Source: Aggregatilinea lenta | GTDB lineage: Bacteria; Chloroflexota; Anaerolineae; Aggregatilineales; Aggregatilineaceae | Direction: 5' to 3' | DNA: 64,000 bases | Assembly: GCF_003569045.1 (NCBI RefSeq) | Contig: NZ_BFCB01000003.1 | Coordinates: forward strand, 1,364,001-1,428,000 | In this document: positions 1-64,000 of the stretch, in pieces | How positions within the stretch are numbered: position 1 is the stretch's first letter | How the letters are laid out: the number at the start of each line of letters is the position of its first letter | Notes under the pieces: model-generated | Seen by the model: the letters and a program-made list of their open reading frames with translations, nothing else | The model's database searches: none | What the model was told of the DNA's origin: nothing | Translations under genes and position numbers: made by a program

Positions 1-1708
1 TGCAGCCGCCCAGCAGGTCGTCCTGCCACCTGGCATCCATCGGTTGAGTTTCGTCGATCTGCAGGGCCATCAGGTTCGCGTCGTGATCGGCTTGTTCCAG
101 GCAGTAAAGCACCGGGCCGCGCTGGATGGCGACACAGTCGCGCGTGGCATCCACGAACGGGTGCGCTTCGATCAGGCGCGGCGTCATGGTGAGGTCGAGC
201 AGCACGACGTCGCCCGCCTGCCAGACGCGGTTAACCTCCGCGTAGCTGCCGGATTGGGCCGGGACAGGCGGCGTCCCGTTGACCGAAATCGTCGCGTCCT
301 GGCACCAACCGGGGATGCGCAGGCTCAACGCCCAGGCATCGCCATCCGTCTGTTCGACGGTCACCTTCACCTGCCCCTGCCAGGGGTAGTCCGTTTCCAG
401 CCGCAGGCCGACTTCGCGCCCCGGCTCAATCGCCGTCTTGATCGTCGCGTTGTGATAGAGATGAAGCTGCAAGCCGCCGTTTCCGGTGGTCGCCATGTAC
501 TGCTCGATGGAGGCCAGCGTGCGCATGATGTTGGGCGGGCAGCAGGCGACCTCGTACCACTCGGCGCGTTTGTAGTTGCCCCGGCTGAGCAGCGGGTTGA
601 TATAGAAGAAATGTGTGCCGTCCAGCGCCGGGCCGCTCAGGAAGCCGTTGTACAGCGTCTGCTCCATCACGTCGGCGTACCGGGCGTCGCCCGTCGCCAG
701 CACCAGACGCCAGTTCCACATCACGCTGCCAATCGCCGCGCAGGTTTCGCAGTAGCACTGGTCATTGGGCAGCTCGTAGGCGTCGCCGAACGCCTCACCC
801 TCGTAGCGCGCGCCCGCGCCGCCGGTGACGTGTAGCTTGCCGGTGGTCATATCTGTCCACAGCCGTATGAGCGCGTCGAACAGGGCCTGCTCGCCGGTTT
901 CCAGGTACAGGTCCGTGACGCCAGTCATGAGGTACACCGCGCGTACGGCGTGGCCCTCGATCACGGACGCGTCACGGATGGGCACGCGGTCCTGGTGATA
1001 CTCCGGGCCGACCCAGCCCAGGCCCCGCATTTTGCCCTGGCCGCGCTGGTCGATGAAGAACTTCGCCAGGTCGAGATAGCGCTGCGTCCCGGTTTCGCGG
1101 TACAGCTCGATCAGAGCCAGCTCTGGTTCCGGGTGGCCGGGCGCGCCGTCCCGCTTGCCGGGTCCAAAGATGGAAGCCATGAGATCGGCCATGCGCGTGG
1201 CGACGTCGAGCAGGGTCGTCTCGCCCGTGGCGCGGTGATGCGCGACGGCGGCCTGGAACAGGTGCCCGGAGCAGTACAGCTCGTGCCCGTGGTCCAGGTT
1301 CGTCCAGCGGTTTTCCGGCTCGACGGTGAGGAAGTAGGTGTTGATGTAGCCGTCGGGCTGCTGGACGGCAGCGATCAGCTCGATGGTATCGTCGATCATC
1401 TGCTTCAGCTCGGGGTCGGGCCGCCGGCCCAGCTCGAGCGAGGCGGCTTCGAGCCATTTGTAGACGTTCTCGTCTACGAAATTCCGCCCGCGATATTCGC
1501 CTGTCTCGCGTCCGGCGGCGAGGCGGAAGTTGTGGAGATTCCCTGCCTGCTCCAACATGTGATAGCCGTGCTTGAGGCTGGCGCTGTGGTTCACCGCCTG
1601 CCATTTGGTCCAGAAGCCATCGTCGAGGGCGATGCTGGCCATCGGCAGCGTCCGCAAGCGGGCATATGGACTGTGGCTGGTATCAACCCATCCCTTAGTG
1701 GTTTGCAT
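1..1708 (-). CDS. Glycoside hydrolase family 127 (beta-L-arabinofuranosidase), 3' end cut by window
   Basis: Retaining beta-L-arabinofuranosidase-type enzyme of the GH127 (old DUF1680) family, expected to trim arabinose from plant-type glycans. About 569 residues are visible; the family is usually 620-650, so the C-terminus lies outside the window. Seen motifs are CYCETC at residues 318-323 and ACCPPN with C389 and C390. In the characterised family member HypBA1 the matching Glu, Cys and Cys-Cys residues bind zinc and supply the nucleophile, so E321, C323, C389 and C390 look intact. There is no signal peptide, so it probably acts in the cytoplasm on imported oligosaccharides. The ATG at 1708 lies 10 bases after the permease stop, making it the last gene of the 4952-1 operon. 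The exact substrate is inferred. Confidence 0.88.
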   Translation of the reverse strand, partial: MQTTKGWVDTSHSPYARLRTLPMASIALDDGFWTKWQAVNHSASLKHGYHMLEQAGNLHNFRLAAGRETGEYRGRNFVDENVYKWLEAASLELGRRPDPELKQMIDDTIELIAAVQQPDGYINTYFLTVEPENRWTNLDHGHELYCSGHLFQAAVAHHRATGETTLLDVATRMADLMASIFGPGKRDGAPGHPEPELALIELYRETGTQRYLDLAKFFIDQRGQGKMRGLGWVGPEYHQDRVPIRDASVIEGHAVRAVYLMTGVTDLYLETGEQALFDALIRLWTDMTTGKLHVTGGAGARYEGEAFGDAYELPNDQCYCETCAAIGSVMWNWRLVLATGDARYADVMEQTLYNGFLSGPALDGTHFFYINPLLSRGNYKRAEWYEVACCPPNIMRTLASIEQYMATTGNGGLQLHLYHNATIKTAIEPGREVGLRLETDYPWQGQVKVTVEQTDGDAWALSLRIPGWCQDATISVNGTPPVPAQSGSYAEVNRVWQAGDVVLLDLTMTPRLIEAHPFVDATRDCVAIQRGPVLYCLEQADHDANLMALQIDETQPMDARWQDDLLGGC

Positions 1709-1718
1709 TGGGCACCTG

Positions 1719-2603
1719 TTATTTGATTGCGCCGCGGGTCAGGCCGCGCACGATCGCTTTTTGTGAGAACAGCACCAGGATAATCGCCGGGATGACCATC
1801 GCCACGCCCAGCGCGCTGACCATGTTCCACGGGCGGCCCCACGGGGAGCGCGCCTGGAACACCTCGGTGATGGCGACGCTCAGCGTCTTGGACTTGGGCG
1901 AGACGGAGAACGCCAGCGGATAGAGCAAGTTATTCCACGCGTTGATGAAGTTGATCACCAGCATCGTCGCCAGCGCGGGGGAGGTCAGCGGGATCATGAT
2001 GCGGCGGAAAATCTGGAACAGATTCGCCCCGTCGATGATGGCCGCCTCTTCGATCTCGTAGGGCACCTGTTGGATGAAGGCCACCAGCACCCACACGGTG
2101 AAGGGCACCAGCACGCTGCTCATCACGATCACCAGCCCTATCAGGCTGTCGAGCATCTTCATCTCTGCCAGCAGCCTATAAAGCGGGATGATGGTGGCTA
2201 TTTCGGGCAGCGCCATGGTCAGCACGAACAGCCACAGCAGCAGGTTGCGGCCCGGCACGGAGATCCGCGCGAACGCGTAGGCGGCCATGAACGAGACGCT
2301 GACCGACAGCAGCGCCGAAGATACCGAGTACACCAGCGAGTTGCGCACATATTCATACAGCGGCACCTGATCCGCCAGCGCCCGGTAGTTTTCCATGGTG
2401 ACGTGCGGCAGATAGACGGGCGGCACCTTGAACAGCTCGTCCGGGCCGGACACCGACGACTTCACGATCCAGAAGAACGGCGACAGGACGACGAACAGGA
2501 AGACGAACAGGGCGGCATACAGCGCGACCTTGTTCCAGTTGACGAGGCGGTCGCGGCGAGCAACTGCCGTACGGGTGGTCGTTGTGGTTGTAGTCATCAT
2601 CAT
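1719..2603 (-). CDS. Carbohydrate ABC transporter permease (MalG type)
   Basis: Inner-membrane permease of a CUT1-type sugar importer, 294 residues, the usual MalG length. A short cytoplasmic head with a run of seven threonines (residues 4-10) precedes the first membrane helix at about 30-50; five further hydrophobic segments follow. The EAA loop that contacts the ATPase reads EEAAIIDGANLFQIF. It lies 12 bases after the MalF-type gene and works with it and the Tat-exported binding protein. No ATPase gene is nearby, so a shared MsmX-type ATPase elsewhere is likely (inference). Confidence 0.9.
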   Translation of the reverse strand: MMMTTTTTTTRTAVARRDRLVNWNKVALYAALFVFLFVVLSPFFWIVKSSVSGPDELFKVPPVYLPHVTMENYRALADQVPLYEYVRNSLVYSVSSALLSVSVSFMAAYAFARISVPGRNLLLWLFVLTMALPEIATIIPLYRLLAEMKMLDSLIGLVIVMSSVLVPFTVWVLVAFIQQVPYEIEEAAIIDGANLFQIFRRIMIPLTSPALATMLVINFINAWNNLLYPLAFSVSPKSKTLSVAITEVFQARSPWGRPWNMVSALGVAMVIPAIILVLFSQKAIVRGLTRGAIK

Positions 2604-2615
2604 GCTCGCTTGGAC

Positions 2616-3539
2616 TCAGCTCGACACTTCGAAACGCCGGAACAGGAAGATGCCAATCATGCCGATAATGGCGACCAGTCCCAACAGGACGATGCTAATG
2701 GCGGATGCCAGACCATAGTTGAAGTAGCGCAGCCCCTCTTCGTACACGCGTAGCGCCAGGACCTGTGTCGCCACGCCCGGCCCACCGTTCGTCAGCCCGT
2801 AGATCAGGTCGAGGCTGGCGACCTGCCAGATGATGAAGAACGTGCTCATCGTCACGACCAGCGGCACGATCATGGGCAGGGTGATGGAGAAAAAGCGCTG
2901 GACGGCGTTGGCGCCGTCGACTTTGGCGGCATCGTACAAATCTTCGGGGATGCCTTGCAGCCCGGCCAGGAAGACGACCGCCATGAACGGCGCGTTTTTC
3001 CAGACGTTGACCAGGATAACCGCCCATCGCGCGCCGTCCGGGTCGGTGAACACGACCGGACGGTACCCGGCGATGAGGTCCCACCAGTGAGTGATCATGC
3101 CGAACTGGTCGTCCAGAATCCAGCGGAAGGCGTAGGCGGCGACGATGGTCGGGATGGCCCACGGAATCAGGTTGACAGCCCGCGCCAGGAACCGGCCTTT
3201 GAAATTGGCGTTGAGGAGTTGTGCGATCAGAATCCCGAAGACGAGCTGGAGCAGCGTCGAGATGATCACGAACATCAGGGTGAACTCAATCGCGCCCTTG
3301 AATCCGAAATCGTCCGGCAGGTAGGTGAAGTTGCCCAGGCCCACGTATTCTTCGGTTGCGCCGTAATTTTTAAAGCTTCTCAGACTCAACTGAATGGTTT
3401 CGATGATGGGGTAGGCGGCGGTGCCGAGGCGCAGAATCAAGGCGGGGGCAATCAAGATGAAAAACGTAATATACTGTGAGGCCCGTCCGGGCAGTTTAAG
3501 CCCCAAGCGTCTGGTCTGTATGGCTTGGCTTTGACTCAT
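2616..3539 (-). CDS. Carbohydrate ABC transporter permease (MalF type)
   Basis: MalF-type permease of the first sugar importer, about 307 residues with six predicted membrane helices. The EAA-type loop reads YDAAKVDGANAVQRFF, near residue 210. The ATG at 3539 (MSQSQA) is chosen because AGAGGG sits eight bases upstream; a longer frame reaching 3575 lacks a ribosome site and would run towards the hairpin region. It is followed closely by the MalG-type gene, so the two permeases are co-translated. The regulator is probably the divergent LacI protein. Confidence 0.9.
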   Translation of the reverse strand: MSQSQAIQTRRLGLKLPGRASQYITFFILIAPALILRLGTAAYPIIETIQLSLRSFKNYGATEEYVGLGNFTYLPDDFGFKGAIEFTLMFVIISTLLQLVFGILIAQLLNANFKGRFLARAVNLIPWAIPTIVAAYAFRWILDDQFGMITHWWDLIAGYRPVVFTDPDGARWAVILVNVWKNAPFMAVVFLAGLQGIPEDLYDAAKVDGANAVQRFFSITLPMIVPLVVTMSTFFIIWQVASLDLIYGLTNGGPGVATQVLALRVYEEGLRYFNYGLASAISIVLLGLVAIIGMIGIFLFRRFEVSS

Positions 3540-3610
3540 GGCGCTTTCCCTCTTTTCCACGGCGCCAGCCCGCACGGGCCGGGGTGGAACGTAAGGTATC
3601 TATGGGAGTA

Positions 3611-3648
3611 AACATGGGGGCGAGTCTGCAGACTCGCCCACCGATGTT
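3611..3648 (-). terminator. Intercistronic hairpin between binding protein and permease genes
   Basis: A perfect 22-base palindrome (3618-3639, half site GGGCGAGTCTG) is flanked by outer arms AACAT and ATGTT, giving a long stable stem. No T-run follows, so it more likely protects the binding-protein mRNA or partly terminates than ends the operon. The same sequence type recurs, less perfectly, at 55881-55904, so it may be a genome-wide palindromic repeat. Confidence 0.6.
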
Positions 3649-3662
3649 TAGTGACGGTTGGT

Positions 3663-4952
3663 CTAGAGACGTTCCATCCGGCTGCGGGCCTGATCCACCG
3701 CATCGTCCAGCGAGATCTGGTCGGTGAGGTACGCCGACGCCGATTCTTCGAGGATGGAGCTGGCCTGCACGAAGTTTTCGTCGAAGGGACGCGTGCCGAT
3801 GACACCGGCATCCGAGTACATCTGGAGGTACTCGGCGACGCCCTCGCCGTTGGCGGCTTCCAGGACAGAGTTACGCGCGCCCAGGTACCACACGGAGTAG
3901 TCGACCATCTTGGCCGCGTTTTGCTTGTCGACCAGCCACTTGACCAGCTCTTTGGCCTCGTCGCCGCGCTTGGTGTTCTTGGGGATACCCCAGCCCCAGC
4001 CTGCGGCGTAGGTGCTGTTCTTGGCGCCAGCGGGGCCCGCCGGCGGCAGAATGACGACGGCCTTACCCTCTTCATACCAGTCTTCCGCGCCGTGCGCCAG
4101 GTCATAGAAGAACGGCCACTGGCGCATGAACGCCACGCGGTCGGCCAAGTAGTCGGCGTTCTGCTGATCGTAATCCTTCTGGAGCGAGGCGGGGTTGAGC
4201 GTCTTCGATTTCATCAAATCGTTGACATATTCGAGTGCCGTACGGAATTCATCACCCACTTCGAACGGGTTGCCACCCGCCTGCATAGTGATGACGGCCA
4301 GGTACACGTTCAGGAATCCGCCGGAAACCAGGCCGTCTTCCGTGGCCCAGACCCCCGCGTCCGCGTCGGTGAAGGCGTCGCCCAGAGCTGCGGCTTCTTC
4401 CCAGGTGGTCGGGAGCGCGATACCCTTGGCGTCGAACCAGTCCTTGCGCGCCCACCAGTAGCAGGCTTCGAAGTTGTGGTGGATGCGGAAGAGTTCGCCG
4501 TCGTAGCGGTCCCAGACGTCGGTGACCCCCAGCGCGCCCTCGGTCCAGTCATCCCAGAAATCGGACGGCAGCAGGTCATCCAGACCCATGTACCAGCCCG
4601 CGCGCGACCCCGTGACGGCCAGCTCATCTTCGAAGTCGATCACGTCGTACGGGCTGTTGCCTGCCTGCGCGCCGGAGGCCATCTGCGTGATCATTTCGTC
4701 GGGAGCGCCGGGGCGGGTCAGGACTTCGACTTCGATGCCGGTCTGGCCGGTGAAGTCCAGTTCCTGCAGGATTTGCGTCATGCTGTCGATGGCCCAGCCA
4801 CCCAGACCGAACTTGAGCGGCTCGCGCTGCAAAATGATGTTCGGCATGGCAAAGGCTTTTTTGCCGGTCAGATTTCCTGTGGCGGCTGCGGCTGCAGCAG
4901 CACCGGAAAACTTTAGAAAATTACGGCGGGACAGTGTGCTTTTTGGGGACAT
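3663..4952 (-). CDS. Extracellular sugar-binding protein of ABC importer, Tat-exported
   Basis: Solute-binding protein of the CUT1 family, 429 residues. The N-terminus carries a twin-arginine signal (SRRNFLKFSG, R9-R10) followed by an alanine-rich hydrophobic stretch, so it is exported folded by the Tat system rather than Sec. No lipobox cysteine is seen. Aromatic residues common in sugar-binding clefts are frequent (for example AGWGWGIP near residue 312). It is first in the operon that continues through two permeases to the GH127 enzyme, so an arabinose-containing oligosaccharide is the likely ligand (inference). The leader from the proposed promoter is about 267 bases long. Confidence 0.9.
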   Translation of the reverse strand: MSPKSTLSRRNFLKFSGAAAAAAATGNLTGKKAFAMPNIILQREPLKFGLGGWAIDSMTQILQELDFTGQTGIEVEVLTRPGAPDEMITQMASGAQAGNSPYDVIDFEDELAVTGSRAGWYMGLDDLLPSDFWDDWTEGALGVTDVWDRYDGELFRIHHNFEACYWWARKDWFDAKGIALPTTWEEAAALGDAFTDADAGVWATEDGLVSGGFLNVYLAVITMQAGGNPFEVGDEFRTALEYVNDLMKSKTLNPASLQKDYDQQNADYLADRVAFMRQWPFFYDLAHGAEDWYEEGKAVVILPPAGPAGAKNSTYAAGWGWGIPKNTKRGDEAKELVKWLVDKQNAAKMVDYSVWYLGARNSVLEAANGEGVAEYLQMYSDAGVIGTRPFDENFVQASSILEESASAYLTDQISLDDAVDQARSRMERL

Positions 4953-5053
4953 GACATACTCCTGATTTTTATAATAATCCTTGTTATTCAGAGAAGCATT
5001 GGCGAGCGTTGTGCGAGGTTTCCTCCTTTACTCACACTAAAGGGTAACGGGCA

Positions 5054-5069
5054 ATTGTTACGTATCAGC
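5054..5069. promoter_or_regulatory. LacI-type operator, site A
   Basis: ATTGTTACGTATCAGC matches 13 of 16 bases of the palindrome ATTGTTACGTAACAAT, with the central CG typical of LacI-family operators. It lies in the leader of the ABC operon, about 146 bases from site B, a spacing that would allow looping. Confidence 0.65.
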
Positions 5070-5199
5070 TATTTTGCCGATAAAACCTATTGAGTTCCCA
5101 GCCTAGCCCGCGAATCATGTCGAATGGACGTATTTAGCAGGCTGTGGGTCATAATTTTACGTGTCCGATGAGGGTTTAGGGCTAGCCAATTGAGAAGTT

Positions 5200-5215
5200 A
5201 TTATTACGTAACAAT
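5200..5215. promoter_or_regulatory. LacI-type operator, site B (best match)
   Basis: ATTATTACGTAACAAT differs from a perfect 16-base palindrome at one position. It sits just downstream of the expected start point of the minus-strand promoter (5226-5255), the classic place to block transcription of the sugar operon. Confidence 0.75.
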
Positions 5216-5225
5216 TCTCTTCCTG

Positions 5226-5255
5226 ACTATATCACGAATCTTTTCGATAAGTCAA
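5226..5255 (-). promoter_or_regulatory. Sigma70-type promoter of the sugar ABC operon
   Basis: On the minus strand the -35 box TTGACT (5255-5250) and -10 box TATAGT (5231-5226) are separated by 18 bases. The start point would be near 5219, immediately before operator B. Confidence 0.7.
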
Positions 5256-5332
5256 GAATCGAACACGAATCTTTGGTGGCGGTTCTTCCCGTGATTTGCC
5301 TGGGTTTCACCAGGCCTACGCTAAACCTGTGG

Positions 5333-5362
5333 TTGAAAAAAAAGCAGTGAAGGCTTTATAAT
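5333..5362 (+). promoter_or_regulatory. Sigma70-type promoter of the lacI-type gene
   Basis: TTGAAA (5333-5338) and a perfect TATAAT (5357-5362) lie 18 bases apart, with the start codon at 5396. Operator C covers the -10 box and start point, predicting autorepression. Confidence 0.75.
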
Positions 5363-5372
5363 ACGTAGCAAT
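5357..5372. promoter_or_regulatory. LacI-type operator, site C
   Basis: TATAATACGTAGCAAT shares the central TACGTA and the right half site with sites A and B (11 of 16 matches to the palindrome). It overlaps the -10 box of the regulator gene. Confidence 0.6.
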
Positions 5373-5395
5373 CATTATCCGATTAGGGTTGTTTC

Positions 5396-6433
5396 ATGAT
5401 CAAAAAGCGAGTTACTCAAGCAGATGTTGCACGCAAAGCGGGCGTTTCACAAACTGCGGTTTCGCAGATCTTGGGAGAGCGAGGCAATGAAAATAACTTC
5501 CGGCCCGAAACTCGCGAGAAAGTTTTGCGTGCAGCCGACGAACTAGGTTATGTCCCTAGCATGATGGCGCGCGCATTGCGTACCAATTGCTCAATGACCA
5601 TCGGCGTCGTAGCCGGTTTTATCACGGACGAACTGACGCAGCGGATCATGCGGGGTATCCACGAAGTGGCGATTGAACGCGGTTATGGGCTGTTTATCGG
5701 CGACACCGAACAAAATCCCGAACTTGAAATGCGGCTGCTGGACCATTTCTGCCGGTATCAGGTCGACGGGTTAATTTTCGTGGATAGCTGGAGTGATCCG
5801 CAAAAATACCTGGATGACGAGGGGTTGCCGCCGATGATCTTTGCCCAGTTACGCAAGTTAATGGTTGAAAAGAACTGTGTCGGCGCAAACGATATTCGTG
5901 GCGGATATGAGGCAACTCGGCATTTACTGGATTTGGGCTATCGGAAAGTGGCATGTATCAGCGGGCCGGAACATTGGTCATCCTCTTCTGAGCGTCTAAA
6001 AGGATATCGAAAGGCGCTGAAAGACTATGGCTTCTCTTATGATCCCTCCCTCGTTGAGTTCGGCGATTGGGAAGTGTTTGGCGGCTTTAACGCGACGCGG
6101 CAATTGTTAGCGCGCCACCCCGACATCGACGCGATTTTTGCAGGTAATGATCTTATGGCGGCTGGCAGCATTCAGGCGGCTGCACAATGTGGGCTGCGGA
6201 TTCCGCAAGATTTCGCTTTGGTAGGTTACGATGATCGGCATCTTGCCGAGGCTTTGTCACCGCCGCTGACTTCATTTGCGCATCCGCTTGACCAGATAGG
6301 CCAGAAGGCGGCTCATTTACTCATTGATAGATTATTGCAGAAAAATGCGCGAACTGTGCCTTCAATGGATGTGGCTGGCGGGCTTGTAATCCGCGAGAGT
6401 TGTGGTAGTAAAATGCACCCCAAAGTCAAGTGA
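5396..6433 (+). CDS. LacI-family transcriptional regulator
   Basis: Sugar-responsive repressor of 345 residues, the normal LacI/GalR length. The helix-turn-helix lies at about residues 6-26 (VTQADVARKAGVSQTAVSQI), followed by the hinge-type segment RALRTNCS near 60 and a periplasmic-binding-protein-like effector domain from about 70 to 335. It is divergent from the GH127/ABC operon. The gap carries three operator-like sequences with the central CG bound by this family, so it most likely represses that operon and itself, with release by an imported sugar. Base composition is less GC-rich than in the genes around it. A mobile element begins four bases after its stop codon. Confidence 0.93.
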   Translation: MIKKRVTQADVARKAGVSQTAVSQILGERGNENNFRPETREKVLRAADELGYVPSMMARALRTNCSMTIGVVAGFITDELTQRIMRGIHEVAIERGYGLFIGDTEQNPELEMRLLDHFCRYQVDGLIFVDSWSDPQKYLDDEGLPPMIFAQLRKLMVEKNCVGANDIRGGYEATRHLLDLGYRKVACISGPEHWSSSSERLKGYRKALKDYGFSYDPSLVEFGDWEVFGGFNATRQLLARHPDIDAIFAGNDLMAAGSIQAAAQCGLRIPQDFALVGYDDRHLAEALSPPLTSFAHPLDQIGQKAAHLLIDRLLQKNARTVPSMDVAGGLVIRESCGSKMHPKVK

Positions 6434-6437
6434 CCTG

Positions 6438-6902
6438 CCCGTAGTCTCAGAAAATTAGTGCAGTAGCTGGTTTTTCCCTAAGCAGCGTCACAGTAGTAAC
6501 CGTCAATGATGCCTCCCACCACAGTGCGACATCGCACTAGACCCGTGGTTTCGATACGTTCTTCCGATCCGAATGGATCGACGTCATCCCAACCCCTGTG
6601 TGCGCCCCGAATGCCAACGCATTTAGGGAACGCTGGATTCGATCAGCGCGGGAAGAATGTCTGGACAAGCTGCTGATCAGCAACCAAACACATTTGAGAT
6701 GCGTGATGCGTGATTACCTCACGTTCTTCAACACGGCTCGTCCACATCAAGGCCTCGAGTAACACTTTCTGGCCCCTAAAGCGAGTGGTCAAAGCCACGG
6801 GCCTGTGCTCTGTTGCCCTGTTCTCGGTGGCATCATCCATGACTACTATCGCGACGCTGCGTAGGGGAAAACGGGTGAATTTACGAGGTTTTTGAGGGTA
6901 CG
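6438..6902. mobile_element. 465-bp non-autonomous element made of two opposed transposase right ends (copy 1)
   Basis: The left part (6438 to about 6540) read on the minus strand, and the right part (about 6540-6902) read on the plus strand, both encode the C-terminal end of a DDE transposase related to the intact one at 56191-57228. The right part shows NAFRERWIRSAREECLDKLL and a HPHQGLE-type tail. Each outer edge carries the terminal repeat CCCGTAGTCTCA or its decayed mirror image. A near-identical copy lies at 35417-35879, so the two-ended structure was copied as a unit. It lacks a full transposase and would need one in trans. Confidence 0.75.
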
Positions 6903-7460
6903 CGCATCCAGTCTCTCAAACAACGGGGCTACGGCCAGCGCCAGATAGCGCGTGCTTTGGGGTACAGTCGAGGGCTCGTACGGCGCTACTACTACACAGC
7001 GTCAGAATTTCCTAAACCCCAACCATGCTATGTCGCCAGTCGCATTGACCCCTACCTGGATTACCTGGAACAGCGTTACACCGCTGGATGCACGCAAGCT
7101 CCTCAACTGTGGTGTGAGATCCGTGTCCAAGGCTACCCTGGTACTCAAAGTCAGATCGGCAAATGGCTGCAAAACCAACGCAGACAAACCTTGACCGCGC
7201 CTGTTGAAATGGCCTCCCAGCCATCTTCCATCCAGACCCCGGTTGTGCTTCCATCTACGAAAACAAGCGTATGGCTGCTCACGGTTGAACCCACTCGATT
7301 GAAGGTGGAGGAGCAAGAAGTGCTCGATCAACGCTGCATGTGACTGTTCTGCACACCCTGTATGAACTCATTCAGCGCCTGGCTTCTCTTATCCGGGAGC
7401 GGTGGGTTGATCTGTTCGACGACTGGCTCACCGGCGCATCCACCAGCGGCATTGCTGCTA
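6903..7460 (+). pseudogene. ISL3-like transposase remnant
   Basis: A transposase fragment with a winged-helix-like segment (GYGQRQIARALGYSRGLVRR, from about 6930) and the spacer typical of the family (SRIDPYLDYLEQRYTAGCTQ, ending near 7100). A second scrap, LYELIQRLASLIRERW, follows after a frame change at about 7345. The DDE catalytic core is missing, so it is inactive. It directly abuts the 465-bp element, which probably inserted at or recombined with its left end. Assignment to ISL3 rests on recalled family sequence. Confidence 0.65.
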
Positions 7461-7858
7461 GCGCACGTTTTGCTGTCTCACTCAACTCCCTGGGGGAGAA
7501 GGGGCCGGAGGATGAGGGTTTCCGTACACACTCCTAGCACGAAATGTGCACAAGAGCCTATTTTATGGAGTACCGATCAAGTCACTTAAATAGGTCTATT
7601 AAAAAAAATATGTTAGATTCAATTTATATAAACACCACGCGCCTGGCTGTTCCATTAACCAGAAGGAGAGTCAAGACTGTATTGTAGGACTCAGGGATAG
7701 CCAGGTCGCCACCCACCTACCGGTCTCAATGTGACTCGGGACCGAGCCACATTTTCCACTCCACTCACATTTTGAACATCTCGGGCCACAGAGTGAACTG
7801 CGCCTTGTGTGGTCTGTTGCTACTGTCGTCATCATACCTAAAAAAGGAGATACCAAAA
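7461..7858. other. Intergenic stretch before the peptidase gene
   Basis: No convincing gene is seen. The first part is mobile-element debris; bases 7580-7632 are strongly AT-rich and may hold the peptidase promoter. A strong ribosome site, AAGGAGA, lies at 7844-7850. Confidence 0.5.
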
Positions 7859-10291
7859 ATGCTCAAGCGAAGAAGCGTGTGGTTTCTGTTATTCGGGGTG
7901 CCTTCCATCCTGGCCACGATGGTGATGATCACACCTCATCTCGTGGCTCGCGCCCAGGACCAGGCTTCCTGGACCATCATGTTTTATTCCACGGCTGATA
8001 CCAGCGATATCGAAGAACCCATGATACTGGACATCAACGAGATCGAATGGGTCGGCAGTACGTCGGAAGTCAATTTTGTCGCACAGGTGGATCGCACCGA
8101 CGCGGACCCTTCGTGGACGGACGCGCGCCGTTTCCTGCTGGAACAAGACGATGATGCGTCGTTTGTGACCTCGCCAGTGCTCGAATCGTTGGGCGAGGTC
8201 AACATGGGCGATCCCAATACCCTGGTTGATTTCGCGCTGTGGGCCGCTGTAAACTTCCCGGCGGAGCGCTACGCCATCGTTTTTTCCGATCACGGGGGAG
8301 GATGGACCGGTCTTGGCTGGGACCTCACCGACGGCTCGGATCAGCTCACCATGCCTGAGTTGGATGAGGCGTTTGCCCAGATCACTGGGGCACTGGGTCA
8401 GAGGTTCGACCTGATCGGCTTCGACGCCTGTCTGATGGCACAGTTGGACGTGATCCAGATGCTGGCTCCTTACGCTGATTACGCCGTGTTGGCTGAAGAA
8501 ACCGAACCCGGCTACGGATGGGCGTATGATCTGAGTCTCCCCGGTTTGACCCAGGATCCGTCCATCGGCCCTGACGATCTGGGCCGGCTGTTGGTCGATG
8601 GTTACTATTACTCGTACCACGACGGTGCCTTTGCGGGCAGCGAAGATCGCTATGATCTGAACCTGTTTGACCTGTCACTCGTGCCGGAGGTCGAGGCTGC
8701 GATGGACAGTTTCATCCAGGTGGCGGCGGCCAACAGTGGCGACGTGTTAGGCGCAGTGGGGAATGCTCGCAATAATACGACTTTTTTTGGAGGCAGGACG
8801 CCTGATGAGGCGGATGCGTTTTCATCGATTGACCTGATCCACTTCCTGACACTGCTTGCCGACATTTCCGACAACAGCGAAATCGACCAGGCAGCGCAAG
8901 AGTTGATCGACGCGACCAGCGGCCTGATCGTCTATCATCAGGCCAGCGACTCCATGAGCAATGCGTATGGCTTGTCGGTCTACTTCCCCAGCAACGAATC
9001 CGTTTATGCTGATTACGGGTATAACTACCCGGTGGAAGTGTCCTACATGGAAGGCTGGCAGAGCTTCCTGGGCACGTTTTACGGCGAAGCAGCGGCTGCT
9101 GTCCCGCCGGGCAGTCTGTCCGACGAGCAGGTGATTTCGATTGAGGGCGTCTATCCTGGCGATGTGGTCAGCATTCACCAACCCCCTGTCGTGTTGTTTG
9201 ATACGAACGGACTGAATATCCTGGAAGTCAGCTTTTCGGCCACCCTGCAATTGGATGACGGCACGCTGATTACGCTCGACCAGTCCGCCTTAGAGTCGGC
9301 AGAGGTGACCGAGAGCGGTGAGTCCATTGTCTCCTTCCCTGATGGTTTTCAGCAGCACCAATTCGTCTGGGGAGCTGAGATGCCACTGGTCACGGATGGT
9401 ATCGCCAGCATCCCCACGTTGCTGCTCAGCGACCGTAACGATCCAGATTCGCAGATCGTCAGCGGGTACTACATCACGCAGGACGGGGAAACAGTCACGG
9501 CCTACCTGATCTTCGACGTTGAGACACAGGCCATGGTGGGCGTGTGGGGTGTCTCTGAGGACGGAGGCGCGCCATTCAACCTCAAGCCCCAGCCTGGCGA
9601 CCAGTTCCTCCCCACCTGGCGCTTTTTTGACGCAGAAGGCAATCTGGTGCTGGAGCCAGCCAGCTATGCTCCACTCACCTTTGGCAGCGAGCTATTTGCC
9701 TATCACTTTGAACCCGCCATCTCAGGCACCTATCTGTTCGACATCCGCGTCGAAGATATCGCGGGCAACGTCTACCTGGATAGCACCACCATCACAGTGG
9801 ACAATGAGGCGCTAGACTTTAACTACCGCGGTTACACCGACATCGACCTGGGCCTGAACTTCCTCTATCCCTGGAATTGGCCCGCTCCAGTCTACCTCCT
9901 CAACGACGATGGCAGCTCGCAGACCATCATCAGCGACGCGGAAGAGAACATCAACATCTACGTCACCGCATACGACTCTGCTTCCAACGATGATATCCTC
10001 AATGCCGCCTACGGTTACCTCGACTTTATCGAAGACGTGGCCTATGATGTAGCGGACGAGGAAGTGGTGACAATCTGGGGTTATGACGGCACCATCATTC
10101 CGTACACATTCACGGTGGACGGTGATCCACACCTGGGCTTGGTGCTGGCGATCTATGTCCCTGACCTGGAAACGGGTTTCCTGGTGGACCTGGACACGAT
10201 TGAGTCGATGGCTGACGAGGGCGAGGTCGCCTTCAACACCATGATCGGTAGTCTGAATTTCTTCATGCCGCCGGAAGTCAGCGCAGAATAG
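7859..10291 (+). CDS. Secreted clostripain-family (C11) cysteine peptidase with long C-terminal region
   Basis: About 810 residues from the ATG at 7859, chosen for its AAGGAGA site eight bases upstream; a longer frame from 7772 has none. The N-terminus is a signal peptide or membrane anchor (residues 8-31, ending near ARAQ). The catalytic domain runs from about 37 to 420, with the dyad histidine in SDHGGG (H145) and cysteine in GFDACLM (C191), as in clostripain-like peptidases. Beyond it lie beta-rich, Ig-like segments (about 430-660) and a final domain (about 665-805) resembling PsbP/DUF-type surface domains. The protein is very acidic, fitting an extracellular role. No partner gene is adjacent; it stands alone between decayed mobile elements. 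Confidence 0.88.
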   Translation: MLKRRSVWFLLFGVPSILATMVMITPHLVARAQDQASWTIMFYSTADTSDIEEPMILDINEIEWVGSTSEVNFVAQVDRTDADPSWTDARRFLLEQDDDASFVTSPVLESLGEVNMGDPNTLVDFALWAAVNFPAERYAIVFSDHGGGWTGLGWDLTDGSDQLTMPELDEAFAQITGALGQRFDLIGFDACLMAQLDVIQMLAPYADYAVLAEETEPGYGWAYDLSLPGLTQDPSIGPDDLGRLLVDGYYYSYHDGAFAGSEDRYDLNLFDLSLVPEVEAAMDSFIQVAAANSGDVLGAVGNARNNTTFFGGRTPDEADAFSSIDLIHFLTLLADISDNSEIDQAAQELIDATSGLIVYHQASDSMSNAYGLSVYFPSNESVYADYGYNYPVEVSYMEGWQSFLGTFYGEAAAAVPPGSLSDEQVISIEGVYPGDVVSIHQPPVVLFDTNGLNILEVSFSATLQLDDGTLITLDQSALESAEVTESGESIVSFPDGFQQHQFVWGAEMPLVTDGIASIPTLLLSDRNDPDSQIVSGYYITQDGETVTAYLIFDVETQAMVGVWGVSEDGGAPFNLKPQPGDQFLPTWRFFDAEGNLVLEPASYAPLTFGSELFAYHFEPAISGTYLFDIRVEDIAGNVYLDSTTITVDNEALDFNYRGYTDIDLGLNFLYPWNWPAPVYLLNDDGSSQTIISDAEENINIYVTAYDSASNDDILNAAYGYLDFIEDVAYDVADEEVVTIWGYDGTIIPYTFTVDGDPHLGLVLAIYVPDLETGFLVDLDTIESMADEGEVAFNTMIGSLNFFMPPEVSAE

Positions 10292-10323
10292 GGTAAGCAG
10301 ATCAGTTTTCACCAGGAACGGAG

Positions 10324-10353
10324 CACTCCCCACGCCGCCAAGCGTGGGGAGTG
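10324..10353 (+). terminator. Hairpin terminator after the peptidase gene
   Basis: CACTCCCCACGC pairs perfectly with GCGTGGGGAGTG around a six-base loop. No long T-run follows, so termination strength is uncertain. Confidence 0.55.
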
Positions 10354-10369
10354 TCGTGTTATCGGGATA

Positions 10370-10860
10370 TGAGCCGTATGGTGCAAAAAACTAATCTTCG
10401 GGGGAATTGGGTGTGAGGCGGCCTCCCGATAGTAGTCACGGATGAGCCTGCCGAATACGTTTGGGTAGGGTTGAATCCAGACGGACGATTCTTGCGCCAG
10501 AATAGCGTATGACAATGCACGAACGCGCAAGCTACGGCTAGCCCGAGATGATTGCCTTGATCCAAGAGATGGCAGAAGAGAATCAACTGTGAGGTTCACC
10601 ACGAATTCGGGATGAGTTGCTCAAGTTGGAGTATGTCCGGCATTTTCACTATGCGCGCCCATATCAAGGCATCAACGGTGAGATTCTAATACCTCCTTTT
10701 TCAATCAGGCTCGTCCGCATCAGGGCATCGATCAACAGATTCCCGAGCCACCTCTTGCGGCTCCCTTACCTGAACACGTTCGTCATCAGGTCGTTGGGTT
10801 ACCCATTCTCGGTGGCATGCACCACGATTATCGCTGGGTTGCCTACGCTCGACTTTGCAC
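10370..10860. pseudogene. Decayed DDE transposase fragments, both orientations
   Basis: The minus strand at about 10374-10465 encodes the tail RLIRDYYREAA beside a CCGTA-type terminal repeat. On the plus strand, 10539-10630 reads EMIALIQEMAEENQL, a stop in place of the usual Trp, then GSPRIRDELLKLEY. Next come two separate copies of the region before the transposase end: HFHYARPYQGING near 10640 and FFNQARPHQGIDQQIPEPP from about 10698. The latter ends in GGMHHDYRW. All reading frames are broken. The opposed layout resembles the 465-bp elements elsewhere in the window. Confidence 0.6.
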
Positions 10861-11024
10861 ATCTTAACAATTGCATTTCTAGACGTTCTTCGGTGAGCGG
10901 AAATTGGCTCGGTGATTTTTCAAATGTCTTGAAAACACACCGATGTTGGAAAAGTCTGACAGGTTTTGACAGCCTTCTCTAGCCGAAGCATAGTGACAAA
11001 AGATTGTCATGTGCAAAGTCGAGC
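10847..11024. repeat. 178-bp segment with perfect 16-bp inverted ends
   Basis: GCTCGACTTTGCACAT at 10847-10862 is the exact reverse complement of 11009-11024. The interior has no gene. It could be a small non-autonomous element or leftover ends of a lost insertion sequence. No second copy was noticed in the window. Confidence 0.5.
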
Positions 11025-11286
11025 TAAGGGGAAAAGTGGCTAGGACGCGCTAACTGACCCCCACAGGCGTAGGGAATAGCCAGACTTCCGCCGGGGATGA
11101 CCGTTTTGGGAATCCTGATAGGCGTTGATGATCGTGCCGCGAAAAAACGATAAACTAGAGTCTGGAACGGCAATCATTCTGCACCAGTCTGACCTTTTGG
11201 ATCAGTCGAGCTGGGTCTGCCATTCGATGGAGGGAGGCGGGCGCTGTTTCATCGAAAAGCGCAAGGCTTTACACGGAGAGCGAGCG

Positions 11287-12144
11287 ATGACGATCCCGAA
11301 ACAACCCTTTGGCCGTACCGGACACATGAGCACGCGCACGATCTTTGGTGCGGCAGCGCTGGGTCGTGTCAAACAGGACGAGGCAGATCAGGTGCTCGAT
11401 CTGCTGCTGAAGTACGGCGTCAATCATATTGACACCGCCGCGAGTTATGGCGAATCGGAGCTGCGGATCGGTCCGTGGATGCCAGCACACCGCGCTAAGT
11501 TCTTTCTCGCAACGAAAACCGGTGAACGCACTTATGACGCGGCCAAAGCCGAGTTCGAGCGTTCGTTGCAGCGGCTGCAGGTCGACTCGGTGGACCTCAT
11601 CCAATTGCACTACCTGGTCGGTGAGGAAGAATGGGACGTCGCCATGGGGCCGGGCGGTGTGCTGGAGTACCTGCAAGAAGCGCGTGATCAGAGACTGGTC
11701 AAGTATATCGGCGTGACAGGGCACGATGTAGTCGTCACGCGGATGCACCTGAAGAGCCTGGAGCGCTTCGACTTCGACTCGGTTTTGCTGCCGTTCAACT
11801 ACCTGATGATGCAAAACGAAACCTACGCCGCGGGGTTCCACGAGATTCTGGAGCTAGCGCAGGAACGCGGGTTCGCCGTGCAAACGATCAAATCGATCTG
11901 CCGCCGTCCGTATCCCGGTGAACGTACTCATGCGACGTGGTACGAGCCACTGACTACCCAGACGAGCGTCGACAAGATGGTGCACTGGGTGCTGGCCCAG
12001 GAAGGCGTTTTTCTCAATACGGCGGGGGATATCGGCGTGCTACCGCTGGTGCTCGCCGCCGCCAGCCGCTTTGAAGCGCGTCCGTCGGACGAAGACATGC
12101 AGGCGGCGGTCAGCGAATGGGATATGGTTCCGCTGTTTACCTGA
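11287..12144 (+). CDS. Aldo/keto reductase family protein
   Basis: NAD(P)H-dependent carbonyl reductase-type protein of about 285 residues. The family tetrad is visible: Asp and Tyr in HIDTAASYG, Lys in FLATKTG and His in IQLHY. The ATG at 11287 follows GGAGAG with good spacing; an upstream in-frame extension to 11125 looks like non-coding mobile-element debris. It is shorter than typical 310-330-residue members, with a compact C-terminus. It lies 69 bases before a second, distinct aldo/keto reductase in the same direction, so the two may share a transcript. The substrate cannot be told from sequence. Confidence 0.87.
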
Positions 12145-12213
12145 AGCCTTCCGATCAGCCCCATAAGTAGTGTATAGCCGACTATAAAGGCATGTTTAAA
12201 AGGAGTTGTCTTG

Positions 12214-13221
12214 ATGGAACACCGTTACCTGGGGGGAACCGGGCTGAAGGTCAGCGAGCTGTGTCTGGGCGCGATGACCTTTGGCAAAGATACGAGTGAA
12301 GTGGATAGTTACACCATGATGGACATGTTCGCGCAGGCCGGTGGCAACTTCATCGACACAGCAAACGTCTACAGCCGTGGCGACTCCGAAGAGATCGTCG
12401 GACGCTGGCTGAAACGGCAGCGCCGCGAGGATTTTGTGATCGCCACCAAGGTCCGTTTCCCGATGGGGGAGGGGCCGAACGACGTAGGCTTGAGCCGCGT
12501 GCACATCCTCGCCAGCGTCGAAAACAGCTTACGCCGCCTCGGTACCGACTACATCGATCTCTACCAGGTGCACACCTGGGACCCTGGCACACCGCTCGAA
12601 GAGACGCTCAGCACGCTGGATAGGCTGGTGAAAAGCGGGAAGGTCCGCTACATCGGCGCGAGCAACTTTTTTGGGTGGCAGTTGCAGAAAGCGGTCGATC
12701 TCAGTCAGCGACATGGCTGGGAGCCGTTCCGGTGTTTGCAGCCGCTGTACAACCTGCTGGATCGCGGAGCCGAGTGGGAGATGCTGCCGGTATGCCGGAA
12801 CGAGGGCCTTGGCGTCATTCCCTGGAGTCCGCTGCGCGGAGGGTGGCTGAGCGGCAAGTACCAGCGTGGCATGGCGGCCCCGCCCAGTGGGACGCGTGTC
12901 GAAGAAGCTGAGGCGCAGAACTGGGGCGAGCGCTGGTCGGTTTACGACAACGAGCGCACGTGGTCGGTTCTGGACGTTCTGTTTGAAGTTGCGGACGCCG
13001 AAGGGCGCACACCAGCCCAGACGGCGCTGAACTGGCTCAAGGACCGGCCCGGCGTCACCGCACCCATTATCGGCGCGCGCAAGACCGAACATCTCGAAGA
13101 CAACCTGCGCGCGGTCGGCTGGGCCCTCAGCCCGGAAAACACGGCGCGGCTCGACGCCGTCAGCACCATGCCGGTAGCCTACCCTGACAACATGACCCGC
13201 TATCCAGGCCGGGAACGATAG
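12214..13221 (+). CDS. Aldo/keto reductase family protein
   Basis: 335-residue aldo/keto reductase of the YghZ/AKR-other type, full length. The motifs [11 protein letters not shown] (Asp and Tyr), VIATKV (Lys) and LYQVHTWDP (His) supply the catalytic tetrad, and the nucleotide-binding end [16 protein letters not shown] is intact. The ATG at 12214 follows AGGAG by eight bases. It clearly differs from the preceding gene, so the pair are not a recent duplication. A hairpin follows at 13245-13287. Likely substrates are sugar-derived aldehydes or ketones (inference from the sugar-rich neighbourhood). Confidence 0.9.
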
Positions 13222-13244
13222 CTCAACCGAAATGGATCGAGAAA

Positions 13245-13287
13245 CAGAGCAACGTCCACGGCGGGATAAGTTGCGGGCGTTGCTCTG
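13245..13287 (+). terminator. Hairpin after the aldo/keto reductase pair
   Basis: CAGAGCAACG at 13245-13254 pairs perfectly with CGTTGCTCTG at 13278-13287 across a 23-base loop. There is no T-run, so it may be a weak terminator. Confidence 0.45.
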
Positions 13288-13336
13288 CGCGTGAGGGGGG
13301 CGATGCCCCCGCACAGCGCGGGTTGAAAATGTTCCG

Positions 13337-13605
13337 CTACTGTATGGCGCAGGTTTGGAAAGCAGGCAGGCGCTGGAATTCCGACGCATTGCGCAGCGCC
13401 AACGCAACCTGGTAGATGTCGGGATAGTCGGTGAACGTCGCCAGCATCTGATCGTACCGGCTGAAGTTGGCGATCTCCGCTTCCGCGCCCAGCGCGCACG
13501 CTTCTTGAGCGCTGGCGAAGGTCGGGGTATCGAGGACGGGCACATCCGGCATGGCGATGACCTAGCGGTCGAACAGGAACTCCCAGGCGGCTGCGTGCTG
13601 AACTT
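13337..13605 (-). pseudogene. C-terminal fragment of a DUF2202 / ferritin-like protein, cut by a mobile element
   Basis: On the minus strand the frame reads EVQHAAAWEFLFDR, then a stop where the family usually has Tyr, then continues in the same frame from 13552 as a DUF2202-like C-terminus (EACALGAEAEIANF, ending LPAFQTC). The fragment starts exactly at the terminal repeat of the element at 13606-14071, so the gene was truncated by that element. The in-frame stop makes the remnant non-functional. Family assignment is from recalled sequence and is moderate. Confidence 0.6.
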
Positions 13606-14071
13606 CCCGTAGTATCCAAACACCAATCGCGGGAAGAAACGCGCGTGAAAACGACACCAGAGGAGCTGGACAGGCCCTGCCCGTGAGGTAGACTGGCAGG
13701 ATTTTTGTATGGGGCGGAACAGAGAGCTAAGGCGTCGATGGTGCTTCGACGGTTCTCTTTTTTGGGGAGTCCCTGATGGATGTGCTGGCAGTCACCCGGC
13801 TGAGTGATGATGAAAAGGAGCTGGAGCTCTTGCTGTTAAGACAGCAGCTGCGGATCGTGGAGCGGAAACAAAAGCGTGGGCCGCAAATCCCGCGGTGGCA
13901 GAAGGTCCCGCTGGCGATGTTGGCCGTCCGACTGAAAAAGCGGGCAAGGAACGGGCGGGCAGCCGTAGAAGCAAGTGTATCGAAAGGTGCTGGGCGGCAT
14001 CATTCGGGACTACTACCGTGAGGTAGCCTAGGGCTGGATTTCCCCGCAGATTATTTTTTGGATACTACGGG
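13606..14071 (+). mobile_element. 466-bp internally deleted insertion-sequence derivative
   Basis: CCCGTAGTATCCAAA at the left edge (13606-13620) is the exact inverse of the right edge ending at 14071. Inside, 13776-13960 encodes the transposase N-terminus (ELELLLLRQQLRIVERKQKR), closely matching the start of the intact transposase at 56191. About 13987-14031 encodes only its last residues (VLGGIIRDYYREVA, stop) in another frame. The whole catalytic core is missing, so it could move only with a transposase in trans. It truncates a ferritin-like gene on its left. Confidence 0.75.
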
Positions 14072-14166
14072 GGTGCAGTATATCTCCCAGTCGAGTAGCT
14101 CCTCAGCTGAGGATCTGCCTCACAGACTTAACATCAGTGGGTGAAAGGTTCGTCAGAAGAGCAGTC

Positions 14167-14198
14167 AGCTCCACTGGGCGCCTCTGTCCAGTGGAGCT
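14167..14198 (-). terminator. Hairpin downstream of the DapA-type operon
   Basis: AGCTCCACTGG pairs perfectly with CCAGTGGAGCT (11 bp, ten-base loop). It lies about 60 bases beyond the stop of the minus-strand operon. The following bases are only weakly T-rich. Confidence 0.55.
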
Positions 14199-14258
14199 GT
14201 TCATTCAGTGGAGGTTATCCCTGTGACCTCAAGCCAACTATACGGTCTGTGCATGCAG

Positions 14259-15164
14259 CTATACAGGCTCGAGCGTACCGAGAATCGCCTCGATTTTCTG
14301 CCACCCTTGCGCAAACAGATCGCGGTTCGCGACGGGCAGCGGAGGTCTGACCTGCCCGACTGAAATGCCGCGCTGGGCCAGAACGCCCTTGAACATCGAC
14401 ATATCACGTCCATCTTGCAGGATCTCACGCACGATGTTGAGTTTGTCCTGGAGCGACCGGGCTGTTTCCAGGTTGCCCTGGTCGGCGGCGTTGAACAGTG
14501 CCACGACGAGTTCTGGCACGACATTGGCGTTCCCGGACACCGAAGCATCCAGCCCCATCGCCACACCCGCCGCAATCAGGCCGTCTGGGCCGATGGCCGT
14601 GTTGAATGTGTTGTCGCGTAGTTGCCGGGCCGCAAACAACTTCTCCAGCGACCCGCTGCTGTCCTTGAGGCCGACGATGTTCTCAGTCGCCTCGACGATC
14701 TCAAAAACCATCGCCTTGGTCAGGTGATTAGGAGTCACGCCGGGATTGTCGTAGAGATAGATCGGAAAGCTTGGCAGACGGCGCGCCACCGCCAGGTAAT
14801 GATCGATCAAGGCGCGCTCGGAGATCTTGAAGTAGTAGGGTGGGATGATGGCAGCGGCACGCGCACCAATTTGCTGCGCGTGCTCGGTGAGCTGAATAGT
14901 CTCGGCGGTGGTAATCGCGCCGGAATGGATGACGACGGGCACGCGTCCCGCTGCCGCCTGGACGACGACTTGCGCCAGCTGTTTCCGTTCCTCTAGTGAC
15001 AGTAGCGGACCTTCGCCGGTCGTGCCGAGGGGGAAGAGGCCGTGGACACCGTGCTCGATCAAGTAATTGACGAGCGTGCTCGCTGCGTCGTAATCGACGG
15101 GCCCATCCTGTTTGAAGGGGGTCAGCATCGGGACGATGATGCCCCTGATTTTCTCGTACATCAC
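14259..15164 (-). CDS. Dihydrodipicolinate synthase family (DapA/NanA-type) aldolase
   Basis: Class I aldolase-type TIM-barrel protein of 301 residues. The pyruvate-binding GTTGEG is at 47-52, the catalytic Tyr is Y138 in YLYDNP and the Schiff-base Lys is K167 in GLKDSSG. Because it is the last gene of a sugar-type ABC operon with a hydroxyacid dehydrogenase and an IclR regulator, a catabolic role (splitting or dehydrating a 2-keto-3-deoxy sugar acid) is more likely than lysine synthesis; this is inference. GTG at 15164 has AAAGGA ten bases upstream; the ATG at 15161 is an alternative. Confidence 0.88.
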   Translation of the reverse strand: MMYEKIRGIIVPMLTPFKQDGPVDYDAASTLVNYLIEHGVHGLFPLGTTGEGPLLSLEERKQLAQVVVQAAAGRVPVVIHSGAITTAETIQLTEHAQQIGARAAAIIPPYYFKISERALIDHYLAVARRLPSFPIYLYDNPGVTPNHLTKAMVFEIVEATENIVGLKDSSGSLEKLFAARQLRDNTFNTAIGPDGLIAAGVAMGLDASVSGNANVVPELVVALFNAADQGNLETARSLQDKLNIVREILQDGRDMSMFKGVLAQRGISVGQVRPPLPVANRDLFAQGWQKIEAILGTLEPV

Positions 15165-15185
15165 GTGAGTTTGGTCCTTTCTATA

Positions 15186-16139
15186 TCAGGGCGCCGGGTT
15201 TCGGGGCGGCTCCCCATTGATAACACGAATAACATCAGCCAATGCACGGGTGCGCGTCTCGTGCTCGGCGTCCTGGGAATACCACGCTGCATGAGGCGTC
15301 AGAATGATGTTGTCGAGCGCTTTTAACGCGGGTGGAACATCCGGCTCACTTTCGAGCACGTCGATCCCCGCGCCCCGCACCTGGCCGGATTGGAGCGCGT
15401 CGATTAGCGCATTGAGGTCAATCAGCGCGCCGCGACTGACGTTGATGATGAAGGGATGCTTACGCATCCGGGCCAGGCTTTCCGCGGAAATGATGTGGTG
15501 TGTCTGAGGCGTGAGCGGCGCATGCAGGCTGATGATGTGCGCTTGCTCGAAGATCGTGTCCAGATCCGCCTGCTGTACGCCCAGCTCCGCGAAGGTCTCG
15601 CTGTCGAGGTATGGGTCGTAGACGAGGATGGTGGGGATAATCTCTTTGATCTTGCGCACGACGTGCCGCCCGATACGACCCAGACCGATCAAGCCTAATG
15701 TCTGTGTGTTAAGGCGGGCGACCGGGCCGACGAGCTGGTAGTCCCATTTGCCTGCCAGAATGTTGCGGTGATGTTGGAGAATTTTGCGCTGTACGGCGAT
15801 GAGCAGGCCGACGGCGTGATCGGCAACCTCGTTGACACAGTAGTCCGGCACATAGCAGACTTCGATGCCATTCGCGCGGCACGCCTCGACGTTGATGAGG
15901 TCGTAACCTGCCCCCGTCCGGGCGATCACTTTGCAGTTTTTCAGGCCCTCGGCCACCCTGGGCGTCACCCGCGCGTACACGTTGACAATGCCAACGGCAT
16001 CCCCGGCAACGGCCAGAAACTCGTCGTCTGTGGAACAATGACCTGCGGCAAATTCAAAGCCCTGTTTTGCGCACTCTTCCTGTTCCAGGGAGAGGTCATC
16101 GTATTCGTAGTTCAGCATGACAATCTTGCCACGGCTCAT
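15186..16139 (-). CDS. D-isomer-specific 2-hydroxyacid dehydrogenase
   Basis: 317-residue NAD-dependent oxidoreductase. The Rossmann motif GLGRIG is at 152-157, and the catalytic Arg, Glu and His are R236 (NVSRGALID), E265 (LESEPD) and H283 (LTPHAAW). It resembles phosphoglycerate-dehydrogenase or glyoxylate-reductase-like members without the C-terminal ACT domain. It begins three bases after the permease gene and is followed 21 bases later by the DapA-type gene. It probably interconverts a 2-hydroxy and a 2-keto acid made from the imported compound; the exact substrate is unknown. Confidence 0.9.
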   Translation of the reverse strand: MSRGKIVMLNYEYDDLSLEQEECAKQGFEFAAGHCSTDDEFLAVAGDAVGIVNVYARVTPRVAEGLKNCKVIARTGAGYDLINVEACRANGIEVCYVPDYCVNEVADHAVGLLIAVQRKILQHHRNILAGKWDYQLVGPVARLNTQTLGLIGLGRIGRHVVRKIKEIIPTILVYDPYLDSETFAELGVQQADLDTIFEQAHIISLHAPLTPQTHHIISAESLARMRKHPFIINVSRGALIDLNALIDALQSGQVRGAGIDVLESEPDVPPALKALDNIILTPHAAWYSQDAEHETRTRALADVIRVINGEPPRNPAP

Positions 16140-16142
16140 AGG

Positions 16143-16973
16143 TTAGCCTTTCGTACCACCAAGGGTGAGTCCAGAGACGATATATTTGGAAGCTACTGTG
16201 TAGAGCACAACGACAGGCACCGATGCGATGATCGCGCCTGCCATGATTTCGTTCCAGCGAAAAATGTCGGCGACGATCAGGCCGGATAGCCCAACCGGGA
16301 CCGTCATCGACGAGCTGTCGGCCATGACCAGTGCATAGAGGTACTCGCTCCAGCACAGCGTGAAGGCGAAAATCGACGTGGCGATGACGCCCGGACTGGC
16401 TAAGGGCAGCGTGACGTAGCGTAGAGCTTGCATCAAGGAGCAGCCATCGATCATGGCGGCTTCTTCATAGTCCGGCGGGAGGCCCCGGAAGTACGTGGTC
16501 AGTACCCACGTCGCATAAGGGATCGTGATCGTGGGGTAGACGAGGATTAGCGACACGATGGACCCCGACACGCCCAGGCGCGTGATGATGATGTACAGCG
16601 GAATGAACAGCAGGGTAGGCGGCAGCAAGTAGGCGACCAGAATGCCCGCCCCAACAAACCTGCTTCCCCGGAAGCGGAATCGGGCCAGCCCATAGGCCGC
16701 CATGGTGCTAAAGGCTACCGAGATGGTCGCTACTACGATCGAGACGATGGCGCTGTTTCGCAACCACGGCAGGAAGTCGGTCCGTTCCAGCAGATGTGTA
16801 TAGCCGACGGTTGTCAACTCTTGGGGCCACAGGCTTGGGATCAGCGAATAGATCTCCGCATTGGTCTTCATCGACGTGATCAATATCCAGTAGACCGGAA
16901 ATAGCGCGATGACCAGCATGATGGCGAGCAAGAGATAGGTCAGCCCGCGCCAGAAAAGTTTCTCCCTTCGCAT
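16143..16973 (-). CDS. Carbohydrate ABC transporter permease (MalG type), second importer
   Basis: 276-residue membrane protein with six predicted helices. The ATPase-contact loop reads YEEAAMIDGCSLMQAL near residue 175. The ATG at 16973 follows GGGAG, placed over the stop of the preceding gene. The frame is open further upstream to 17546, but that part is the shadow of the MalF-type gene. It functions with the neighbouring MalF-type permease and binding protein; no ATPase is encoded in this operon. Confidence 0.9.
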   Translation of the reverse strand: MRREKLFWRGLTYLLLAIMLVIALFPVYWILITSMKTNAEIYSLIPSLWPQELTTVGYTHLLERTDFLPWLRNSAIVSIVVATISVAFSTMAAYGLARFRFRGSRFVGAGILVAYLLPPTLLFIPLYIIITRLGVSGSIVSLILVYPTITIPYATWVLTTYFRGLPPDYEEAAMIDGCSLMQALRYVTLPLASPGVIATSIFAFTLCWSEYLYALVMADSSSMTVPVGLSGLIVADIFRWNEIMAGAIIASVPVVVLYTVASKYIVSGLTLGGTKG

Positions 16974-16978
16974 CCCGA

Positions 16979-17914
16979 TTACTCCCGGCTCAAGACGGTA
17001 GTCGTCACCCATCCGATTAAGATCATCAGGATGGGAATCGCCGCGGCGGAAACAGCAATGGCCTGACCCAGATCGAGGTTGAGGAACGCCTCGGTGTAGG
17101 TCAGCGTCGAAAAGACCTGCGTGCTGTTGGCTGGCCCGCCCCGCGTCAGCACCCAGATGATCTGAAAATCGTTGAGTGTCCAGATCGTCGAGACGAGCGT
17201 GACCAGGATCGCCACACCGCGGATGGAGGGCAGGGTGATGTGGAAGAACTGCTGAATGCGGTTCGCCCCATCGATTTGCGCCGCCTCGTACAGCTCGTTC
17301 GGGATGGCTTGCAGCCCACCCAGCAAGCTGATGCCGAAAAAGGGCGTCCCGCGCCAGATGTTGACGATGATGACAGATATCAAGGCGTTGGTTGGTCGAC
17401 CCAGCCAGTCGATGGGAAAGTCGATCAGGCCTGCCTTGAGCAAAAGATAGTTCAGTACGCCGCCGGTCGGGCTGTACATCCAGCCGAAGGTGAGCACGGT
17501 GATGATGGTCGGGATCGTCCAGGGGATGAACAGCAGCGCACGCCACAAGTTGCGAAAGATCAGGGGCTGATTGAGCACCAACGCCATCGCCATTCCGAAC
17601 ACGAACTTGAAGATGATGGCCCCGAACGTGAACATGATGCTGTTGCGGACTGCGCGCCAGAATAGTGGTTCGTTCGCCAGATCAGCATAGTTCTTCAGGC
17701 CGATGAACGTGCCTTCACTGCCGATGCGTTTGTCGGTCAGGCTCGTGTAGAGCGCCGATCCCAACGGGTAAGCCTGTGCCAGCAGCAGGTAGATGACAAT
17801 GGGCGCGACGAGCAGCACACCCAATGAGATGCGCCGGGAGCGGGGTGGCCTGATGCTGCTGGAAACAGGGGTAGAAGGGCGCGGTGGCCCTTCTACCTGT
17901 AAGTGACTGTTCAT
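16979..17914 (-). CDS. Carbohydrate ABC transporter permease (MalF type), second importer
   Basis: 311-residue permease with a proline- and serine-rich cytoplasmic head (residues 1-28) and a first membrane helix at about 30-52. The EAA-type loop reads YEAAQIDGANRIQQFF near 205. It starts three bases after the binding-protein stop codon and ends five bases before the MalG-type start, so the transport genes are tightly coupled. Expression is probably under the divergent IclR-type regulator. Confidence 0.9.
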   Translation of the reverse strand: MNSHLQVEGPPRPSTPVSSSIRPPRSRRISLGVLLVAPIVIYLLLAQAYPLGSALYTSLTDKRIGSEGTFIGLKNYADLANEPLFWRAVRNSIMFTFGAIIFKFVFGMAMALVLNQPLIFRNLWRALLFIPWTIPTIITVLTFGWMYSPTGGVLNYLLLKAGLIDFPIDWLGRPTNALISVIIVNIWRGTPFFGISLLGGLQAIPNELYEAAQIDGANRIQQFFHITLPSIRGVAILVTLVSTIWTLNDFQIIWVLTRGGPANSTQVFSTLTYTEAFLNLDLGQAIAVSAAAIPILMILIGWVTTTVLSRE

Positions 17915-17917
17915 GCG

Positions 17918-19204
17918 TTATTCTGCCATGACGTCGCTGATCTGTGTTTCCAGCTCGGCCAGGGCGTCGTCGATCGATGTGCCGTTGACAATCACGCTTT
18001 CGAGGGCATCTGTGAGCAGGCGTGAGTTAAAGACCTCACCGGCAGTCGGGGTGAAGGGGCCTTGCGCGCCCAGGAACAGGTAGTATTGGGGCGTTTCAAT
18101 GAAGACCTGGCCCGCGTCCGACTGCCAGAACTCGGCTTCGGCGAGGTCGGGGTAGACCGGGACAACCTGGAAACCTGCTGTTTCTACCCACTCGGCTTGC
18201 CAGTCCTTATCCAGCATGTAGGCGATCAACTGCTTGGCCTGCTCGGGGTTGTCCGAATCCTTGAAGATACCTACATTGTTGGAGATGCCCGCGATGTAAC
18301 GCCCCTCCGGGCCGCCGGGGACGAGGCCGATGCCCGTCACTTCGAGGAGGTCGGGCCGGTCGTTCGCGAGGGCGTAGTAGATGCTGCCAACGTTGATGAC
18401 CATCGCCGCCTGGCCGGACAGGTAGGCCTGGTTGTTGCCACCGTCGTCCCAGCCAATAACACCCGGCGGGGTCACGTTTTCTTCGTTGAAGAAGGCTTCG
18501 ACCCATCCAAAGACCTGGGCCGCTTCTTCCGAATTGACGGCGACCGCATCGCCGGTCTCGTTGAACAGGTACGCGCCGTGGCTCCACAGCAGGTCGCGGA
18601 ACCACCACTCGCTGTCGGAGTTGCCGCGCCCGATGCCAAAGCCCGCGCCATAGACGCCCGCTGCTGGGTCGGTCAGCGCGTGGGCGTACTCCAGGAATTC
18701 GTCCCAGGTTTCCGGCGGACCTTCAAGTCCGGCAGCCTCGAACAGGTCCGTGCGGTAGTACAGTACGGTCGATTCGGACCAGAAGGGAATCGCCCACTGC
18801 GCGTCTTCGAACGTTACCGGCGCAACCAACGCCTCGGTCATCGCACCGTTGTCGGCCTGGATCTGCTCAAGCAGATCGGAGACGTCGAGCAGCAGCCCCT
18901 GCCGGTAGAACTGCCCGACTTCCTGGTAGCCGAAGAAGCTCACGTCAGGCACGTTGCCGGACTCGATGGCGGCACTCCAGCGCGGCAGAGCGTCCTCGTA
19001 GGGGATGATTTCCAGGTTGACGGAGATGCCGGTTTCTTCTTCAAACTGGGCGACACGTTCTTCGATCGCCGTGTTCGAGTCTTCGACGAAGCTTTTCTTC
19101 ATCCAGAAAGTGAGTTCATCATCTTGGGCGGAGACGTTGCTGAGCCCGGCGAGAAGCGGAAAAACGAGTAGAATCAAAACCGTGCAGCGGAAAAGCCCTT
19201 TCAT
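17918..19204 (-). CDS. Extracellular solute-binding protein, second importer
   Basis: About 428 residues from the ATG at 19204, chosen for the strong AAGGAGGT site seven bases upstream; an in-frame extension to 19255 would run through the operator. A Sec-type signal peptide occupies residues 1-27 (ending NVSAQDDE), with no lipobox cysteine. The rest is a CUT1-type binding protein, acidic and rich in aromatic residues. It is first in an operon continuing with two permeases, a hydroxyacid dehydrogenase and a DapA-type lyase, which suggests a sugar-acid or related ligand (inference). Confidence 0.9.
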   Translation of the reverse strand: MKGLFRCTVLILLVFPLLAGLSNVSAQDDELTFWMKKSFVEDSNTAIEERVAQFEEETGISVNLEIIPYEDALPRWSAAIESGNVPDVSFFGYQEVGQFYRQGLLLDVSDLLEQIQADNGAMTEALVAPVTFEDAQWAIPFWSESTVLYYRTDLFEAAGLEGPPETWDEFLEYAHALTDPAAGVYGAGFGIGRGNSDSEWWFRDLLWSHGAYLFNETGDAVAVNSEEAAQVFGWVEAFFNEENVTPPGVIGWDDGGNNQAYLSGQAAMVINVGSIYYALANDRPDLLEVTGIGLVPGGPEGRYIAGISNNVGIFKDSDNPEQAKQLIAYMLDKDWQAEWVETAGFQVVPVYPDLAEAEFWQSDAGQVFIETPQYYLFLGAQGPFTPTAGEVFNSRLLTDALESVIVNGTSIDDALAELETQISDVMAE

Positions 19205-19249
19205 TCGTAAAACCTCCTTAAAATACCGCTTGAAATATACGAGGGAGTG

Positions 19250-19264
19250 TTCCATAATATGGAA
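19250..19264. promoter_or_regulatory. Operator-like dyad near the binding-protein gene
   Basis: TTCCATAATATGGAA is a perfect 7-1-7 palindrome of the size bound by IclR-family dimers. It lies about 46 bases upstream of the binding-protein start. An imperfect related sequence occurs at about 19270-19283. Confidence 0.6.
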
Positions 19265-19359
19265 AGCTATTCTATATGATAGACTACAGTTTCATAGTAG
19301 CGTGTTTTGCTGCACTGTGTCAAGCGGCTAACATAAGTCAGACACCGGATCACGATGTC

Positions 19360-19374
19360 CCACATAGTATGTGG
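19360..19374. promoter_or_regulatory. Operator-like dyad overlapping the iclR-type start
   Basis: CCACATAGTATGTGG is a second perfect 7-1-7 palindrome, sharing the CATA-N-TATG core with the dyad at 19250. It overlaps the GTG start at 19371, which suggests autorepression or that the ATG at 19389 is the true start. Confidence 0.55.
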
Positions 19375-20165
19375 AATTGGATAACGCCATGATCAATTCT
19401 GTTCTGAAAGCCATCCGGATTATGGAGCTATTCAGCCCCTTACATCCCCGGTTGTCACTCAGTGATGTGAGTGAGCAGTTGGATTTGCCTAAAAGCACCG
19501 CTCATAACCTGCTGAATACTCTGCTGCGCGCGGGCTATATCGAAAAAGTTGGTAACAACCAGTATGCACTTGGAACGGCGGTTATTCCGCTGACGCAGAG
19601 CGTGCGTGTCAATGTCGAGCTGCGTGACCGCGCCGCACCGTCGTTAAGGGAGTTGGCTGACTGGTGCCACGAGTCGGTGTATCTCACTGTGCGGGATGGG
19701 AATTTTGCGCTCTACATTTATGCTATCGAGTCATCTCAACGCCTGGTCGCGCGCACTGCAGTCGGTGATCGGGCGAACTTGCATTGTACGGCGGTGGGCA
19801 AAGCGATCCTGGGGCATCTGCCTGAAGCTGAGGTGGCGGCGGTTGTCGATCGCGTAGGCTTGCCTATGTTCACGGAGCGGACGATCACGGAGCTCGATCA
19901 GCTCCAGGCAGAGTTGAAGCGTGTGCGGGAGCGGGGGTATTCGATTGACAGCCAGGAGCACGAGTTGCAGACGTTCTGCATCGGCGCGCCGATCTTCGAC
20001 GCTCAAGGGAAGGTCCTCGGGTCGTGCAGCGTTTCGGGAACAGATCCGCGTATCATCGATGAACGGGAGCGGGCAATCTCGGGAGCAGTGCGCCGCACTG
20101 CACTAGACATTTCTCGTCGCATGGGTTTTGTTCCCACCAAAATGCCGCTCATTCTTAATTCGTAG
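19371..20165 (+). CDS. IclR-family transcriptional regulator
   Basis: 264-residue regulator of normal family length. The winged helix-turn-helix spans about residues 8-65 (LSDVSEQLDLPKSTAHNLLN), and the GAF-like effector domain covers about 80-250 (ANLHCTAVGKAILGHL is the family hallmark). It is divergent from the second sugar-type ABC operon. The shared gap holds two perfect palindromes, so local control of that operon is likely. GTG at 19371 begins inside one palindrome; the ATG at 19389 (MINSVLKA) is an equally good start and would free that operator. Confidence 0.92.
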   Translation: MELDNAMINSVLKAIRIMELFSPLHPRLSLSDVSEQLDLPKSTAHNLLNTLLRAGYIEKVGNNQYALGTAVIPLTQSVRVNVELRDRAAPSLRELADWCHESVYLTVRDGNFALYIYAIESSQRLVARTAVGDRANLHCTAVGKAILGHLPEAEVAAVVDRVGLPMFTERTITELDQLQAELKRVRERGYSIDSQEHELQTFCIGAPIFDAQGKVLGSCSVSGTDPRIIDERERAISGAVRRTALDISRRMGFVPTKMPLILNS

Positions 20166-20185
20166 TGCGCTCGACGCTCCACTGT

Positions 20186-20460
20186 AGTGGACCCTCAAAG
20201 CGGGACAGTCAACGGACGATGATAAGGGGGGATGAGCAACCAGGATCAGTCTGCCAAGCCGCCTCAAACTCGGCGGGCGTGAGATAGCCCAGCGCCGAAT
20301 AAATGCGCTTGGTCTGGTAGACATCCTTCAGGAAATGCCCGATTTGCGCGCGGGCGTCCGCGATGTCGCGATAGTCTGAGAGATCCATCTCCTCTTCCTT
20401 GATGGTGCGCATCAGGCGCTCGGCGAAGCCATTTTCTTCCGGCACGCATGTCAACTAACG
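20186..20460 (-). pseudogene. IS3-family transposase (OrfB) C-terminal remnant
   Basis: The minus strand reads ENGFAERLMRTIKEEEMDLS and later YSALGYLTPAEFEAAW, the end of an IS3-type DDE transposase including the catalytic Glu region. The rest of the gene is absent; upstream sequence is unrelated. The inverted-repeat-like end GTAGTGGACC lies at about 20184-20193. Non-functional. Confidence 0.75.
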
Positions 20461-21270
20461 GGCGGAAGTGGGCATAATCATGAGCCACCACATGCCCGGA
20501 TTCATCGCGAGTGCCGCAGCACCCATTGATGCCAGCGCCGTCGGCAGTGCTTTGGGCAGCATGGCTCCATACGATTCCCCATCAATCATATTTATAGACA
20601 ACATCGATGTCTGAAACAGTAGTCACGACACAACTACCGCTGCAATGTAATTGATGATCATGACAATAATCATCGGCGTACCCAGCTAAAACTTGGCGTT
20701 TGTCGTTGGGGAACAGCGGCAGGCCAAGTGTGGTTGAAATGTAGCCACTGACCATCATCAACGATGCACCAAATCCGACCGCCAAAGCAGTTGCGACCAT
20801 GCCTTGCAGCCAAGGGGCGGTCGAACCTCAGTATCGTGCCGTGCCGAATGAGCGGGCGATTGTGTGCTGGGCATAGTTAGCCTGACTTTATGCCGGACAA
20901 GAGATTGTGGTCCAGCACGTAGAAGTGATGGAATGGGCCTTCGCTGGAGGTGTTCCAGGAGGCGTCGTGCTGCAACCACGTGTAGTCATGGACGACCTGG
21001 GACAGGACGTTCATTTGTTCACAACAGCGGTCCAGGGTTATCCCGAATGTTCACGTTCGCGCTGAGCAACACTAGTGCCGGATCGTCAGAGTTTGCTATA
21101 GGAAAGGCGCGATATCCGGTCGGACTGTCGGCGTTGAAGCCCCAGCCGAACAGCGGATAGTCGCCGTTGTCGCAGGACAGCCTCGGCGAAGTGTCGGATC
21201 GGCTCGGAGCCAGGAATGGGCACGATGATCATCATCCTGGCTCCTGCGTCGGAATTCAGGTCAAACCAGC
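20461..21270 (-). pseudogene. Unidentified decayed coding sequence
   Basis: The minus strand keeps codon-like stretches broken by stops and frame changes. Two look like membrane segments: LPKALPTALASMGAAALAMN near 20500 and ALAVGFGASLMMVSGYISTT near 20740. Two others look like part of a soluble protein: DYPLFGWGFNADSPTGYRAF near 21140 and VVHDYTWLQHDASWNTSSEG near 20960. I do not recognise the families. It is probably a graveyard of at least two genes between the IS3 scrap and the DUF305 gene. Confidence 0.4.
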
Positions 21271-21281
21271 GGGGATTAAGC

Positions 21282-21917
21282 TCACTCTGCGGCGGATAAC
21301 GTGACGATTAGGTCCTCCATCAGTTCGATCTCGGCAGTCTGGTCGTCGATAATCTGCTGCGCCAGCGCGCGTAGATCCTCGTGTTCCGCATAGCGCAGCA
21401 CACGCGTCGCCATGTGGACCGCGTCGTCGTGGTGATCGATCATCGCTTCCAGCCAGGCCGCGTCATAGTCTGCGCCCTCGATCCGGTCGAAACCGGACAT
21501 CATGCCCATCATCAGCGGCATGTCAGTCAGGGGGTTAGCGGTATGATCGCCGTGCCCCATATCCATCATGCCGCTGGCCGCGCCCAGGCCCATCCAGTCC
21601 ATCAACTGCGCCATCGGGACCGGCGTATAGTCGATGCCATACCAATCCGTCAGCCAGCCGCGCATCAGCTCGATCTCCGGCGTCTGCGCGTCGATCACAC
21701 CCTGGCACAAGGTCCGCACGGCGTCCGACGACGTTTTGGCAAGGCAATGTTCCGCCATGTCCAGCGCCATCTGGTGGTGGTCGATCATCCCTTCCATGAA
21801 GCGCACCTCGGCGCGGGCGGCGCGCCCGGTCACGTCACCCTGGGCATAGGCGGTTCCCGCCACAGCCGAAACCAGGACCGCCAGAAGGACCAGCCAAACC
21901 TGCATTCGCTTCACCAT
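21282..21917 (-). CDS. DUF305-family exported protein with two repeats
   Basis: 211-residue exported protein with a signal peptide (residues 1-25, ending TAYAQ). It has two copies of the DUF305 four-helix unit, each marked by a His-rich motif: MIDHHQMALDMA and MIDHHDDAVHMA. A Met/His-rich linker (GMMDMGHGDH) joins them. DUF305 proteins are often found beside copper-handling genes, and the exposed His and Met residues fit metal binding, but the function is unproven. The ATG at 21917 follows GGAGA. It is divergent from the CuA operon, and a 7-2-7 dyad (21989-22006) lies about 42 bases before a plausible start point. Confidence 0.88.
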   Translation of the reverse strand: MVKRMQVWLVLLAVLVSAVAGTAYAQGDVTGRAARAEVRFMEGMIDHHQMALDMAEHCLAKTSSDAVRTLCQGVIDAQTPEIELMRGWLTDWYGIDYTPVPMAQLMDWMGLGAASGMMDMGHGDHTANPLTDMPLMMGMMSGFDRIEGADYDAAWLEAMIDHHDDAVHMATRVLRYAEHEDLRALAQQIIDDQTAEIELMEDLIVTLSAAE

Positions 21918-21988
21918 CGCACGCGTCTCCTGAGTACACCGTTATCGAACGATGCCGTCATGATACGGGCAAAGTGATCCGCGTGTAA

Positions 21989-22006
21989 ATGCGCCGAATG
22001 GCGTAT
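21989..22006. promoter_or_regulatory. 7-2-7 inverted element, site 1
   Basis: ATGCGCCGAATGGCGTAT, read as heptamers TGCGCCG and TGGCGTA around AA. It lies about 42 bases upstream of the start point implied by TATCAT (minus strand, 21965-21960) for the DUF305 gene. Confidence 0.65.
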
Positions 22007-22066
22007 TGCCGTGCGATCGCGAGTGGTATAAGCGCCTCGAAGAAGTGACAGATCGCGCAGGGATGG

Positions 22067-22084
22067 ATACGCCAAATGGCGCAT
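22067..22084. promoter_or_regulatory. 7-2-7 inverted element, site 2
   Basis: ATACGCCAAATGGCGCAT, nearly a perfect dyad, heptamers TACGCCA and TGGCGCA around AA. Its centre is at -41.5 to -42 relative to the start expected from TATAGT at 22106-22111, the usual place for an activator that contacts RNA polymerase. Confidence 0.7.
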
Positions 22085-22105
22085 TCCGCAGCGCGTCCAA
22101 TCTTC

Positions 22106-22111
22106 TATAGT
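22106..22111 (+). promoter_or_regulatory. -10 box of the CuA operon
   Basis: TATAGT is a good -10 element, but no -35 box lies at the right distance; the dyad at 22067-22084 takes that place, which suggests an activator-dependent promoter. Confidence 0.55.
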
Positions 22112-22149
22112 CAGATAAAGATTATTCCGCAGTTCACGGAGGAACCTGC

Positions 22150-22590
22150 ATGCGCCCCCTTACGCGACTGATGTCCGTCGTCTTGCTGTTAGTGACCGGG
22201 CTGATCCTGGCCGGATGCGGCGGCAGCGCCGACGAAGCGCCCGCCGTCGCCGCGCTGCCCGACTGGGTGATGAGCGCTCCCACCCGCGTGCGCGAGGCGT
22301 ACGAGTACGCCGTCGCCAATCCTGAGGAGCTGGCAAAGTATCCGTGTTACTGCGGCTGTGGAGCAATGGGCCACACCAGCAATCTGAGCTGTTACATCCA
22401 GGACATCGCGCCGGACGGCACGATCACCTACGACAACCACGCTACCGGCTGCGGCATCTGCGTGGACATTGCGCAGGACGTGATGCGCCTCAAGGCGCAG
22501 GGCCAGTCCTCGCCGGAAGTGCGCGCTTACATCGACGCGCAGTACAGCCCCTTCGGTCCCGGCACGGACACGGCGCTGCCGCTGGACTAG
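22150..22590 (+). CDS. PCYCGC-motif lipoprotein
   Basis: 146-residue lipoprotein with a lipobox-type signal (LILAGCGGS, Cys near residue 24). The core motif KYPCYCGCGAMGH (about 63-75) and further cysteines (SCYIQD; GCGICVDIAQD) define the PCYCGC family. These proteins sit on the outer face of the membrane and occur near oxidase or copper genes; their biochemical role is unknown. Here it is the first gene of a five-gene operon with two CuA-type proteins, so delivery of copper or handling of thiols for CuA assembly is a reasonable guess. The next gene starts three bases after its stop. Confidence 0.85.
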   Translation: MRPLTRLMSVVLLLVTGLILAGCGGSADEAPAVAALPDWVMSAPTRVREAYEYAVANPEELAKYPCYCGCGAMGHTSNLSCYIQDIAPDGTITYDNHATGCGICVDIAQDVMRLKAQGQSSPEVRAYIDAQYSPFGPGTDTALPLD

Positions 22591-22593
22591 CCG

Positions 22594-23091
22594 ATGCTGA
22601 GCCGCCTTTCCGCCCACCCTCGCCTGGCGCTGATCCCGTTCGGCGTGCTGGTTCTGGTCGCGCTGCTCGCCCCGCTGCCAGGATCTGCCGCTCCCGAGAC
22701 GCGCACGCTGCACGTCGACGCGGCACAATTCGCCTTCACACCGGGCCGGGTGCAGGTCAACCAGGGCGACAGAATCACGATCACGCTCAGTGCGTCGGAT
22801 GTGGTGCACGGGTTCTACCTGGACGGGTACGGGCTGGAGCAGCGCATCGTACCGGGCGTCGCGCAGGAAGTGACGTTCATCGCCGACCGTCCCGGCAAGT
22901 TTCGATACCGCTGCGCAGTCAGCTGCGGTCCGCTGCACCCGTTCATGGTGGGTGAGCTGATCGTCGCAGCCAACACGCCCTACTGGCGTGCAATCGCCGT
23001 CGTGCTGAGCGCGTCGGCGGGCATGCTCGTCTACATGTGGTTTTCCGGTCAAAACAAGAGTGTTCAGGAGGTCAGTCGTGGCACAAGCTAA
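22594..23091 (+). CDS. Membrane-anchored CuA cupredoxin
   Basis: 165-residue protein with an N-terminal hydrophobic segment (11-32), a cupredoxin fold, and an unusual C-terminal membrane helix (about 132-150). The full CuA ligand set is present: H72 in VVHGFYLDG and C107, C111, H115 and M118 in CAVSCGPLHPFM. This matches the binuclear copper centre of cytochrome oxidase subunit II and nitrous-oxide reductase. Neither of those enzymes is encoded beside it, so it is likely an electron carrier or a standalone subunit. No ribosome site is obvious, so translation is probably coupled to the lipoprotein gene. Confidence 0.87.
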   Translation: MLSRLSAHPRLALIPFGVLVLVALLAPLPGSAAPETRTLHVDAAQFAFTPGRVQVNQGDRITITLSASDVVHGFYLDGYGLEQRIVPGVAQEVTFIADRPGKFRYRCAVSCGPLHPFMVGELIVAANTPYWRAIAVVLSASAGMLVYMWFSGQNKSVQEVSRGTS

Positions 23092-23599
23092 GAAGAGTCA
23101 GCGCCGCAAAAATGGCGGCATCAGCAGCGCGATCAAGTGGACCCTGGCGATCATCGCCGTCTGCGCCGCCGTCGTTTTTGCGCTGGTGCTCGCTGCGCCC
23201 GATCCCGGTCCGCAGGCGGGCCAAACCGTCTTCGATTCCGACTTCGAGCCGGAAGTGACCGGCGCGCCGCGCGTCAGTGTCGTCGAGGACGAGCTGATCG
23301 ATTATGGTGACGTGAAGCTCAACACCACAATCCAGACCAGCTACACCGTGCGCAACCTGGGTGATGAACCGCTGATGTTCGTCAACACGCCCTACGTCGA
23401 GGTGATCGAGGGCTGCTGCCCGCCGCAAGCCCAGGTCAGCGCGCCGGTCATCGAGCCGGGTCATGAGGGCACGGTGTCGTTCTCGTTCATGATGCACGAA
23501 GGCATGGGCGGCCCGCACGAGTTCCGCGTGCACCTGCAAACCAACGACCCCGCCGAGCCGGACAAGCAGCTCACAATCCTGTCGAACTGGGTATCCTGA
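23078..23599 (+). CDS. DUF1573-like membrane-anchored protein
   Basis: About 173 residues from GTG 23078, supported by AGGAGG six bases upstream; it overlaps the end of the CuA gene by 14 bases. A Lys/Arg-rich head and one membrane helix (about 18-40) are followed by an Ig-like DUF1573 domain (about 65-170; DYGDVKLNTTIQTSYTVRNL). The vicinal cysteines in EGCCPPQAQ and Met/His residues (MMHEGMGGPH) could bind metal. DUF1573 proteins are extracytoplasmic and of unknown function. Its tight coupling suggests a structural or metal-delivery part of the same complex. Confidence 0.8.
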   Translation: MAQAKKSQRRKNGGISSAIKWTLAIIAVCAAVVFALVLAAPDPGPQAGQTVFDSDFEPEVTGAPRVSVVEDELIDYGDVKLNTTIQTSYTVRNLGDEPLMFVNTPYVEVIEGCCPPQAQVSAPVIEPGHEGTVSFSFMMHEGMGGPHEFRVHLQTNDPAEPDKQLTILSNWVS

Positions 23600-23600
23600 C

Positions 23601-24983
23601 GTGCTGAACGAAGGGCGCATCGACCTGTTGGAGCGCGCGCCGCTGCTCAAGCGGCTGCTGAAGGCGCGCGCCTTCCAACCGGCCATGATGCTGGCCACGC
23701 TGCTGGTGTTCACGCTGGCGATCCTGGCCGGGATCGCGGGCACGCCTGCCGGAAGCCGCAACTTCGGCATCGTGTTCGTGTGGATCGTGTGGTGGGCACT
23801 GCTGATCGTCGTGCTGGTGCCGTTCTTCGGGCGGTTGTGGTGCACGATCTGCCCCATCCCCGCGCCCGGCGAGTGGCTCCAGCGCCGCGCCATTGTACGG
23901 CGCGGCGCGGCCCGCCTCTGGACGCGCGGCCTGCGCTGGCCCCGGCGCCTGAAAAACATGTGGCTGCAAAATTTTGGCTTCCTGGCCGTTGCGCTGTTCA
24001 GCACGATCATTCTCACCCGACCCGGCGTCAGCGCGTGGCTGCTGCTGAGCTTTCTGCTGGCGGGCGTGCTGCTGAGCGCGCTGTACAAAAACCGCGTGTT
24101 CTGCCGCTACGTCTGCCCGGTAGGCGGCTTCATCGGGCTGTACTCGCTGGTCTCCCCGGTCGAGCTGCGCGTGGCCGACCCCAACGTGTGCGCCGATCAC
24201 AAGACGAAGGACTGCATCACGGGGAACGAGTTCGGCTACGGCTGCCCGTGGATGGTGTTCCCCGGCAGCCTGACGCGCAACGCCTACTGCGGCCTGTGCT
24301 TCGAGTGCCTGAAAACCTGCCCCAAGAACAACATCGTGCTCAACCTGCGCCCGTTCGGCAGCGACCTGACCGTCGCCAAAGAGCGGCGACTGGACGAAGC
24401 CTATAAGGCGTTTATCATGCTCGGCTGTGCCCTGCTCTATTCGGCGGTGCTGCTCGGTCCGTGGGGCTGGTTGAAAGACTGGGCCAACATGGATACGCTG
24501 CCGCACTGGGCACTGTATGCGGCGAGCTTCCTGTCAGCCAATCTCGTGCTGCTGCCGGGGCTGTTCGGGCTGTCGGTGTGGATCGGACGTTCCGCGTCCG
24601 GCAGCGGCCAACCGCTGCGCCGCCTGTTCGTGGACTACGCCTACACGCTGATCCCGCTGGGGCTGGCCGCCTGGATCGCGTTCAGCACCGGGTTCGTGCT
24701 GGTCAACGGTAGCTACGCGCTAACCGTGCTCTCCGACCCGTTCGGCTGGGGCTGGGATCTGTTCGGCACGGCGGGCATGCACTGGACGCCGCTGGGCGCG
24801 ACGATCATCCCGTTTTTGCAAGTCGGTGTGCTGACCGCCGGGCTGATGGCCGCGCTCAACACCGCTTACAAGATCGCGCGGCAGCACGGCATCCCGCACC
24901 GGGCCGCGTTCGTAGAAGCGCTGCCCGTCAGCGGCTTCGCGCTGGTCGTCACGGTCGGCTTCTTACGGCTGTACCTGGGGTGA
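23601..24983 (+). CDS. NosR/NapH-like membrane iron-sulfur protein
   Basis: 460-residue polytopic membrane protein with around nine hydrophobic segments. Conserved elements are CTICPIPAPGEW (about 92-103), CRYVCPVGGFIGLYS (about 170-184) and a classic 4Fe-4S signature CGLCFECLKTCP (about 233-244); an extra Cys group CITGNEFGYGCPW lies before it. Such proteins pass electrons from the quinone pool to periplasmic carriers in nitrous-oxide, nitrate and organohalide respiration. Here it would feed the neighbouring CuA and cytochrome domains. GTG at 23601 is the start, just after the DUF1573 gene. The periplasmic flavin domain of true NosR is missing. Confidence 0.85.
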   Translation: MLNEGRIDLLERAPLLKRLLKARAFQPAMMLATLLVFTLAILAGIAGTPAGSRNFGIVFVWIVWWALLIVVLVPFFGRLWCTICPIPAPGEWLQRRAIVRRGAARLWTRGLRWPRRLKNMWLQNFGFLAVALFSTIILTRPGVSAWLLLSFLLAGVLLSALYKNRVFCRYVCPVGGFIGLYSLVSPVELRVADPNVCADHKTKDCITGNEFGYGCPWMVFPGSLTRNAYCGLCFECLKTCPKNNIVLNLRPFGSDLTVAKERRLDEAYKAFIMLGCALLYSAVLLGPWGWLKDWANMDTLPHWALYAASFLSANLVLLPGLFGLSVWIGRSASGSGQPLRRLFVDYAYTLIPLGLAAWIAFSTGFVLVNGSYALTVLSDPFGWGWDLFGTAGMHWTPLGATIIPFLQVGVLTAGLMAALNTAYKIARQHGIPHRAAFVEALPVSGFALVVTVGFLRLYLG

Positions 24984-26002
24984 GTATGGCGCGGCGCGAA
25001 CTACTTGCACGGATCATCTTAGGTCTGATCGTGATCGGCGTGCCGCTGGCTGTGCTGGGCTACCAGTACGGGCTGCGACCCGCCACCTCTTCGACGCGCA
25101 TCGTCGATGTCGATCTGCGCGTGCCGGAGGACGGCGGTTTTGCGCCGGACGCGATCACGGTGCTGGCGGGCGAGCCGGTGACGCTGCGCTTCAGCGCGCT
25201 GGACGTCACGCACGGCGTCGCCATCGGGCCAGGGCTGGACGTGGATCTCGGTCCGGTCGATCCCGGTCAGGTCAAGGCCATCACGCTAACGTTCGACCAC
25301 CCCGGCACGTATACTTACTACTGCACGACGTGGTGCAGCGACGATCACTGGCGCATGCGCGGCACAATCCAGGTGATCGATCCGGCTAATCCGGCGTTTG
25401 TGCCCACGACCGCGCCTGATCCGGTTATCGCGGCGCTGATCGCGGAGGGCGTGGACATCGACGCCGCGCACGGCAGCACGGACGCTCATGACGCCGATCA
25501 GCCCCTCGTTTTTGCGCGCCCGCTCTCGGCGGCACGCGGCGCGGCACTGCTGCCCGACACGACCATCCCGGCGGAGGTGAGCGATCCGGCGTGGCGGCGC
25601 ACGCATACGCCCGCGCAGGCGCTCGATCTGCTGGCAGATGCGAATCCCGGCGCGGCGCAGGTCGACGTGCTGGATGTGATCGCGCACCTGTGGACGGCGG
25701 GCACCGATCCCGGCTCCCTGGCGGACGCGCAGGCGCTGTACGACCAGAACTGCGCGGCCTGTCACGGCCAATATGGGAACGGCGATGGCCCCGCAGCAGA
25801 CACGACCGCCGAGCAGCCTGTCGCGTTTGCCGATCCCGCGTACCTGTTCGGGATGCGCGGCGACGTGCTCTACGCCAAGATCCGGCGCGGCGGGATGGGC
25901 ACGGGCATGCCCAATTTCGGCACCTTGTTGACGCCCGACGAAACCTGGGCGCTGGTCCAGTATCTGTGGACGTTGCCAGTAGCCGACTTAGATACAGACT
26001 GA
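24980..26002 (+). CDS. CuA cupredoxin - cytochrome c fusion protein
   Basis: About 340 residues: one N-terminal membrane helix (12-30), a CuA-type cupredoxin domain with H78, C115, C119, H123 and M126 (CTTWCSDDHWRM), a linker, and a class I cytochrome c domain with CAACH at 258-262 and a likely Met ligand at M310 (GMGTGMPNFG). The architecture resembles the soluble part of caa3 oxidase subunit II, but the two-helix membrane anchor and oxidase subunit I are absent. It overlaps the previous gene by four bases (GTGA), with an alternative ATG at 24986. It most likely carries electrons from the iron-sulfur protein to an unidentified acceptor. Confidence 0.87.
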   Translation: MSMARRELLARIILGLIVIGVPLAVLGYQYGLRPATSSTRIVDVDLRVPEDGGFAPDAITVLAGEPVTLRFSALDVTHGVAIGPGLDVDLGPVDPGQVKAITLTFDHPGTYTYYCTTWCSDDHWRMRGTIQVIDPANPAFVPTTAPDPVIAALIAEGVDIDAAHGSTDAHDADQPLVFARPLSAARGAALLPDTTIPAEVSDPAWRRTHTPAQALDLLADANPGAAQVDVLDVIAHLWTAGTDPGSLADAQALYDQNCAACHGQYGNGDGPAADTTAEQPVAFADPAYLFGMRGDVLYAKIRRGGMGTGMPNFGTLLTPDETWALVQYLWTLPVADLDTD

Positions 26003-26297
26003 AGATGTTCTGGCAGCTTGCTCAAGCCAGGCGGTACTTGAGTCGTCATAGTGGCGTCTTTCCTGACAAGGGCGTGATATGCACTTGTGGCTGACTCTTT
26101 CTCCCATGCACGCGGAGAGAAGGGAAAACCACCCCACGCAACACATGTTGCGCGGGGACCCCCGGAAAACGGGCGGAGCAAGCCCCGCTCCTATGGATCG
26201 GGGGGCGTTGTGCCAATTACTTCTCTCGTCCGGCGTGATTCCTGCGCACATCAAGTATCATCTTCGCCTGGAACGCCCCGATTTCCTCATCACCCAA
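26003..26297. other. Intergenic stretch after the CuA operon with strong hairpins
   Basis: No gene seen. Bases 26131-26157 can fold into a long stem (CGCAACA and TGTTGCG core with CCCC and GGGG arms), which could end the operon. Bases 26226-26283 resemble 44828-44890 (shared TCCGGCGTGAT and ATCTTCGCCTG), probably the left end of a lost insertion sequence. Confidence 0.45.
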
Positions 26298-27122
26298 CTA
26301 ATTTGGGCGTGTGGGATGCGACGTGTGGAAGTGTTCGTGGGCATCTTCAAGCTGGCCGGACCGGCGGCGCTGCTTGTCAGCAATGCGTGCGAGTTTGACG
26401 TCGATGTCATGCACGGTGCCTCGCGCCAACTGGTCGATCAACGGAAACGTGAACCATACAGTACCCACCGCCGCCAACAGCCCGGTGATCAGGCGCATCG
26501 ACGAATTGAACGACCCTAACGCATCGCCGCCATAGAAACTCTTTGGCAGGACGTGACCCGTCAAGGCCGCCAACCAGGCATTGTCGTAACGAAATCCAGT
26601 TAGCAGGCCGACAGTGGTGTCACTGATCATGTGCGTGCTCCCGTCGAGCACGATGGGCAGCAGCATCAGCCCGAAGACCCAGATCGAAAGCGGTTTTATG
26701 GTTCGCAGGCGTGCCACACCCCAATACACCAGCGCGGCCAGCCACACCCCGCCGTAGAGGGAAATCATTCGATCCGACCAGGCGACCTTCCAACCAAGCA
26801 GATCGCTTCCCCGGAAGTCTCGCAGGAGCAGCGTGTCGGTGCCCGTGCTGCCGGTGAGTGTTATCGGCAGTTGGTCAGGGCGGTACATGACATGCTTGCC
26901 AAACAAAAAGAACGACCGCTGGGCCATCTGGTGACAGAAGAAAGAATAGACGGTGTAGATCGCATTTCCGGCCTCGGCCCAACCAAGCTTCATGAACATT
27001 GGGGCAACGAACGGCAGGGCGTTGAACATGCCGTACACGACGAGGAAGATGACCAGCCAGTGCCGCAGAATGGAGCGGGTCATGGTCAGTGGGCGCAGAC
27101 CGGGTTGAGTTGTGGCGTCCAT
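26298..27122 (-). CDS. DUF2085-family membrane protein
   Basis: 274-residue protein with four or five predicted membrane helices. The family signatures are present: FCHQMAQRSFFLFG (about 62-75), DRMISLYGGVW and LPIVLDGSTH. The C-terminal tail is charged and His-rich (EDAHEHFHTSHP). DUF2085 has no known function, but members often occur with metal or respiratory genes. It converges with the CuA operon. A degenerate 7-2-7 element at 27179-27196 lies about 42 bases before the start point implied by TATGCG, suggesting co-regulation with that operon. Confidence 0.85.
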   Translation of the reverse strand: MDATTQPGLRPLTMTRSILRHWLVIFLVVYGMFNALPFVAPMFMKLGWAEAGNAIYTVYSFFCHQMAQRSFFLFGKHVMYRPDQLPITLTGSTGTDTLLLRDFRGSDLLGWKVAWSDRMISLYGGVWLAALVYWGVARLRTIKPLSIWVFGLMLLPIVLDGSTHMISDTTVGLLTGFRYDNAWLAALTGHVLPKSFYGGDALGSFNSSMRLITGLLAAVGTVWFTFPLIDQLARGTVHDIDVKLARIADKQRRRSGQLEDAHEHFHTSHPTRPN

Positions 27123-27178
27123 GAAGGCTTCCTTTCCATCAACCGGTAAAACGCATACAACGGGGTGCTGGCATCGCC

Positions 27179-27196
27179 ATGCGCAGAATGGCGGGG
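27179..27196. promoter_or_regulatory. 7-2-7 inverted element, site 4 (degenerate)
   Basis: ATGCGCAGAATGGCGGGG keeps the central AA and the GCGC/GGCG halves of sites 1 and 2. Placed about 42 bases before a weak -10 box (TATGCG, minus strand 27157-27152) of the DUF2085 gene. Confidence 0.45.
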
Positions 27197-27248
27197 CAAG
27201 TTGTACGCCAACTAGCTTTCTGGTGGAAGCCGACAGCCGCCGAGCACT

Positions 27249-28943
27249 TTACGGTCCCTTATCGTCCGGCGGTGTTTCAATTGGCGCCCTGACGGTGATG
27301 GTTGTGCCATCGCCGGGTTCCGACTTGACCTGCAGGTGAGCGCCAATCAGGGCCGCGCGCTCGTACATGCCCATGATGCCGAAATGCCGCTGCCCGGATG
27401 CGTCCAGCTCAGCGGTGTAACGCGGCGCAGTGAAGCCTTTGCCATCATCGCGTACCGTGATCGTGACCTGATCTGACGCGAACTGAACGGTCAGCCAGAT
27501 TTGAGATGCTTCACTATGCTGCCAGGCATTGTTGAGCGCTTCCTGGGCGATGCGATACATGGCTATTTCGTGCTCAGGGAGCAGGCGCTGCGGCGAGCCT
27601 GATTTCTCGAAGTGCACGTCCATTTTCTCGACCAGCCCCAGATCACGCGCCAGCATCTGCAAGGCAGGGGCGAGGCCGAGTTCCTCCAGGTAGATCGGGC
27701 GCAGCGCTCGCACGATGCGTCGCAGGTCGTCGATAATCTCAACGATCATGGCCCGGATTTCCGAGAGTAAATCGCTCGCCGCCGGATCACCCTTCAGATA
27801 CGGCTTGAGCATTTGTTCGCGATGATCCAGCGCGACAAGCGCCTGCGCGGTCTGGTCGTGCAGCTCGCGCGCCAGCCGCCGCCGCTCGTCTTCCTGCGCT
27901 TGCGTGATCGCGCCGATATAGTTATGCATACTGGCTTGTGCTGCCTGAACCCGTTTGGTCATGTGCTGAAGGGTGCCTTGCAGGTGACGGATTTCGGCAA
28001 TCCCGCCCACGGATCGTTCAATCGCGGCGAAGTCACCCCAGGCCAGTTCGGTGGCTTGCGCCTCCAGACGACGCAGCGGGTAGACGATACGTTGAATGCC
28101 CAGCCAGACCGCTCCAATGGCGATCAACAACCCCGGCACCAGCGCCAGTGGTGCAGCTTGCGAGTAGCGCATCAGCGGACTGAGGGTTTCCTGCCAGCGT
28201 TCCTCCTGTACCAGCACCCAGCCTGCCGCCGGAACGGGCGCAGACGTTGCAATGACATCCCGGCCTTCAGAGTCCTTACGTTCAAACGCTGTGGTCGTGG
28301 TGGTATCCGCGACTTGGGATGCGACATCTTCGGCATACCTGCCAACTTGCGACGGGTCGCTGTGATACAGAATCCGTCCCTCGGAACTGAGCACGTACAG
28401 GTGAATACTGCCCGACGTATGCAGGCTTTCCAGCACATCCGTTGAGGTCAACATACCCAGTGATACCACACCAGCCACCCGGATATTTTGCGCCGGACTG
28501 ACGAACATCACGCGCGTCGTATTCTGCCCATCCCGGACGAGCGGCACCAGGGCTGGCCCGGTTGGCTCCATGACCTGATCCGCCAGTGCCTGCCAGCCGG
28601 TTTGGGATGACGAGGCAGCTACTAGCCGCCCATCCTCAAAGACTGCTGCGCCGCCGTCAAATAAGACCGGAATCCACCGGGCGGTGTCCAGCACGTCTTG
28701 CGGGTTGCGACTGACCACCTCTGATGCAAACGAGGCCAGGATATGTTGGCGCTGAACGAGCTGGCCGGAAAGGGCACCGGCTGCGCCGGAGACCGCCTGC
28801 CGGTTGTGATCGACCAGCATGTCGCGCATTTCGGCTTGGTGCAGGGCCACACCACCGAATGCCACGATCACCAGCAGGATCAGCAGCGGCAGCACGACAA
28901 AAACGAGCAGTTGCAGCGGTAGGCTAGTCAGACGGAGTTTCAT
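27249..28943 (-). CDS. NarX-like sensor histidine kinase
   Basis: About 564 residues from the ATG at 28943. One membrane helix (10-35) is followed by a large extracytoplasmic dCACHE-like sensor (about 36-260), then a second helix (264-284), a HAMP linker (285-338), a HisKA_3 dimerisation domain with phospho-accepting H362 in ARELHDQ, and a HATPase_c domain with NNAWQHSEA and DDGKGF. The layout matches NarX/DegS-type kinases that pair with LuxR-type regulators. The gene overlaps the end of its regulator by 20 bases, so the two are co-translated. The signal is unknown; cache domains usually bind small ligands. Confidence 0.9.
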   Translation of the reverse strand: MKLRLTSLPLQLLVFVVLPLLILLVIVAFGGVALHQAEMRDMLVDHNRQAVSGAAGALSGQLVQRQHILASFASEVVSRNPQDVLDTARWIPVLFDGGAAVFEDGRLVAASSSQTGWQALADQVMEPTGPALVPLVRDGQNTTRVMFVSPAQNIRVAGVVSLGMLTSTDVLESLHTSGSIHLYVLSSEGRILYHSDPSQVGRYAEDVASQVADTTTTTAFERKDSEGRDVIATSAPVPAAGWVLVQEERWQETLSPLMRYSQAAPLALVPGLLIAIGAVWLGIQRIVYPLRRLEAQATELAWGDFAAIERSVGGIAEIRHLQGTLQHMTKRVQAAQASMHNYIGAITQAQEDERRRLARELHDQTAQALVALDHREQMLKPYLKGDPAASDLLSEIRAMIVEIIDDLRRIVRALRPIYLEELGLAPALQMLARDLGLVEKMDVHFEKSGSPQRLLPEHEIAMYRIAQEALNNAWQHSEASQIWLTVQFASDQVTITVRDDGKGFTAPRYTAELDASGQRHFGIMGMYERAALIGAHLQVKSEPGDGTTITVRAPIETPPDDKGP

Positions 28944-29601
28944 GGGAACCGGGCAACGCAAGCAATTCGAGCTGGGAGGCTTTGACGACCGCTTCGGTGC
29001 GGTTAGCGACGTTGAGCTTCTCGAAGATGCGGCGCAGGTGACCCTGCACCGTGCGGTCGCTGATGTCCAGCAGCAAGCCGATGGCTTTGTTGGTCAACCC
29101 GCGCGCTGCCGCCCGCAGGACCTCCAGCTCACGGTCGGTCAGTGGCTCGTAGAGGGTGGCGGGCCGGTGTGACGCCGTGACCGCGTGCATCAGTTTGGGC
29201 AGTATTTGAGGGTCCAGCACCGACTTGCCCTCATTAACTGCCCGCACCGCCGCGATGATCTCTTCCATGTCCGCCGTCTTGAGCACAAACCCATTCACGC
29301 CTGCTTCGAGCGCAGCCACGATGAACGGATCGTCATCGAAGGCGGTCAGGATCAGCAGGCCCACCGGCCAGCCGTGAGCGCGCACCCGCCGCGCGACCTC
29401 GATCCCGCTTGCTTCGGGCATCTGAATATCGAGCACGGCCACATCGGGTTGATGCTGCTCGATCAGCCGCAGCGCCTGTGCGCCATCTCCGGCTTCGGCC
29501 ACGACATCCATGCCCGCGCTGGCCAGAAACTGCTGGATGCCGTGCCGCACCACCTGATGATCGTCGGCCAGCACCACACGAATCGATTCGTTTGTCGTCA
29601 T
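28924..29601 (-). CDS. NarL/LuxR-type response regulator
   Basis: 225-residue two-domain regulator. The receiver has the acidic pair DD (13-14), phospho-acceptor D58 (AVLDIQMP) and conserved Lys in FVLKTAD. The C-terminal LuxR-type helix-turn-helix spans about 150-215 (LTDRELEVLRAAARGLTNKA). It is the first gene of a two-gene operon with the NarX-like kinase. NarL-type dimers bind inverted heptamers spaced by two bases, and exactly such 7-2-7 elements lie before this gene (29662-29679) and before the DUF305, CuA and DUF2085 genes. It is therefore the prime candidate regulator of that group (inference). Confidence 0.92.
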   Translation of the reverse strand: MTTNESIRVVLADDHQVVRHGIQQFLASAGMDVVAEAGDGAQALRLIEQHQPDVAVLDIQMPEASGIEVARRVRAHGWPVGLLILTAFDDDPFIVAALEAGVNGFVLKTADMEEIIAAVRAVNEGKSVLDPQILPKLMHAVTASHRPATLYEPLTDRELEVLRAAARGLTNKAIGLLLDISDRTVQGHLRRIFEKLNVANRTEAVVKASQLELLALPGSHETPSD

Positions 29602-29661
29602 GCCTTTTTGTCCGATCTTATTGCCTACAACTGTATCTTAACCCGGTTCATGTCCGGTCGC

Positions 29662-29679
29662 ATACGCCAAAATGCTTAG
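29662..29679. promoter_or_regulatory. 7-2-7 inverted element, site 3
   Basis: ATACGCCAAAATGCTTAG has one intact heptamer (TACGCCA) and one decayed. Its centre is about 42 bases from the start implied by TAAGAT (minus strand, 29640-29635) for the regulator/kinase operon. It is also about 43 bases before the start implied by TATAAG (29702-29707) for the plus-strand gene at 29764, so it could serve both. Confidence 0.5.
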
Positions 29680-29763
29680 TCCAAAACACGGCATATAGCG
29701 CTATAAGGGCTGGTGTGTCCTTCATACACTAGGGGTAAATGGTGAAACAGAAGAGGTGCTGCC

Positions 29764-30150
29764 GTGCCGCGTGAGTTTATTGTGAATCAGACCTGTAATG
29801 AGATTGTACCAATCGTTCAACGCGAGTTGGCTACGGCTGGCTTCCGGGTGGAGCAGTCGTTTGACCTGCGCTCGGCCTTGACCCTGGTGCCAAACTGCAC
29901 CTGCCCCCATCACGGGACGGCGTTGTGCGACTGCCAGTACCACGTGCTTCTGGTTTACGGCCCGGCCCCGGTACCTGCCAGTGTGATCGTGCATGGGCGC
30001 GATCACCAGTGCTGGATTGCGCTGGCTGAGGATCCAAACGGTAGTGTGGCGACACGCCTAACGGCAGACATCGTGCGCTCACTGGCGCGTGTTCACCTGA
30101 TTACCATCGACCAGGCCAATGATGCGCCCCGGCAAGCGGCAGCGTCGTGA
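29764..30150 (+). CDS. Conserved hypothetical protein with Cys/His cluster
   Basis: 128 residues from a GTG start, no signal peptide. I do not recognise the family. The most striking part is CTCPHHGTALCDCQYH (about residues 45-60), with four Cys and three His in 16 residues, which looks like a metal-binding loop. A predicted alpha/beta fold surrounds it, with YHVLLVYGPAPVPASVIVHG following. It lies between the NarL-type regulator and a YHS-type gene in an island of copper and redox genes, so a metal-related role is possible but unproven. It is divergent from the regulator operon. Confidence 0.7.
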   Translation: MPREFIVNQTCNEIVPIVQRELATAGFRVEQSFDLRSALTLVPNCTCPHHGTALCDCQYHVLLVYGPAPVPASVIVHGRDHQCWIALAEDPNGSVATRLTADIVRSLARVHLITIDQANDAPRQAAAS

Positions 30151-30169
30151 TTACAGGAGAGAATCTGAC

Positions 30170-30354
30170 ATGGCGAAAGATCCTGTATGCGGTATGGAAG
30201 TTGACGAGAAGACGGCGCGGGTAAGTCGGAGTACCAGGGCAAGACCTACTACTTCTGTTCTCCAGGCTTCTGTTCTCCAGGCTGCAAACGAGCGTTCGAC
30301 ATAGAACCAGAGAAATATGTCGGTGGTGAGAGTGTCCATAGAAGTCATCACTGA
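30170..30354 (+). pseudogene. YHS-domain metal-binding protein, frameshifted
   Basis: The start MAKDPVCGMEVDEKTAR is a textbook YHS domain, but the frame shifts by one base near 30222. The correct continuation (KSEYQGKTYYFCSPG, then CKRAFDIEPEKYVGGE) lies in another frame up to the stop at 30352-30354. A 15-base tandem duplication also repeats CSPGF/CSPGC. YHS domains bind heavy metals in ATPases and small proteins. The shift could be real decay or a sequencing error; the intact domain ends argue the loss is recent. Confidence 0.75.
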
Positions 30355-30392
30355 TCGTATCCTGGACCTAATCTCTTGCGATTGGACAAACT

Positions 30393-31325
30393 ATGAATCG
30401 GAAAACCATCGCGGCTGCCGTTGTGTTGAGTGTTGTGTTTGGCCTTTGGGGCTTGCTCTATGGTTTGTCGCAAACGTTGAAACCTGAGCCTTTGCGCGCG
30501 CAGGTATACCCTGAGAGGTCACTGGTGCAGCAGCCAACTTCCGTATTGGCTGCTAACGGCGTACGTTATGACCAGTTGGTCCAGCAGGTCGCGCCACTCG
30601 CCGGGACCACTATCGCCGTCGTGTGGGGCGACATGGGGCAAAAGCTGGTTGCAGCCGGTGCAATCGACCTGGGCAAGGTCGAGGCACATTACAGCGGTCT
30701 GGACGAAGCGCAGCAGGCAGCGCTAGTGGGCGATGACCTCACGGCGATTTCGTTCACGCCGGAAAACATTCAGTTCTGGACCAACGTCCTGTGGTCGCTG
30801 GGGCTGATCCAGGACAGCAAGGTGCTGAGTAAAGGTCCCATGCAGCAAAATGTAGCGTGGACTCCCCTGGGCAACTACGCCTCGACAGGCGGCTGGACGC
30901 TGGGGAGCCAACCCGCCACCGACCTATACGGCAGCGCGCGTTTGGTTGACTTGACGCCTGAACAGGATGATCTGGTCTACGGCGTGGCTGAGCATATCTT
31001 TCGCCCGTGCTGTGGCAATCACGCCGCGTTTCCCGACTGCAATCACGGGATGGCAGTATTGGGTTTGCTCGAACTGATGGCGTCACAAGGTGCGACGGAA
31101 GATGAACTCTATCAAGCGGCGCTGACTTTCAACGCCTACGCGTTTTCGGATACCTATATCACATTGGCAGCATACTTTGCGCAGCAAGACATTCCCTGGG
31201 CGGACGTAAATGTCAAAGAGATTCTCGGGTCCGGCTATTCGAGTGGGCAAGCAGCGAGCCGTATTGCGGCAGCGGTCGGCCCGATCCCCGGCGTGCCAGT
31301 ACAGGGCGGAAGCTGCGGGGCGTAG
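30393..31325 (+). CDS. Exported protein of unknown function with CCGNH and CNHGM motifs
   Basis: 310 residues with an N-terminal membrane helix or signal (about 8-28). I do not recognise the family with certainty. The conserved-looking centre reads FRPCCGNHAAFPDCNHGMA (about 207-225), holding three Cys, two His and a Met in a short span, and a GSCGA end adds another Cys. These look like ligands for a metal ion. The rest is mostly helical and soluble, so it probably faces outward. It follows the broken YHS gene and ends at a strong terminator, separating it from the next two-component pair. Confidence 0.75.
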   Translation: MNRKTIAAAVVLSVVFGLWGLLYGLSQTLKPEPLRAQVYPERSLVQQPTSVLAANGVRYDQLVQQVAPLAGTTIAVVWGDMGQKLVAAGAIDLGKVEAHYSGLDEAQQAALVGDDLTAISFTPENIQFWTNVLWSLGLIQDSKVLSKGPMQQNVAWTPLGNYASTGGWTLGSQPATDLYGSARLVDLTPEQDDLVYGVAEHIFRPCCGNHAAFPDCNHGMAVLGLLELMASQGATEDELYQAALTFNAYAFSDTYITLAAYFAQQDIPWADVNVKEILGSGYSSGQAASRIAAAVGPIPGVPVQGGSCGA

Positions 31326-31355
31326 AATTCCTCGTCAAAGCGATCTTACAGACGT

Positions 31356-31383
31356 GACTGGGCGCTTGCCCGGTCTTTTTTTT
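31356..31383 (+). terminator. Rho-independent terminator
   Basis: GACTGGGC pairs with GCCCGGTC around a four-base loop and is followed by eight T residues (31376-31383). A textbook terminator for the gene ending at 31325. Confidence 0.88.
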
Positions 31384-31444
31384 CGGTGGGCAACCTTGCA
31401 TGGGTATCATAGACTGTACTGGGTAGCTTGCAACGAGCGCTAGA

Positions 31445-32137
31445 ATGACCTCAATCCTGATCATCGACGACGAAGAGAACATTCGCAATCTGGTGGACGC
31501 CTATCTGAAAGCCGAAGGCTACACGATTAACGCGGCGACAGATGGCCCGCAGGGGCTGGCACTGTTCCGGCGTCACCGTCCCGATCTGGTGATCCTGGAC
31601 ATCATGCTGCCGGGGATGGATGGGCTGGAAGTGTTGCAGCATATCCGGCGCGAGTCTGACGCGTACGTGATGATGCTTACCGCAAAATCCGAAGAGGCCG
31701 ATCGCGTGATCGGCCTGACGGTTGGCGCGGATGATTACCTGACGAAACCCTTCAGCCCGCGCGAATTGGTGGCACGGGTCAAGGCAATTCTACGGCGCGG
31801 GCGCAGCCCCGCAGCCGACGATGAACCGGCGCTGCGTTTCAAACGCCTGCAGATTGATGGACAGCGCTATGAGGTCTGGCGTGACGGGGAGATGATCGAG
31901 GATCTGACGACGCTGGAGTTCAAGCTGCTGAAGACTCTAGCAACCTATCCGGGCATGGTGCTCAGCCGCGAACAACTCCTCGAACAGGTATGGGGTTACG
32001 ATTTTTACGGTGAGGCGCGCGTGGTGGACGTGCATATCGGCCACATCCGGCAGAAAATCGAGTACGATCCAGCAAATCCGCAGTTCATCACCACTGTGCG
32101 TGGGGTAGGTTACAAATTCGAAGCTGAGCCGGTATAG
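31445..32137 (+). CDS. OmpR-family response regulator
   Basis: 230-residue two-domain regulator. The receiver carries DDE near residue 8, phospho-acceptor D52 (VILDIMLPGMDGLEV) and the KPFSPREL Lys. The C-terminal winged helix (about 130-228) ends with GVGYKFEAEP. It is followed 15 bases later by its histidine kinase. By position it probably controls the Met/Trp-rich secreted protein at 33372. The kinase has a Met-rich outer loop, so the signal may be a soft metal such as copper or silver (inference). Confidence 0.93.
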   Translation: MTSILIIDDEENIRNLVDAYLKAEGYTINAATDGPQGLALFRRHRPDLVILDIMLPGMDGLEVLQHIRRESDAYVMMLTAKSEEADRVIGLTVGADDYLTKPFSPRELVARVKAILRRGRSPAADDEPALRFKRLQIDGQRYEVWRDGEMIEDLTTLEFKLLKTLATYPGMVLSREQLLEQVWGYDFYGEARVVDVHIGHIRQKIEYDPANPQFITTVRGVGYKFEAEPV

Positions 32138-32152
32138 GATTTGGAACGGAAT

Positions 32153-33268
32153 ATGAGCCTGGGCTGGAAGTTTTTTCTTACCTACGTAGCGGTGGCGGCA
32201 ATTGCGCTGCTGGTTATGTCCATTTCGACGGCTTTTGTCGCGCCTGAAACCTTTTCCGATCACATGCAGTACATGCAGGGCAGCGGCATGATGATGGGCC
32301 AGGGTGCACGCGGCCAGCAGATCGAAGTGCTGGACGACGAACTGGATGCCAGCTTCCGCGAGGCCGTCAATAGTGCCCTGCTGCGCGCCGGGATCGCCGC
32401 GATCCTGGCCGCTGGCGTCGTGAGCTGGATCGTCACGCAGCGGATTATGCGCCCGCTGCGTACCATTGCCGACGCGAGCCAGAAGATCGCTGAGGGACAC
32501 TACGAACAACGCATTACCCACACCAGCCGAGATGAACTGGGCGAGATGGTTGACAGTTTTAACCGGATGGCAGCGTCACTGGCCGGGACCGAATCCATGC
32601 GCCAGCAGTTGATCGGGGATGTGAGTCACGAGTTAAAAACCCCCCTCGCCAGTATCAAAGGGTATATGGAAGGCTTGCAGGATGGCGTAATCCCTGCCAC
32701 GCCGGAAACGTACCAGCTTGTCCATCGCGAGGCGGATCGTTTGCAGCGGCTGGTGCGCGATTTGCAGGAACTTTCGCGAGCTGAGGCGAGTGCCGTGCCG
32801 CTCACGATGCGTCCCTGTCCGCCCGCTGGACTGGTAAACACCGTCACCGCCCGTTTGCAGCCGCAGTTTGCGGAAAAGGACGTCACGCTGACCGTCGATC
32901 TGTCTGCTAATCTCCCGCCGGTGCGTGCTGATGAGGATCGGATTGAGCAAGTACTGACTAATCTGCTAGGGAACGCGCTGCAATACACGCCTGAACACGG
33001 CGCGGTCACCGTCTCAGCGCGGATGGCTGCCGATGCCGTGGAGTTCGCGGTACACGACACCGGCATCGGTCTGGAGCCAGACGATCTCACGCACATTTTC
33101 CAGCGTTTCTATCGGGTCGATAAGTCGCGGTCGCGGGCTAGCGGCGGCAGCGGGATCGGCCTGACCATCGCACGCCACATCGTCGAGGCGCACGAGGGAG
33201 CCATCTGGGCCGAAAGCCCTGGCCTCGAACAAGGCAGCACTTTCTACTTCACCCTGCCAACCACCTGA
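32153..33268 (+). CDS. Sensor histidine kinase with Met-rich periplasmic loop
   Basis: About 371 residues: membrane helix 7-28, a short outer loop (about 29-75), second helix 78-96, HAMP (about 97-148), HisKA with H159 in GDVSHELKTP, and HATPase_c with NLLGNALQY and GSGIGL. The outer loop reads HMQYMQGSGMMMGQ at 37-50, six Met and one His-type ligand within 14 residues, a pattern expected for soft-metal binding. The ATG at 32153 is preferred over an upstream in-frame TTG at 32141. It is co-transcribed with the OmpR-type regulator. Confidence 0.9.
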   Translation: MSLGWKFFLTYVAVAAIALLVMSISTAFVAPETFSDHMQYMQGSGMMMGQGARGQQIEVLDDELDASFREAVNSALLRAGIAAILAAGVVSWIVTQRIMRPLRTIADASQKIAEGHYEQRITHTSRDELGEMVDSFNRMAASLAGTESMRQQLIGDVSHELKTPLASIKGYMEGLQDGVIPATPETYQLVHREADRLQRLVRDLQELSRAEASAVPLTMRPCPPAGLVNTVTARLQPQFAEKDVTLTVDLSANLPPVRADEDRIEQVLTNLLGNALQYTPEHGAVTVSARMAADAVEFAVHDTGIGLEPDDLTHIFQRFYRVDKSRSRASGGSGIGLTIARHIVEAHEGAIWAESPGLEQGSTFYFTLPTT

Positions 33269-33273
33269 GAATC

Positions 33274-33303
33274 TTTACACAAACTTCATGTTCGCAATAT
33301 ATA
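33274..33303 (+). promoter_or_regulatory. Promoter of the Met/Trp-repeat protein gene
   Basis: TTTACA (33274-33279) and TATATA (33298-33303) are separated by 18 bases, about 70 bases before the start codon at 33372. Confidence 0.55.
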
Positions 33304-33371
33304 GGCTTTGTACGAGCCGCTTACCATAACAGCTAGTTACTCAATCTGGTGCAAAAGAGGAGCGAATACAA

Positions 33372-33971
33372 ATGATGAAACGCGGTTTGGTGGTGGCTCT
33401 GGTAATCGTTGTGGTCATTGCTGGCTTCAGCGCCTGGAAGGCAAATGCTCAGGGACCCGACGGCAACGATGTGCCGCCGTGCGGACAATATTATGGACCC
33501 GGCATGATGCGCGGCGGCCATATGATGGGCGGCTGGAATGCGCCTGAGGATTGCCCCTACGCGGACGGTGCGTGGACTGATCCCGGTATGATGGACGGTT
33601 GGAATTGGGACGACTGCCCGTTTGCCGATAGTGAGTGGTCTGGGCGCGGGCTGATGCGTGGGCATGGCATGATGGGTGGCTGGAACACACCAGAAGATTG
33701 TCCTTTCGCGGACGAGATGTGGGGAGCCGCCGCCGGTGATGACGTTGAAATGACGCTGACCACCGATGACGCACGCGCTGCCGCGCAAGTCTATCTCGAT
33801 GAGATCTATCCCGGCCTGACAGTCGATGAAGAAGCGTGGACAGTTAATGGCTTTTTCATGTTGCACATCCTGGAGGACGGGCAGTTGGTTGGGATGCTGA
33901 GTGTCAACGGCACAACCGGCGATATCCGGCTGCACCATCAGCCCTGGTCAAGGTCGCCCCAGGACGTGTAG
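33372..33971 (+). CDS. Exported Met/Trp/Cys-repeat protein, possible metal binder
   Basis: 199 residues with a signal peptide (1-27, ending KANAQ). Residues about 37-117 hold three degenerate repeats built around GMM-x-GWN-xx-EDCPFAD, rich in Met, Trp, Cys and Asp. The C-terminal part (about 123-190) resembles a PepSY-like fold (DARAAAQVYLDEIYPGL). It has a good GAGGAG ribosome site and is followed by a clear terminator, so it is a single-gene unit. Placed directly after a kinase with a Met-rich sensor loop, it may bind the same metal at the cell surface. No characterised family is recognised. Confidence 0.8.
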   Translation: MMKRGLVVALVIVVVIAGFSAWKANAQGPDGNDVPPCGQYYGPGMMRGGHMMGGWNAPEDCPYADGAWTDPGMMDGWNWDDCPFADSEWSGRGLMRGHGMMGGWNTPEDCPFADEMWGAAAGDDVEMTLTTDDARAAAQVYLDEIYPGLTVDEEAWTVNGFFMLHILEDGQLVGMLSVNGTTGDIRLHHQPWSRSPQDV

Positions 33972-34000
33972 CGCCATCGGTCGGAGAAACAGATGTAGCG

Positions 34001-34024
34001 AAGCCGGTCATTTGACCGGTTTTT
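34001..34024 (+). terminator. Rho-independent terminator
   Basis: AAGCCGGTC pairs with GACCGGTTT (one G-T pair) around a four-base loop and runs into a T tract at 34020-34024. Confidence 0.8.
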
Positions 34025-34048
34025 GTTGCGCCTTGTTGCTCGCTTGAT

Positions 34049-34066
34049 ACACGCCATTTAGCGGAT
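34049..34066. promoter_or_regulatory. 7-2-7 inverted element, site 5 (degenerate)
   Basis: ACACGCCATTTAGCGGAT; on the other strand the centre is AA, as in the other sites. It is centred about 42 bases before the start implied by TAAGAT at 34088-34093, upstream of the broken reading frame at 34138. Confidence 0.45.
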
Positions 34067-34137
34067 GCGAGGGCCGTTCGTTTTCCTTAAGATCGTGCTA
34101 TGGTAGCGGCAGAGAAAAGCTTGAGGAAGGCGCAACA

Positions 34138-34308
34138 TGTCCGATCAACTATCCCCTCATGTCACAGACCAACATCCACCTGAGATGTCTGATCAACACA
34201 TGGAATAGCATTCCCTAGACGCGGAAGATGTGCAGGAGCAGGCGATGGATCACGCGGCCTATCACGGTGCTGACGTTCATGCCATGCATGACGGCGGAGT
34301 ACCACGGC
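34138..34308 (+). pseudogene. His/Met-rich N-terminal remnant, truncated
   Basis: Starts MSDQLSPHVTDQHPPEMSDQ, meets a TAG stop at 34206-34208, then continues in frame as HSLDAEDVQEQAMDHAAYHG and HAMHDGG before sequence of transposase type begins. The His/Met-rich head resembles the leader of some copper-exporting ATPases or other copper proteins. The gene body is gone, replaced by an insertion-sequence fragment. The upstream 7-2-7 element suggests it once belonged to the same regulon. Confidence 0.5.
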
Positions 34309-34488
34309 CGCGGTCGTCCACCCACTATCAAGGGACCCCAAGTGAGCTGGCATTACACGCAAATGGTCAAGCAGCGCGATGAAAAAGGCCATGTGATAGG
34401 CATCCAGGTGCGGGTCATTTACGGTGACGCGATTTGGTCCGTTCAAGAGGGTTTGACTTGTGTGCCAACTCCCACCAACAGATTGTAG
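34303..34488 (+). pseudogene. Transposase fragment
   Basis: Reads EYHGRGRPPTIKGPQVSWHY and KQRDEKGHVIGIQVRVIYGD, typical of the central part of IS1-like or related transposases. No start, end or catalytic core is present. It joins directly to the His/Met-rich remnant, marking the point where the older gene was cut. Confidence 0.5.
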
Positions 34489-34531
34489 GGAGACCACCCG
34501 ATTTCGAGCTTATTTTTGTCGATCCGTTATC

Positions 34532-34560
34532 TTGACAACGGAGGTAACTATATTTATCCA
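34532..34560 (+). promoter_or_regulatory. Promoter of the tandem-repeat protein gene
   Basis: A perfect -35 TTGACA at 34532-34537 lies 17 bases before TATCCA (34555-34560). Confidence 0.5.
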
Positions 34561-34609
34561 CATAATGTCTACGCAAAATCATCATAAGTTCTACACATTG
34601 TGCCTTTAT

Positions 34610-34646
34610 CCTATGCTTATGAGTGAGCAATTTCTGAGCATAGGAG
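34610..34646 (+). promoter_or_regulatory. 5' leader hairpin covering the ribosome site
   Basis: CCTATGCT (34610-34617) is the exact complement of AGCATAGG (34637-34644). The right arm includes the first part of the AGGAG ribosome site (34642-34646) of the gene at 34654, so folding would hide it. Possible translation control; may be chance. Confidence 0.4.
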
Positions 34647-34653
34647 AAACGAT

Positions 34654-35070
34654 ATGAAGAACAAACATCTGGTCAAAATCGGGGTCTTCACCCTGATCAT
34701 CGTAGGCGTCGCCGTCTTTTCCCTCGCACTGGTAACCGACACCAGCTTGGCCCAGGGGCCAGGTGGCGGAGGGCGGGGACATGGCCGTGGTGGCACTAAC
34801 GGCACCGGCATGGAGTTTGTGGATGCCGACGGCGACGGCGTCTGTGACAACTGCGGTATGGGGTTTGTGGATGCCGACGGCGACGGCGTCTGTGACAACT
34901 GCGGTATGGGGTTTGTGGATGCCGACGGCGACGGCGTCTGTGACAACTGCGGCATGGAGTTCGTAGATGCCGACGGCGATGGCATTTGTGACAATTGGGG
35001 CAGTTTCAACAATTGGGGCGGTACCCAACCTCGCGGACAAAGTATGGGCGGGCGTGGCCGCTCTCGCTAG
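34654..35070 (+). CDS. Exported protein with four Asp/Cys tandem repeats
   Basis: 138 residues: signal peptide (about 1-34, ending SLAQG), a Gly/Arg/His-rich spacer, four 16-residue repeats (about 52-115) of the form GM-x-FVDADGDGVCDNC, and a Gly/Asn/Arg tail. Each repeat contains a DxDxDG loop like those that bind calcium in EF-hand, dockerin and thrombospondin-3 repeats. It also carries a CxxC pair formed across the DNCG boundary. No known full-length family is recognised. It could bind Ca2+ or a transition metal at the surface. AGGAG precedes the ATG. The fourth repeat has lost its last Cys (DNW). Confidence 0.82.
   Translation: MKNKHLVKIGVFTLIIVGVAVFSLALVTDTSLAQGPGGGGRGHGRGGTNGTGMEFVDADGDGVCDNCGMGFVDADGDGVCDNCGMGFVDADGDGVCDNCGMEFVDADGDGICDNWGSFNNWGGTQPRGQSMGGRGRSR
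34807..34998 (+). repeat. 48-bp tandem repeat, four units
   Basis: Units start at 34807, 34855, 34903 and 34951. The first three are almost identical at DNA level (apart from the first codons), while the fourth has diverged, indicating recent expansion from the left. All units keep the reading frame. Confidence 0.9.
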
Positions 35071-35140
35071 CCTCGTTGATATTCCCTCTGAACGCGAAGG
35101 CGGGCAGTCACACCAGACTGCTCGTCTTTACTTTAGTGTT

Positions 35141-35285
35141 GGGTAGAACTTCAGGGCGCACAACATTTCAGTGTGTTGAAGACCCGAGGGCGGATTAACC
35201 GCTGGTCCATTCGTTCCGTCAAATCCTCCAGCGCCGGTTCAGTGTAGATCATCACCGTGTTTTTCAACGCGCCCAGATATTGTGT
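35141..35285 (-). pseudogene. Orphan coding fragment
   Basis: The minus strand is open from about 35285 and reads YLGALKNTVMIYTEPALEDL, then TERMDQRLIRPRVF and a stop. Codon use looks genuine, but no start or upstream body exists. Family not recognised. The 35286-35416 stretch before it holds no gene that I can see. Confidence 0.35.
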
Positions 35286-35416
35286 TCATTGCTCTTTTGC
35301 TCGCACCTCAGTCCTGGTCTACGTAGGAGATCAATATCCCAAACGTCGACTATGCTGATGCATCCTGACAGAGGGCAGCAGAAACAGCACGCCGGTCAAT
35401 ATAAGGGCAAACACAT

Positions 35417-35879
35417 CCCGTAGCCTCAGAAAATTAGTGCAGTAGCTGGTTTTTCCCTGAGCAGCGTCACGGTAGTAACCGTCAATGATGCCTCCCACCA
35501 CAGTGCGACACCGCACTAGACCCGTGCTTTCGATACGTTCTTCCGATCCGAAGGGATCGACGTGATCCCAACCCCTGTGCGCGCCCCGAATACCAACGCA
35601 TTTAGGGAACGCTGGATTCGATCAGCGCGGGAAGAATGTCTGGACAAGCTGCTGATCAGCAACCAAACACATTTGAGATGCGTGATGCGTGATTACCTCA
35701 CGTTCTTCACCACGGCTCGTCCACATCAAGGCCTCGAGCAACACTTTCTGGCCCCTAGAGCGAGTGGTCAAAGCCACAGGGCTGTGCTGTGTTGCCCTGT
35801 TCTCGGTGGCATCATCCATGACTCGCGACGCTGCGTAGGGGGAAAACGGGTGAATTTACGAGGTTTTTGAGGGTACGGG
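35417..35879. mobile_element. 463-bp element made of two opposed transposase right ends (copy 2)
   Basis: Nearly identical over its whole length to 6438-6902, including the junction between the minus-strand and plus-strand transposase tails. The left edge starts CCCGTAGCCTCAG; the right edge ends TTTTTGAGGGTACGGG, its decayed mirror image. It lies eight bases beyond the stop of the ABC permease gene. A few base changes and a 4-5 base deletion near 35823 separate it from copy 1. Confidence 0.75.
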
Positions 35880-35887
35880 TTACGTAC

Positions 35888-38350
35888 CTATTCCATCACG
35901 CGCAGCGTTGAGGGAATGTCCATGCGCCTCATGTGGCGGATGCTCAGGAGTGGGGTCAGCGTCACCACGACGATCCCCAATATCAGGGAAACGGCGAGTG
36001 TGGTCGGTGACAGGGTCACAACAAACTTAAAATCACTCAATTGGTCTTCCACGCGTGCTACCAACAGCGCATTGAGGGTCACCCAGCCGAGGACTACGCC
36101 AAGCAGTGTACCAACCACACCGATGATCAAATTCTCCACCATCTGCATACGGGTGACGGTGCGCACTGGCAGGCCAAAGGCAAACATCGTTGCGATCTCG
36201 CGCACGCGCTCATCGACGTTGATGCTGGTCGAGTTGAATGCGATCAGGAAAGCCATCACCAGCACCACGATCTGCACCACCGCCAGAATCTGGACGAAGA
36301 TTTGCAGCGCATCGTCAACCGCATCGGTGATGTCCGCGATCCGCATCACCGATGCCACTCCCGGCTGAGCCAGCAGCGCAAACTTGATGTCGTCGCTGGC
36401 TACGCCTGCCGCTGGCTGTAGCACCAGCAGATTGGTTACCCCGTCGAGGCCCATCAATCCGGCGCTGCTCAAATCCATGTAGCTCAACGCGCGTACCGGA
36501 TTATCATGGATGCCCATCACCAGCAGGCTGCTTTCCACCAGCCGGAAAGCCAGCAGTCCCTGGCGTTGTGGGTGTTCCAGCGTGACTGTGTCACCTACAC
36601 TTACGCCCAGATCCTTTGCCGCTTTTTCGGAGAGGATGATGCCCGGCACGTTCGTGGAGTAGGCGCCCTCGATCAGGTTTGGCCTCCAGATCGCCCTGCT
36701 CATATCGTGCAATTCCAGCGATGTATCGATCTCTTCACCGCCGCCCCTCAGCGTTCCGGTTAGTATCAGGGCCGCTTCAGTCTGGACGACCAGCGGCTGA
36801 TCCGATGCATCTGAAATGCTGGAGATAGCGGTGACGATGTCGCTATCTGGCGTATAAAAGAAGTCGAGAGTGGCGATTAGACGATCGTCGCGCTCATACA
36901 GCAGCGCGTCTTCCATGTGGTCGATGGTCGACACGAACGAATCCAGGAATCCGGCAAAAGCGGTCAGCAGGATCACGGCCATCGAGATGCCAAGCACGGT
37001 TAGCAGAGAGCGCCATGGCGCACGCAACAGATTGCGAAACGGCAGGAGCGTGAAGCTCTTACCCGGCAGCGGCAGCACGCTCAAGTCCACGTTAAGGCCC
37101 CCGCCCTTCGCAACCAGGTTACCGGTCCGGATGGCATCCACCGGCTGGACGCGCACCGCACGCCAGACCGGGAACAACGTCGCCAGCAGCGGCAGCGTCA
37201 CGCCGAACACTGTCGCTACCCCGTAGGCAGGCAAGTAGAACGAGATGTCGTAATAGGGCAGCGGCGCGACCGACTTCAACACGCTGACGAACGCTATGTT
37301 CAACACTGGCCCAATTGCCAACCCGAACAAAGTTCCGAGCATCGCGACTTGCAAACCGATCAGCAAGGGCCGGAACGCAAGCCAGCGGCGCGGCACGCCG
37401 AGCGCCATGCCGATGCCAATCTGACGTCGCTGCGCGGCCACGATGCGTCCCGCAAGATTGAATGCGCCCAACGCCGCGCCTGTCAGAAACAGCAGCGCGA
37501 TAAGGTTCCAGACTTCCTGGTCGCCTTCAGCATCGAGGTAAAGCTGCTTGCGCCCCACGTTGTCTTCAGGATAGGTGTAGGTCACGCCAATGTCCGGGAA
37601 GCGAATGGCAAGTGCCGCTTCAAGCGCTGCGCGCACGGTCTCACGTTCCGTGCCGTCAACCAGGCGCAGCGCGACGTCATTGACGCGGCCCTCGCGCCCG
37701 GCCAGATCCTGCGCAGTTTCCAGCGGCACGAACAGCACCGCCAGGCTCGCCTCGGTAAAAAACAGGCCGTTCTCATCGACCACCAGGAAGTATTCCGGCG
37801 AGGTACCCGTACCCACGAAGTCGAGCGCAATATCACCGCTCACGCGCAAAGGGTCGCCAGGACGCAGAGCGTAGTGGCTGGCAAAGTTCTGCTCCACGAT
37901 GGCGACCAACTGGCCTGCATCCTCTGGCTGGAGTGTGCGGCCATTATCCGATCCGACGAAGACGCGGTCCACCTGTGGGCCAGCACCACTCACGTCTACG
38001 CCGACGATCTGGCCCGATACCAGGACGGTATCGCCGTCGTTCGAGGCGTTGACCAGGGTGGGAGTGATCAGCCGTGTGTTGAGCGCCGCGATGCCCGGCA
38101 CGTTCGATAACGCAGCCAACAGTTCTTCGCGTGGGACAAAGCTGCCATCCGCCAGGCTGATACGAATGTCGTGCATCTGCAACCGGTCATAGCTGAGGTC
38201 TAGCGAATCAGTACGCCAGGTTTCCTGGCCCCCCAATCCTGCAAAAACCCCCGTCCCTAGGGCGATAATCAGCGCAATGGCTACTACTTGCAGCCAACGC
38301 TCGCGTAAGTCGCGCCACGACCAGCGCAGCCACATCCGCCAGTTGACCAT
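35888..38350 (-). CDS. FtsX/MacB-like ABC transporter permease
   Basis: About 820 residues. One N-terminal helix precedes a large outer domain (about 40-270). Membrane helices follow at about 285-305, 330-350 and 375-400, a second helix and outer domain lie at about 450-680, and three helices lie at the end. This is the duplicated MacB/LolE-type arrangement, with both copies of the FtsX domain in one chain. Such transporters move lipids, peptides or drugs, or transmit force, rather than import sugars. ATG 38350 is preferred because AGAGGG lies six bases upstream. It directly follows its ATPase gene. Confidence 0.85.
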   Translation of the reverse strand: MVNWRMWLRWSWRDLRERWLQVVAIALIIALGTGVFAGLGGQETWRTDSLDLSYDRLQMHDIRISLADGSFVPREELLAALSNVPGIAALNTRLITPTLVNASNDGDTVLVSGQIVGVDVSGAGPQVDRVFVGSDNGRTLQPEDAGQLVAIVEQNFASHYALRPGDPLRVSGDIALDFVGTGTSPEYFLVVDENGLFFTEASLAVLFVPLETAQDLAGREGRVNDVALRLVDGTERETVRAALEAALAIRFPDIGVTYTYPEDNVGRKQLYLDAEGDQEVWNLIALLFLTGAALGAFNLAGRIVAAQRRQIGIGMALGVPRRWLAFRPLLIGLQVAMLGTLFGLAIGPVLNIAFVSVLKSVAPLPYYDISFYLPAYGVATVFGVTLPLLATLFPVWRAVRVQPVDAIRTGNLVAKGGGLNVDLSVLPLPGKSFTLLPFRNLLRAPWRSLLTVLGISMAVILLTAFAGFLDSFVSTIDHMEDALLYERDDRLIATLDFFYTPDSDIVTAISSISDASDQPLVVQTEAALILTGTLRGGGEEIDTSLELHDMSRAIWRPNLIEGAYSTNVPGIILSEKAAKDLGVSVGDTVTLEHPQRQGLLAFRLVESSLLVMGIHDNPVRALSYMDLSSAGLMGLDGVTNLLVLQPAAGVASDDIKFALLAQPGVASVMRIADITDAVDDALQIFVQILAVVQIVVLVMAFLIAFNSTSINVDERVREIATMFAFGLPVRTVTRMQMVENLIIGVVGTLLGVVLGWVTLNALLVARVEDQLSDFKFVVTLSPTTLAVSLILGIVVVTLTPLLSIRHMRRMDIPSTLRVME

Positions 38351-38361
38351 GCTCATCCCTC

Positions 38362-39066
38362 TTACCACTGCAATTCAGACAAAGTGGCTTTACCGATACG
38401 CGGCGCGCCATCGCTGACGATCCGGCCACAGCTCAACTCGATCACTCGGTCTGCTATGCGCGAGATCTCGCGATTGTGGGTCACCACCAACACCGTCTTT
38501 CCGGCGGCAGCTTGCTGCTGAAGAAGGTCGAGGATCTGGATCCCGGTCCTGAAATCCAGCTCACCGGTTGGCTCATCGGCCAGCAATACAGGGTTGCCGG
38601 TGGCCAATGCACGAGCAATTGCGACGCGCTGCTGTTCGCCGCCGGACAACTGGTGAGGGAAGTGATTCACCCGATCTCCCAAACCCACATCAGCCAGGAC
38701 TTGCGCTGCCTTCTGTTGCGCATGCGGCTCGTTGGCCATGTCCAGCACGAACTGCACGTTTTCCTGGGCGGTCAGGCTGGGGAACAGGTTGAATGTCTGG
38801 AAAATAAAACTCACTGTCTTACGCCGGAACTTGAATCGGTCAGCTCGCTGTGAGAGCGACAAGCTTCCGCCGTTCACGATGATCTGGCCATCGGTGGGCA
38901 AGTCTAGCGCTCCTATGATATTGAGCAGAGTTGTTTTTCCGCTGCCTGAAGGTCCCAGCACGACGATGAACTCACCCTTGGCGACCTCGAGGCTGACATC
39001 TTCAAGCGCCACTACCTGTGCATCGCCCATCCAGTAACGCTTAGACACATTCTCTAGCCGGATCAT
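38362..39066 (-). CDS. MacB/LolD-type ABC transporter ATP-binding protein
   Basis: 234-residue ATPase with Walker A GPSGSGKTT (38-46), Q-loop in IFQTFNLFPSLTA, signature LSGGEQQRVAIARA (140-153), Walker B LLADEPTGELD and the H-loop VVTHNRE. The spacing is characteristic of the MacB/LolD subgroup, matching the FtsX-type permease encoded just after it. A dyad at 39224-39249 lies in the gap upstream and may control this pair. Confidence 0.93.
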   Translation of the reverse strand: MIRLENVSKRYWMGDAQVVALEDVSLEVAKGEFIVVLGPSGSGKTTLLNIIGALDLPTDGQIIVNGGSLSLSQRADRFKFRRKTVSFIFQTFNLFPSLTAQENVQFVLDMANEPHAQQKAAQVLADVGLGDRVNHFPHQLSGGEQQRVAIARALATGNPVLLADEPTGELDFRTGIQILDLLQQQAAAGKTVLVVTHNREISRIADRVIELSCGRIVSDGAPRIGKATLSELQW

Positions 39067-39223
39067 GCGCCACTCCTGTTACCCTTCATAAGGCACCGTC
39101 AGCGCGACGGGCCACCACAGTTGTCTTCCAGGGGAGCCTCGACATTGGATGTTTCTGGGATGGCGTTCCCAGATCGCTTTGACATCCCCAATCCAGACGG
39201 CAGAAGCTGTTTAGCACAGGTGT

Positions 39224-39249
39224 ATAGTAGTTCTATTATAAACTACTAT
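39224..39249. promoter_or_regulatory. Operator-like dyad ATAGTAGTT / AACTACTAT
   Basis: A perfect 9-bp inverted repeat with an eight-base AT-rich centre (CTATTATA). It is located about 158 bases upstream of the ABC ATPase gene in the gap shared with the ApbE cluster. Size and symmetry suit a dimeric repressor; no matching regulator gene is adjacent. Confidence 0.45.
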
Positions 39250-39319
39250 TGTGGCAGACACAAGCAGATTGGTACTTCCCTGGCTCGTTGAGTACAAGCT
39301 CCAGGGGTAGGCTCTGCCC

Positions 39320-39363
39320 ATTTAACAAGCATTTAAGGTGAATTTGAGCGGAGGTTAAAACTG
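39320..39363 (+). promoter_or_regulatory. Four 11-bp direct repeats, OmpR/PhoB-type binding array
   Basis: Consecutive 11-base units ATTTAACAAGC, ATTTAAGGTGA, ATTTGAGCGGA and GGTTAAAACTG keep the pattern (A)TTTAA-N5. Such in-phase arrays bind OmpR-family regulators next to weak promoters. A -10-like TAGACT follows at 39381. The likely binder is the regulator at 42639-43343 in the same cluster. Confidence 0.65.
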
Positions 39364-39413
39364 ACGTGTCCGAAAGCTCCTAGACTGTGCTCAAAGTCAA
39401 GGAGTTACCATCC

Positions 39414-39818
39414 ATGAAACTAACCCCTACCAAACGGTTTAATGTGCGCACTGCCCTGGTGACCGGCACCTCGCTCGCGACCATCATCGGCGCGCAGGCT
39501 CTGACTTCACTCGACAAGGCGGCACTTTCGCAAACAACACCGTCTGCGATCATCAATCCCGTCGACTCTGCGGACGTCATGCTGTTTCAGCCTGATGCAT
39601 CAGATAACGTATCCGCCGCTGCGCCCAACATCGTTATTCTCCGGCATGCGGGCCGGCCAGCCGGGGTACCAGCTGTCATCCCGCCGCAATCTAATACCAG
39701 TGTGGTTGGTGCTCCTCCTGCAGCCATCGTACCGCCTAATCCTGTCCAGGTTGCCCCGCCACAGGCCGTTGTCCAGCAGATTGCTCCGGTTGCGCCCGTC
39801 ACGCGCTCCAGCCGCTAA
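39414..39818 (+). CDS. Small exported or anchored Pro-rich protein
   Basis: 134 residues from the ATG at 39414 (AAGGAG eight bases upstream). A hydrophobic segment at about 12-32 could be a signal or anchor. The second half is rich in Pro, Val, Ala and Gln (VVGAPPAAIVPPNPVQVAPP) and looks extended and unstructured. Family not recognised. It is the first gene of the ApbE/ferric-reductase-like cluster and overlaps the ApbE gene by one base (TAATG). It might act as a scaffold or electron-carrier tether; this is speculation. Confidence 0.7.
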   Translation: MKLTPTKRFNVRTALVTGTSLATIIGAQALTSLDKAALSQTTPSAIINPVDSADVMLFQPDASDNVSAAAPNIVILRHAGRPAGVPAVIPPQSNTSVVGAPPAAIVPPNPVQVAPPQAVVQQIAPVAPVTRSSR

Positions 39819-40720
39819 TGGAAACCTACGTTATTTCATTCCGGGCGATGGGGAGCCAGATTAACGTCTGGCTGGAGTCTGCTGAGGATGGACCGGCCAT
39901 CCTGCAAGTAGTCCCCGACTGGGTAGAAGCGATCGAGGCAGCGCTTTCTCGCTTTCGCCTTGAAAGTGAGTTGAGCCGCCTTAATCAGCGCGTCGGGAAA
40001 TGGACAGATGTCAGCGAACTCATGCAAGCCAATCTGTCCGAGGCGCTGCGCGCTGCGCGTGCGACAGATGGACTAGTGACGCCGTTCGTGTGGTCTGCGC
40101 TGGTCGCGGCAGGGTACGACCGCAGCTTTGAAGCGATGCAAGAGGCCACCAACATCGGCACCCCTTCTCCACTCAGCTATTGGCAAGCCGTTCAACTGGA
40201 CGCGGAAACGCGGCAGGTGTGGTTACCCGACCGTATCGATCTTGGAGGGACGGCAAAAGGCTGGACGGCACAGACCATCGCACATCGTCTCGCCGTTCAT
40301 GGAGCGTGCCTGGTCGACCTGGGTGGCGACATCGTGGGATCTGGCGGGCCATGGCGGGTCGATTTACACGATCCTTTCCACCCGTCGACGCCTTTCGTCT
40401 CACTCACCTTACGGGACCGGGCTGTAGCAACCAGCGGCACGGATTACCGTCGTTGGGGAGTCAATCAACATCACATCATCGACCCGCGCACGGGCGCGCC
40501 TGCGCTGACCGATCTCGTCAGCGTCACCGTGATTCACCACGATGCCGTCCTGGCGGAAGCCTTCGCCAAAGCGGTGCTGATCCAGGGTGCCGTCGCTGGA
40601 CTGAACTGGCTCGCCCAGCAAGAGGGTGCCATCGGTTTGGCTTTCAAACACGATGGCAGTGTTATGGCGACCGAAAACTTCTCAGCATACATCCAGACCC
40701 CTATCAATGAAGGAGCATAA
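39818..40720 (+). CDS. apbE: ApbE-family FMN transferase
   Basis: 300 residues, full length. Characteristic segments are FRAMGSQINVW at the N-terminus, IDLGGTAKGWTAQ, CLVDLGGDIVGSG, the nucleotide/Mg2+ region ATSGTDYRRW, and HHIIDPRTGAP. ApbE attaches FMN to a Ser/Thr of extracytoplasmic redox proteins. There is no signal peptide or lipobox, so export is not obvious. No clear target motif (Asp-x-x-Ser/Thr-Gly-Ala-Thr type) was found in the neighbouring proteins, so its substrate may lie elsewhere. It is co-transcribed with the following gene, three bases away. Confidence 0.88.
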   Translation: METYVISFRAMGSQINVWLESAEDGPAILQVVPDWVEAIEAALSRFRLESELSRLNQRVGKWTDVSELMQANLSEALRAARATDGLVTPFVWSALVAAGYDRSFEAMQEATNIGTPSPLSYWQAVQLDAETRQVWLPDRIDLGGTAKGWTAQTIAHRLAVHGACLVDLGGDIVGSGGPWRVDLHDPFHPSTPFVSLTLRDRAVATSGTDYRRWGVNQHHIIDPRTGAPALTDLVSVTVIHHDAVLAEAFAKAVLIQGAVAGLNWLAQQEGAIGLAFKHDGSVMATENFSAYIQTPINEGA

Positions 40721-40723
40721 CTC

Positions 40724-41908
40724 ATGAAACGCTTTCTCCTGCCGATATCCATCATCGCAGTTGCTCTGCTGCTACCGCTGGCCGTGCACGCGCAGTCGGG
40801 CAACGATCTCATCGTCCTCGACGACTCCACTCCCGGCATCGATGTCGTCATCAATCCCAATCCCGGTACGACAGGCGTCGTCGCAATCGAAACCCAAAAT
40901 GCGTCCGTCACCGTAACGGATGCGGTCGGAAATGTGGTCTTTGAAACTGCTGATCCCGCTATCAAGGGCATTGAGTTCAGCTTCGCGCCGAACGCGGGGA
41001 CCCATACACTGACAGTTGAACGGTTGCCCGGCGCAATCCAAGCCTACGCGCGCATCGTTTCGCTGCCTGAAATGACGGCGCTCAACGGTGTGCCTCAACT
41101 GATCAGCAGTTCCTCACTGGCCGTCGCACAGGAAGCCGACTTTCCGCTGAATGCCAGCACGCCCTCTTCAACAGTAGACTTCACCATTCCTGAGGCCAGT
41201 GCAGCTACGATTACCGCTAACTTCCCCGGCGCACCCGTGACGGCGCAGTTGGTAGCGACGGAGGAAAACCGCACGCTAGCCACACTCTCCGGCAGCCTGA
41301 TCGATGGTGTACGCATGAAGATCGATTCGGGGGCTTACGAGCTGGTGCTGTTGAACAATAACACCACGCGCGAAACGGTCGCAAACGTCAGTGTGCTTCC
41401 CGCTCCCGCCACGGACTTTGATTCGCTGGTCGTCGAGGCCGAAGCAGCCGCTACAACCACCATAGCCGATACGTCTCCGGCGACTCCCAACAACAACGGT
41501 TTGGCGGCGGCCTGTACCATTACCATCTCAACCAGTTCGGCTAATCTGCGCAGCGGACCCGGTACGGGCTACAGTGTGCTCGATTACGCTTTTCGTGGTG
41601 AAAACCTGGTCGTCGGTGGCGTGAACCCTGAAAGCGGTTGGCTGTTGGTTGGCACAGATACCGGCTCAGGCTGGATCAGGAATGACCTCGGTTCGCTGGA
41701 CGGTAGCTGCGAGAACCTGCCACCTTACGATGTTCCCTATATGGAAGCCAGCGCGCCACAGGTCGCCATTCAGCAGTCGCAGGTTCCCGTCTATCGCGAC
41801 GATAGTGATGATGACTACGAGGAACAACACGAGCAAGAATACGAAGACCAGAGAGAGGGAAACTACTCAGGCGAGGATGACGACCACGCGGAACGCGAAG
41901 ACGATTGA
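40724..41908 (+). CDS. Exported protein with SH3b domain and acidic tail
   Basis: 394 residues with a signal peptide (1-24, ending VHAQS). Residues 30-240 form beta-rich segments of unknown type. An SH3b-like domain lies at about 263-330 (SSANLRSGPGTGYSVLDYAF), and the C-terminal 40 residues are almost all Asp, Glu, Tyr, Gln and Arg. SH3b domains usually bind cell-wall material or peptides. It sits between ApbE and the ferric-reductase-like gene and may be a surface component of the same system. The role is unknown. Confidence 0.82.
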   Translation: MKRFLLPISIIAVALLLPLAVHAQSGNDLIVLDDSTPGIDVVINPNPGTTGVVAIETQNASVTVTDAVGNVVFETADPAIKGIEFSFAPNAGTHTLTVERLPGAIQAYARIVSLPEMTALNGVPQLISSSSLAVAQEADFPLNASTPSSTVDFTIPEASAATITANFPGAPVTAQLVATEENRTLATLSGSLIDGVRMKIDSGAYELVLLNNNTTRETVANVSVLPAPATDFDSLVVEAEAAATTTIADTSPATPNNNGLAAACTITISTSSANLRSGPGTGYSVLDYAFRGENLVVGGVNPESGWLLVGTDTGSGWIRNDLGSLDGSCENLPPYDVPYMEASAPQVAIQQSQVPVYRDDSDDDYEEQHEQEYEDQREGNYSGEDDDHAEREDD

Positions 41909-41969
41909 GCCTTGACTCACGGCGGGTGCAGGAGCCGGCTCCTGCACCCTATTTTTGGAGGAGACGCAA

Positions 41970-42635
41970 ATGTCAAGAACAACAAACTGGACGGATATGT
42001 TGTCTTTGTTCGCGAGCATCGCGATCATCGGACTCGTCGCCGTCTGGACAGTCGAAAACGGCTTCGTGACAGGCGTGCTCAATACCGGGCGCTCGATGAC
42101 GTGGCAGTACATCCGCGCGTCCGGTATCACAGCCTATATCCTCTTTGCCGTCTCGACGTTGTGGGGCGTGGCACTCAGCAGCAAAGCAGTGAAAGATTGG
42201 TCTCCCGGCCCGCTGTCCATGCTGCTACACGCTTCAACCTCCTGGCTGGGGGTCGGCTTTGCAGCGCTGCACGCCCTGCTCCTGCTGTTCGACCAGTATG
42301 TCCCGTATCGTCCCGTCGAGATTCTCATTCCCTTTACCGGCCCTTATCGCCCCATCGCAGTGGGGCTGGGCACGATCACGTTCTGGCTCATGGTGCTGGT
42401 GGCATTCAGCTTCGCTGCCAAGAAACGGATCGGGCACCGCCGCTGGAAGCTTTTGCACTATACTAGTTATGCCGGGTTTTTTACGGTGACGGTGCATGCT
42501 CTGCTGGCCGGGACGGATGCAGGTCGGTTGGGTTTCCAAATCCTGTTCGTGCTGGCAGCTCTGTCCGTCGCCGCCCTGACCGGCTATCGCGCGGGGATGA
42601 GCAAGCCGGGTAAAGCCAGAGCGCACCAGGGGTGA
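41970..42635 (+). CDS. Ferric-reductase-like transmembrane protein
   Basis: 221 residues with six predicted helices, similar to the haem-binding ferric reductase-like transmembrane (YedZ/MsrQ) domain. Likely haem-ligand histidines are in LLLHASTSWLG, FAALHALLL, WKLLHYTSY and FTVTVHALL. These proteins move electrons across the membrane from a flavin or quinone. With ApbE nearby, a flavin-containing partner outside the membrane is expected. The ATG at 41970 has GGAGGAG just upstream. Three bases separate it from the response-regulator gene. Confidence 0.85.
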   Translation: MSRTTNWTDMLSLFASIAIIGLVAVWTVENGFVTGVLNTGRSMTWQYIRASGITAYILFAVSTLWGVALSSKAVKDWSPGPLSMLLHASTSWLGVGFAALHALLLLFDQYVPYRPVEILIPFTGPYRPIAVGLGTITFWLMVLVAFSFAAKKRIGHRRWKLLHYTSYAGFFTVTVHALLAGTDAGRLGFQILFVLAALSVAALTGYRAGMSKPGKARAHQG

Positions 42636-42638
42636 TCG

Positions 42639-43343
42639 ATGGCGCAGGCGCGAGTCTTGATGATTGAGGACGACCAACTTATTACCGATCCTGTCCTTGA
42701 AGCACTCCAAACTGCCGGATATGAAGTCCTGACAGCAGCGGACGGACGGCGCGGCCTGGAACTGGCCCTTACGCGCCAGCCTCATCTTGTATTGCTGGAT
42801 ATCATGCTGCCGCAAATGGATGGTTGGGCAGTCTGTAAAGCGATCCGCTCCGAAAGTACCGTTCCTATTCTTATGGTGACTGCCCTTAACGATGAGGTGG
42901 ACCGTATTCTAGGCCTGGAGCTGGGCGCAGACGATTACCTGACGAAGCCCTTCAGCACGCGCGAGCTGCTTGCGCGGGTTCGGGCCACGCTGCGCCGGGT
43001 GGCGTTTGAGCATCAAGACGACAAACCACCTACCGAATTGACCATTGGCGATGTGCGGCTCGATCTGGAGGCACGGCGCGCATTCAAGGGTGGGCGCGAA
43101 TTACAGTTGCGTTATAAAGAGTTTGAGCTTCTCAGTCTGCTTATGGGACGGGCTGGCGAGGCGGTCAGCCGCCCGGAGTTATTTGACGAGATTTGGGGAA
43201 CAGATTGGTTGGGCGATACCCGCACGCTTGACGTGCACGTCCGCTGGCTTCGAGAGAAGCTGGAGGATAACCCCGGCAAACCCGTCTATGTCCAGACGGT
43301 ACGTGGCATAGGGTATCGCTTCATCGCACCCGATGAGGTGTGA
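42639..43343 (+). CDS. OmpR-family response regulator
   Basis: 234 residues. The receiver has EDD near 10-12, phospho-acceptor D54 (LVLLDIMLPQMDGW) and KPFSTREL. The winged helix (about 130-230) ends with GIGYRFIAPDE. It overlaps its kinase gene by four bases (GTGA). It is co-directional with, and directly follows, the ApbE/ferric-reductase genes. The four 11-bp direct repeats at 39320-39363 before that cluster are of the type this family binds, so autogenous control of the whole cluster is likely. Confidence 0.92.
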   Translation: MAQARVLMIEDDQLITDPVLEALQTAGYEVLTAADGRRGLELALTRQPHLVLLDIMLPQMDGWAVCKAIRSESTVPILMVTALNDEVDRILGLELGADDYLTKPFSTRELLARVRATLRRVAFEHQDDKPPTELTIGDVRLDLEARRAFKGGRELQLRYKEFELLSLLMGRAGEAVSRPELFDEIWGTDWLGDTRTLDVHVRWLREKLEDNPGKPVYVQTVRGIGYRFIAPDEV

Positions 43344-44782
43344 CTTTGAAGTGGCTGTATAGTCTGCGCACGCGGCTTATTGTTCTTTATACCGGCCTGA
43401 TTCTACTCGGCTTCGGGGGTCTGGCGTATTGGGCGGGACAACAGATTGAGACTGCCGCCGAAGAAGATTTCGAACATCGCGCCGAATCTGAGGTCGCTCT
43501 CACGGCACGTGCGCTGACGGAATCCGTTGAAGGGTACCTGGAAGGGGAACTCGATCAGACAGCGGTGGCGGACGTGCTGGAAAACTATGCGCGGCAGACC
43601 GATGGCGAACTAACGCTTATCAACAACCAGGGCAGCGCTTGGCTCTCGACCGCGATCACCGCTGATGACATTGCCTACCTGAACTTGCCCGAGGTTATTG
43701 CCGCCCGCGAGAGCCGTGTTACCCATGAGACACGCCGCGATCCGAATGGGGACTGGATCATCTACACCGCCGCCCCCTTGCTCGAAGATGGGCGCGTGAT
43801 CAGCGTGGTGCAGCTGGCCGTGCCACTGGACAATGTCCGCGCTTCGATCCGGCAGCGATGGCTCACACTAGGCTTAGGGGTTGCGGGGTTAGGCTTGGTG
43901 GTGACGGGTACAAGCGCCTTGATTTCAGCCTCGCTTACCCGGCCTTTGGCTCGCTTGCGCCAGGCTGCGCTGCAGGTATCGGCGGGCGATTTTTCGATCC
44001 GTTTGCCGGACCAACGCCGTGATGAACTGGGGCAAGTCGTCAAGACATTCAACGAGATGTCGTGCCGCGTCCAGGCCATGTTGGATGAGCAACGCGCCTT
44101 CGCCAGCAACGCGTCGCACGAACTCCGAACCCCGCTGACGACCATTGGTCTGCGCATGGATGCCCTCTTGGCAGGTAGTGTTGATGCCGATAAACAGGCG
44201 CGCTACCTACGTGAAATCGACTCGGAAATTCGGCGCATGAAAAACCTGGTCGAAGACCTGATCTTGCTGTCGCGCTTCGACGCGGGATCGGTGGTGATCG
44301 GTCGAGACCTGGTGGACATGTCGCGTTTTGCGCGGCAGCTTATCGAGGAGATGTTGCCGCAGGCCCAGGCATGTAACGTAGCTATTTCGCTTCATGCGGA
44401 TGAAGATTTGCCTCCCATCCACGCTAACCTCACCCATCTGCACGTCGTCTTCCGCAACATTCTCGATAACGCCATCAAGTACATGAGCGACGAGGGCGGG
44501 CGTGTTGATTGGCAGATTGGCTGCGAAGGCCACAAACTGGTATCCCACATCCGCGATACAGGTCCAGGTATTCCATCTGAAGACGTCGAGCGTGTTCTTC
44601 AACGATTTTATCGGAGTGATAAGTCTCATTCGCGCGCTGTACCCGGAGCCGGACTTGGCCTGTCGTTGGTTCAGTCGATTATGAGCGCGTACGGCGGAGG
44701 ATTCTCCGTGGCGAACAACGGTGCGAGTGGCGGCACCACGGTGGTGATCTCCTGGCCGATAACGCCTATAACTCTGGCCTAG
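43340..44782 (+). CDS. Sensor histidine kinase
   Basis: 480 residues from a GTG start. Membrane helix about 10-30; outer sensor domain about 31-172; second helix 175-197; HAMP about 198-250; HisKA with H260 in SNASHELRTPL; HATPase_c with NILDNAIKY, DTGPGIP and GAGLGLSLV. The outer domain has no cysteines or Met cluster, unlike the kinase at 32153, so it likely senses something else. It is the last gene of the ApbE cluster; mobile-element debris follows. Confidence 0.92.
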   Translation: MTLKWLYSLRTRLIVLYTGLILLGFGGLAYWAGQQIETAAEEDFEHRAESEVALTARALTESVEGYLEGELDQTAVADVLENYARQTDGELTLINNQGSAWLSTAITADDIAYLNLPEVIAARESRVTHETRRDPNGDWIIYTAAPLLEDGRVISVVQLAVPLDNVRASIRQRWLTLGLGVAGLGLVVTGTSALISASLTRPLARLRQAALQVSAGDFSIRLPDQRRDELGQVVKTFNEMSCRVQAMLDEQRAFASNASHELRTPLTTIGLRMDALLAGSVDADKQARYLREIDSEIRRMKNLVEDLILLSRFDAGSVVIGRDLVDMSRFARQLIEEMLPQAQACNVAISLHADEDLPPIHANLTHLHVVFRNILDNAIKYMSDEGGRVDWQIGCEGHKLVSHIRDTGPGIPSEDVERVLQRFYRSDKSHSRAVPGAGLGLSLVQSIMSAYGGGFSVANNGASGGTTVVISWPITPITLA

Positions 44783-44789
44783 TGCTGAG

Positions 44790-45185
44790 GACGTGGCCTT
44801 GCCCACCTGTGCCGGCTGCGTTCGTTGTCCGGCGTGATGCGTAGCCGACGTCGAGTATAATCTTCGCCTGAAACGACCCCTGATTCCCGTATGGCGCGGA
44901 AACCATATCTGAGGTCGTTTTTCGTGAGTGGTTGGCGAATACGCTAGGACAACACCATCTGTGGTACGCTTCTGGGTTTGTGCTTTGGCCCAAACGAAGG
45001 AAGCTGTCGATGGTATATTGGATCGATATACAGCCACTACTACAACGAGCGGCGACCTCATCAAGGTCTGGAAGGCGCAACACCGTTGCCGCTCGACTTG
45101 CCAGGCTTCGATACTCCCAGTCGTCGTGATGTTTTAGGGGCATCATTCACGATTACTATCGGGCGGCCTGACGGCTATTGCCGGG
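44790..45185 (+). pseudogene. Decayed DDE transposase remnant
   Basis: Contains HYYNERRPHQGLEGATPLPL (about 45030-45090), the region before the end of the transposase, and after a frame change the tail GIIHDYYRAA with its stop at about 45170. The catalytic core is missing. The left end (44828-44890) resembles 26226-26283. The following 45186-45320 stretch has no gene. Confidence 0.55.
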
Positions 45186-45324
45186 TTCAGATACAATTTC
45201 CGCGCCTTACGGGCTTCACCACGACTATCGACAGGTCGCTTGACTGAAAAAACGCCCTTGGGTGGAGATTTTGACCCCCGCAGGCTGGTTTGGATTTTAA
45301 CTTGTGAAACCGCCAACCCTTCCC

Positions 45325-45788
45325 TATTTCGGGAAGTTCTCCAACAGTTCGAGCATCACGCCGAGCGCGGGCACGCTGTCCATATACGTGTACATCCCAC
45401 TGCGGTCGGAGTAGAGACCCTGCTGCAGCACGCCAATGCCGTGCCCGGCTAGATACTCAATCGTCTCGCCCGTGTTTTTGACAATGAACGCGATGTGGTG
45501 GACGCTCTCGCCGTGCTCGTCCAAATAGTCCCGCCACACGCTCGGCAGGTGATCCGGCTCGATCAGCTCAATCTGGACCTGGCCGAAGTCAAAAAACGCG
45601 AGTTTGGCGGTCGCGTCGGACGGTGCGCCTTTGTACGTCGTCTCGGTGACGTCGTGCGCCAGCGTAACCTGGATCGGCGGCATGGCTACACCGAAGAGGT
45701 CGCAGTATTTTTGTACCGTGTGCTCAATGTTCTCCACGATCAAGCCCACCTGACAAACGACATTGCCTCCCAAAGGGATCTCGCTCAT
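45325..45788 (-). CDS. VOC-superfamily protein (glyoxalase fold)
   Basis: 154 residues covering two beta-alpha-beta-beta-beta modules. Likely metal ligands are His in SVHHIAFIV and Glu in ELLENFP, plus one near the N-terminus. VOC proteins include glyoxalases, epimerases and ring-cleaving dioxygenases. It shares clear similarity along its length with the gene just upstream (both have the GMYTY-x-(D/N) and VHHIAF motifs), so the two arose by duplication. They overlap by four bases. As the last gene of a beta-glucoside-type operon, it may act on a keto-sugar or related intermediate (inference). Confidence 0.85.
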
Positions 45789-46267
45789 GATGTTTTATCC
45801 TTATCCAGCCATTCCAGCAGTTCGACGGTCGTGCCGAGCGCGTTGTCCGTATTCAGATAGGTGTACATGCCACGTGGCAGCCCGGTAAATAACCCTTGCT
45901 GCGAGACCGGGAAGCCGCTCGCTTCAAAGGAGGCTGCCACCTCGTTGGACCCATTGACCTTGAATGCAATGTGATGCACTCCAGGGCCATTTTGATCGAG
46001 GAAGTCCTGCCACACGCTTGGCCCGCCGAGCGGTTCAAGAAGCTCGAACTGGACTTTGCCAAAGTAGAAAGACGTGATCTTGGCCTTAGCTTCGGTCGGC
46101 TCCCCGTAGTATTTCGCTTCGGTCTCATCATGCCCGGCGGTGATGTGGTACTCGGTTGGCATGGGCAGCCCAAATACCTCGGAATACTTCTTCATGTACT
46201 TTTCGACATCGTCGACAATCACACAGATCTGGATGATCGACTTGTCATCTATTCCCTGCACAGCCAT
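45785..46267 (-). CDS. VOC-superfamily protein (glyoxalase fold), paralogue
   Basis: 160 residues, two VOC modules. Motifs shared with the next gene are LEPLGGPSVWQDFLD, GVHHIAFKV, GMYTYLN and ELLEWL. The paired metal-ligand His and Glu appear intact. Paralogous VOC pairs can form heterodimers; the ATGA overlap with the following gene favours equal expression. It lies 41 bases after the aldo/keto reductase. The specific reaction is not identifiable. Confidence 0.85.
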   Translation of the reverse strand: MAVQGIDDKSIIQICVIVDDVEKYMKKYSEVFGLPMPTEYHITAGHDETEAKYYGEPTEAKAKITSFYFGKVQFELLEPLGGPSVWQDFLDQNGPGVHHIAFKVNGSNEVAASFEASGFPVSQQGLFTGLPRGMYTYLNTDNALGTTVELLEWLDKDKTS

Positions 46268-46308
46268 ATGTGATCCTTTCGTGAATGGTTGATATGTGCG
46301 TTGATCTC

Positions 46309-47289
46309 TTAAGGATAGTAGCCGTAGACGTTGCCCAGGTTCGGGATGTGCCTCAGCGTTTCATCACTGAGGACGGTCATACGCTCGAAGACCCAGTCAG
46401 GAATTTCACCCTCCATCGCCTCGACATTCTGCTCCACCTGTCGGGGGTTGCGTGCGCCGACCAGCACCGACGTAATCCCTTGCTGGTGAAGCACCCACCG
46501 GATCGCCAGGTGTACCAGAGGGCGGTTGACCTCGGCGGCCAGCGCCTTGAGCTGCTCCACCGCCGCGTAGATGTGTGGCCACACATCGTTGCGAAACAGC
46601 AGAATCCCGTGACGCTGATCGCCTTCGGACAGCGTCAGCGCGCGATCGAACTTGCCGCTCAGGATGCCGTGCGCAATGGAACTGTAGGTCACGATCGCGA
46701 TCTGGTTCTCGGCGCAGTAAGGGATCACGTCCTGCTCTTTGTAGCGCCAGAACAAATTGTAGTTCAGTTGGTGCGCGTCTATCGTGCCCACCTCAGCCAC
46801 CTGCGCCATTTGCTCGACCGAGAAGTTGCTCACGCCGACCGCACCGATCTTGCCCTGCTGCCGCGCGGTTTCCAGGCCTTGCATCAGCGGGCGCAGGTCG
46901 GTCCCCGTACGCGGCCAGTGGATGTAGTACAGGTCGATGAAGTCCGTCTGCATGCGCTGGCGGCTGCCATCCACGGCGGCTAGCATGTGCGCCGCGCTGA
47001 CCTCCGCCGGATTCTCCTTAGAGGCCAGAAAGACGCGCTCGCGCCGGGCAGGGTCCTCGCTTAAGAAGCGCCCGATCAGAAGCTCCGAGTAGCCGTCGCC
47101 ATAGTCCACGGCGGTATCAAAATGTGTGATGCCATTTTCCAACGCGGTCGCCATCGCAGCGAGCAGGTGGTCATCTTCCTGGCCAGTCCACTGCTTCGAT
47201 CCGAACGACCAGCAACCTAAGGCAAGACGCGCGCTTTGCTTCGATCCCGGCCCGATGTGGACCGGCAATAAGGCGTTTTGCGTTCCCAT
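46309..47289 (-). CDS. Aldo/keto reductase family protein
   Basis: 326 residues, full length. Catalytic tetrad motifs are HFDTAVDYGDG (Asp and Tyr), FLASKEN (Lys) and LYYIHWPRT (His); the cofactor loop is VLVGARNPRQVEQN. Third aldo/keto reductase in the window, closest in style to the YdjG/L-glyceraldehyde-3-phosphate reductase type. It follows the GH1 gene in the third sugar operon, with Gfo/Idh and VOC genes, so it probably reduces or oxidises a sugar intermediate in that pathway. Confidence 0.9.
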   Translation of the reverse strand: MGTQNALLPVHIGPGSKQSARLALGCWSFGSKQWTGQEDDHLLAAMATALENGITHFDTAVDYGDGYSELLIGRFLSEDPARRERVFLASKENPAEVSAAHMLAAVDGSRQRMQTDFIDLYYIHWPRTGTDLRPLMQGLETARQQGKIGAVGVSNFSVEQMAQVAEVGTIDAHQLNYNLFWRYKEQDVIPYCAENQIAIVTYSSIAHGILSGKFDRALTLSEGDQRHGILLFRNDVWPHIYAAVEQLKALAAEVNRPLVHLAIRWVLHQQGITSVLVGARNPRQVEQNVEAMEGEIPDWVFERMTVLSDETLRHIPNLGNVYGYYP

Positions 47290-47298
47290 GATCTACCC

Positions 47299-48705
47299 TC
47301 AATCGACGATGGCGTTGGCGTGCGTGACCCGGCCAAACCAGCGCCCGCTGTCTTTGATGGTGCGCTGCTGTGTGTTGAAGTCCACGTACGTCAGCCCGAA
47401 ACGACTCGACGTGCCGAAGGCCCACTCGAAGTTGTCCATCAGCGTCCAGACGAAGTAGCCGCGCAGCGGCACGCCGTCTTCGAGCGCGTGGTGCGCCGCC
47501 TCGAAGTGCTGCTTGAGGAACGCGATCCGCTCCGGGTCGTGGACGTGCCCGTCGCCTGCCATGACATCATTCCACGCGATGCCGTTTTCCGTCACGAAGA
47601 ATGCCGGGATGCCAGGATAGTCCGTGTGGACCCACGTCAGCAGGTCATACAATCCTTGCGGGTACACTTCCCAGCCGCGCGCGCTAACATTGTCCTCGTC
47701 ACGATGGTGCAAGATGCGACCTTCATAGGCGGCGTGTCCCTGCTGCTTCGCATCGTCTTGCATGGCGTCCAGGTGCAGGTTCGCCTCTTGGTGGCTGCCG
47801 CTGGGCGCATGCACGACCTTGCGCGAGTAGTAGTTGATGCCCAGGTAATCCAGGGGCCGGGCGATAATGTCCATGTCCCCAGGCCGGATCTCCGGCTCGT
47901 TGCCTGCGTAAGAGGCCCACGCCAGTGCGGGATAGCCCCGGCCCATGATCGGATCGAGGAACCAGCGGTTAAAACGCTGGTGGTTTAGTTCGGCGGCGTG
48001 GTGGTCGGCCTCCGTATCCATCATGGGGTAGGTCGGCTCCATGTTAAGCACGATTCCGGCCCTGCCGTCCGGGCAGCGCTGGCGGATCACCGGCAGCGCC
48101 GTGCCATGCGCGACCAGTACGTTGTGGGCCACCTGAATCGCCACCTTGCGATTCTTCACCCCCGGCGCGTGCTCCCCGATCTCGTGGCTTAGAAAGGCCA
48201 CGCACCACGGCTCGTTGAACGTCGCCCAGTCTTTCACCCGGTCGCCCAGGCATCTCACAACGATGTCGGTATAGCGCGCAAATGCGTCGATGGTGGCCCG
48301 GTTCGTCCAGCCGCCCTTGTCCTGAAGGGCCTGGGGCAGATCCCAGTGGTACAGTGTTACGAAAGGCCGGATGCCCGCGTCGAGCAGCGCGTCTACCAGG
48401 CGACTGTAGTAATCGAGGCCTTTCGAATTCACTGCGCCATCGCCGTCGGGGATAATGCGCGGCCACGCGATGGAGAAGCGGTAGGCATTGACGCCCAGAT
48501 CTCGCATAACTGCGATGTCTTCTGGATAGCGCACGTAGGATTCGCACGCGGGATCGCCGGTGTCGCCGTTTTCGATCGCGCCCGGCGTGGCACAAAACCG
48601 GTCCCAGATCGATTCGCCGCGCCCATCGGCAGTGGTGTAGCCCTCGATCTGAAAGGAGGCTGTCGCCGTTCCCCACAAAAATCCCTGCGGAAATTGTTTG
48701 ACCAT
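47299..48705 (-). CDS. GH1 beta-glucosidase
   Basis: About 468 residues, normal GH1 length, no signal peptide. The acid/base Glu is E165 in TFNEP and the nucleophile E373 in VTENG; the sugar-binding QIEG and WDLPQ segments are intact. It hydrolyses beta-glucosides or related beta-glycosides in the cytoplasm after import. The ATG at 48705 is preferred to a longer TTG start at 48717. Its place after an ABC importer and an oxidoreductase, under a ROK regulator, indicates uptake and cleavage of a beta-linked oligosaccharide or plant glucoside. Confidence 0.93.
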   Translation of the reverse strand: MVKQFPQGFLWGTATASFQIEGYTTADGRGESIWDRFCATPGAIENGDTGDPACESYVRYPEDIAVMRDLGVNAYRFSIAWPRIIPDGDGAVNSKGLDYYSRLVDALLDAGIRPFVTLYHWDLPQALQDKGGWTNRATIDAFARYTDIVVRCLGDRVKDWATFNEPWCVAFLSHEIGEHAPGVKNRKVAIQVAHNVLVAHGTALPVIRQRCPDGRAGIVLNMEPTYPMMDTEADHHAAELNHQRFNRWFLDPIMGRGYPALAWASYAGNEPEIRPGDMDIIARPLDYLGINYYSRKVVHAPSGSHQEANLHLDAMQDDAKQQGHAAYEGRILHHRDEDNVSARGWEVYPQGLYDLLTWVHTDYPGIPAFFVTENGIAWNDVMAGDGHVHDPERIAFLKQHFEAAHHALEDGVPLRGYFVWTLMDNFEWAFGTSSRFGLTYVDFNTQQRTIKDSGRWFGRVTHANAIVD

Positions 48706-48745
48706 GTGTCCTCTCAAGTCCTGTTAAATGCGCGATGAACGCCCG

Positions 48746-49747
48746 TCAGGCCACGGTTTCGAGCGCCTGGAGCACGGTCGCAAGTGTGGCGCGGCCTTCC
48801 TCACCGGGAACGGGTGAAGGCGTTCCACAGCGGACTGCTTCGACGAACGCTGCAGCCATACCCAGCCAGCCCGCCGGATCGAGCGCGCCCCCGTGATCAA
48901 GGTGCGTCGATTCGAGCACGGCCCCCGTTGCGAGCTGTTCCTGCACACGCACTGGCAGGCTTCCTTCCGACGGCACGTGCAGCATGCCCCGCTCGCATCC
49001 TACCGAAACCAGATCCTCGACCCCGGGCCTAGACGCCCAACTAATTTGGAGCGTCCCCAGCGCGCCGCTGCCGAACCGCAGCGCTGCCACTGCCGTATCT
49101 TCGGCCAGCGTTGGCTTCTCGAACGTCGCCGCATAGAGCGTGATCTCGGCGATTTCCTGCTGTGTAAACCACCGCAGCAGGTCGATCTTGTGGTAGCCGA
49201 GGTCCAGAAACGCGCCGTGCCCCGCAAGTTCCTTCTTGAAGTACCACGTCTGGTTCGGGCTCCAGTTTTCCGGCCCGCCGTGCGTAAACGCGGCGTGCAC
49301 GCGGCGCACCGCTCCCAATTGTCCGGAGTCGAGCACCGCCTTGGCGACCGCGTGCCGCCGCGAAAAGCGCTGGTTATGTGCAATCATCAGCAGCACGCCT
49401 GCCCGCTCCGCCGCCTCGATCATCCGGTCGCACTCGTCCACGCTGAGCGCCATCGGCTTTTCTACCAGCGCCGGGAACCCATGCTGCATGCTGGTCACCG
49501 CCATCTCGCAGTGCAACGCGGGCGGCGTGCAGATGCTCACAGCGTCGAATCCGCCCTCGTTTAACATCTGGCGCCAGTCGGAATAGCAGCGCTCTACTTG
49601 ATACTGCCCGGCCAACTGCGTCAGGTTGCGCTCGTCCGTGCTGCACAGAGCGACGACGTCAGCGTCCGCCTGCGCGAAGCCGGGCAGGTGCCCCAGTTCA
49701 GCGATGCGGCCCGCGCCGATTAGCGCGATGCGGAGGTTATCATCCAT
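48746..49747 (-). CDS. Gfo/Idh/MocA-family oxidoreductase
   Basis: About 333 residues. N-terminal Rossmann domain with GAGRIAELGH (about 10-19), the EKPMAL motif (about 96-101) whose Lys is catalytic, and the C-terminal substrate domain with LDLGYHKIDLL (His). The family oxidises or reduces sugars, inositols and related polyols with bound NAD(P). The ATG at 49747 is best spaced from AAAGGA; GTG at 49753 is possible. Located between the permease and GH1 genes of the third operon, it may act on the imported glycoside before cleavage (as in 3-keto-glycoside routes) or on the released sugar. Confidence 0.9.
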   Translation of the reverse strand: MDDNLRIALIGAGRIAELGHLPGFAQADADVVALCSTDERNLTQLAGQYQVERCYSDWRQMLNEGGFDAVSICTPPALHCEMAVTSMQHGFPALVEKPMALSVDECDRMIEAAERAGVLLMIAHNQRFSRRHAVAKAVLDSGQLGAVRRVHAAFTHGGPENWSPNQTWYFKKELAGHGAFLDLGYHKIDLLRWFTQQEIAEITLYAATFEKPTLAEDTAVAALRFGSGALGTLQISWASRPGVEDLVSVGCERGMLHVPSEGSLPVRVQEQLATGAVLESTHLDHGGALDPAGWLGMAAAFVEAVRCGTPSPVPGEEGRATLATVLQALETVA

Positions 49748-49754
49748 GCTCACC

Positions 49755-50639
49755 CTATCCTTTGAATGCCCCTGCTGTGAGTCCGCGAATAAACTGGCGC
49801 TGAAGCGTCAGAAATACGATCAGGATCGGTATGATCGCCAGAATCAGCCCTGAGCTGAGCGCCGTATAGTCCACCGCATAGCGTCCCACCGCCTGATAGA
49901 GCGCGGGTTGGATGGTCTTGAGGCCCGGTTTGTAGACGAACGTGGTCGAGAACATAAACTCGTTCCACGTGCCCATGAACTGGAAGATCACCACGGTGGC
50001 GATGCCGGGGCGCGCCAGCGGCAGAAAGATGTACCAGAACACGCCCCATTCGGTACATCCGTCGATCTTGCCCGCGTCTGCCAGTTCGCTGGGCAGCGAC
50101 CGGAAGAACGCGCGCATCAGGAAGATAGCGAACGCAATCGCACCTCCCGTCATCGAGAGCGACAGCCCCGTGCGCGTATTGAGCAGGCCCAGGTCTTTGA
50201 GGAATGTGAACATCGGGATCAGGATCGCCTGGCCCGGTACCATCATCGCGGCCAAAAAGATGTAGAAAATGGCGTCGCGCTTGGGGAACTTTAGCTTGGC
50301 GAATGCATATCCGGCCAGTGTCGCCGTGATCACCACGATCGCAACGTTCAGCCCCGTAACATAAGCTGAGTTCAGCATGTGGTTGGGCAGATCCATCGCA
50401 TCCCAAACGCGTTCAAAATTGGTCAGCTCGAATGTCTTTGGCCAAAACGAGGAGAATACCTCGCGCTGATTCTTGAAGGAGGTGAGCACCATCCAGACCA
50501 AGGGGAATCCCATAACGACCGACAGCAGGAGCAAAATCAGGTAGGTCGCGGTGTATTTGACCCAACGCGCAACCCGGTACCATGTCGGGAAAGCGCTGTT
50601 GCTCTGGGCCAACGGTTTTGGCTGTGTAATCGCGCTCAT
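49755..50639 (-). CDS. Carbohydrate ABC transporter permease (MalG type), third importer
   Basis: 294 residues, six predicted helices. The ATPase-contact loop reads LADAGKIDGCTEWGVF near residue 190, where the usual EAA is partly replaced (DAGKIDGC), as in many CUT1 permeases. A short Pro/Ser-rich head precedes the first helix. It lies 12 bases after the MalF-type gene. No ATPase gene is present here either. Confidence 0.92.
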   Translation of the reverse strand: MSAITQPKPLAQSNSAFPTWYRVARWVKYTATYLILLLLSVVMGFPLVWMVLTSFKNQREVFSSFWPKTFELTNFERVWDAMDLPNHMLNSAYVTGLNVAIVVITATLAGYAFAKLKFPKRDAIFYIFLAAMMVPGQAILIPMFTFLKDLGLLNTRTGLSLSMTGGAIAFAIFLMRAFFRSLPSELADAGKIDGCTEWGVFWYIFLPLARPGIATVVIFQFMGTWNEFMFSTTFVYKPGLKTIQPALYQAVGRYAVDYTALSSGLILAIIPILIVFLTLQRQFIRGLTAGAFKG

Positions 50640-50651
50640 AGTGTCACCCTA

Positions 50652-51599
50652 TTACAGCTCTACTTCTCGAATCTGCCCCACGCGAATCTGAATCACGCTG
50701 AACACGAAGCTCACCAGCAGGATCAGCATCGCAATTGCCGTGGCGTACCCTAATTGGGGATTCGAGCTCCCCTGGGCCCCGAATGCTGTGCGGTAGAGGT
50801 ATGTGCCTAGCGTCTCGCTGGCGTGGTTCGGCCCACCCGTCGTCATGACCCATACCTGGTCAAACACCTTGAAGCCATTAATCGTGTTGAGCACCACGAC
50901 CACAATAAGCGTGCCGCGCAGCATGGGCACGGTAACATGCCGGAAGCGATGCCAAGCATTCGCCCCATCGATGGAGGCTGCTTCGTACAGGTCCTCTGGA
51001 ATATTTTGAAGCGCCGCGAAGAAGATAACGAGGTAGAAGCCCAACGACTGCCAGATAGAGACGAAGATGATGCTTGGGATGACAAGCTGCTTATCCGCCA
51101 GCCAAAGCTGCGTCCACTCCTTGAGGCCGATATTACGCAGTAGTTCGTTCAGCATGCCGAAGTTCGGCTCCAGGATCATGCGCCACAGCATGCCGGTAAT
51201 GGTCAGCGAAATGATAACCGGTAGGAAGTAGATCAACCGGAAAATGGCGCCGCCTTTGATCCCGGAGTTAATCAGGTTGGCGACGAGCAGCGGGATCGTC
51301 GTTTGCAGGACGACCGTGGCGAGCGTGAAATACACAGTGTTTTTGAGCGCCTGCACGAAGACATCATCTTCGAGCAGCAGGCGGTAGTTGCGTAGGCCCA
51401 CCCACGTGGCCGGATTTAAGCCGTCCCATTTCTGGAAGCTGAGCAGGATCGCATCCACGACGGGAACGGCCATAAAAATGAGCAAAAACACGGTGGCGGG
51501 CAGCAGAAACAGGAACGGCATCACCAGGCTGCGTAAATGCCACCGGGCCGTGGTGGGCGGTCGGTCGAGCCTGTCGATCATCACATCCTTAGTAGCCAT
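50652..51599 (-). CDS. Carbohydrate ABC transporter permease (MalF type), third importer
   Basis: 315 residues with six predicted helices and an EAA-type loop (YEAASIDGANAWHRF, near 218). It is preceded by a hairpin-containing gap after the binding-protein gene, suggesting lower expression than the binding protein. It pairs with the next MalG-type gene. Confidence 0.92.
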   Translation of the reverse strand: MATKDVMIDRLDRPPTTARWHLRSLVMPFLFLLPATVFLLIFMAVPVVDAILLSFQKWDGLNPATWVGLRNYRLLLEDDVFVQALKNTVYFTLATVVLQTTIPLLVANLINSGIKGGAIFRLIYFLPVIISLTITGMLWRMILEPNFGMLNELLRNIGLKEWTQLWLADKQLVIPSIIFVSIWQSLGFYLVIFFAALQNIPEDLYEAASIDGANAWHRFRHVTVPMLRGTLIVVVVLNTINGFKVFDQVWVMTTGGPNHASETLGTYLYRTAFGAQGSSNPQLGYATAIAMLILLVSFVFSVIQIRVGQIREVEL

Positions 51600-51637
51600 T
51601 TCCGGTCCTCATGTTGCTAACAGTATTCAGGCGTAGG

Positions 51638-51674
51638 GAGGTGTGGCGACAGCCGGAGACCTGCGCCACACCTC
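51638..51674 (-). terminator. Intercistronic hairpin after the third binding-protein gene
   Basis: GAGGTGTGGCG and CGCCACACCTC form a perfect 11-bp stem with a 15-base loop, 60 bases beyond the binding-protein stop and 39 bases before the MalF-type start. It likely stabilises the binding-protein message or partly terminates. The first operon has a hairpin in the same place. Confidence 0.55.
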
Positions 51675-51736
51675 GACCTCAGCGGCGGACCAACGCAAAG
51701 CTAAATGCCTTGGTTGGCCGGTCTTTGAACGTGAGT

Positions 51737-52993
51737 TTAGCGGGCGCGGGCCGCCTCGACATCAGCCTGAATCTTTGCAGCGCCCTCGGCTGGCTCAACC
51801 GAGCTGTCGAGAATACCGGCGCAGACATTCGATACCGCGTCCCAGCTCCCCTGGCCGAACAGGATGTGATTGGCGCCGTCTGTTTCCAGCCAGCCCGTCA
51901 TCTCCTGCACGATTTCGTTCTCAAGGAAGCCCGTACCGGCAGGCATGGAGGGCATATTCTGGGTCGCTTCGATGTGAAGCTGGTACGCATCGCCATACAG
52001 ATAGCGCGCGAACTCGAGCGCCATTTCCGTATTAGGCGAGTCGGCCTTCACAACCCAGCCTTCACCGCTGCCATCACCCGACCAGTGAATGCCGTCGGGC
52101 GTCAGCGCCGGATTCTTGATGACATAGTAGTTATCCAGCCACTCTTGCGGTGCCTGCTGTGCAAACAGGCCGCCCGGATACCATGACCCGGCATAGAACA
52201 TCGCCGCGCGACCGGAGTAGGCAATCTGCGCGCCCTGCTCTTCGGAAACGCCGTTGATACCCTCAACGAAGACATTCGCCTCGGCGAGACGCTGCAGCAG
52301 GTCGAGGGCGTTCACCACCGGCTCCGAGTCCCAGGAGACTTCCGGATCGGAGAGGTCATCGAGCGCGTACACATCGCCGCCGTACTGCGTGATGAGCGGC
52401 AGTACGAAGTCGGGGCACACGTTCATCGCGGCGTTGCCCCAGGACAGTGGGATGTAACCAGCGTCTTGAATCGTGGGAGCCATCTCGATCAGCTCGTCCC
52501 AGGTTTCGGGCGGCTCAAGGCCGAGTTCTTCCATGATCGCGCCGTTGACGAAGATGCCGAACATCTGCGCCGTCCACGGCAGCGCGTAAACGTTGCCGTC
52601 GAAGGTGAACTGGCGCAGTGGGCCGGGGAAGAACTGGTTAATGAACTCTTCGTCCATCACTTCGCTGTAGTTGACGATGGCACCCGCGCGGCCCAGCTCA
52701 GCCACCTTGACGTGCCCAAAGAAGACGTCGGGCAGCTCCTCGCCGGCGATCATCGCTTCCAGGGACGGCAGGTACTGCGCGAATGGGATGAAGTTGGTCT
52801 CGATGGTTACATTCGGATGTTCAGCTTCGAAGCCTTCGACGATGCTGCTCCACCACTCGCTCTCGTCGGTCATGGTGTCAGTCCAGTGCATAACGCGCAG
52901 CGTGATTGGTTCATCATCCTGCGCCAGGACCGGCATCGCGCCGATGACCAGAGCGATTACGACTAAAACGATCAGGGCTTTACGGAATTTCAT
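51737..52993 (-). CDS. Extracellular solute-binding protein, third importer
   Basis: 418 residues. A Sec signal peptide spans 1-25 (ending PVLAQDDE), with no lipobox. CUT1-type binding protein with DVFFGHVKV and AMFYAGSWYPGG segments. AGGAGG lies eight bases before the ATG. It follows the ROK regulator gene by 89 bases in the same direction; that gap could hold a promoter of its own. It delivers a sugar, probably a beta-glucoside, to the permease pair (inferred from GH1 in the operon). Confidence 0.92.
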   Translation of the reverse strand: MKFRKALIVLVVIALVIGAMPVLAQDDEPITLRVMHWTDTMTDESEWWSSIVEGFEAEHPNVTIETNFIPFAQYLPSLEAMIAGEELPDVFFGHVKVAELGRAGAIVNYSEVMDEEFINQFFPGPLRQFTFDGNVYALPWTAQMFGIFVNGAIMEELGLEPPETWDELIEMAPTIQDAGYIPLSWGNAAMNVCPDFVLPLITQYGGDVYALDDLSDPEVSWDSEPVVNALDLLQRLAEANVFVEGINGVSEEQGAQIAYSGRAAMFYAGSWYPGGLFAQQAPQEWLDNYYVIKNPALTPDGIHWSGDGSGEGWVVKADSPNTEMALEFARYLYGDAYQLHIEATQNMPSMPAGTGFLENEIVQEMTGWLETDGANHILFGQGSWDAVSNVCAGILDSSVEPAEGAAKIQADVEAARAR

Positions 52994-53082
52994 GATCTTT
53001 CCTCCTAAATAAGATTCCTAATTGCGGAAACAACTTTGGAAATATTGCTTTTGGCTTGACCGGCGCGTACTTTGCTCAAGCC

Positions 53083-54300
53083 TTATGGCAATTGTCCAAC
53101 CAGGAAAGATTCAAGGGCGAGGCATGCGGCTCCGAGGCCGATGCCACCTTCGCCTCCAAAGCGGGTCACTTTTATGTCGACGATCTTCAGTGGTTCACCG
53201 AGCGCGTAGTGTTGAACAATATTTTGAAGACGGGGGACAACATAGGGGCTGATCATAACCCCGCACCAACCGCCCAGTACGATAAGCTGGGGGTTGAAAA
53301 GGTTGATGATGTTGGCTATGCCTACGCCTAAGTAGCGCGTCACTTGAGTCATGACAGCAACCGCGTCCGGATCGCCGGCTTCGGCTGAATCACAGAGTTT
53401 GCGGAGCATCGCTTGCTGATCGTGCAGGCCCAGCGCTGGGTGCCGCGAGTTGACTTCCCTTAACTGGCGCAAGATTCCGGGCGCGCCAATGAATGATTCG
53501 ATACAGCCCTGGCTTCCGCAACGGCAGGCCGGGCCATCAAGGGCCACGCAGGTGTGACCCCATTCTCCGGCGCTGTTGGTCGTGCCGCGGTAGAGCAGGC
53601 CGTCGATTATAATCCCGGCAGCCACGCCTGTTCCCAGCAGCAGTTCGGCCAAATTGTTGACGTGCTGGCCCACTCCGAACCACGCTTCGGCCAGGGCGAG
53701 GGCTTGCATGCCGTTGTCAAGTTGAATGGAGATATTGAGCTGCTGGTGTAGCAAGTCGAGAAAAGGAATATTGTGCCATCCCCAATTGGGAGCAAAAATC
53801 GAAACACCCCCGGTGCGGCTAACGATACCGGGCATTCCAACGCCCATCGAGATGACTCTCTGATCCGGTACGGCATGGCGACTCTGAAGGCTCATAACGC
53901 TCTTGACGATGTAAGCGGCGATGACCTCCGGGCTGTTGTCGTCGGCTGAGACATCGATGTGCACATCATCAATCTTGTTCAGCTTCATCGTGTAGAGCGC
54001 GGTGTAAATATGGGTTTCGGCCACCTCCACGCCGACGAAATAGCCATACTGCGGATTGATCGCCAGCGACGTGCGGGGCCGCCCGCCCTGCGATTCCTCC
54101 GTGCCAACCGACGTAACGACCTTTTCTTCGATCAGGTTGGCCACCAGGTTTGTCACCGTTGCCGGGCTAAGACCAGAGCGCTCGCTCAGCTCCAGGCGGC
54201 TGATCGGCTCGTTGAAGTAGATCAAGCGCAAAAGCGTTTGCTGGTTGGCACGCCGCAAATCGCGCGTGGTTTGGAGGGAAGGAAAAGTAATATTATTCAT
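53083..54300 (-). CDS. ROK-family transcriptional regulator (NagC/XylR type)
   Basis: 405 residues. An N-terminal winged helix-turn-helix (about 17-75; ISRLELSERSGLSPATVTNL) is followed by a sugar-kinase-like ROK domain. The zinc-binding signature is present: GEWGHTCVALDGPACRCGSQ, then GCIE. ROK regulators bind sugars and usually repress the neighbouring uptake operon. It is the first gene of the minus-strand set that continues to the VOC pair. Its promoter overlaps an inverted repeat, which suggests autorepression. Confidence 0.93.
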   Translation of the reverse strand: MNNITFPSLQTTRDLRRANQQTLLRLIYFNEPISRLELSERSGLSPATVTNLVANLIEEKVVTSVGTEESQGGRPRTSLAINPQYGYFVGVEVAETHIYTALYTMKLNKIDDVHIDVSADDNSPEVIAAYIVKSVMSLQSRHAVPDQRVISMGVGMPGIVSRTGGVSIFAPNWGWHNIPFLDLLHQQLNISIQLDNGMQALALAEAWFGVGQHVNNLAELLLGTGVAAGIIIDGLLYRGTTNSAGEWGHTCVALDGPACRCGSQGCIESFIGAPGILRQLREVNSRHPALGLHDQQAMLRKLCDSAEAGDPDAVAVMTQVTRYLGVGIANIINLFNPQLIVLGGWCGVMISPYVVPRLQNIVQHYALGEPLKIVDIKVTRFGGEGGIGLGAACLALESFLVGQLP

Positions 54301-54317
54301 GATATAATCTCTGGTGA

Positions 54318-54362
54318 CTTAAACTTAGACTTATTTTAAGATAAAAAATAACCCCATGTCAA
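54318..54362 (-). promoter_or_regulatory. Promoter of the ROK gene overlapped by an operator-like repeat
   Basis: On the minus strand a perfect -35 TTGACA (54362-54357) and TAAAAT (54338-54333) are 18 bases apart. The inverted repeat CTTAAA-N11-TTTAAG (54318-54340) covers the -10 box and start point. Three direct ACTTA copies with six-base period lie at 54317-54333. Confidence 0.65.
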
Positions 54363-54499
54363 TCGGTTCATTCGATTGAGAAGGAGGAGACACTCGAACA
54401 ACTATTAACTCTGGCTTTCGAGCTACTGTGACGTGGGCACGGAACGGCGCTCCAACGTAAAGATTCGCCTTCAAATTGTTTTGTCTGGAGGGAAACACA

Positions 54500-55819
54500 G
54501 TGAAAGCACGGTTGGTCCCGGTCTATTTTCCGGGCAAAAATGACGATTTTGACAGACAGCTTACGGCTCTCAAGGACCTATTGGCCGGAGAAGCCGAACT
54601 TTTGGAGCCGGTGCTGTTGGGCACCGCGCTGCCAGACGCGGACGCAGTCGTTTTCCCGCAGATGCTTGGCGAGGGCTACCGGATGCTCGATCAGTTCAAG
54701 GCGATTCCGCTGCCGGTGCTGGTGATCACGTCTGAGTTCGGCACGATGGCGATGTGGGACTGGGAGCTTGCCAGCTACCTGCGGGCGGAAGGCGTCAACG
54801 TCATCACGCCCTATGACCTTGAACAGAGCCGAAAGCTGTGCCGGGCGCTGGGCGTCAAGCGCCAGTTGATCCAATCGAAGTTCCTGGTATTCCAGGACAA
54901 CCCCGGCGAGGGCTTCCAGCCGGAGATCTTCAAGCGCTTCTACTGGTGGGAAGACGAGTGCGTTCAGCGCATGTTCGACAAGTTTGGCATTACAGTCGTC
55001 AAGAAGAGTTTCAAGGAACTGGGTGCGCGCGCAAAAGCAATTCCTGACGAGGTTGCGCAGCCGGTATGGGACGAATGGGCCAGCCGGCTCAACCTAGATG
55101 CGCTGGTCCCTCGCCAGGTGCTCAGCGCCCTAAAGATCTACCTCGCCGTCAAACAAGAGCTGGATGCCGATCCGAGTGTGCAAGGGGTGGGGATCAACTG
55201 CCTGAACGAGTCCCATTTCTCCGATACGACGCCCTGCCTGGCCTGGAACATGCTCTACGAAGAGCGGCGGCTGATCTGGGGCTGCGAGGCGGACAGCGTG
55301 TCGATGCTGACCAAGTTCATCCTGAACAGGTCGCTTAATGTGCCGATCATGATGACCAACCTGTATCCCTTTCTGATGGGGCAGGCGGCGCTCAAGCACG
55401 AGCGAATCCCGGCCTTCCCCAACGTGCCCGAACCGGAAAATCACATTCTGGTCGCCCATTGCGGCTATCTCGGCGTGCTGCCGCAGTCGTTCGCAACCGA
55501 ATGGACGCTGCGTCCCAAAGTGCTGCGTATCGTGGACGATAACGCAACCGCCATCGACGCCCGCCTACCCGAAGGCAATATGACTCTCGCCAAACTCGCT
55601 CCGTCGTTTGAGGCGATCACGGTCGTCGAAGGCAGTCTGGAAGGCTATGCGCAGTATCCAGGCTCTGATTGCCTGAACGGGGCGGTGCTCCGGATCCCCG
55701 ACGGGTACAGTCTGATGGAGCGCGCGTCGTCGCACCATTACCTCCTGATGACCGGGCACAATCTGGCCGATATCCGGTTGATCAGCAAAGTGTTCGGCCT
55801 CGACGTAGTGACACTATAG
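54500..55819 (+). CDS. Sugar isomerase-like protein (FucI/AraA superfamily)
   Basis: About 439 residues from GTG 54500, chosen for the GGAGGG site; a longer start at 54476 is less likely. The protein resembles the L-fucose/L-arabinose isomerase superfamily: an N-terminal domain with the FPQMLGEG type segment, a middle part with GINCLNESHFSDTTPCLAWN (about 228-247), and a C-terminal beta domain (about 330-439). The usual Mn2+ ligands appear as Glu and Asp in the middle segment and His in SSHHYLLMTGH. It is divergent from the ROK regulator. It probably interconverts a sugar from the third locus, but could belong to an uncharacterised branch. Confidence 0.78.
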   Translation: MKARLVPVYFPGKNDDFDRQLTALKDLLAGEAELLEPVLLGTALPDADAVVFPQMLGEGYRMLDQFKAIPLPVLVITSEFGTMAMWDWELASYLRAEGVNVITPYDLEQSRKLCRALGVKRQLIQSKFLVFQDNPGEGFQPEIFKRFYWWEDECVQRMFDKFGITVVKKSFKELGARAKAIPDEVAQPVWDEWASRLNLDALVPRQVLSALKIYLAVKQELDADPSVQGVGINCLNESHFSDTTPCLAWNMLYEERRLIWGCEADSVSMLTKFILNRSLNVPIMMTNLYPFLMGQAALKHERIPAFPNVPEPENHILVAHCGYLGVLPQSFATEWTLRPKVLRIVDDNATAIDARLPEGNMTLAKLAPSFEAITVVEGSLEGYAQYPGSDCLNGAVLRIPDGYSLMERASSHHYLLMTGHNLADIRLISKVFGLDVVTL

Positions 55820-55841
55820 GACGGATGCCCATTAACCCCGG

Positions 55842-55904
55842 CCCCTTCTCTCTCTTGAGAGAGAGGGGGAAAAAGGAACAGGGGCGGGTTTGCAGACTTG
55901 CCCC
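55842..55904 (+). repeat. Two palindromic repeats after the isomerase-like gene
   Basis: First a CTCTCTC-TTGA-GAGAGAG hairpin (core 55848-55865, extended by G-T and C-G pairs), able to terminate transcription. Then GGGGCGGGTTTGCAGACTTG (from 55881), which folds on itself with G-T pairs and resembles the perfect palindrome at 3618-3639. Such repeats probably occur many times in the genome. Confidence 0.5.
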
Positions 55905-55987
55905 TACAGCACTAAGGGCGTATGGTTCAAAAACCAATCGCCACAGGAAGTCCGTCTTCTGAAATAGAGTCGGATCGACTGGAAAAA

Positions 55988-57224
55988 CCCGTACTCTGAA
56001 AGTATTCATGAAATCCAAAACTGAGGCAAGAAACAGCCTGATCCAGCGGGTAAAATGAAGCGTTTGATTTACCGCTGGAAAAGGAAAAGAGCTGGTTTGG
56101 TTTTGCGTATGGCAGGGGGTCTCAACCCTGGTTGAGCTTATCAGACGGGGCCGCAGGTCGGAAGGCGACAAGGACTTCGAAATCTTACTGTTGCGTCGCC
56201 AACTGGCGATCTATGAACGCAGGCAAGAGCGGGTACCGCATTTATCCAGGGGCGAGCAGTTGATTCTGGTGGTCCTGGCCACCAAGCTGAAAGACAGAAC
56301 GAATCGCACGATCAAAGCCATGGGCGACGTGATTCGGATCGTCAAACCAGCGACGGTGTTTGGGTGGCATCGCGCGTTAGTGCAACGCAAATGGACCTAT
56401 CGCCACTGCAACGCGGGTCGTCCGCGGACCGACAAGAAAATCGAGCAGCTCGTGTTACGCCTGGCGCGCGAAAGCGACTGGGGTCATGAACGCATTGAAG
56501 GTGAATGGCTCAAACTGGGGTACACCATCAGTCATGAGACGGTCGGCAACATCCTGGAACGCCATGGTATCCCGCCTGTTCCTGAGCGCGATAGCTCGCC
56601 GAGTTGGCGGCACTTGATGGCGCATTACAAAGAGCCGCTGCTGGGGTGCGACTTTTTCACGGTCGAAACCTTGTTTCTGCGGACATTGTATGGGCTGGTG
56701 TTCATCGAGATTGGGACGCATCGGGTGCATTTCGGCGGTTGTACCGCCCATCCGGACAACGCGTGGGTCACGCAACAAGCGCGTCAGGTGATGTGGGCGT
56801 TGGAAGACCGCGACCCTGGCTTCCGATTTCTAATCCGGGACAATGACACGAAGTTCACAGACGCTTTCGACATGATCTTTCGCTCGGAAGGCATTGATGT
56901 GATCCGGACACCCTATCGTGCCCCGAATGCAAACGCATACGCGGAGAGATGGATTCGCTCCGCGCGTGAGGAGTGCCTGGATAAGCTGTTGATTATCAAC
57001 CAGGCTCACTTGCGACGTGCCATGCGCGAATACATCACGTTCTTCAACACGGCGCGTCCCGATCAGGGTCTCGAGCAACGGATTCCCGTGCCAAAGATCG
57101 GCCATGAAAACGCTGGCTCTGTGCGTTCTCGCGCGGTGTTGGGTGGCATCATCCATGAGACTGCTACCGTGACGCCGCGTGAGGGAGGACATCGGCTATT
57201 GCACGAATTTTTTGAGACTACGGG
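55988..57224 (+). mobile_element. Full-length insertion sequence with terminal inverted repeats
   Basis: The left end CCCGTACTCTGAAAGTATTC (55988 onward) matches the inverse of the right end (57202-57224) at 18 of 23 positions. It carries one DDE transposase gene whose stop lies just past the right repeat. No clear target duplication was found at the edges. Related short derivatives occur at 6438, 13606 and 35417. Confidence 0.75.
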
Positions 57225-57228
57225 ATAG
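56191..57228 (+). CDS. DDE integrase-type transposase (IS481/IS3-like)
   Basis: 345 residues from TTG 56191. A helix-turn-helix-like N-terminus is followed by an rve-type catalytic core with D154 (LGCDFFTVE), D217 (LIRDNDTKF) and E252 (AYAERWIRSAREE), about 35 residues apart as required. The C-terminus ends GGIIHE and runs into the terminal repeat. The frame stays open upstream to about 56101 and encodes family-like residues (STLVELIRRGRRSEGDKDFE), so the true start is probably upstream at a rare codon such as CTG 56128, or the original ATG was lost. It could mobilise the three short derivatives in this window. Confidence 0.85.
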   Translation: MRRQLAIYERRQERVPHLSRGEQLILVVLATKLKDRTNRTIKAMGDVIRIVKPATVFGWHRALVQRKWTYRHCNAGRPRTDKKIEQLVLRLARESDWGHERIEGEWLKLGYTISHETVGNILERHGIPPVPERDSSPSWRHLMAHYKEPLLGCDFFTVETLFLRTLYGLVFIEIGTHRVHFGGCTAHPDNAWVTQQARQVMWALEDRDPGFRFLIRDNDTKFTDAFDMIFRSEGIDVIRTPYRAPNANAYAERWIRSAREECLDKLLIINQAHLRRAMREYITFFNTARPDQGLEQRIPVPKIGHENAGSVRSRAVLGGIIHETATVTPREGGHRLLHEFFETTG

Positions 57229-57347
57229 CGCCGCGAAGATCGACCCGTAAATCGGGCGGTGAGTGCAAAGAGTCACATCCGGACCGAGTCAGGTCAACCA
57301 CGCTGATTTCAGCTTGCATAAGTGGTATCGCGCGGCCATGCGGTTGC

Positions 57348-58049
57348 TTAGATCAACCGGGCAATCGCAAAGGCCGTGCCCGCCGCTACCCCGCCGATGA
57401 GCATCGTCTGCCAGCCGGATCGCCAGGCGCTAAGACCAGTCACGCGACCCTTCACGTAACCGAACACAAACAGGGCCGTCAGGGTGAAAAGCACCGAGAT
57501 ATAGAGCGCCGTTGTCACCGTATTCACGAGTATATATGGGGCCAACGGAATGAAACCGGATACGGCATAGGAGATTGCAATGGTCAATGCGCTTTGCAGC
57601 GCGCGGCGCGGATCGGGACGCTCCAGACCCAGCTCAAAGCGCATCATGAAATCGACCCACTTGGCGCGATCTTTCCGCAGTGATCCGACCACCGACGCAC
57701 TCTGGTTCTCATCCAATCCAAAATCGCGCAAGATCGCCACAACCTCAGCAGCTTCCTGTTCCGGCACATCCTCCGTTTCCGCAATCTCGCGGCGTTCCTC
57801 GGCGTCGTAGTGCTCGACATCCGTCCTTCCCGCCAGATATCCGCCCAATCCCATCGAGATCGACCCGGCGGCGATCTCAGCTAACCCGGCTGTAATCACG
57901 ATCTTGGCAGCTACCGCCGCGCCCGACATCCCGGCGGCAATCGCAAACGGTACGGTTAACCCATCCGACATCCCGATGACAATATCGCGCACCGTGTCGG
58001 AGGCCATAAAGTGTCGTTCGATATGAGGGCGAATTGTCAAGCGTACCAC
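57348..58049 (-). CDS. VIT1/CCC1-family transporter
   Basis: 233 residues; membrane helices about 30-70 and three more in the last 90 residues. Signature segments are DIVIGMSDGLTVPFAIAAG, SISMGLGGYLAGRTDVEHY with the cytoplasmic Glu-rich metal-binding stretch EERREIAETEDVPEQEAAEV, and FIPLAPYIL. The family exports Fe2+ or Mn2+ from the cytoplasm in exchange for protons. The start is uncertain: GTG 58049 or ATG 58007. It follows the copper ATPase gene by 15 bases, so the two form a metal-export pair. Confidence 0.88.
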   Translation of the reverse strand: MVRLTIRPHIERHFMASDTVRDIVIGMSDGLTVPFAIAAGMSGAAVAAKIVITAGLAEIAAGSISMGLGGYLAGRTDVEHYDAEERREIAETEDVPEQEAAEVVAILRDFGLDENQSASVVGSLRKDRAKWVDFMMRFELGLERPDPRRALQSALTIAISYAVSGFIPLAPYILVNTVTTALYISVLFTLTALFVFGYVKGRVTGLSAWRSGWQTMLIGGVAAGTAFAIARLI

Positions 58050-58064
58050 CCCTTCATGCGGCGC

Positions 58065-60446
58065 TCAGGATCTGAGCCGCAAAGAGTTGCCAACCACCAA
58101 TAAGCTGCTGCTCGCCATTGCCCCGGCGGCGATGATCGGACTGATGATCCCAAACGCAGCCAGCGGCACGGTGATCAGATTATAAGCAAAAGCCCAGCCC
58201 AGGTTTTGGTGGATAATTCGACGCGTGCGCCGTGATAGTTGTATGAACCACGGAATCAAAGTCAGATCGTGACGTGTCAGCACAATATCGGAAGTCTCGC
58301 CTGCAACATCCGTTCCGCCTGCCGTTGTGATGCTCACATCGGCCTGGGCCAGGGCCGGTGCATCATTCACACCATCACCGGTCATCGCCACGCATTCGCC
58401 GTCGTGTTGCCACGCCTTGATTCGATCCGCTTTTTCGGGTGGCGTGCAGTTTCCCTCGTATTCTGAGAGTCCAAGCTCAGTGGCAATCGACTGCGTTGTT
58501 AGCGGGTTGTCACCAGAAAGCACGACTGGCGTAATGTGGTCCCTCTTCAGGGCGGCCAACGCTGCTGCAGCGGTGGTATTCGGTTCATCGCGCAGGGCAA
58601 TGAATCCCGCGATGACATCTTCCCACCCCACCCAGATAACAGTTTCCCCCGCGACAACATGCGATTCTGCGCATTGAGCCAGTGATGGACTCTCCCCGCC
58701 CAGGAAGCGCAGCGATCCTATCATCACGCGTCGCTTTCCTTCCGCCCCGTGCACACCCGCCGTCACCCCCAGCCCACGCAGCACTTGAAAGCCTCCCGCT
58801 TCCGGCAGGGAGCTTTTGCAGCCCGCCACAATCGCCTTCGCAATCGGATGCTCGGAGAACTGCTCTACCGCTGCCGCTGTGCACAACAATTCATCGCCTG
58901 TCATAGCGATTTCGGGGGCAACCTCTGTCGCGACGACAGACATTTGCCCCTGGGTAAGGGTTCCGGTCTTGTCGAACACTATCCGCTGGATATTTGACGC
59001 AACCTCTAAAGCAGCCACATTGCGAACAAGAATCCCGGCGCGCGTGGTGCGTCCCAGCGTCACGGTGAGCGCCAGAGGCGTAGCCAGCCCTAAGGCGCAC
59101 GGGCAGGCAACCACCAATACGGCCACGCCCGCCAGCAGCGCCTGTGATACGCCGTGCCCGGTAAGGCCCCATAGCGCAACCGTCAGAATCGAGGCACCCA
59201 GAATACCAAACGCAAAATAGGCCGAGGCTTTATCGGCGAGACGTTGAATAGGAGGCTTGGAAGCCAGGGTACGCTCTACCAGGATCGTAGTTTGGGCCAG
59301 GCGTGTATCCTGGGGTGAGCGCACAACGCGGCAGATGAGCGCCATATCAGTGACGATAGTGCCCGCAAACACCGTTGCGCCCTCGCCCTTTTCTACCGGC
59401 ATGGACTCCCCCGTAAGCAGCGATTCGTCCAAGGCGGCGTGGCCGTCAAGGATCTCGGCATCAGCCGGTACACGCAGGCCAGGCTTGACCAGAATCGCAT
59501 CGCCGACAGCCAACGCAGCAGCTTTAACTTCCTCCCACGAGTCGCCATTCTGCCGTGTCGCCGTTTGAGGCTGCAAGCTCAGCAGCTTCCGAATATCCTT
59601 GCGAGCCTGAGCGCCTCCCACCGTTTCCAGGTAACGCCCAATCATCACAAACGTTGTGATCATCGCTACCGAATCAAAATAGACTTCGCCGCCACCCGTG
59701 AGTGTAATGTACACGCTGTAGAAATAGGCCGACAGCGTTCCGAGCGACACAAGTGTGTCCATGGTCGCGGTGCGCGCGCGCACCGCCCGCACAGCGCCGC
59801 GCAGAAACGAGATCCCACCTACAAAGAGTACCGGCGTCGCCAGCGCCCATACGACAAATTGCAGCCGGCGTACTTCGCTTGTCTCGAAGTCGCCTGCGTT
59901 GTAAAGGGGATAGAGCCGCTCAAGAGTCAGGAGCATTACCTGCATACCAAACGCCAGCGCGGTAATCAGCTGCAGCAGCGTCCGCTGCTGCTGGCGCTCG
60001 TCACGCTGCTCGGCGGCGTCGCTGAGAAGGCGAGCGCGATAGCCCAACCCATCCAGGCGGCGCAGCACCTCTGATGGATCAACCGCAGCAGGATCGTATT
60101 GAATCCGCCCTCGTTCGGCGGCAAAACTGACATCGACGCTTTTGATGCCAGGTTGATTGCGAAGCACTTGTTCGGCAGCTACGGCGCAGCCCGCGCACCA
60201 CATCCCCTCCAGCGAGAAATACGCGCTCTCGCCACGTGGTGCAAGGACCAGATTCGTGAAACTCGAGCGCGATGCAGCAGGCTTAGCGATAACCTGGTCA
60301 AGGATGTGGTTATCATATGCTGCTTGGTAAACGCGCGCGCATCCCTGGCAACAAAAGTGCTTCTCTTCGCCGTCGAACGTGCGCACAACCGGCTCCCCAC
60401 GAACCGGCATCCCGCACAACGCACAGCGATCCTGTTCCGCGGCCAT
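58065..60446 (-). CDS. Copper-transporting P1B-type ATPase (CtpA/FixI-like)
   Basis: 793 residues. The N-terminus holds a Cys-rich zinc-ribbon/YHS-like unit (CALCG at 8-12, CCQGC at 32-36) and an HMA domain with CAGC at 84-87. Eight membrane helices follow, with CPC at 448-450, then DKTGT (492-496) and TGDGVNDAPAL. The pattern of an extra Cys-rich head is typical of FixI/CtpA-type ATPases that supply copper to cbb3 oxidase, matching the oxidase genes just upstream, though a strong terminator separates them. It exports Cu+ to the periplasm for CuB/CuA assembly. Confidence 0.93.
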   Translation of the reverse strand: MAAEQDRCALCGMPVRGEPVVRTFDGEEKHFCCQGCARVYQAAYDNHILDQVIAKPAASRSSFTNLVLAPRGESAYFSLEGMWCAGCAVAAEQVLRNQPGIKSVDVSFAAERGRIQYDPAAVDPSEVLRRLDGLGYRARLLSDAAEQRDERQQQRTLLQLITALAFGMQVMLLTLERLYPLYNAGDFETSEVRRLQFVVWALATPVLFVGGISFLRGAVRAVRARTATMDTLVSLGTLSAYFYSVYITLTGGGEVYFDSVAMITTFVMIGRYLETVGGAQARKDIRKLLSLQPQTATRQNGDSWEEVKAAALAVGDAILVKPGLRVPADAEILDGHAALDESLLTGESMPVEKGEGATVFAGTIVTDMALICRVVRSPQDTRLAQTTILVERTLASKPPIQRLADKASAYFAFGILGASILTVALWGLTGHGVSQALLAGVAVLVVACPCALGLATPLALTVTLGRTTRAGILVRNVAALEVASNIQRIVFDKTGTLTQGQMSVVATEVAPEIAMTGDELLCTAAAVEQFSEHPIAKAIVAGCKSSLPEAGGFQVLRGLGVTAGVHGAEGKRRVMIGSLRFLGGESPSLAQCAESHVVAGETVIWVGWEDVIAGFIALRDEPNTTAAAALAALKRDHITPVVLSGDNPLTTQSIATELGLSEYEGNCTPPEKADRIKAWQHDGECVAMTGDGVNDAPALAQADVSITTAGGTDVAGETSDIVLTRHDLTLIPWFIQLSRRTRRIIHQNLGWAFAYNLITVPLAAFGIISPIIAAGAMASSSLLVVGNSLRLRS

Positions 60447-60480
60447 AGCGGATCACCTTTCTGTGGGTGCTGTTTAAAAG

Positions 60481-60514
60481 AATCCCCCGGCCCTGTCGAC
60501 AAGGCCGGGGGATT
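60481..60514 (-). terminator. Terminator after the cbb3 oxidase gene group
   Basis: AATCCCCCGGCC pairs perfectly with GGCCGGGGGATT (12 bp, ten-base loop). On the minus strand CTTTT follows. It separates the oxidase genes from the copper ATPase. Confidence 0.75.
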
Positions 60515-60531
60515 GCACAGGCGTCAGCCTA

Positions 60532-60852
60532 TCACGCGATTTCCTCAAAAATATCGGCCCCTAGCTGATCTGGGCGAATATGGGGGCCAAATTCCCCAAG
60601 AACCTTGTCCTCGGCCAGGCGAGATGCGCGGTGCGATTGTAAGTCCCGCCATGTTTCCCATACGGTAGAAAAGACCACATTGATGTGATCGACGATCTCC
60701 ACCGAGCGCATCGCGCGGGATGTAACATAGCCCGGCTGGTTGGGCAGCGTCGTGCGCAGGTAGCCCAACACCCGTTCTAGCGACGCTCCGATCTCCAGTT
60801 CGCTCATTTGATCGGGCCGGATATCGAAAGACACACGGTAGATGTAAGCCAT
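60532..60852 (-). CDS. ABM-domain (antibiotic biosynthesis monooxygenase-like) protein
   Basis: 106 residues with a ferredoxin-like ABM fold: IYRVSFDIRPDQMSELE at the start and VVFSTVWETWRDLQSHRASR in the middle. Members include small monooxygenases and haem-degrading or stress proteins; catalytic residues are not conserved enough to say which. It is last in the oxidase gene group, 12 bases after the small membrane protein gene, and precedes a strong terminator. Its role with the oxidase is unclear. Confidence 0.75.
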   Translation of the reverse strand: MAYIYRVSFDIRPDQMSELEIGASLERVLGYLRTTLPNQPGYVTSRAMRSVEIVDHINVVFSTVWETWRDLQSHRASRLAEDKVLGEFGPHIRPDQLGADIFEEIA

Positions 60853-60864
60853 TCTCCGCCCCTC

Positions 60865-61170
60865 TCACTGCGTCCAATTGAAGATCAGGTACAACAGCCA
60901 CCACAAGATGATCCCCGGCAGCGCCAGACGTACGACCGGCGGCAAACTACCGCCCGCCTCCTCAATTTCTTTCGCAAAGCTGTCGATGACCCCATCCGGT
61001 CGTATCGTTTCGTGCCCAGATTCATCTTCCGGCTTGCGATGCCCGCTGCTGCCCGGGGCTACTTTGGGCCGGTGCGGCAGCGCTGTCGCGAGCGCAAAGA
61101 GCAGCAGCACCATCGCTCCCGACAGGATCCACACGATCTCCGAGTTTATATTCAACGTGTTCTGCGTCAC
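60865..61170 (-). CDS. Small two-helix membrane protein in the cbb3 operon
   Basis: 101 residues from GTG 61170 (AAGGAAG eight bases upstream; four-base GTGA overlap with the preceding gene). A helix at about 10-30 (VWILSGAMVLLLFALATAL) and another near the end (about 82-98) flank a charged loop. An in-frame start at 61197 would add nine residues but lacks a ribosome site. No family is recognised; position suggests an accessory subunit or assembly factor for the cbb3 oxidase. Confidence 0.75.
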   Translation of the reverse strand: MTQNTLNINSEIVWILSGAMVLLLFALATALPHRPKVAPGSSGHRKPEDESGHETIRPDGVIDSFAKEIEEAGGSLPPVVRLALPGIILWWLLYLIFNWTQ

Positions 61171-61349
61171 GGCTCGCTTCCTTTCCGATCCGGCCATGGC
61201 TGCGGCTCGTGGTCTTCGAGCATTCGATATTTCGCCTCTTCAATATCTTCGAGCTGGCCGTTTTTCCACCCCCAGATCAAAAACAAGATCCCTGTGGCAA
61301 TAACGAGGGCCATCCAGCCCACCACAACCCACATTCCAAAAGGCATCAT
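61167..61349 (-). CDS. CcoS-like cbb3 oxidase maturation protein
   Basis: 60 residues: one membrane helix (about 5-28) followed by WKNGQLEDIEEAKYRMLED. This matches the pattern of CcoS (aromatic-xx-(K/R)xGQ(F/L)-(D/E)D-(L/I)E with later R-x-(L/M)), a small protein needed for cofactor insertion into cbb3 oxidase. The start overlaps the previous stop (ATGA) and AGGAGG lies six bases upstream. It could instead be a CcoQ-type subunit; the tail motif favours CcoS. Confidence 0.75.
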   Translation of the reverse strand: MMPFGMWVVVGWMALVIATGILFLIWGWKNGQLEDIEEAKYRMLEDHEPQPWPDRKGSEP

Positions 61350-63358
61350 TGCGCACCTCCTGTGGGAGTTGCCGTCGCATCGGGAACAGGCGTTGCCGCA
61401 GGGGTTTGGCTCGCCGTCGGCGTGGACGATCCAGGCGAAGCGACCATGTTCTGGAGGTAGACCGTCACATCCCAGATGTCGGTTTCGGGGAGCGCCCACT
61501 GGAACGGCGGCATGATTGCGCTGGGCACGCCATCCCAAACACGCCAGAAAATATAGGCTTCCGGCAGATCGGCTGGATAGGGAGCGGGTCCCTGGCTTGC
61601 ACTACCCTGCGTCCCCGGCCCATCTCCCTGCCCGCCATCACCGTGGCATGTGGCGCAGTAAGTAGCATAGACTTGTGCGCCGCGATCCGTATCGATCACG
61701 TGCCCTTCACCGGTCCAGTTATCCTCACTCAATGTAACGAAGTTTGCAGCGATCTCCCCGCTGCCGTACACGCTCTCGGTAACGGGCATCCCGGTCATGA
61801 ACGCAGACATCAGGTAGTCGATAGCCTCCCAGCGGGCGTCTTCGGGCAGCCATTCACCCCAGCTTGGCATAGCCGTGTCTTGAATCCCAAAGGTTACTTT
61901 GGCAAGATGCTCCGCTTGAGCATCTTGCGACATCGGCATCCCGGCCATCTGGCGAAAATCGGCAGGCTGCGGATCGAGATATTGGCCGTCCCAACCCTGG
62001 CCATCCCCTGCCAGACCGTGACAATGAGCACAGTTTTGCAGGAAGGTCACGCGCCCGCGTTCGAACGAGACGGTGTCGGGAAGCGCCTGCGCCTGGTACA
62101 CTTCCGGAAACGCGAAGTCTTGTCCCTGCGGCGGAGGATCTGGCCGTTCCTCGGTGTGCGTGAAAATCACACGAATATAGTGCACCAGCTTCCAGCGATC
62201 TTCCTCCGAATAGCGCAGCTTCCAGACAGGCATGGCGCTCCACGGCAGCCCTTCGCTGATCCGCCAGAAGTAGTCGGCATCGGTGTAGGATGGATCTTGC
62301 AGGGTACCATAGCTGCCGTCGCTAAAATCGGGAGGTGACGGCTGGAGGAAATCTCCGTAGGGGCCATGCCCGGTACCGGCATCACCGTGACATACCATAC
62401 ATTCACGGGTGAAAATATGCTTGCCTTCATCCAATGTGGCAACCGTCAGTTCCACGGGATTTGTCAGATCGGCGTAATCGCCTGACGGATCGCCTTCAGC
62501 CGGATCGCGCATGGAAGGACGCGCAAAGATTTGCTGGATGTACCGGATGACCTTCCAGCGATCCTCCGTGGTCAACTCATCCTTCCAGGGCGGCATGACC
62601 GATCCCTGGACGCCCTCGGACACATGCCAGAACCATTGGTCGTCGGGCATGCTGCGGAACGGTTCTTGTTTAAAGTCCGCAGGCGTGATGATCAGGCTCT
62701 GGGCATAGCTTCCCAGACCGTTGCCGGAACATCCGTGGCAGGTCAAACACCGGTCAACGTAGATCTCTTTACCATCCTGCAAGCCTGCATCAGTCCAGGT
62801 TTGCCAGCCCTGATCGGACTGAGTGACCGTGACAAGCGGGTACTCGATGGGATCACTCTCATACGCATATTGCTCTGGCGGCAGGATCATACGCTCGCCA
62901 GCCACCCGGTCGCCGAGCGCAAACAGATAGGCAGCGATATCGCTCAGCTCCGAGTCCGAGAGAAACTCAAAGCTCGGCATGATCGACATGGGCGAGTACT
63001 GCCGCGGATCTTTGAGATGATCGATCTCCCAGGTTTCGCTGCGCTTGCGCCCGATATACGAAAGATCGGGACCGGTTCGCTCGGACCCCAGGATCATGGG
63101 GTCATCATAGACGTAATTGCCGCCTTGAGAAACGGGTCCCATGCCCGTATCCTCTTCACGCACGTACTGCGTGTGGCAGTAGTTGCAGCCGTTGGAATAA
63201 AACTGTTCGCGTCCCCGTGCTTGTTGATCGGTATAGGGATGCGCAATCGTGGTTTCTTCCGGGTTCCAGATCAAGCCGGGCACAAACACCGCAACTGTGA
63301 CCACGGCGAAAAACACGATCAGCCCCCCAATAACGATGATGGGAAAGGTCATTTTCAT
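61346..63358 (-). CDS. CcoO-like cbb3 oxidase subunit fused to four more cytochrome c domains
   Basis: 670 residues. One N-terminal membrane helix (about 5-30) and a CcoO-type cytochrome domain with haem site CNYCH (58-62), MGPVSQGGNYVYDD and GSERTGPDLSYIG. Then four further class I cytochrome c domains follow: CLTCH (204-208), CMVCH (320-324), CAHCH (443-447) and CATCH (568-572), each with a downstream MPPW-, MPVW- or MPSW-type Met ligand. The Thr/Pro/Ala-rich tail looks like a linker. Standard CcoO has one haem and CcoP two, so this five-haem chain appears to replace both. It lies 11 bases after the CcoN gene. Signal: electron wire from quinol or cytochromes to the oxidase. Confidence 0.88.
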   Translation of the reverse strand: MKMTFPIIVIGGLIVFFAVVTVAVFVPGLIWNPEETTIAHPYTDQQARGREQFYSNGCNYCHTQYVREEDTGMGPVSQGGNYVYDDPMILGSERTGPDLSYIGRKRSETWEIDHLKDPRQYSPMSIMPSFEFLSDSELSDIAAYLFALGDRVAGERMILPPEQYAYESDPIEYPLVTVTQSDQGWQTWTDAGLQDGKEIYVDRCLTCHGCSGNGLGSYAQSLIITPADFKQEPFRSMPDDQWFWHVSEGVQGSVMPPWKDELTTEDRWKVIRYIQQIFARPSMRDPAEGDPSGDYADLTNPVELTVATLDEGKHIFTRECMVCHGDAGTGHGPYGDFLQPSPPDFSDGSYGTLQDPSYTDADYFWRISEGLPWSAMPVWKLRYSEEDRWKLVHYIRVIFTHTEERPDPPPQGQDFAFPEVYQAQALPDTVSFERGRVTFLQNCAHCHGLAGDGQGWDGQYLDPQPADFRQMAGMPMSQDAQAEHLAKVTFGIQDTAMPSWGEWLPEDARWEAIDYLMSAFMTGMPVTESVYGSGEIAANFVTLSEDNWTGEGHVIDTDRGAQVYATYCATCHGDGGQGDGPGTQGSASQGPAPYPADLPEAYIFWRVWDGVPSAIMPPFQWALPETDIWDVTVYLQNMVASPGSSTPTASQTPAATPVPDATATPTGGAQ

Positions 63359-63369
63359 GGCTGTACCCT

Positions 63370-64000
63370 CTAGCGCCCCGCTGCAACTGGCTCGACGACC
63401 GCGATAGGCATAACGGGTCGCGAGACGGGTCTACGCTGCCAGACCGTCGCAAAGATGTTGTAGGAGAACAGCACAAAGCTGATAACCAGCAGTCCTCCAC
63501 CCGACGCACGAAGTGCCATATAGGGTCGCAAACCCGGCAGCACTTCCCAAACCGGCAGCCCCTGGTGTACCCAGGAGGTTCCCTGTACCAGTCCGGTCAA
63601 CAGGAACCCGGCGAAGAAAAAGATGAAGCCAACGACATAGATGCTGTATTGAACATTAGCCAGCGTCCGGCTGTAAATCTCGCAATCGTAGATGCGGGGG
63701 ATGACGTAATACATCCCGCCGATGATCACTGAAGCAGAAAAGAACATCAGGGCCAGGTGCGCATGGCCTGGCACATATTGGGTGAAATGGGTCAGCAGAT
63801 TGATGCCACGCAGTGCCTGGTGCGATCCCTGGTAGGACACCAAAATGTACGCTGCCCAGCCGGTGATCACGAAACGCAGCGGAACACTGGAAAAGAAGCG
63901 ATTCCAGTTGCCGCGCATCGTCAGGTAAATATTCATCATGAACGCCACCACGGGCAGAATCATGCCGATGCTTTCGGCGACAGCAATCGTCTTGAGCCAG
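63370..64000 (-). CDS. ccoN: cbb3-type cytochrome c oxidase subunit I (CcoN), 5' end cut by window
   Basis: About 210 C-terminal residues of the catalytic subunit. Five membrane helices are visible. The conserved paired histidines in YVPGHAHLALMFFSASVIIG are the haem b and haem b3 ligands expected in CcoN, and VIPRIY follows. In cbb3 oxidase this subunit carries CuB and both b haems and reduces O2 at low oxygen tension. The N-terminal part with the CuB ligands is outside the window. It heads the gene group with the five-haem CcoO-like protein and CcoS. Confidence 0.9.
   Translation of the reverse strand, partial: WLKTIAVAESIGMILPVVAFMMNIYLTMRGNWNRFFSSVPLRFVITGWAAYILVSYQGSHQALRGINLLTHFTQYVPGHAHLALMFFSASVIIGGMYYVIPRIYDCEIYSRTLANVQYSIYVVGFIFFFAGFLLTGLVQGTSWVHQGLPVWEVLPGLRPYMALRASGGGLLVISFVLFSYNIFATVWQRRPVSRPVMPIAVVEPVAAGR

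Follow-up and report, generated by a model that had tools for sequence, protein, structure and literature searches.

At positions 22150-26002 of the window, by which we mean the whole 64,000-nucleotide stretch analysed here (C3:1364001-1428000 of the 6.2 Mb Aggregatilinea lenta genome, which is assembled in 5 contigs and 98% complete), five genes follow one another on one strand, either overlapping slightly or separated by 1-3 bp, and form a single tight operon. Their order is PCYCGC lipoprotein, CuA1, DUF1573/OS_HP2-like protein, NapH-like membrane protein and CuA2-cytochrome c, as the initial annotation had proposed, and all five were found to be co-directional and overlapping or nearly so. 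A divergent neighbour encodes a CopM/DUF305 copper metallochaperone (21282..21917, minus strand). On the other side stand a two-component system (27249..29601, minus strand; histidine kinase 27249-28961 and LuxR-type regulator 28924-29601) and, on the plus strand (31445..33971), an OmpR regulator, a histidine kinase with a Met-rich sensor and a Met-rich secreted protein (33372-33971). The right part of the window holds a CcoI-like P-type ATPase (58065-60446), the nearest Cu-ATPase in the window, 33 kb from the operon and of the oxidase-assembly (CcoI) type, and a multi-haem cytochrome (61346-63358) beside the C-terminal part of CcoN, subunit I of a cbb3-type oxidase (63370-63999, continuing beyond the window's right edge). 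The absence of nosZ and of oxidase subunit I, both asserted initially, thus stands for nosZ, which was found neither in the window nor elsewhere in the genome, but not for the oxidase; still, the operon itself includes no subunit I partner for the CuA genes, the nearest COX1 being the one at the window edge, some 37 kb off. The genome as a whole encodes aa3 (on C1), cbb3 (its subunit I lying across the window edge) and bd oxidases and two nirK genes.

The first gene (22150..22590, plus strand) encodes a lipoprotein (lipobox LAGC) that matches PF13798 with E 1e-30 (106.8 bits, cut-off 25) and carries the CxCxC motif, while scoring below the cut-off of the narrower NF041379 (67.8 bits, cut-off 90). 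Residues C66, C68, C70, H75 and C81 are invariant among its relatives, and H97 and C101xxC104 nearly so. In the PCYCGC genes of three loci (L026, L029 and L049) the position of C101 itself is taken by an in-frame TGA, beyond which the frame runs on into the conserved ICVDI/ICIDI, so that, judging from the reading frame, selenocysteine is likely at this position in the three relatives. A selenoproteome review counts the PCYCGC family among the UxxC selenoproteins and names DUF1573 as a further selenoprotein family (PMC13188914). A search for sequence relatives of the PCYCGC protein in the PDB gave no convincing match, and the best structural matches, to the periplasmic domain of CcmH, reached only Z 4.7 and Foldseek E 0.61, which is no evidence for that fold. 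The DUF1573/OS_HP2-like protein (23078..23599, plus strand), with an N-terminal helix and a GCC motif, scores 25.9 bits against the DUF1573 cut-off of 26.1 and matches OS_HP2 as well. The GTG at 23078 is its most likely start codon; we moved the start there from 23060 because AGGAGG stands upstream. An interpretation of OS_HP as organometal-system proteins was dropped, the same review suggesting otherwise; the OS_HP names presumably denote Olavius-symbiont proteins.

CuA1 (22594..23091, plus strand) is an extracytoplasmic CuA cupredoxin with a C-terminal membrane helix, matching Cupredoxin_1/COX2 and the CuA domains of NosZ and CoxB, and CuA2-cytochrome c (24980..26002, plus strand) combines an N-terminal anchor, a complete CuA site and one CXXCH haem motif. 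Both ligand sets proved complete, as claimed at the outset, with 2 Cys, 2 His and 1 Met present in each. The CxxxCxxxHxxM pattern is intact in 78 of 79 CuA1 and 69 of 71 CuA2 relatives, a retention far beyond chance, and the haem motif is found in 65 of the 71. At six loci (L029, L059, L073, L075, L076 and L077) the NapH-like protein carries CuA1 as an N-terminal fusion, at the position where most NapH-like systems have an FMN domain (Meheust et al. 2021, PMC8238504). These fusions support the view that the membrane iron-sulfur protein has CuA as its redox partner on the outside, where known NapH-like/NosR systems have FMN. When the L029 fusion was modelled (pLDDT 85.7), its CuA domain matched those of NosZ and ba3 oxidase with Z about 15; the list of structure matches was filled by the CuA domain, with none to the NapH part. 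CuA1 and the NapH-like protein are presumed to be in contact.

The NapH-like protein (23601..24983, plus strand) is a polytopic membrane protein of 460 aa with about nine TM helices and a Fer4_5 domain (PF12801, 37.7 bits, cut-off 22). Its scores are far under the curated NapH cut-offs (TIGR02163, 29.1 vs 213 bits; NF007013, 21.2 vs 234) and so it is not NapH; nor is it NosR, since FMN_bind matched none of the operon's five proteins, and the NosR model scores only 14.6 bits. Neither the ccoG model nor the FixG_C domain appeared among the profile matches of the operon proteins, and a search for sequence relatives in the PDB gave no convincing match. Nine of its 11 cysteines (C81, C84, C168, C172, C197, C205, C215, C230, C233, C236 and C240) are invariant in 35 sequences and the other two nearly so. 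Judged by hydropathy and the positive-inside rule, all 11 fall in positively charged, predicted cytoplasmic-side loops, and CuA and the conserved SDPFGWGWDLFGT loop lie on the predicted outside, a topology that we infer for the module as a whole. No invariant histidine was found among the aligned relatives, and thus there is no sign in this protein of a haem b path across the membrane. A gene for a GltD-like NAD(P)H Fe-S flavoprotein stands behind the NapH-like gene at four loci (L061, L103, L110 and L112), suggesting that NAD(P)H may be the electron donor in some lineages. The original proposal of a previously undescribed quinol-to-periplasm pathway therefore holds in its first part, literature searches on PCYCGC and on CuA plus NapH having found no published account of the module, but not in its quinol donor, which is unproven given these four loci.

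The genome scan yielded 132 confirmed relatives of the NapH-like protein, of which 80 were kept; the nearest, at 84% identity, are from Chloroflexota MAGs. In most of those kept CuA1 precedes and CuA2 follows the NapH-like gene, with PCYCGC ahead of CuA1, and the five-gene order is shared among Chloroflexota, Acidimicrobiia, Rokubacteria and Methylomirabilota. The relatives with the PCYCGC module form one clade of 64 rows with a support of 98, from a quick tree method on which support is SH-aLRT only. No nosZ was found near 63 PCYCGC loci of this clade (1.05 Mb), where a single CoxA, 6.5 kb away, was the only oxidase gene. A genuine nosZ adjoins the module core at three loci outside the clade (L055, L062 and L075; nos-propeller domains in all three, and a NosZ match of 915 bits against a cut-off of 625 in L055), and at three others (L073, L076 and L077) the core is paired with a seven-histidine beta-propeller. 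The five-gene order, sought in other genomes as the initial annotation had suggested, thus recurs within the clade as a conserved unit independent of nosZ or an adjacent oxidase. Routine adjacency to either, from which this copy had been split off, was not seen in the clade and holds only for the three deeper relatives beside nosZ.

Among 400 Chloroflexota genomes 42 have the module family, 29 have nosZ and three have both; all three carry the most divergent NapH-like type (213-255 bits), which has YtkA-like neighbours in the two loci checked (L113 and L114, the former assigned by clustering with the latter). Genomes with closer module types have no nosZ (0/12 and 0/29; p 0.40 and 0.10, with 2.1 expected for the 29), numbers too small to show avoidance, but the lack of any overlap shows that NosZ is not needed by the module.

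What recurs around the module are copper genes. Clustering of the neighbours returned Cu P-type ATPases, CopZ-like domains, CopM, Met-rich proteins, cupredoxins, multicopper oxidases, DoxX and two-component systems. Using TIGR01511, which is independent of the clusters built from these loci, we found that 12 of the 15 close copies have a Cu-export ATPase no more than 15 kb away, where 0.57 would be expected. If placement is taken as random and the copies as independent, p is about 1e-15, an optimistic value because several of the close-copy genomes are related and the copies are not fully independent. Cu-ATPase plus CopZ-like genes occur at 14/22 close loci and CopM at 6/22, as against 0/20 in each case for control stretches taken from eight of the same genomes, a comparison that is partly circular because the profiles were built from these loci.

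The 12 close-copy genomes include 11 with a haem-copper oxidase and eight with a bd oxidase; NirK gives a full match in six, is weak in one and is absent from five, which rules it out as an obligate partner, and neither NosZ nor L-NosZ was found in any of them. In one carrier, G176, the module lies beside a Cu-ATPase, but neither a haem-copper nor a bd oxidase was detected, nor NirK or NosZ, with the caveat that this genome is a draft (96% complete, 250 contigs). A haem-copper oxidase is on this evidence likewise rejected as an obligate partner, and no tested terminal enzyme is obligate for the module. The view that there is no recognisable terminal reductase is accurate in that none adjoins the module, but the Aggregatilinea lenta genome does have oxidases. 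With copper-handling genes as the recurring neighbours and one carrier genome free of the tested enzymes, a reductase may not be needed at all.

The module looks like an undescribed redox system that recurs in several phyla, usually beside copper-handling genes and not respiratory enzymes. Our tentative reading, to which we give slightly less than an even chance, is transmembrane electron transfer for extracytoplasmic copper/thiol homeostasis. The NapH-like protein, its iron-sulfur clusters on the cytoplasmic side, would exchange electrons with CuA1, which is anchored on the far side of the membrane; from there they would move on to the second CuA protein with its c-type haem, and the module would act on copper and/or on the Cys-rich PCYCGC and DUF1573-like proteins by setting their redox state. 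The direction of flow, the donor (perhaps menaquinol or NAD(P)H) and the client (perhaps copper or the PCYCGC protein) are likewise put forward as parts of this proposal. We favour it because of the Cu-ATPases at 12 of 15 copies, the partly circular comparison of copper genes with control stretches, the CopM gene next to the operon in the window, G176, the CuA1-NapH fusions, the cysteine topology and the CxxC/UxxC of the PCYCGC protein. Several observations run counter to it: copper genes could adjoin the module for no other reason than the copper requirement of CuA proteins, respiratory donors are the more typical carriers of a c-type haem, the deeper relatives are clearly tied to NosZ, the nearest Cu-ATPase in the window is 33 kb off and G176 is only a draft. 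The main rival, which we hold to be unlikely though it deserves serious weight, is a respiratory branch in which an alternative quinol:cytochrome c (CuA) reductase would feed the cbb3/aa3 oxidase or NirK as NosR/NosGH feed NosZ. The CuA-cytochrome c at the end of the operon would suit such a branch, as would the haem-copper oxidases in 11 of 12 close-copy genomes and the full NirK matches in six, the aa3, cbb3, bd and two NirK enzymes of the genome itself and the nosZ beside deeper relatives. Against it are the 63 PCYCGC loci, which show no such gene adjacency save for the one CoxA at 6.5 kb, the lack of all four enzymes in G176 and the five close-copy genomes without NirK. Slightly more doubtful still is an undescribed class of respiration-independent copper-redox system, in which a haem-free NapH-like protein would pass cytoplasmic reducing power to CuA, and extracytoplasmic copper would be reduced (or, with the flow reversed, re-oxidised) via the Cys/Sec PCYCGC lipoprotein.

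Sister lineages that pair the core with clade II NosZ or with the seven-histidine beta-propeller could mean that the module serves an unrecognised terminal reductase, for example one acting on a gas or an N-oxide, whose gene lies in another part of the genome; we consider this improbable, as no recurrent unknown enzyme family was found near the 63 PCYCGC loci and L-NosZ exceeds its cut-off in none of the 400 Chloroflexota genomes. Electrons might instead run inward, the CuA/cytochrome side taking them from Cu(I) or another extracellular donor as an O2-independent counterpart of a multicopper oxidase. Multicopper oxidases, Cu-ATPases and Met-rich proteins do share these islands, and FtrB of the Fe2+-specific FtrABCD is a cupredoxin with a proposed redox role (PMC11966278), yet the GltD-like NAD(P)H protein beside NapH at four loci suggests outward flow in some lineages, and we think such reversal quite improbable. 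Hardly any credence is left for the electron-donor half of a nosZ operon broken by rearrangement, for which the core homologues beside nosZ in three deep relatives might speak: the gene order with PCYCGC is fixed throughout the 64-row clade, the 29 Chloroflexota genomes with closer module types are without nosZ (2.1 expected, too few for avoidance), and, its own genome having no nosZ, the module is no detached part of a NosZ operon.

To our knowledge, most CuA centres described so far belong to cytochrome oxidase, NosZ or CuA-type nitric oxide reductase, and they invariably serve a catalytic enzyme as its port of entry. In the module, CuA seems to form the outer half of a NapH-type device of general use, one that is plugged into different partners by lineage, a possible simple route by which NosZ and oxidases could have gained CuA electron donors. 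The module also offers a concrete system in which to study how a membrane is crossed by electrons when haem b is lacking, an open question for NosR and NapH, and ties the orphan PCYCGC and DUF1573 families, including selenoproteins so far without a function, to a testable pathway.

By its sequences the module belongs to the NapH-like kind of electron-transfer system, because it pairs a Fer4_5 membrane protein with an adjacent outer redox domain. The CuA domains share fold and all ligands with caa3/ba3 oxidase subunit II and the NosZ CuA domain (model Z about 15) but are stand-alone, without a catalytic subunit. We know of no CuA partner for CcoG, the cbb3 assembly factor, which as a membrane iron-sulfur oxidoreductase in a copper context is a precedent for the logic of the module. 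According to PMC8267372, citing Marckmann 2019, this iron-sulfur membrane protein acts as a cupric reductase. A further precedent is FtrABCD, an operon with a cupredoxin and in some bacteria also FtrD; the module, however, has no P19 or FTR1 permease, and FtrB is not a CuA protein. FtrD is a polyferredoxin. In the iron transporter it is united with the cupredoxin FtrB (PMC11966278). The quinol-oxidising NosGH/NapGH modules likewise have a NapH-type membrane iron-sulfur protein, but the operon described here lacks a NapG/NosG-type ferredoxin and its membrane protein has about nine TM helices rather than four (PMC3475470). Closest in design are the NapH-like flavinylated systems, including NosR and PceC, in which a Fer4_5 protein likewise passes electrons to a fused or adjacent extracytoplasmic domain with modular partners (PMC8238504); compared with these, the module has CuA in place of covalent FMN and no oxidoreductase in the cluster, and adds the PCYCGC, DUF1573-like and CuA-cytochrome c proteins.

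L numbers denote loci that hold relatives of the module's NapH-like membrane protein, with coordinates local to each locus. In the PCYCGC lipoproteins of L026 (8630-9223), L029 (8937-9380) and L049 (8838-9284), the conserved CxxC has an in-frame TGA in place of its first Cys, and these three are therefore likely selenoproteins. A second, divergent NapH-like protein, adjoined by YtkA-like proteins, occurs in L096 (4524-6673), L098 (from 5853), L113 and L114, and in the first two of these the CuA module lies within a few kilobases of it. A 310-aa protein with the motif PCCGNHxxxPDCNHGMA (window 30393-31325) gave no match in Pfam or NCBIfam; its relatives accompany the module nearby in about seven further loci.

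At the window edge are cbb3-type oxidase genes (58065-63999). They encode CcoN, whose gene continues beyond the window end, together with a CcoI-like P-type ATPase and a multi-haem cytochrome of 670 aa. In the window's genome, contig C3 carries two copper nitrite reductases (1222162-1223061 and 2052227-2053129), both with an additional N-terminal cupredoxin-like domain.

In four loci from FCPU426 and one proteobacterial MAG (L066, L068, L069, L071), genes for a CuA protein, a ferritin-like (MbfA-like) protein, a NapH-like protein and a CuA-cytochrome c are accompanied by one for a mono-haem protein (∼430-459 aa), whose barrel-like sequence is possibly that of a cytochrome-porin. In L073 (8608-9549), L076 (8608-9558) and L077 (1-918), from Rokubacteria and Myxococcota, a YVTN beta-propeller gene (305-316 aa) immediately precedes the gene in which CuA1 is fused to the NapH-like protein. 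Exactly seven His are invariant in this propeller, six of them sharing one P/S/T-H blade position, and it could represent a split N2O-reductase-like enzyme with CuA carried by a separate chain. The L-NosZ model scores it at only 103-109 bits (cut-off 700) and is outscored by the PQQ-associated and hydrazine synthase beta propeller models.
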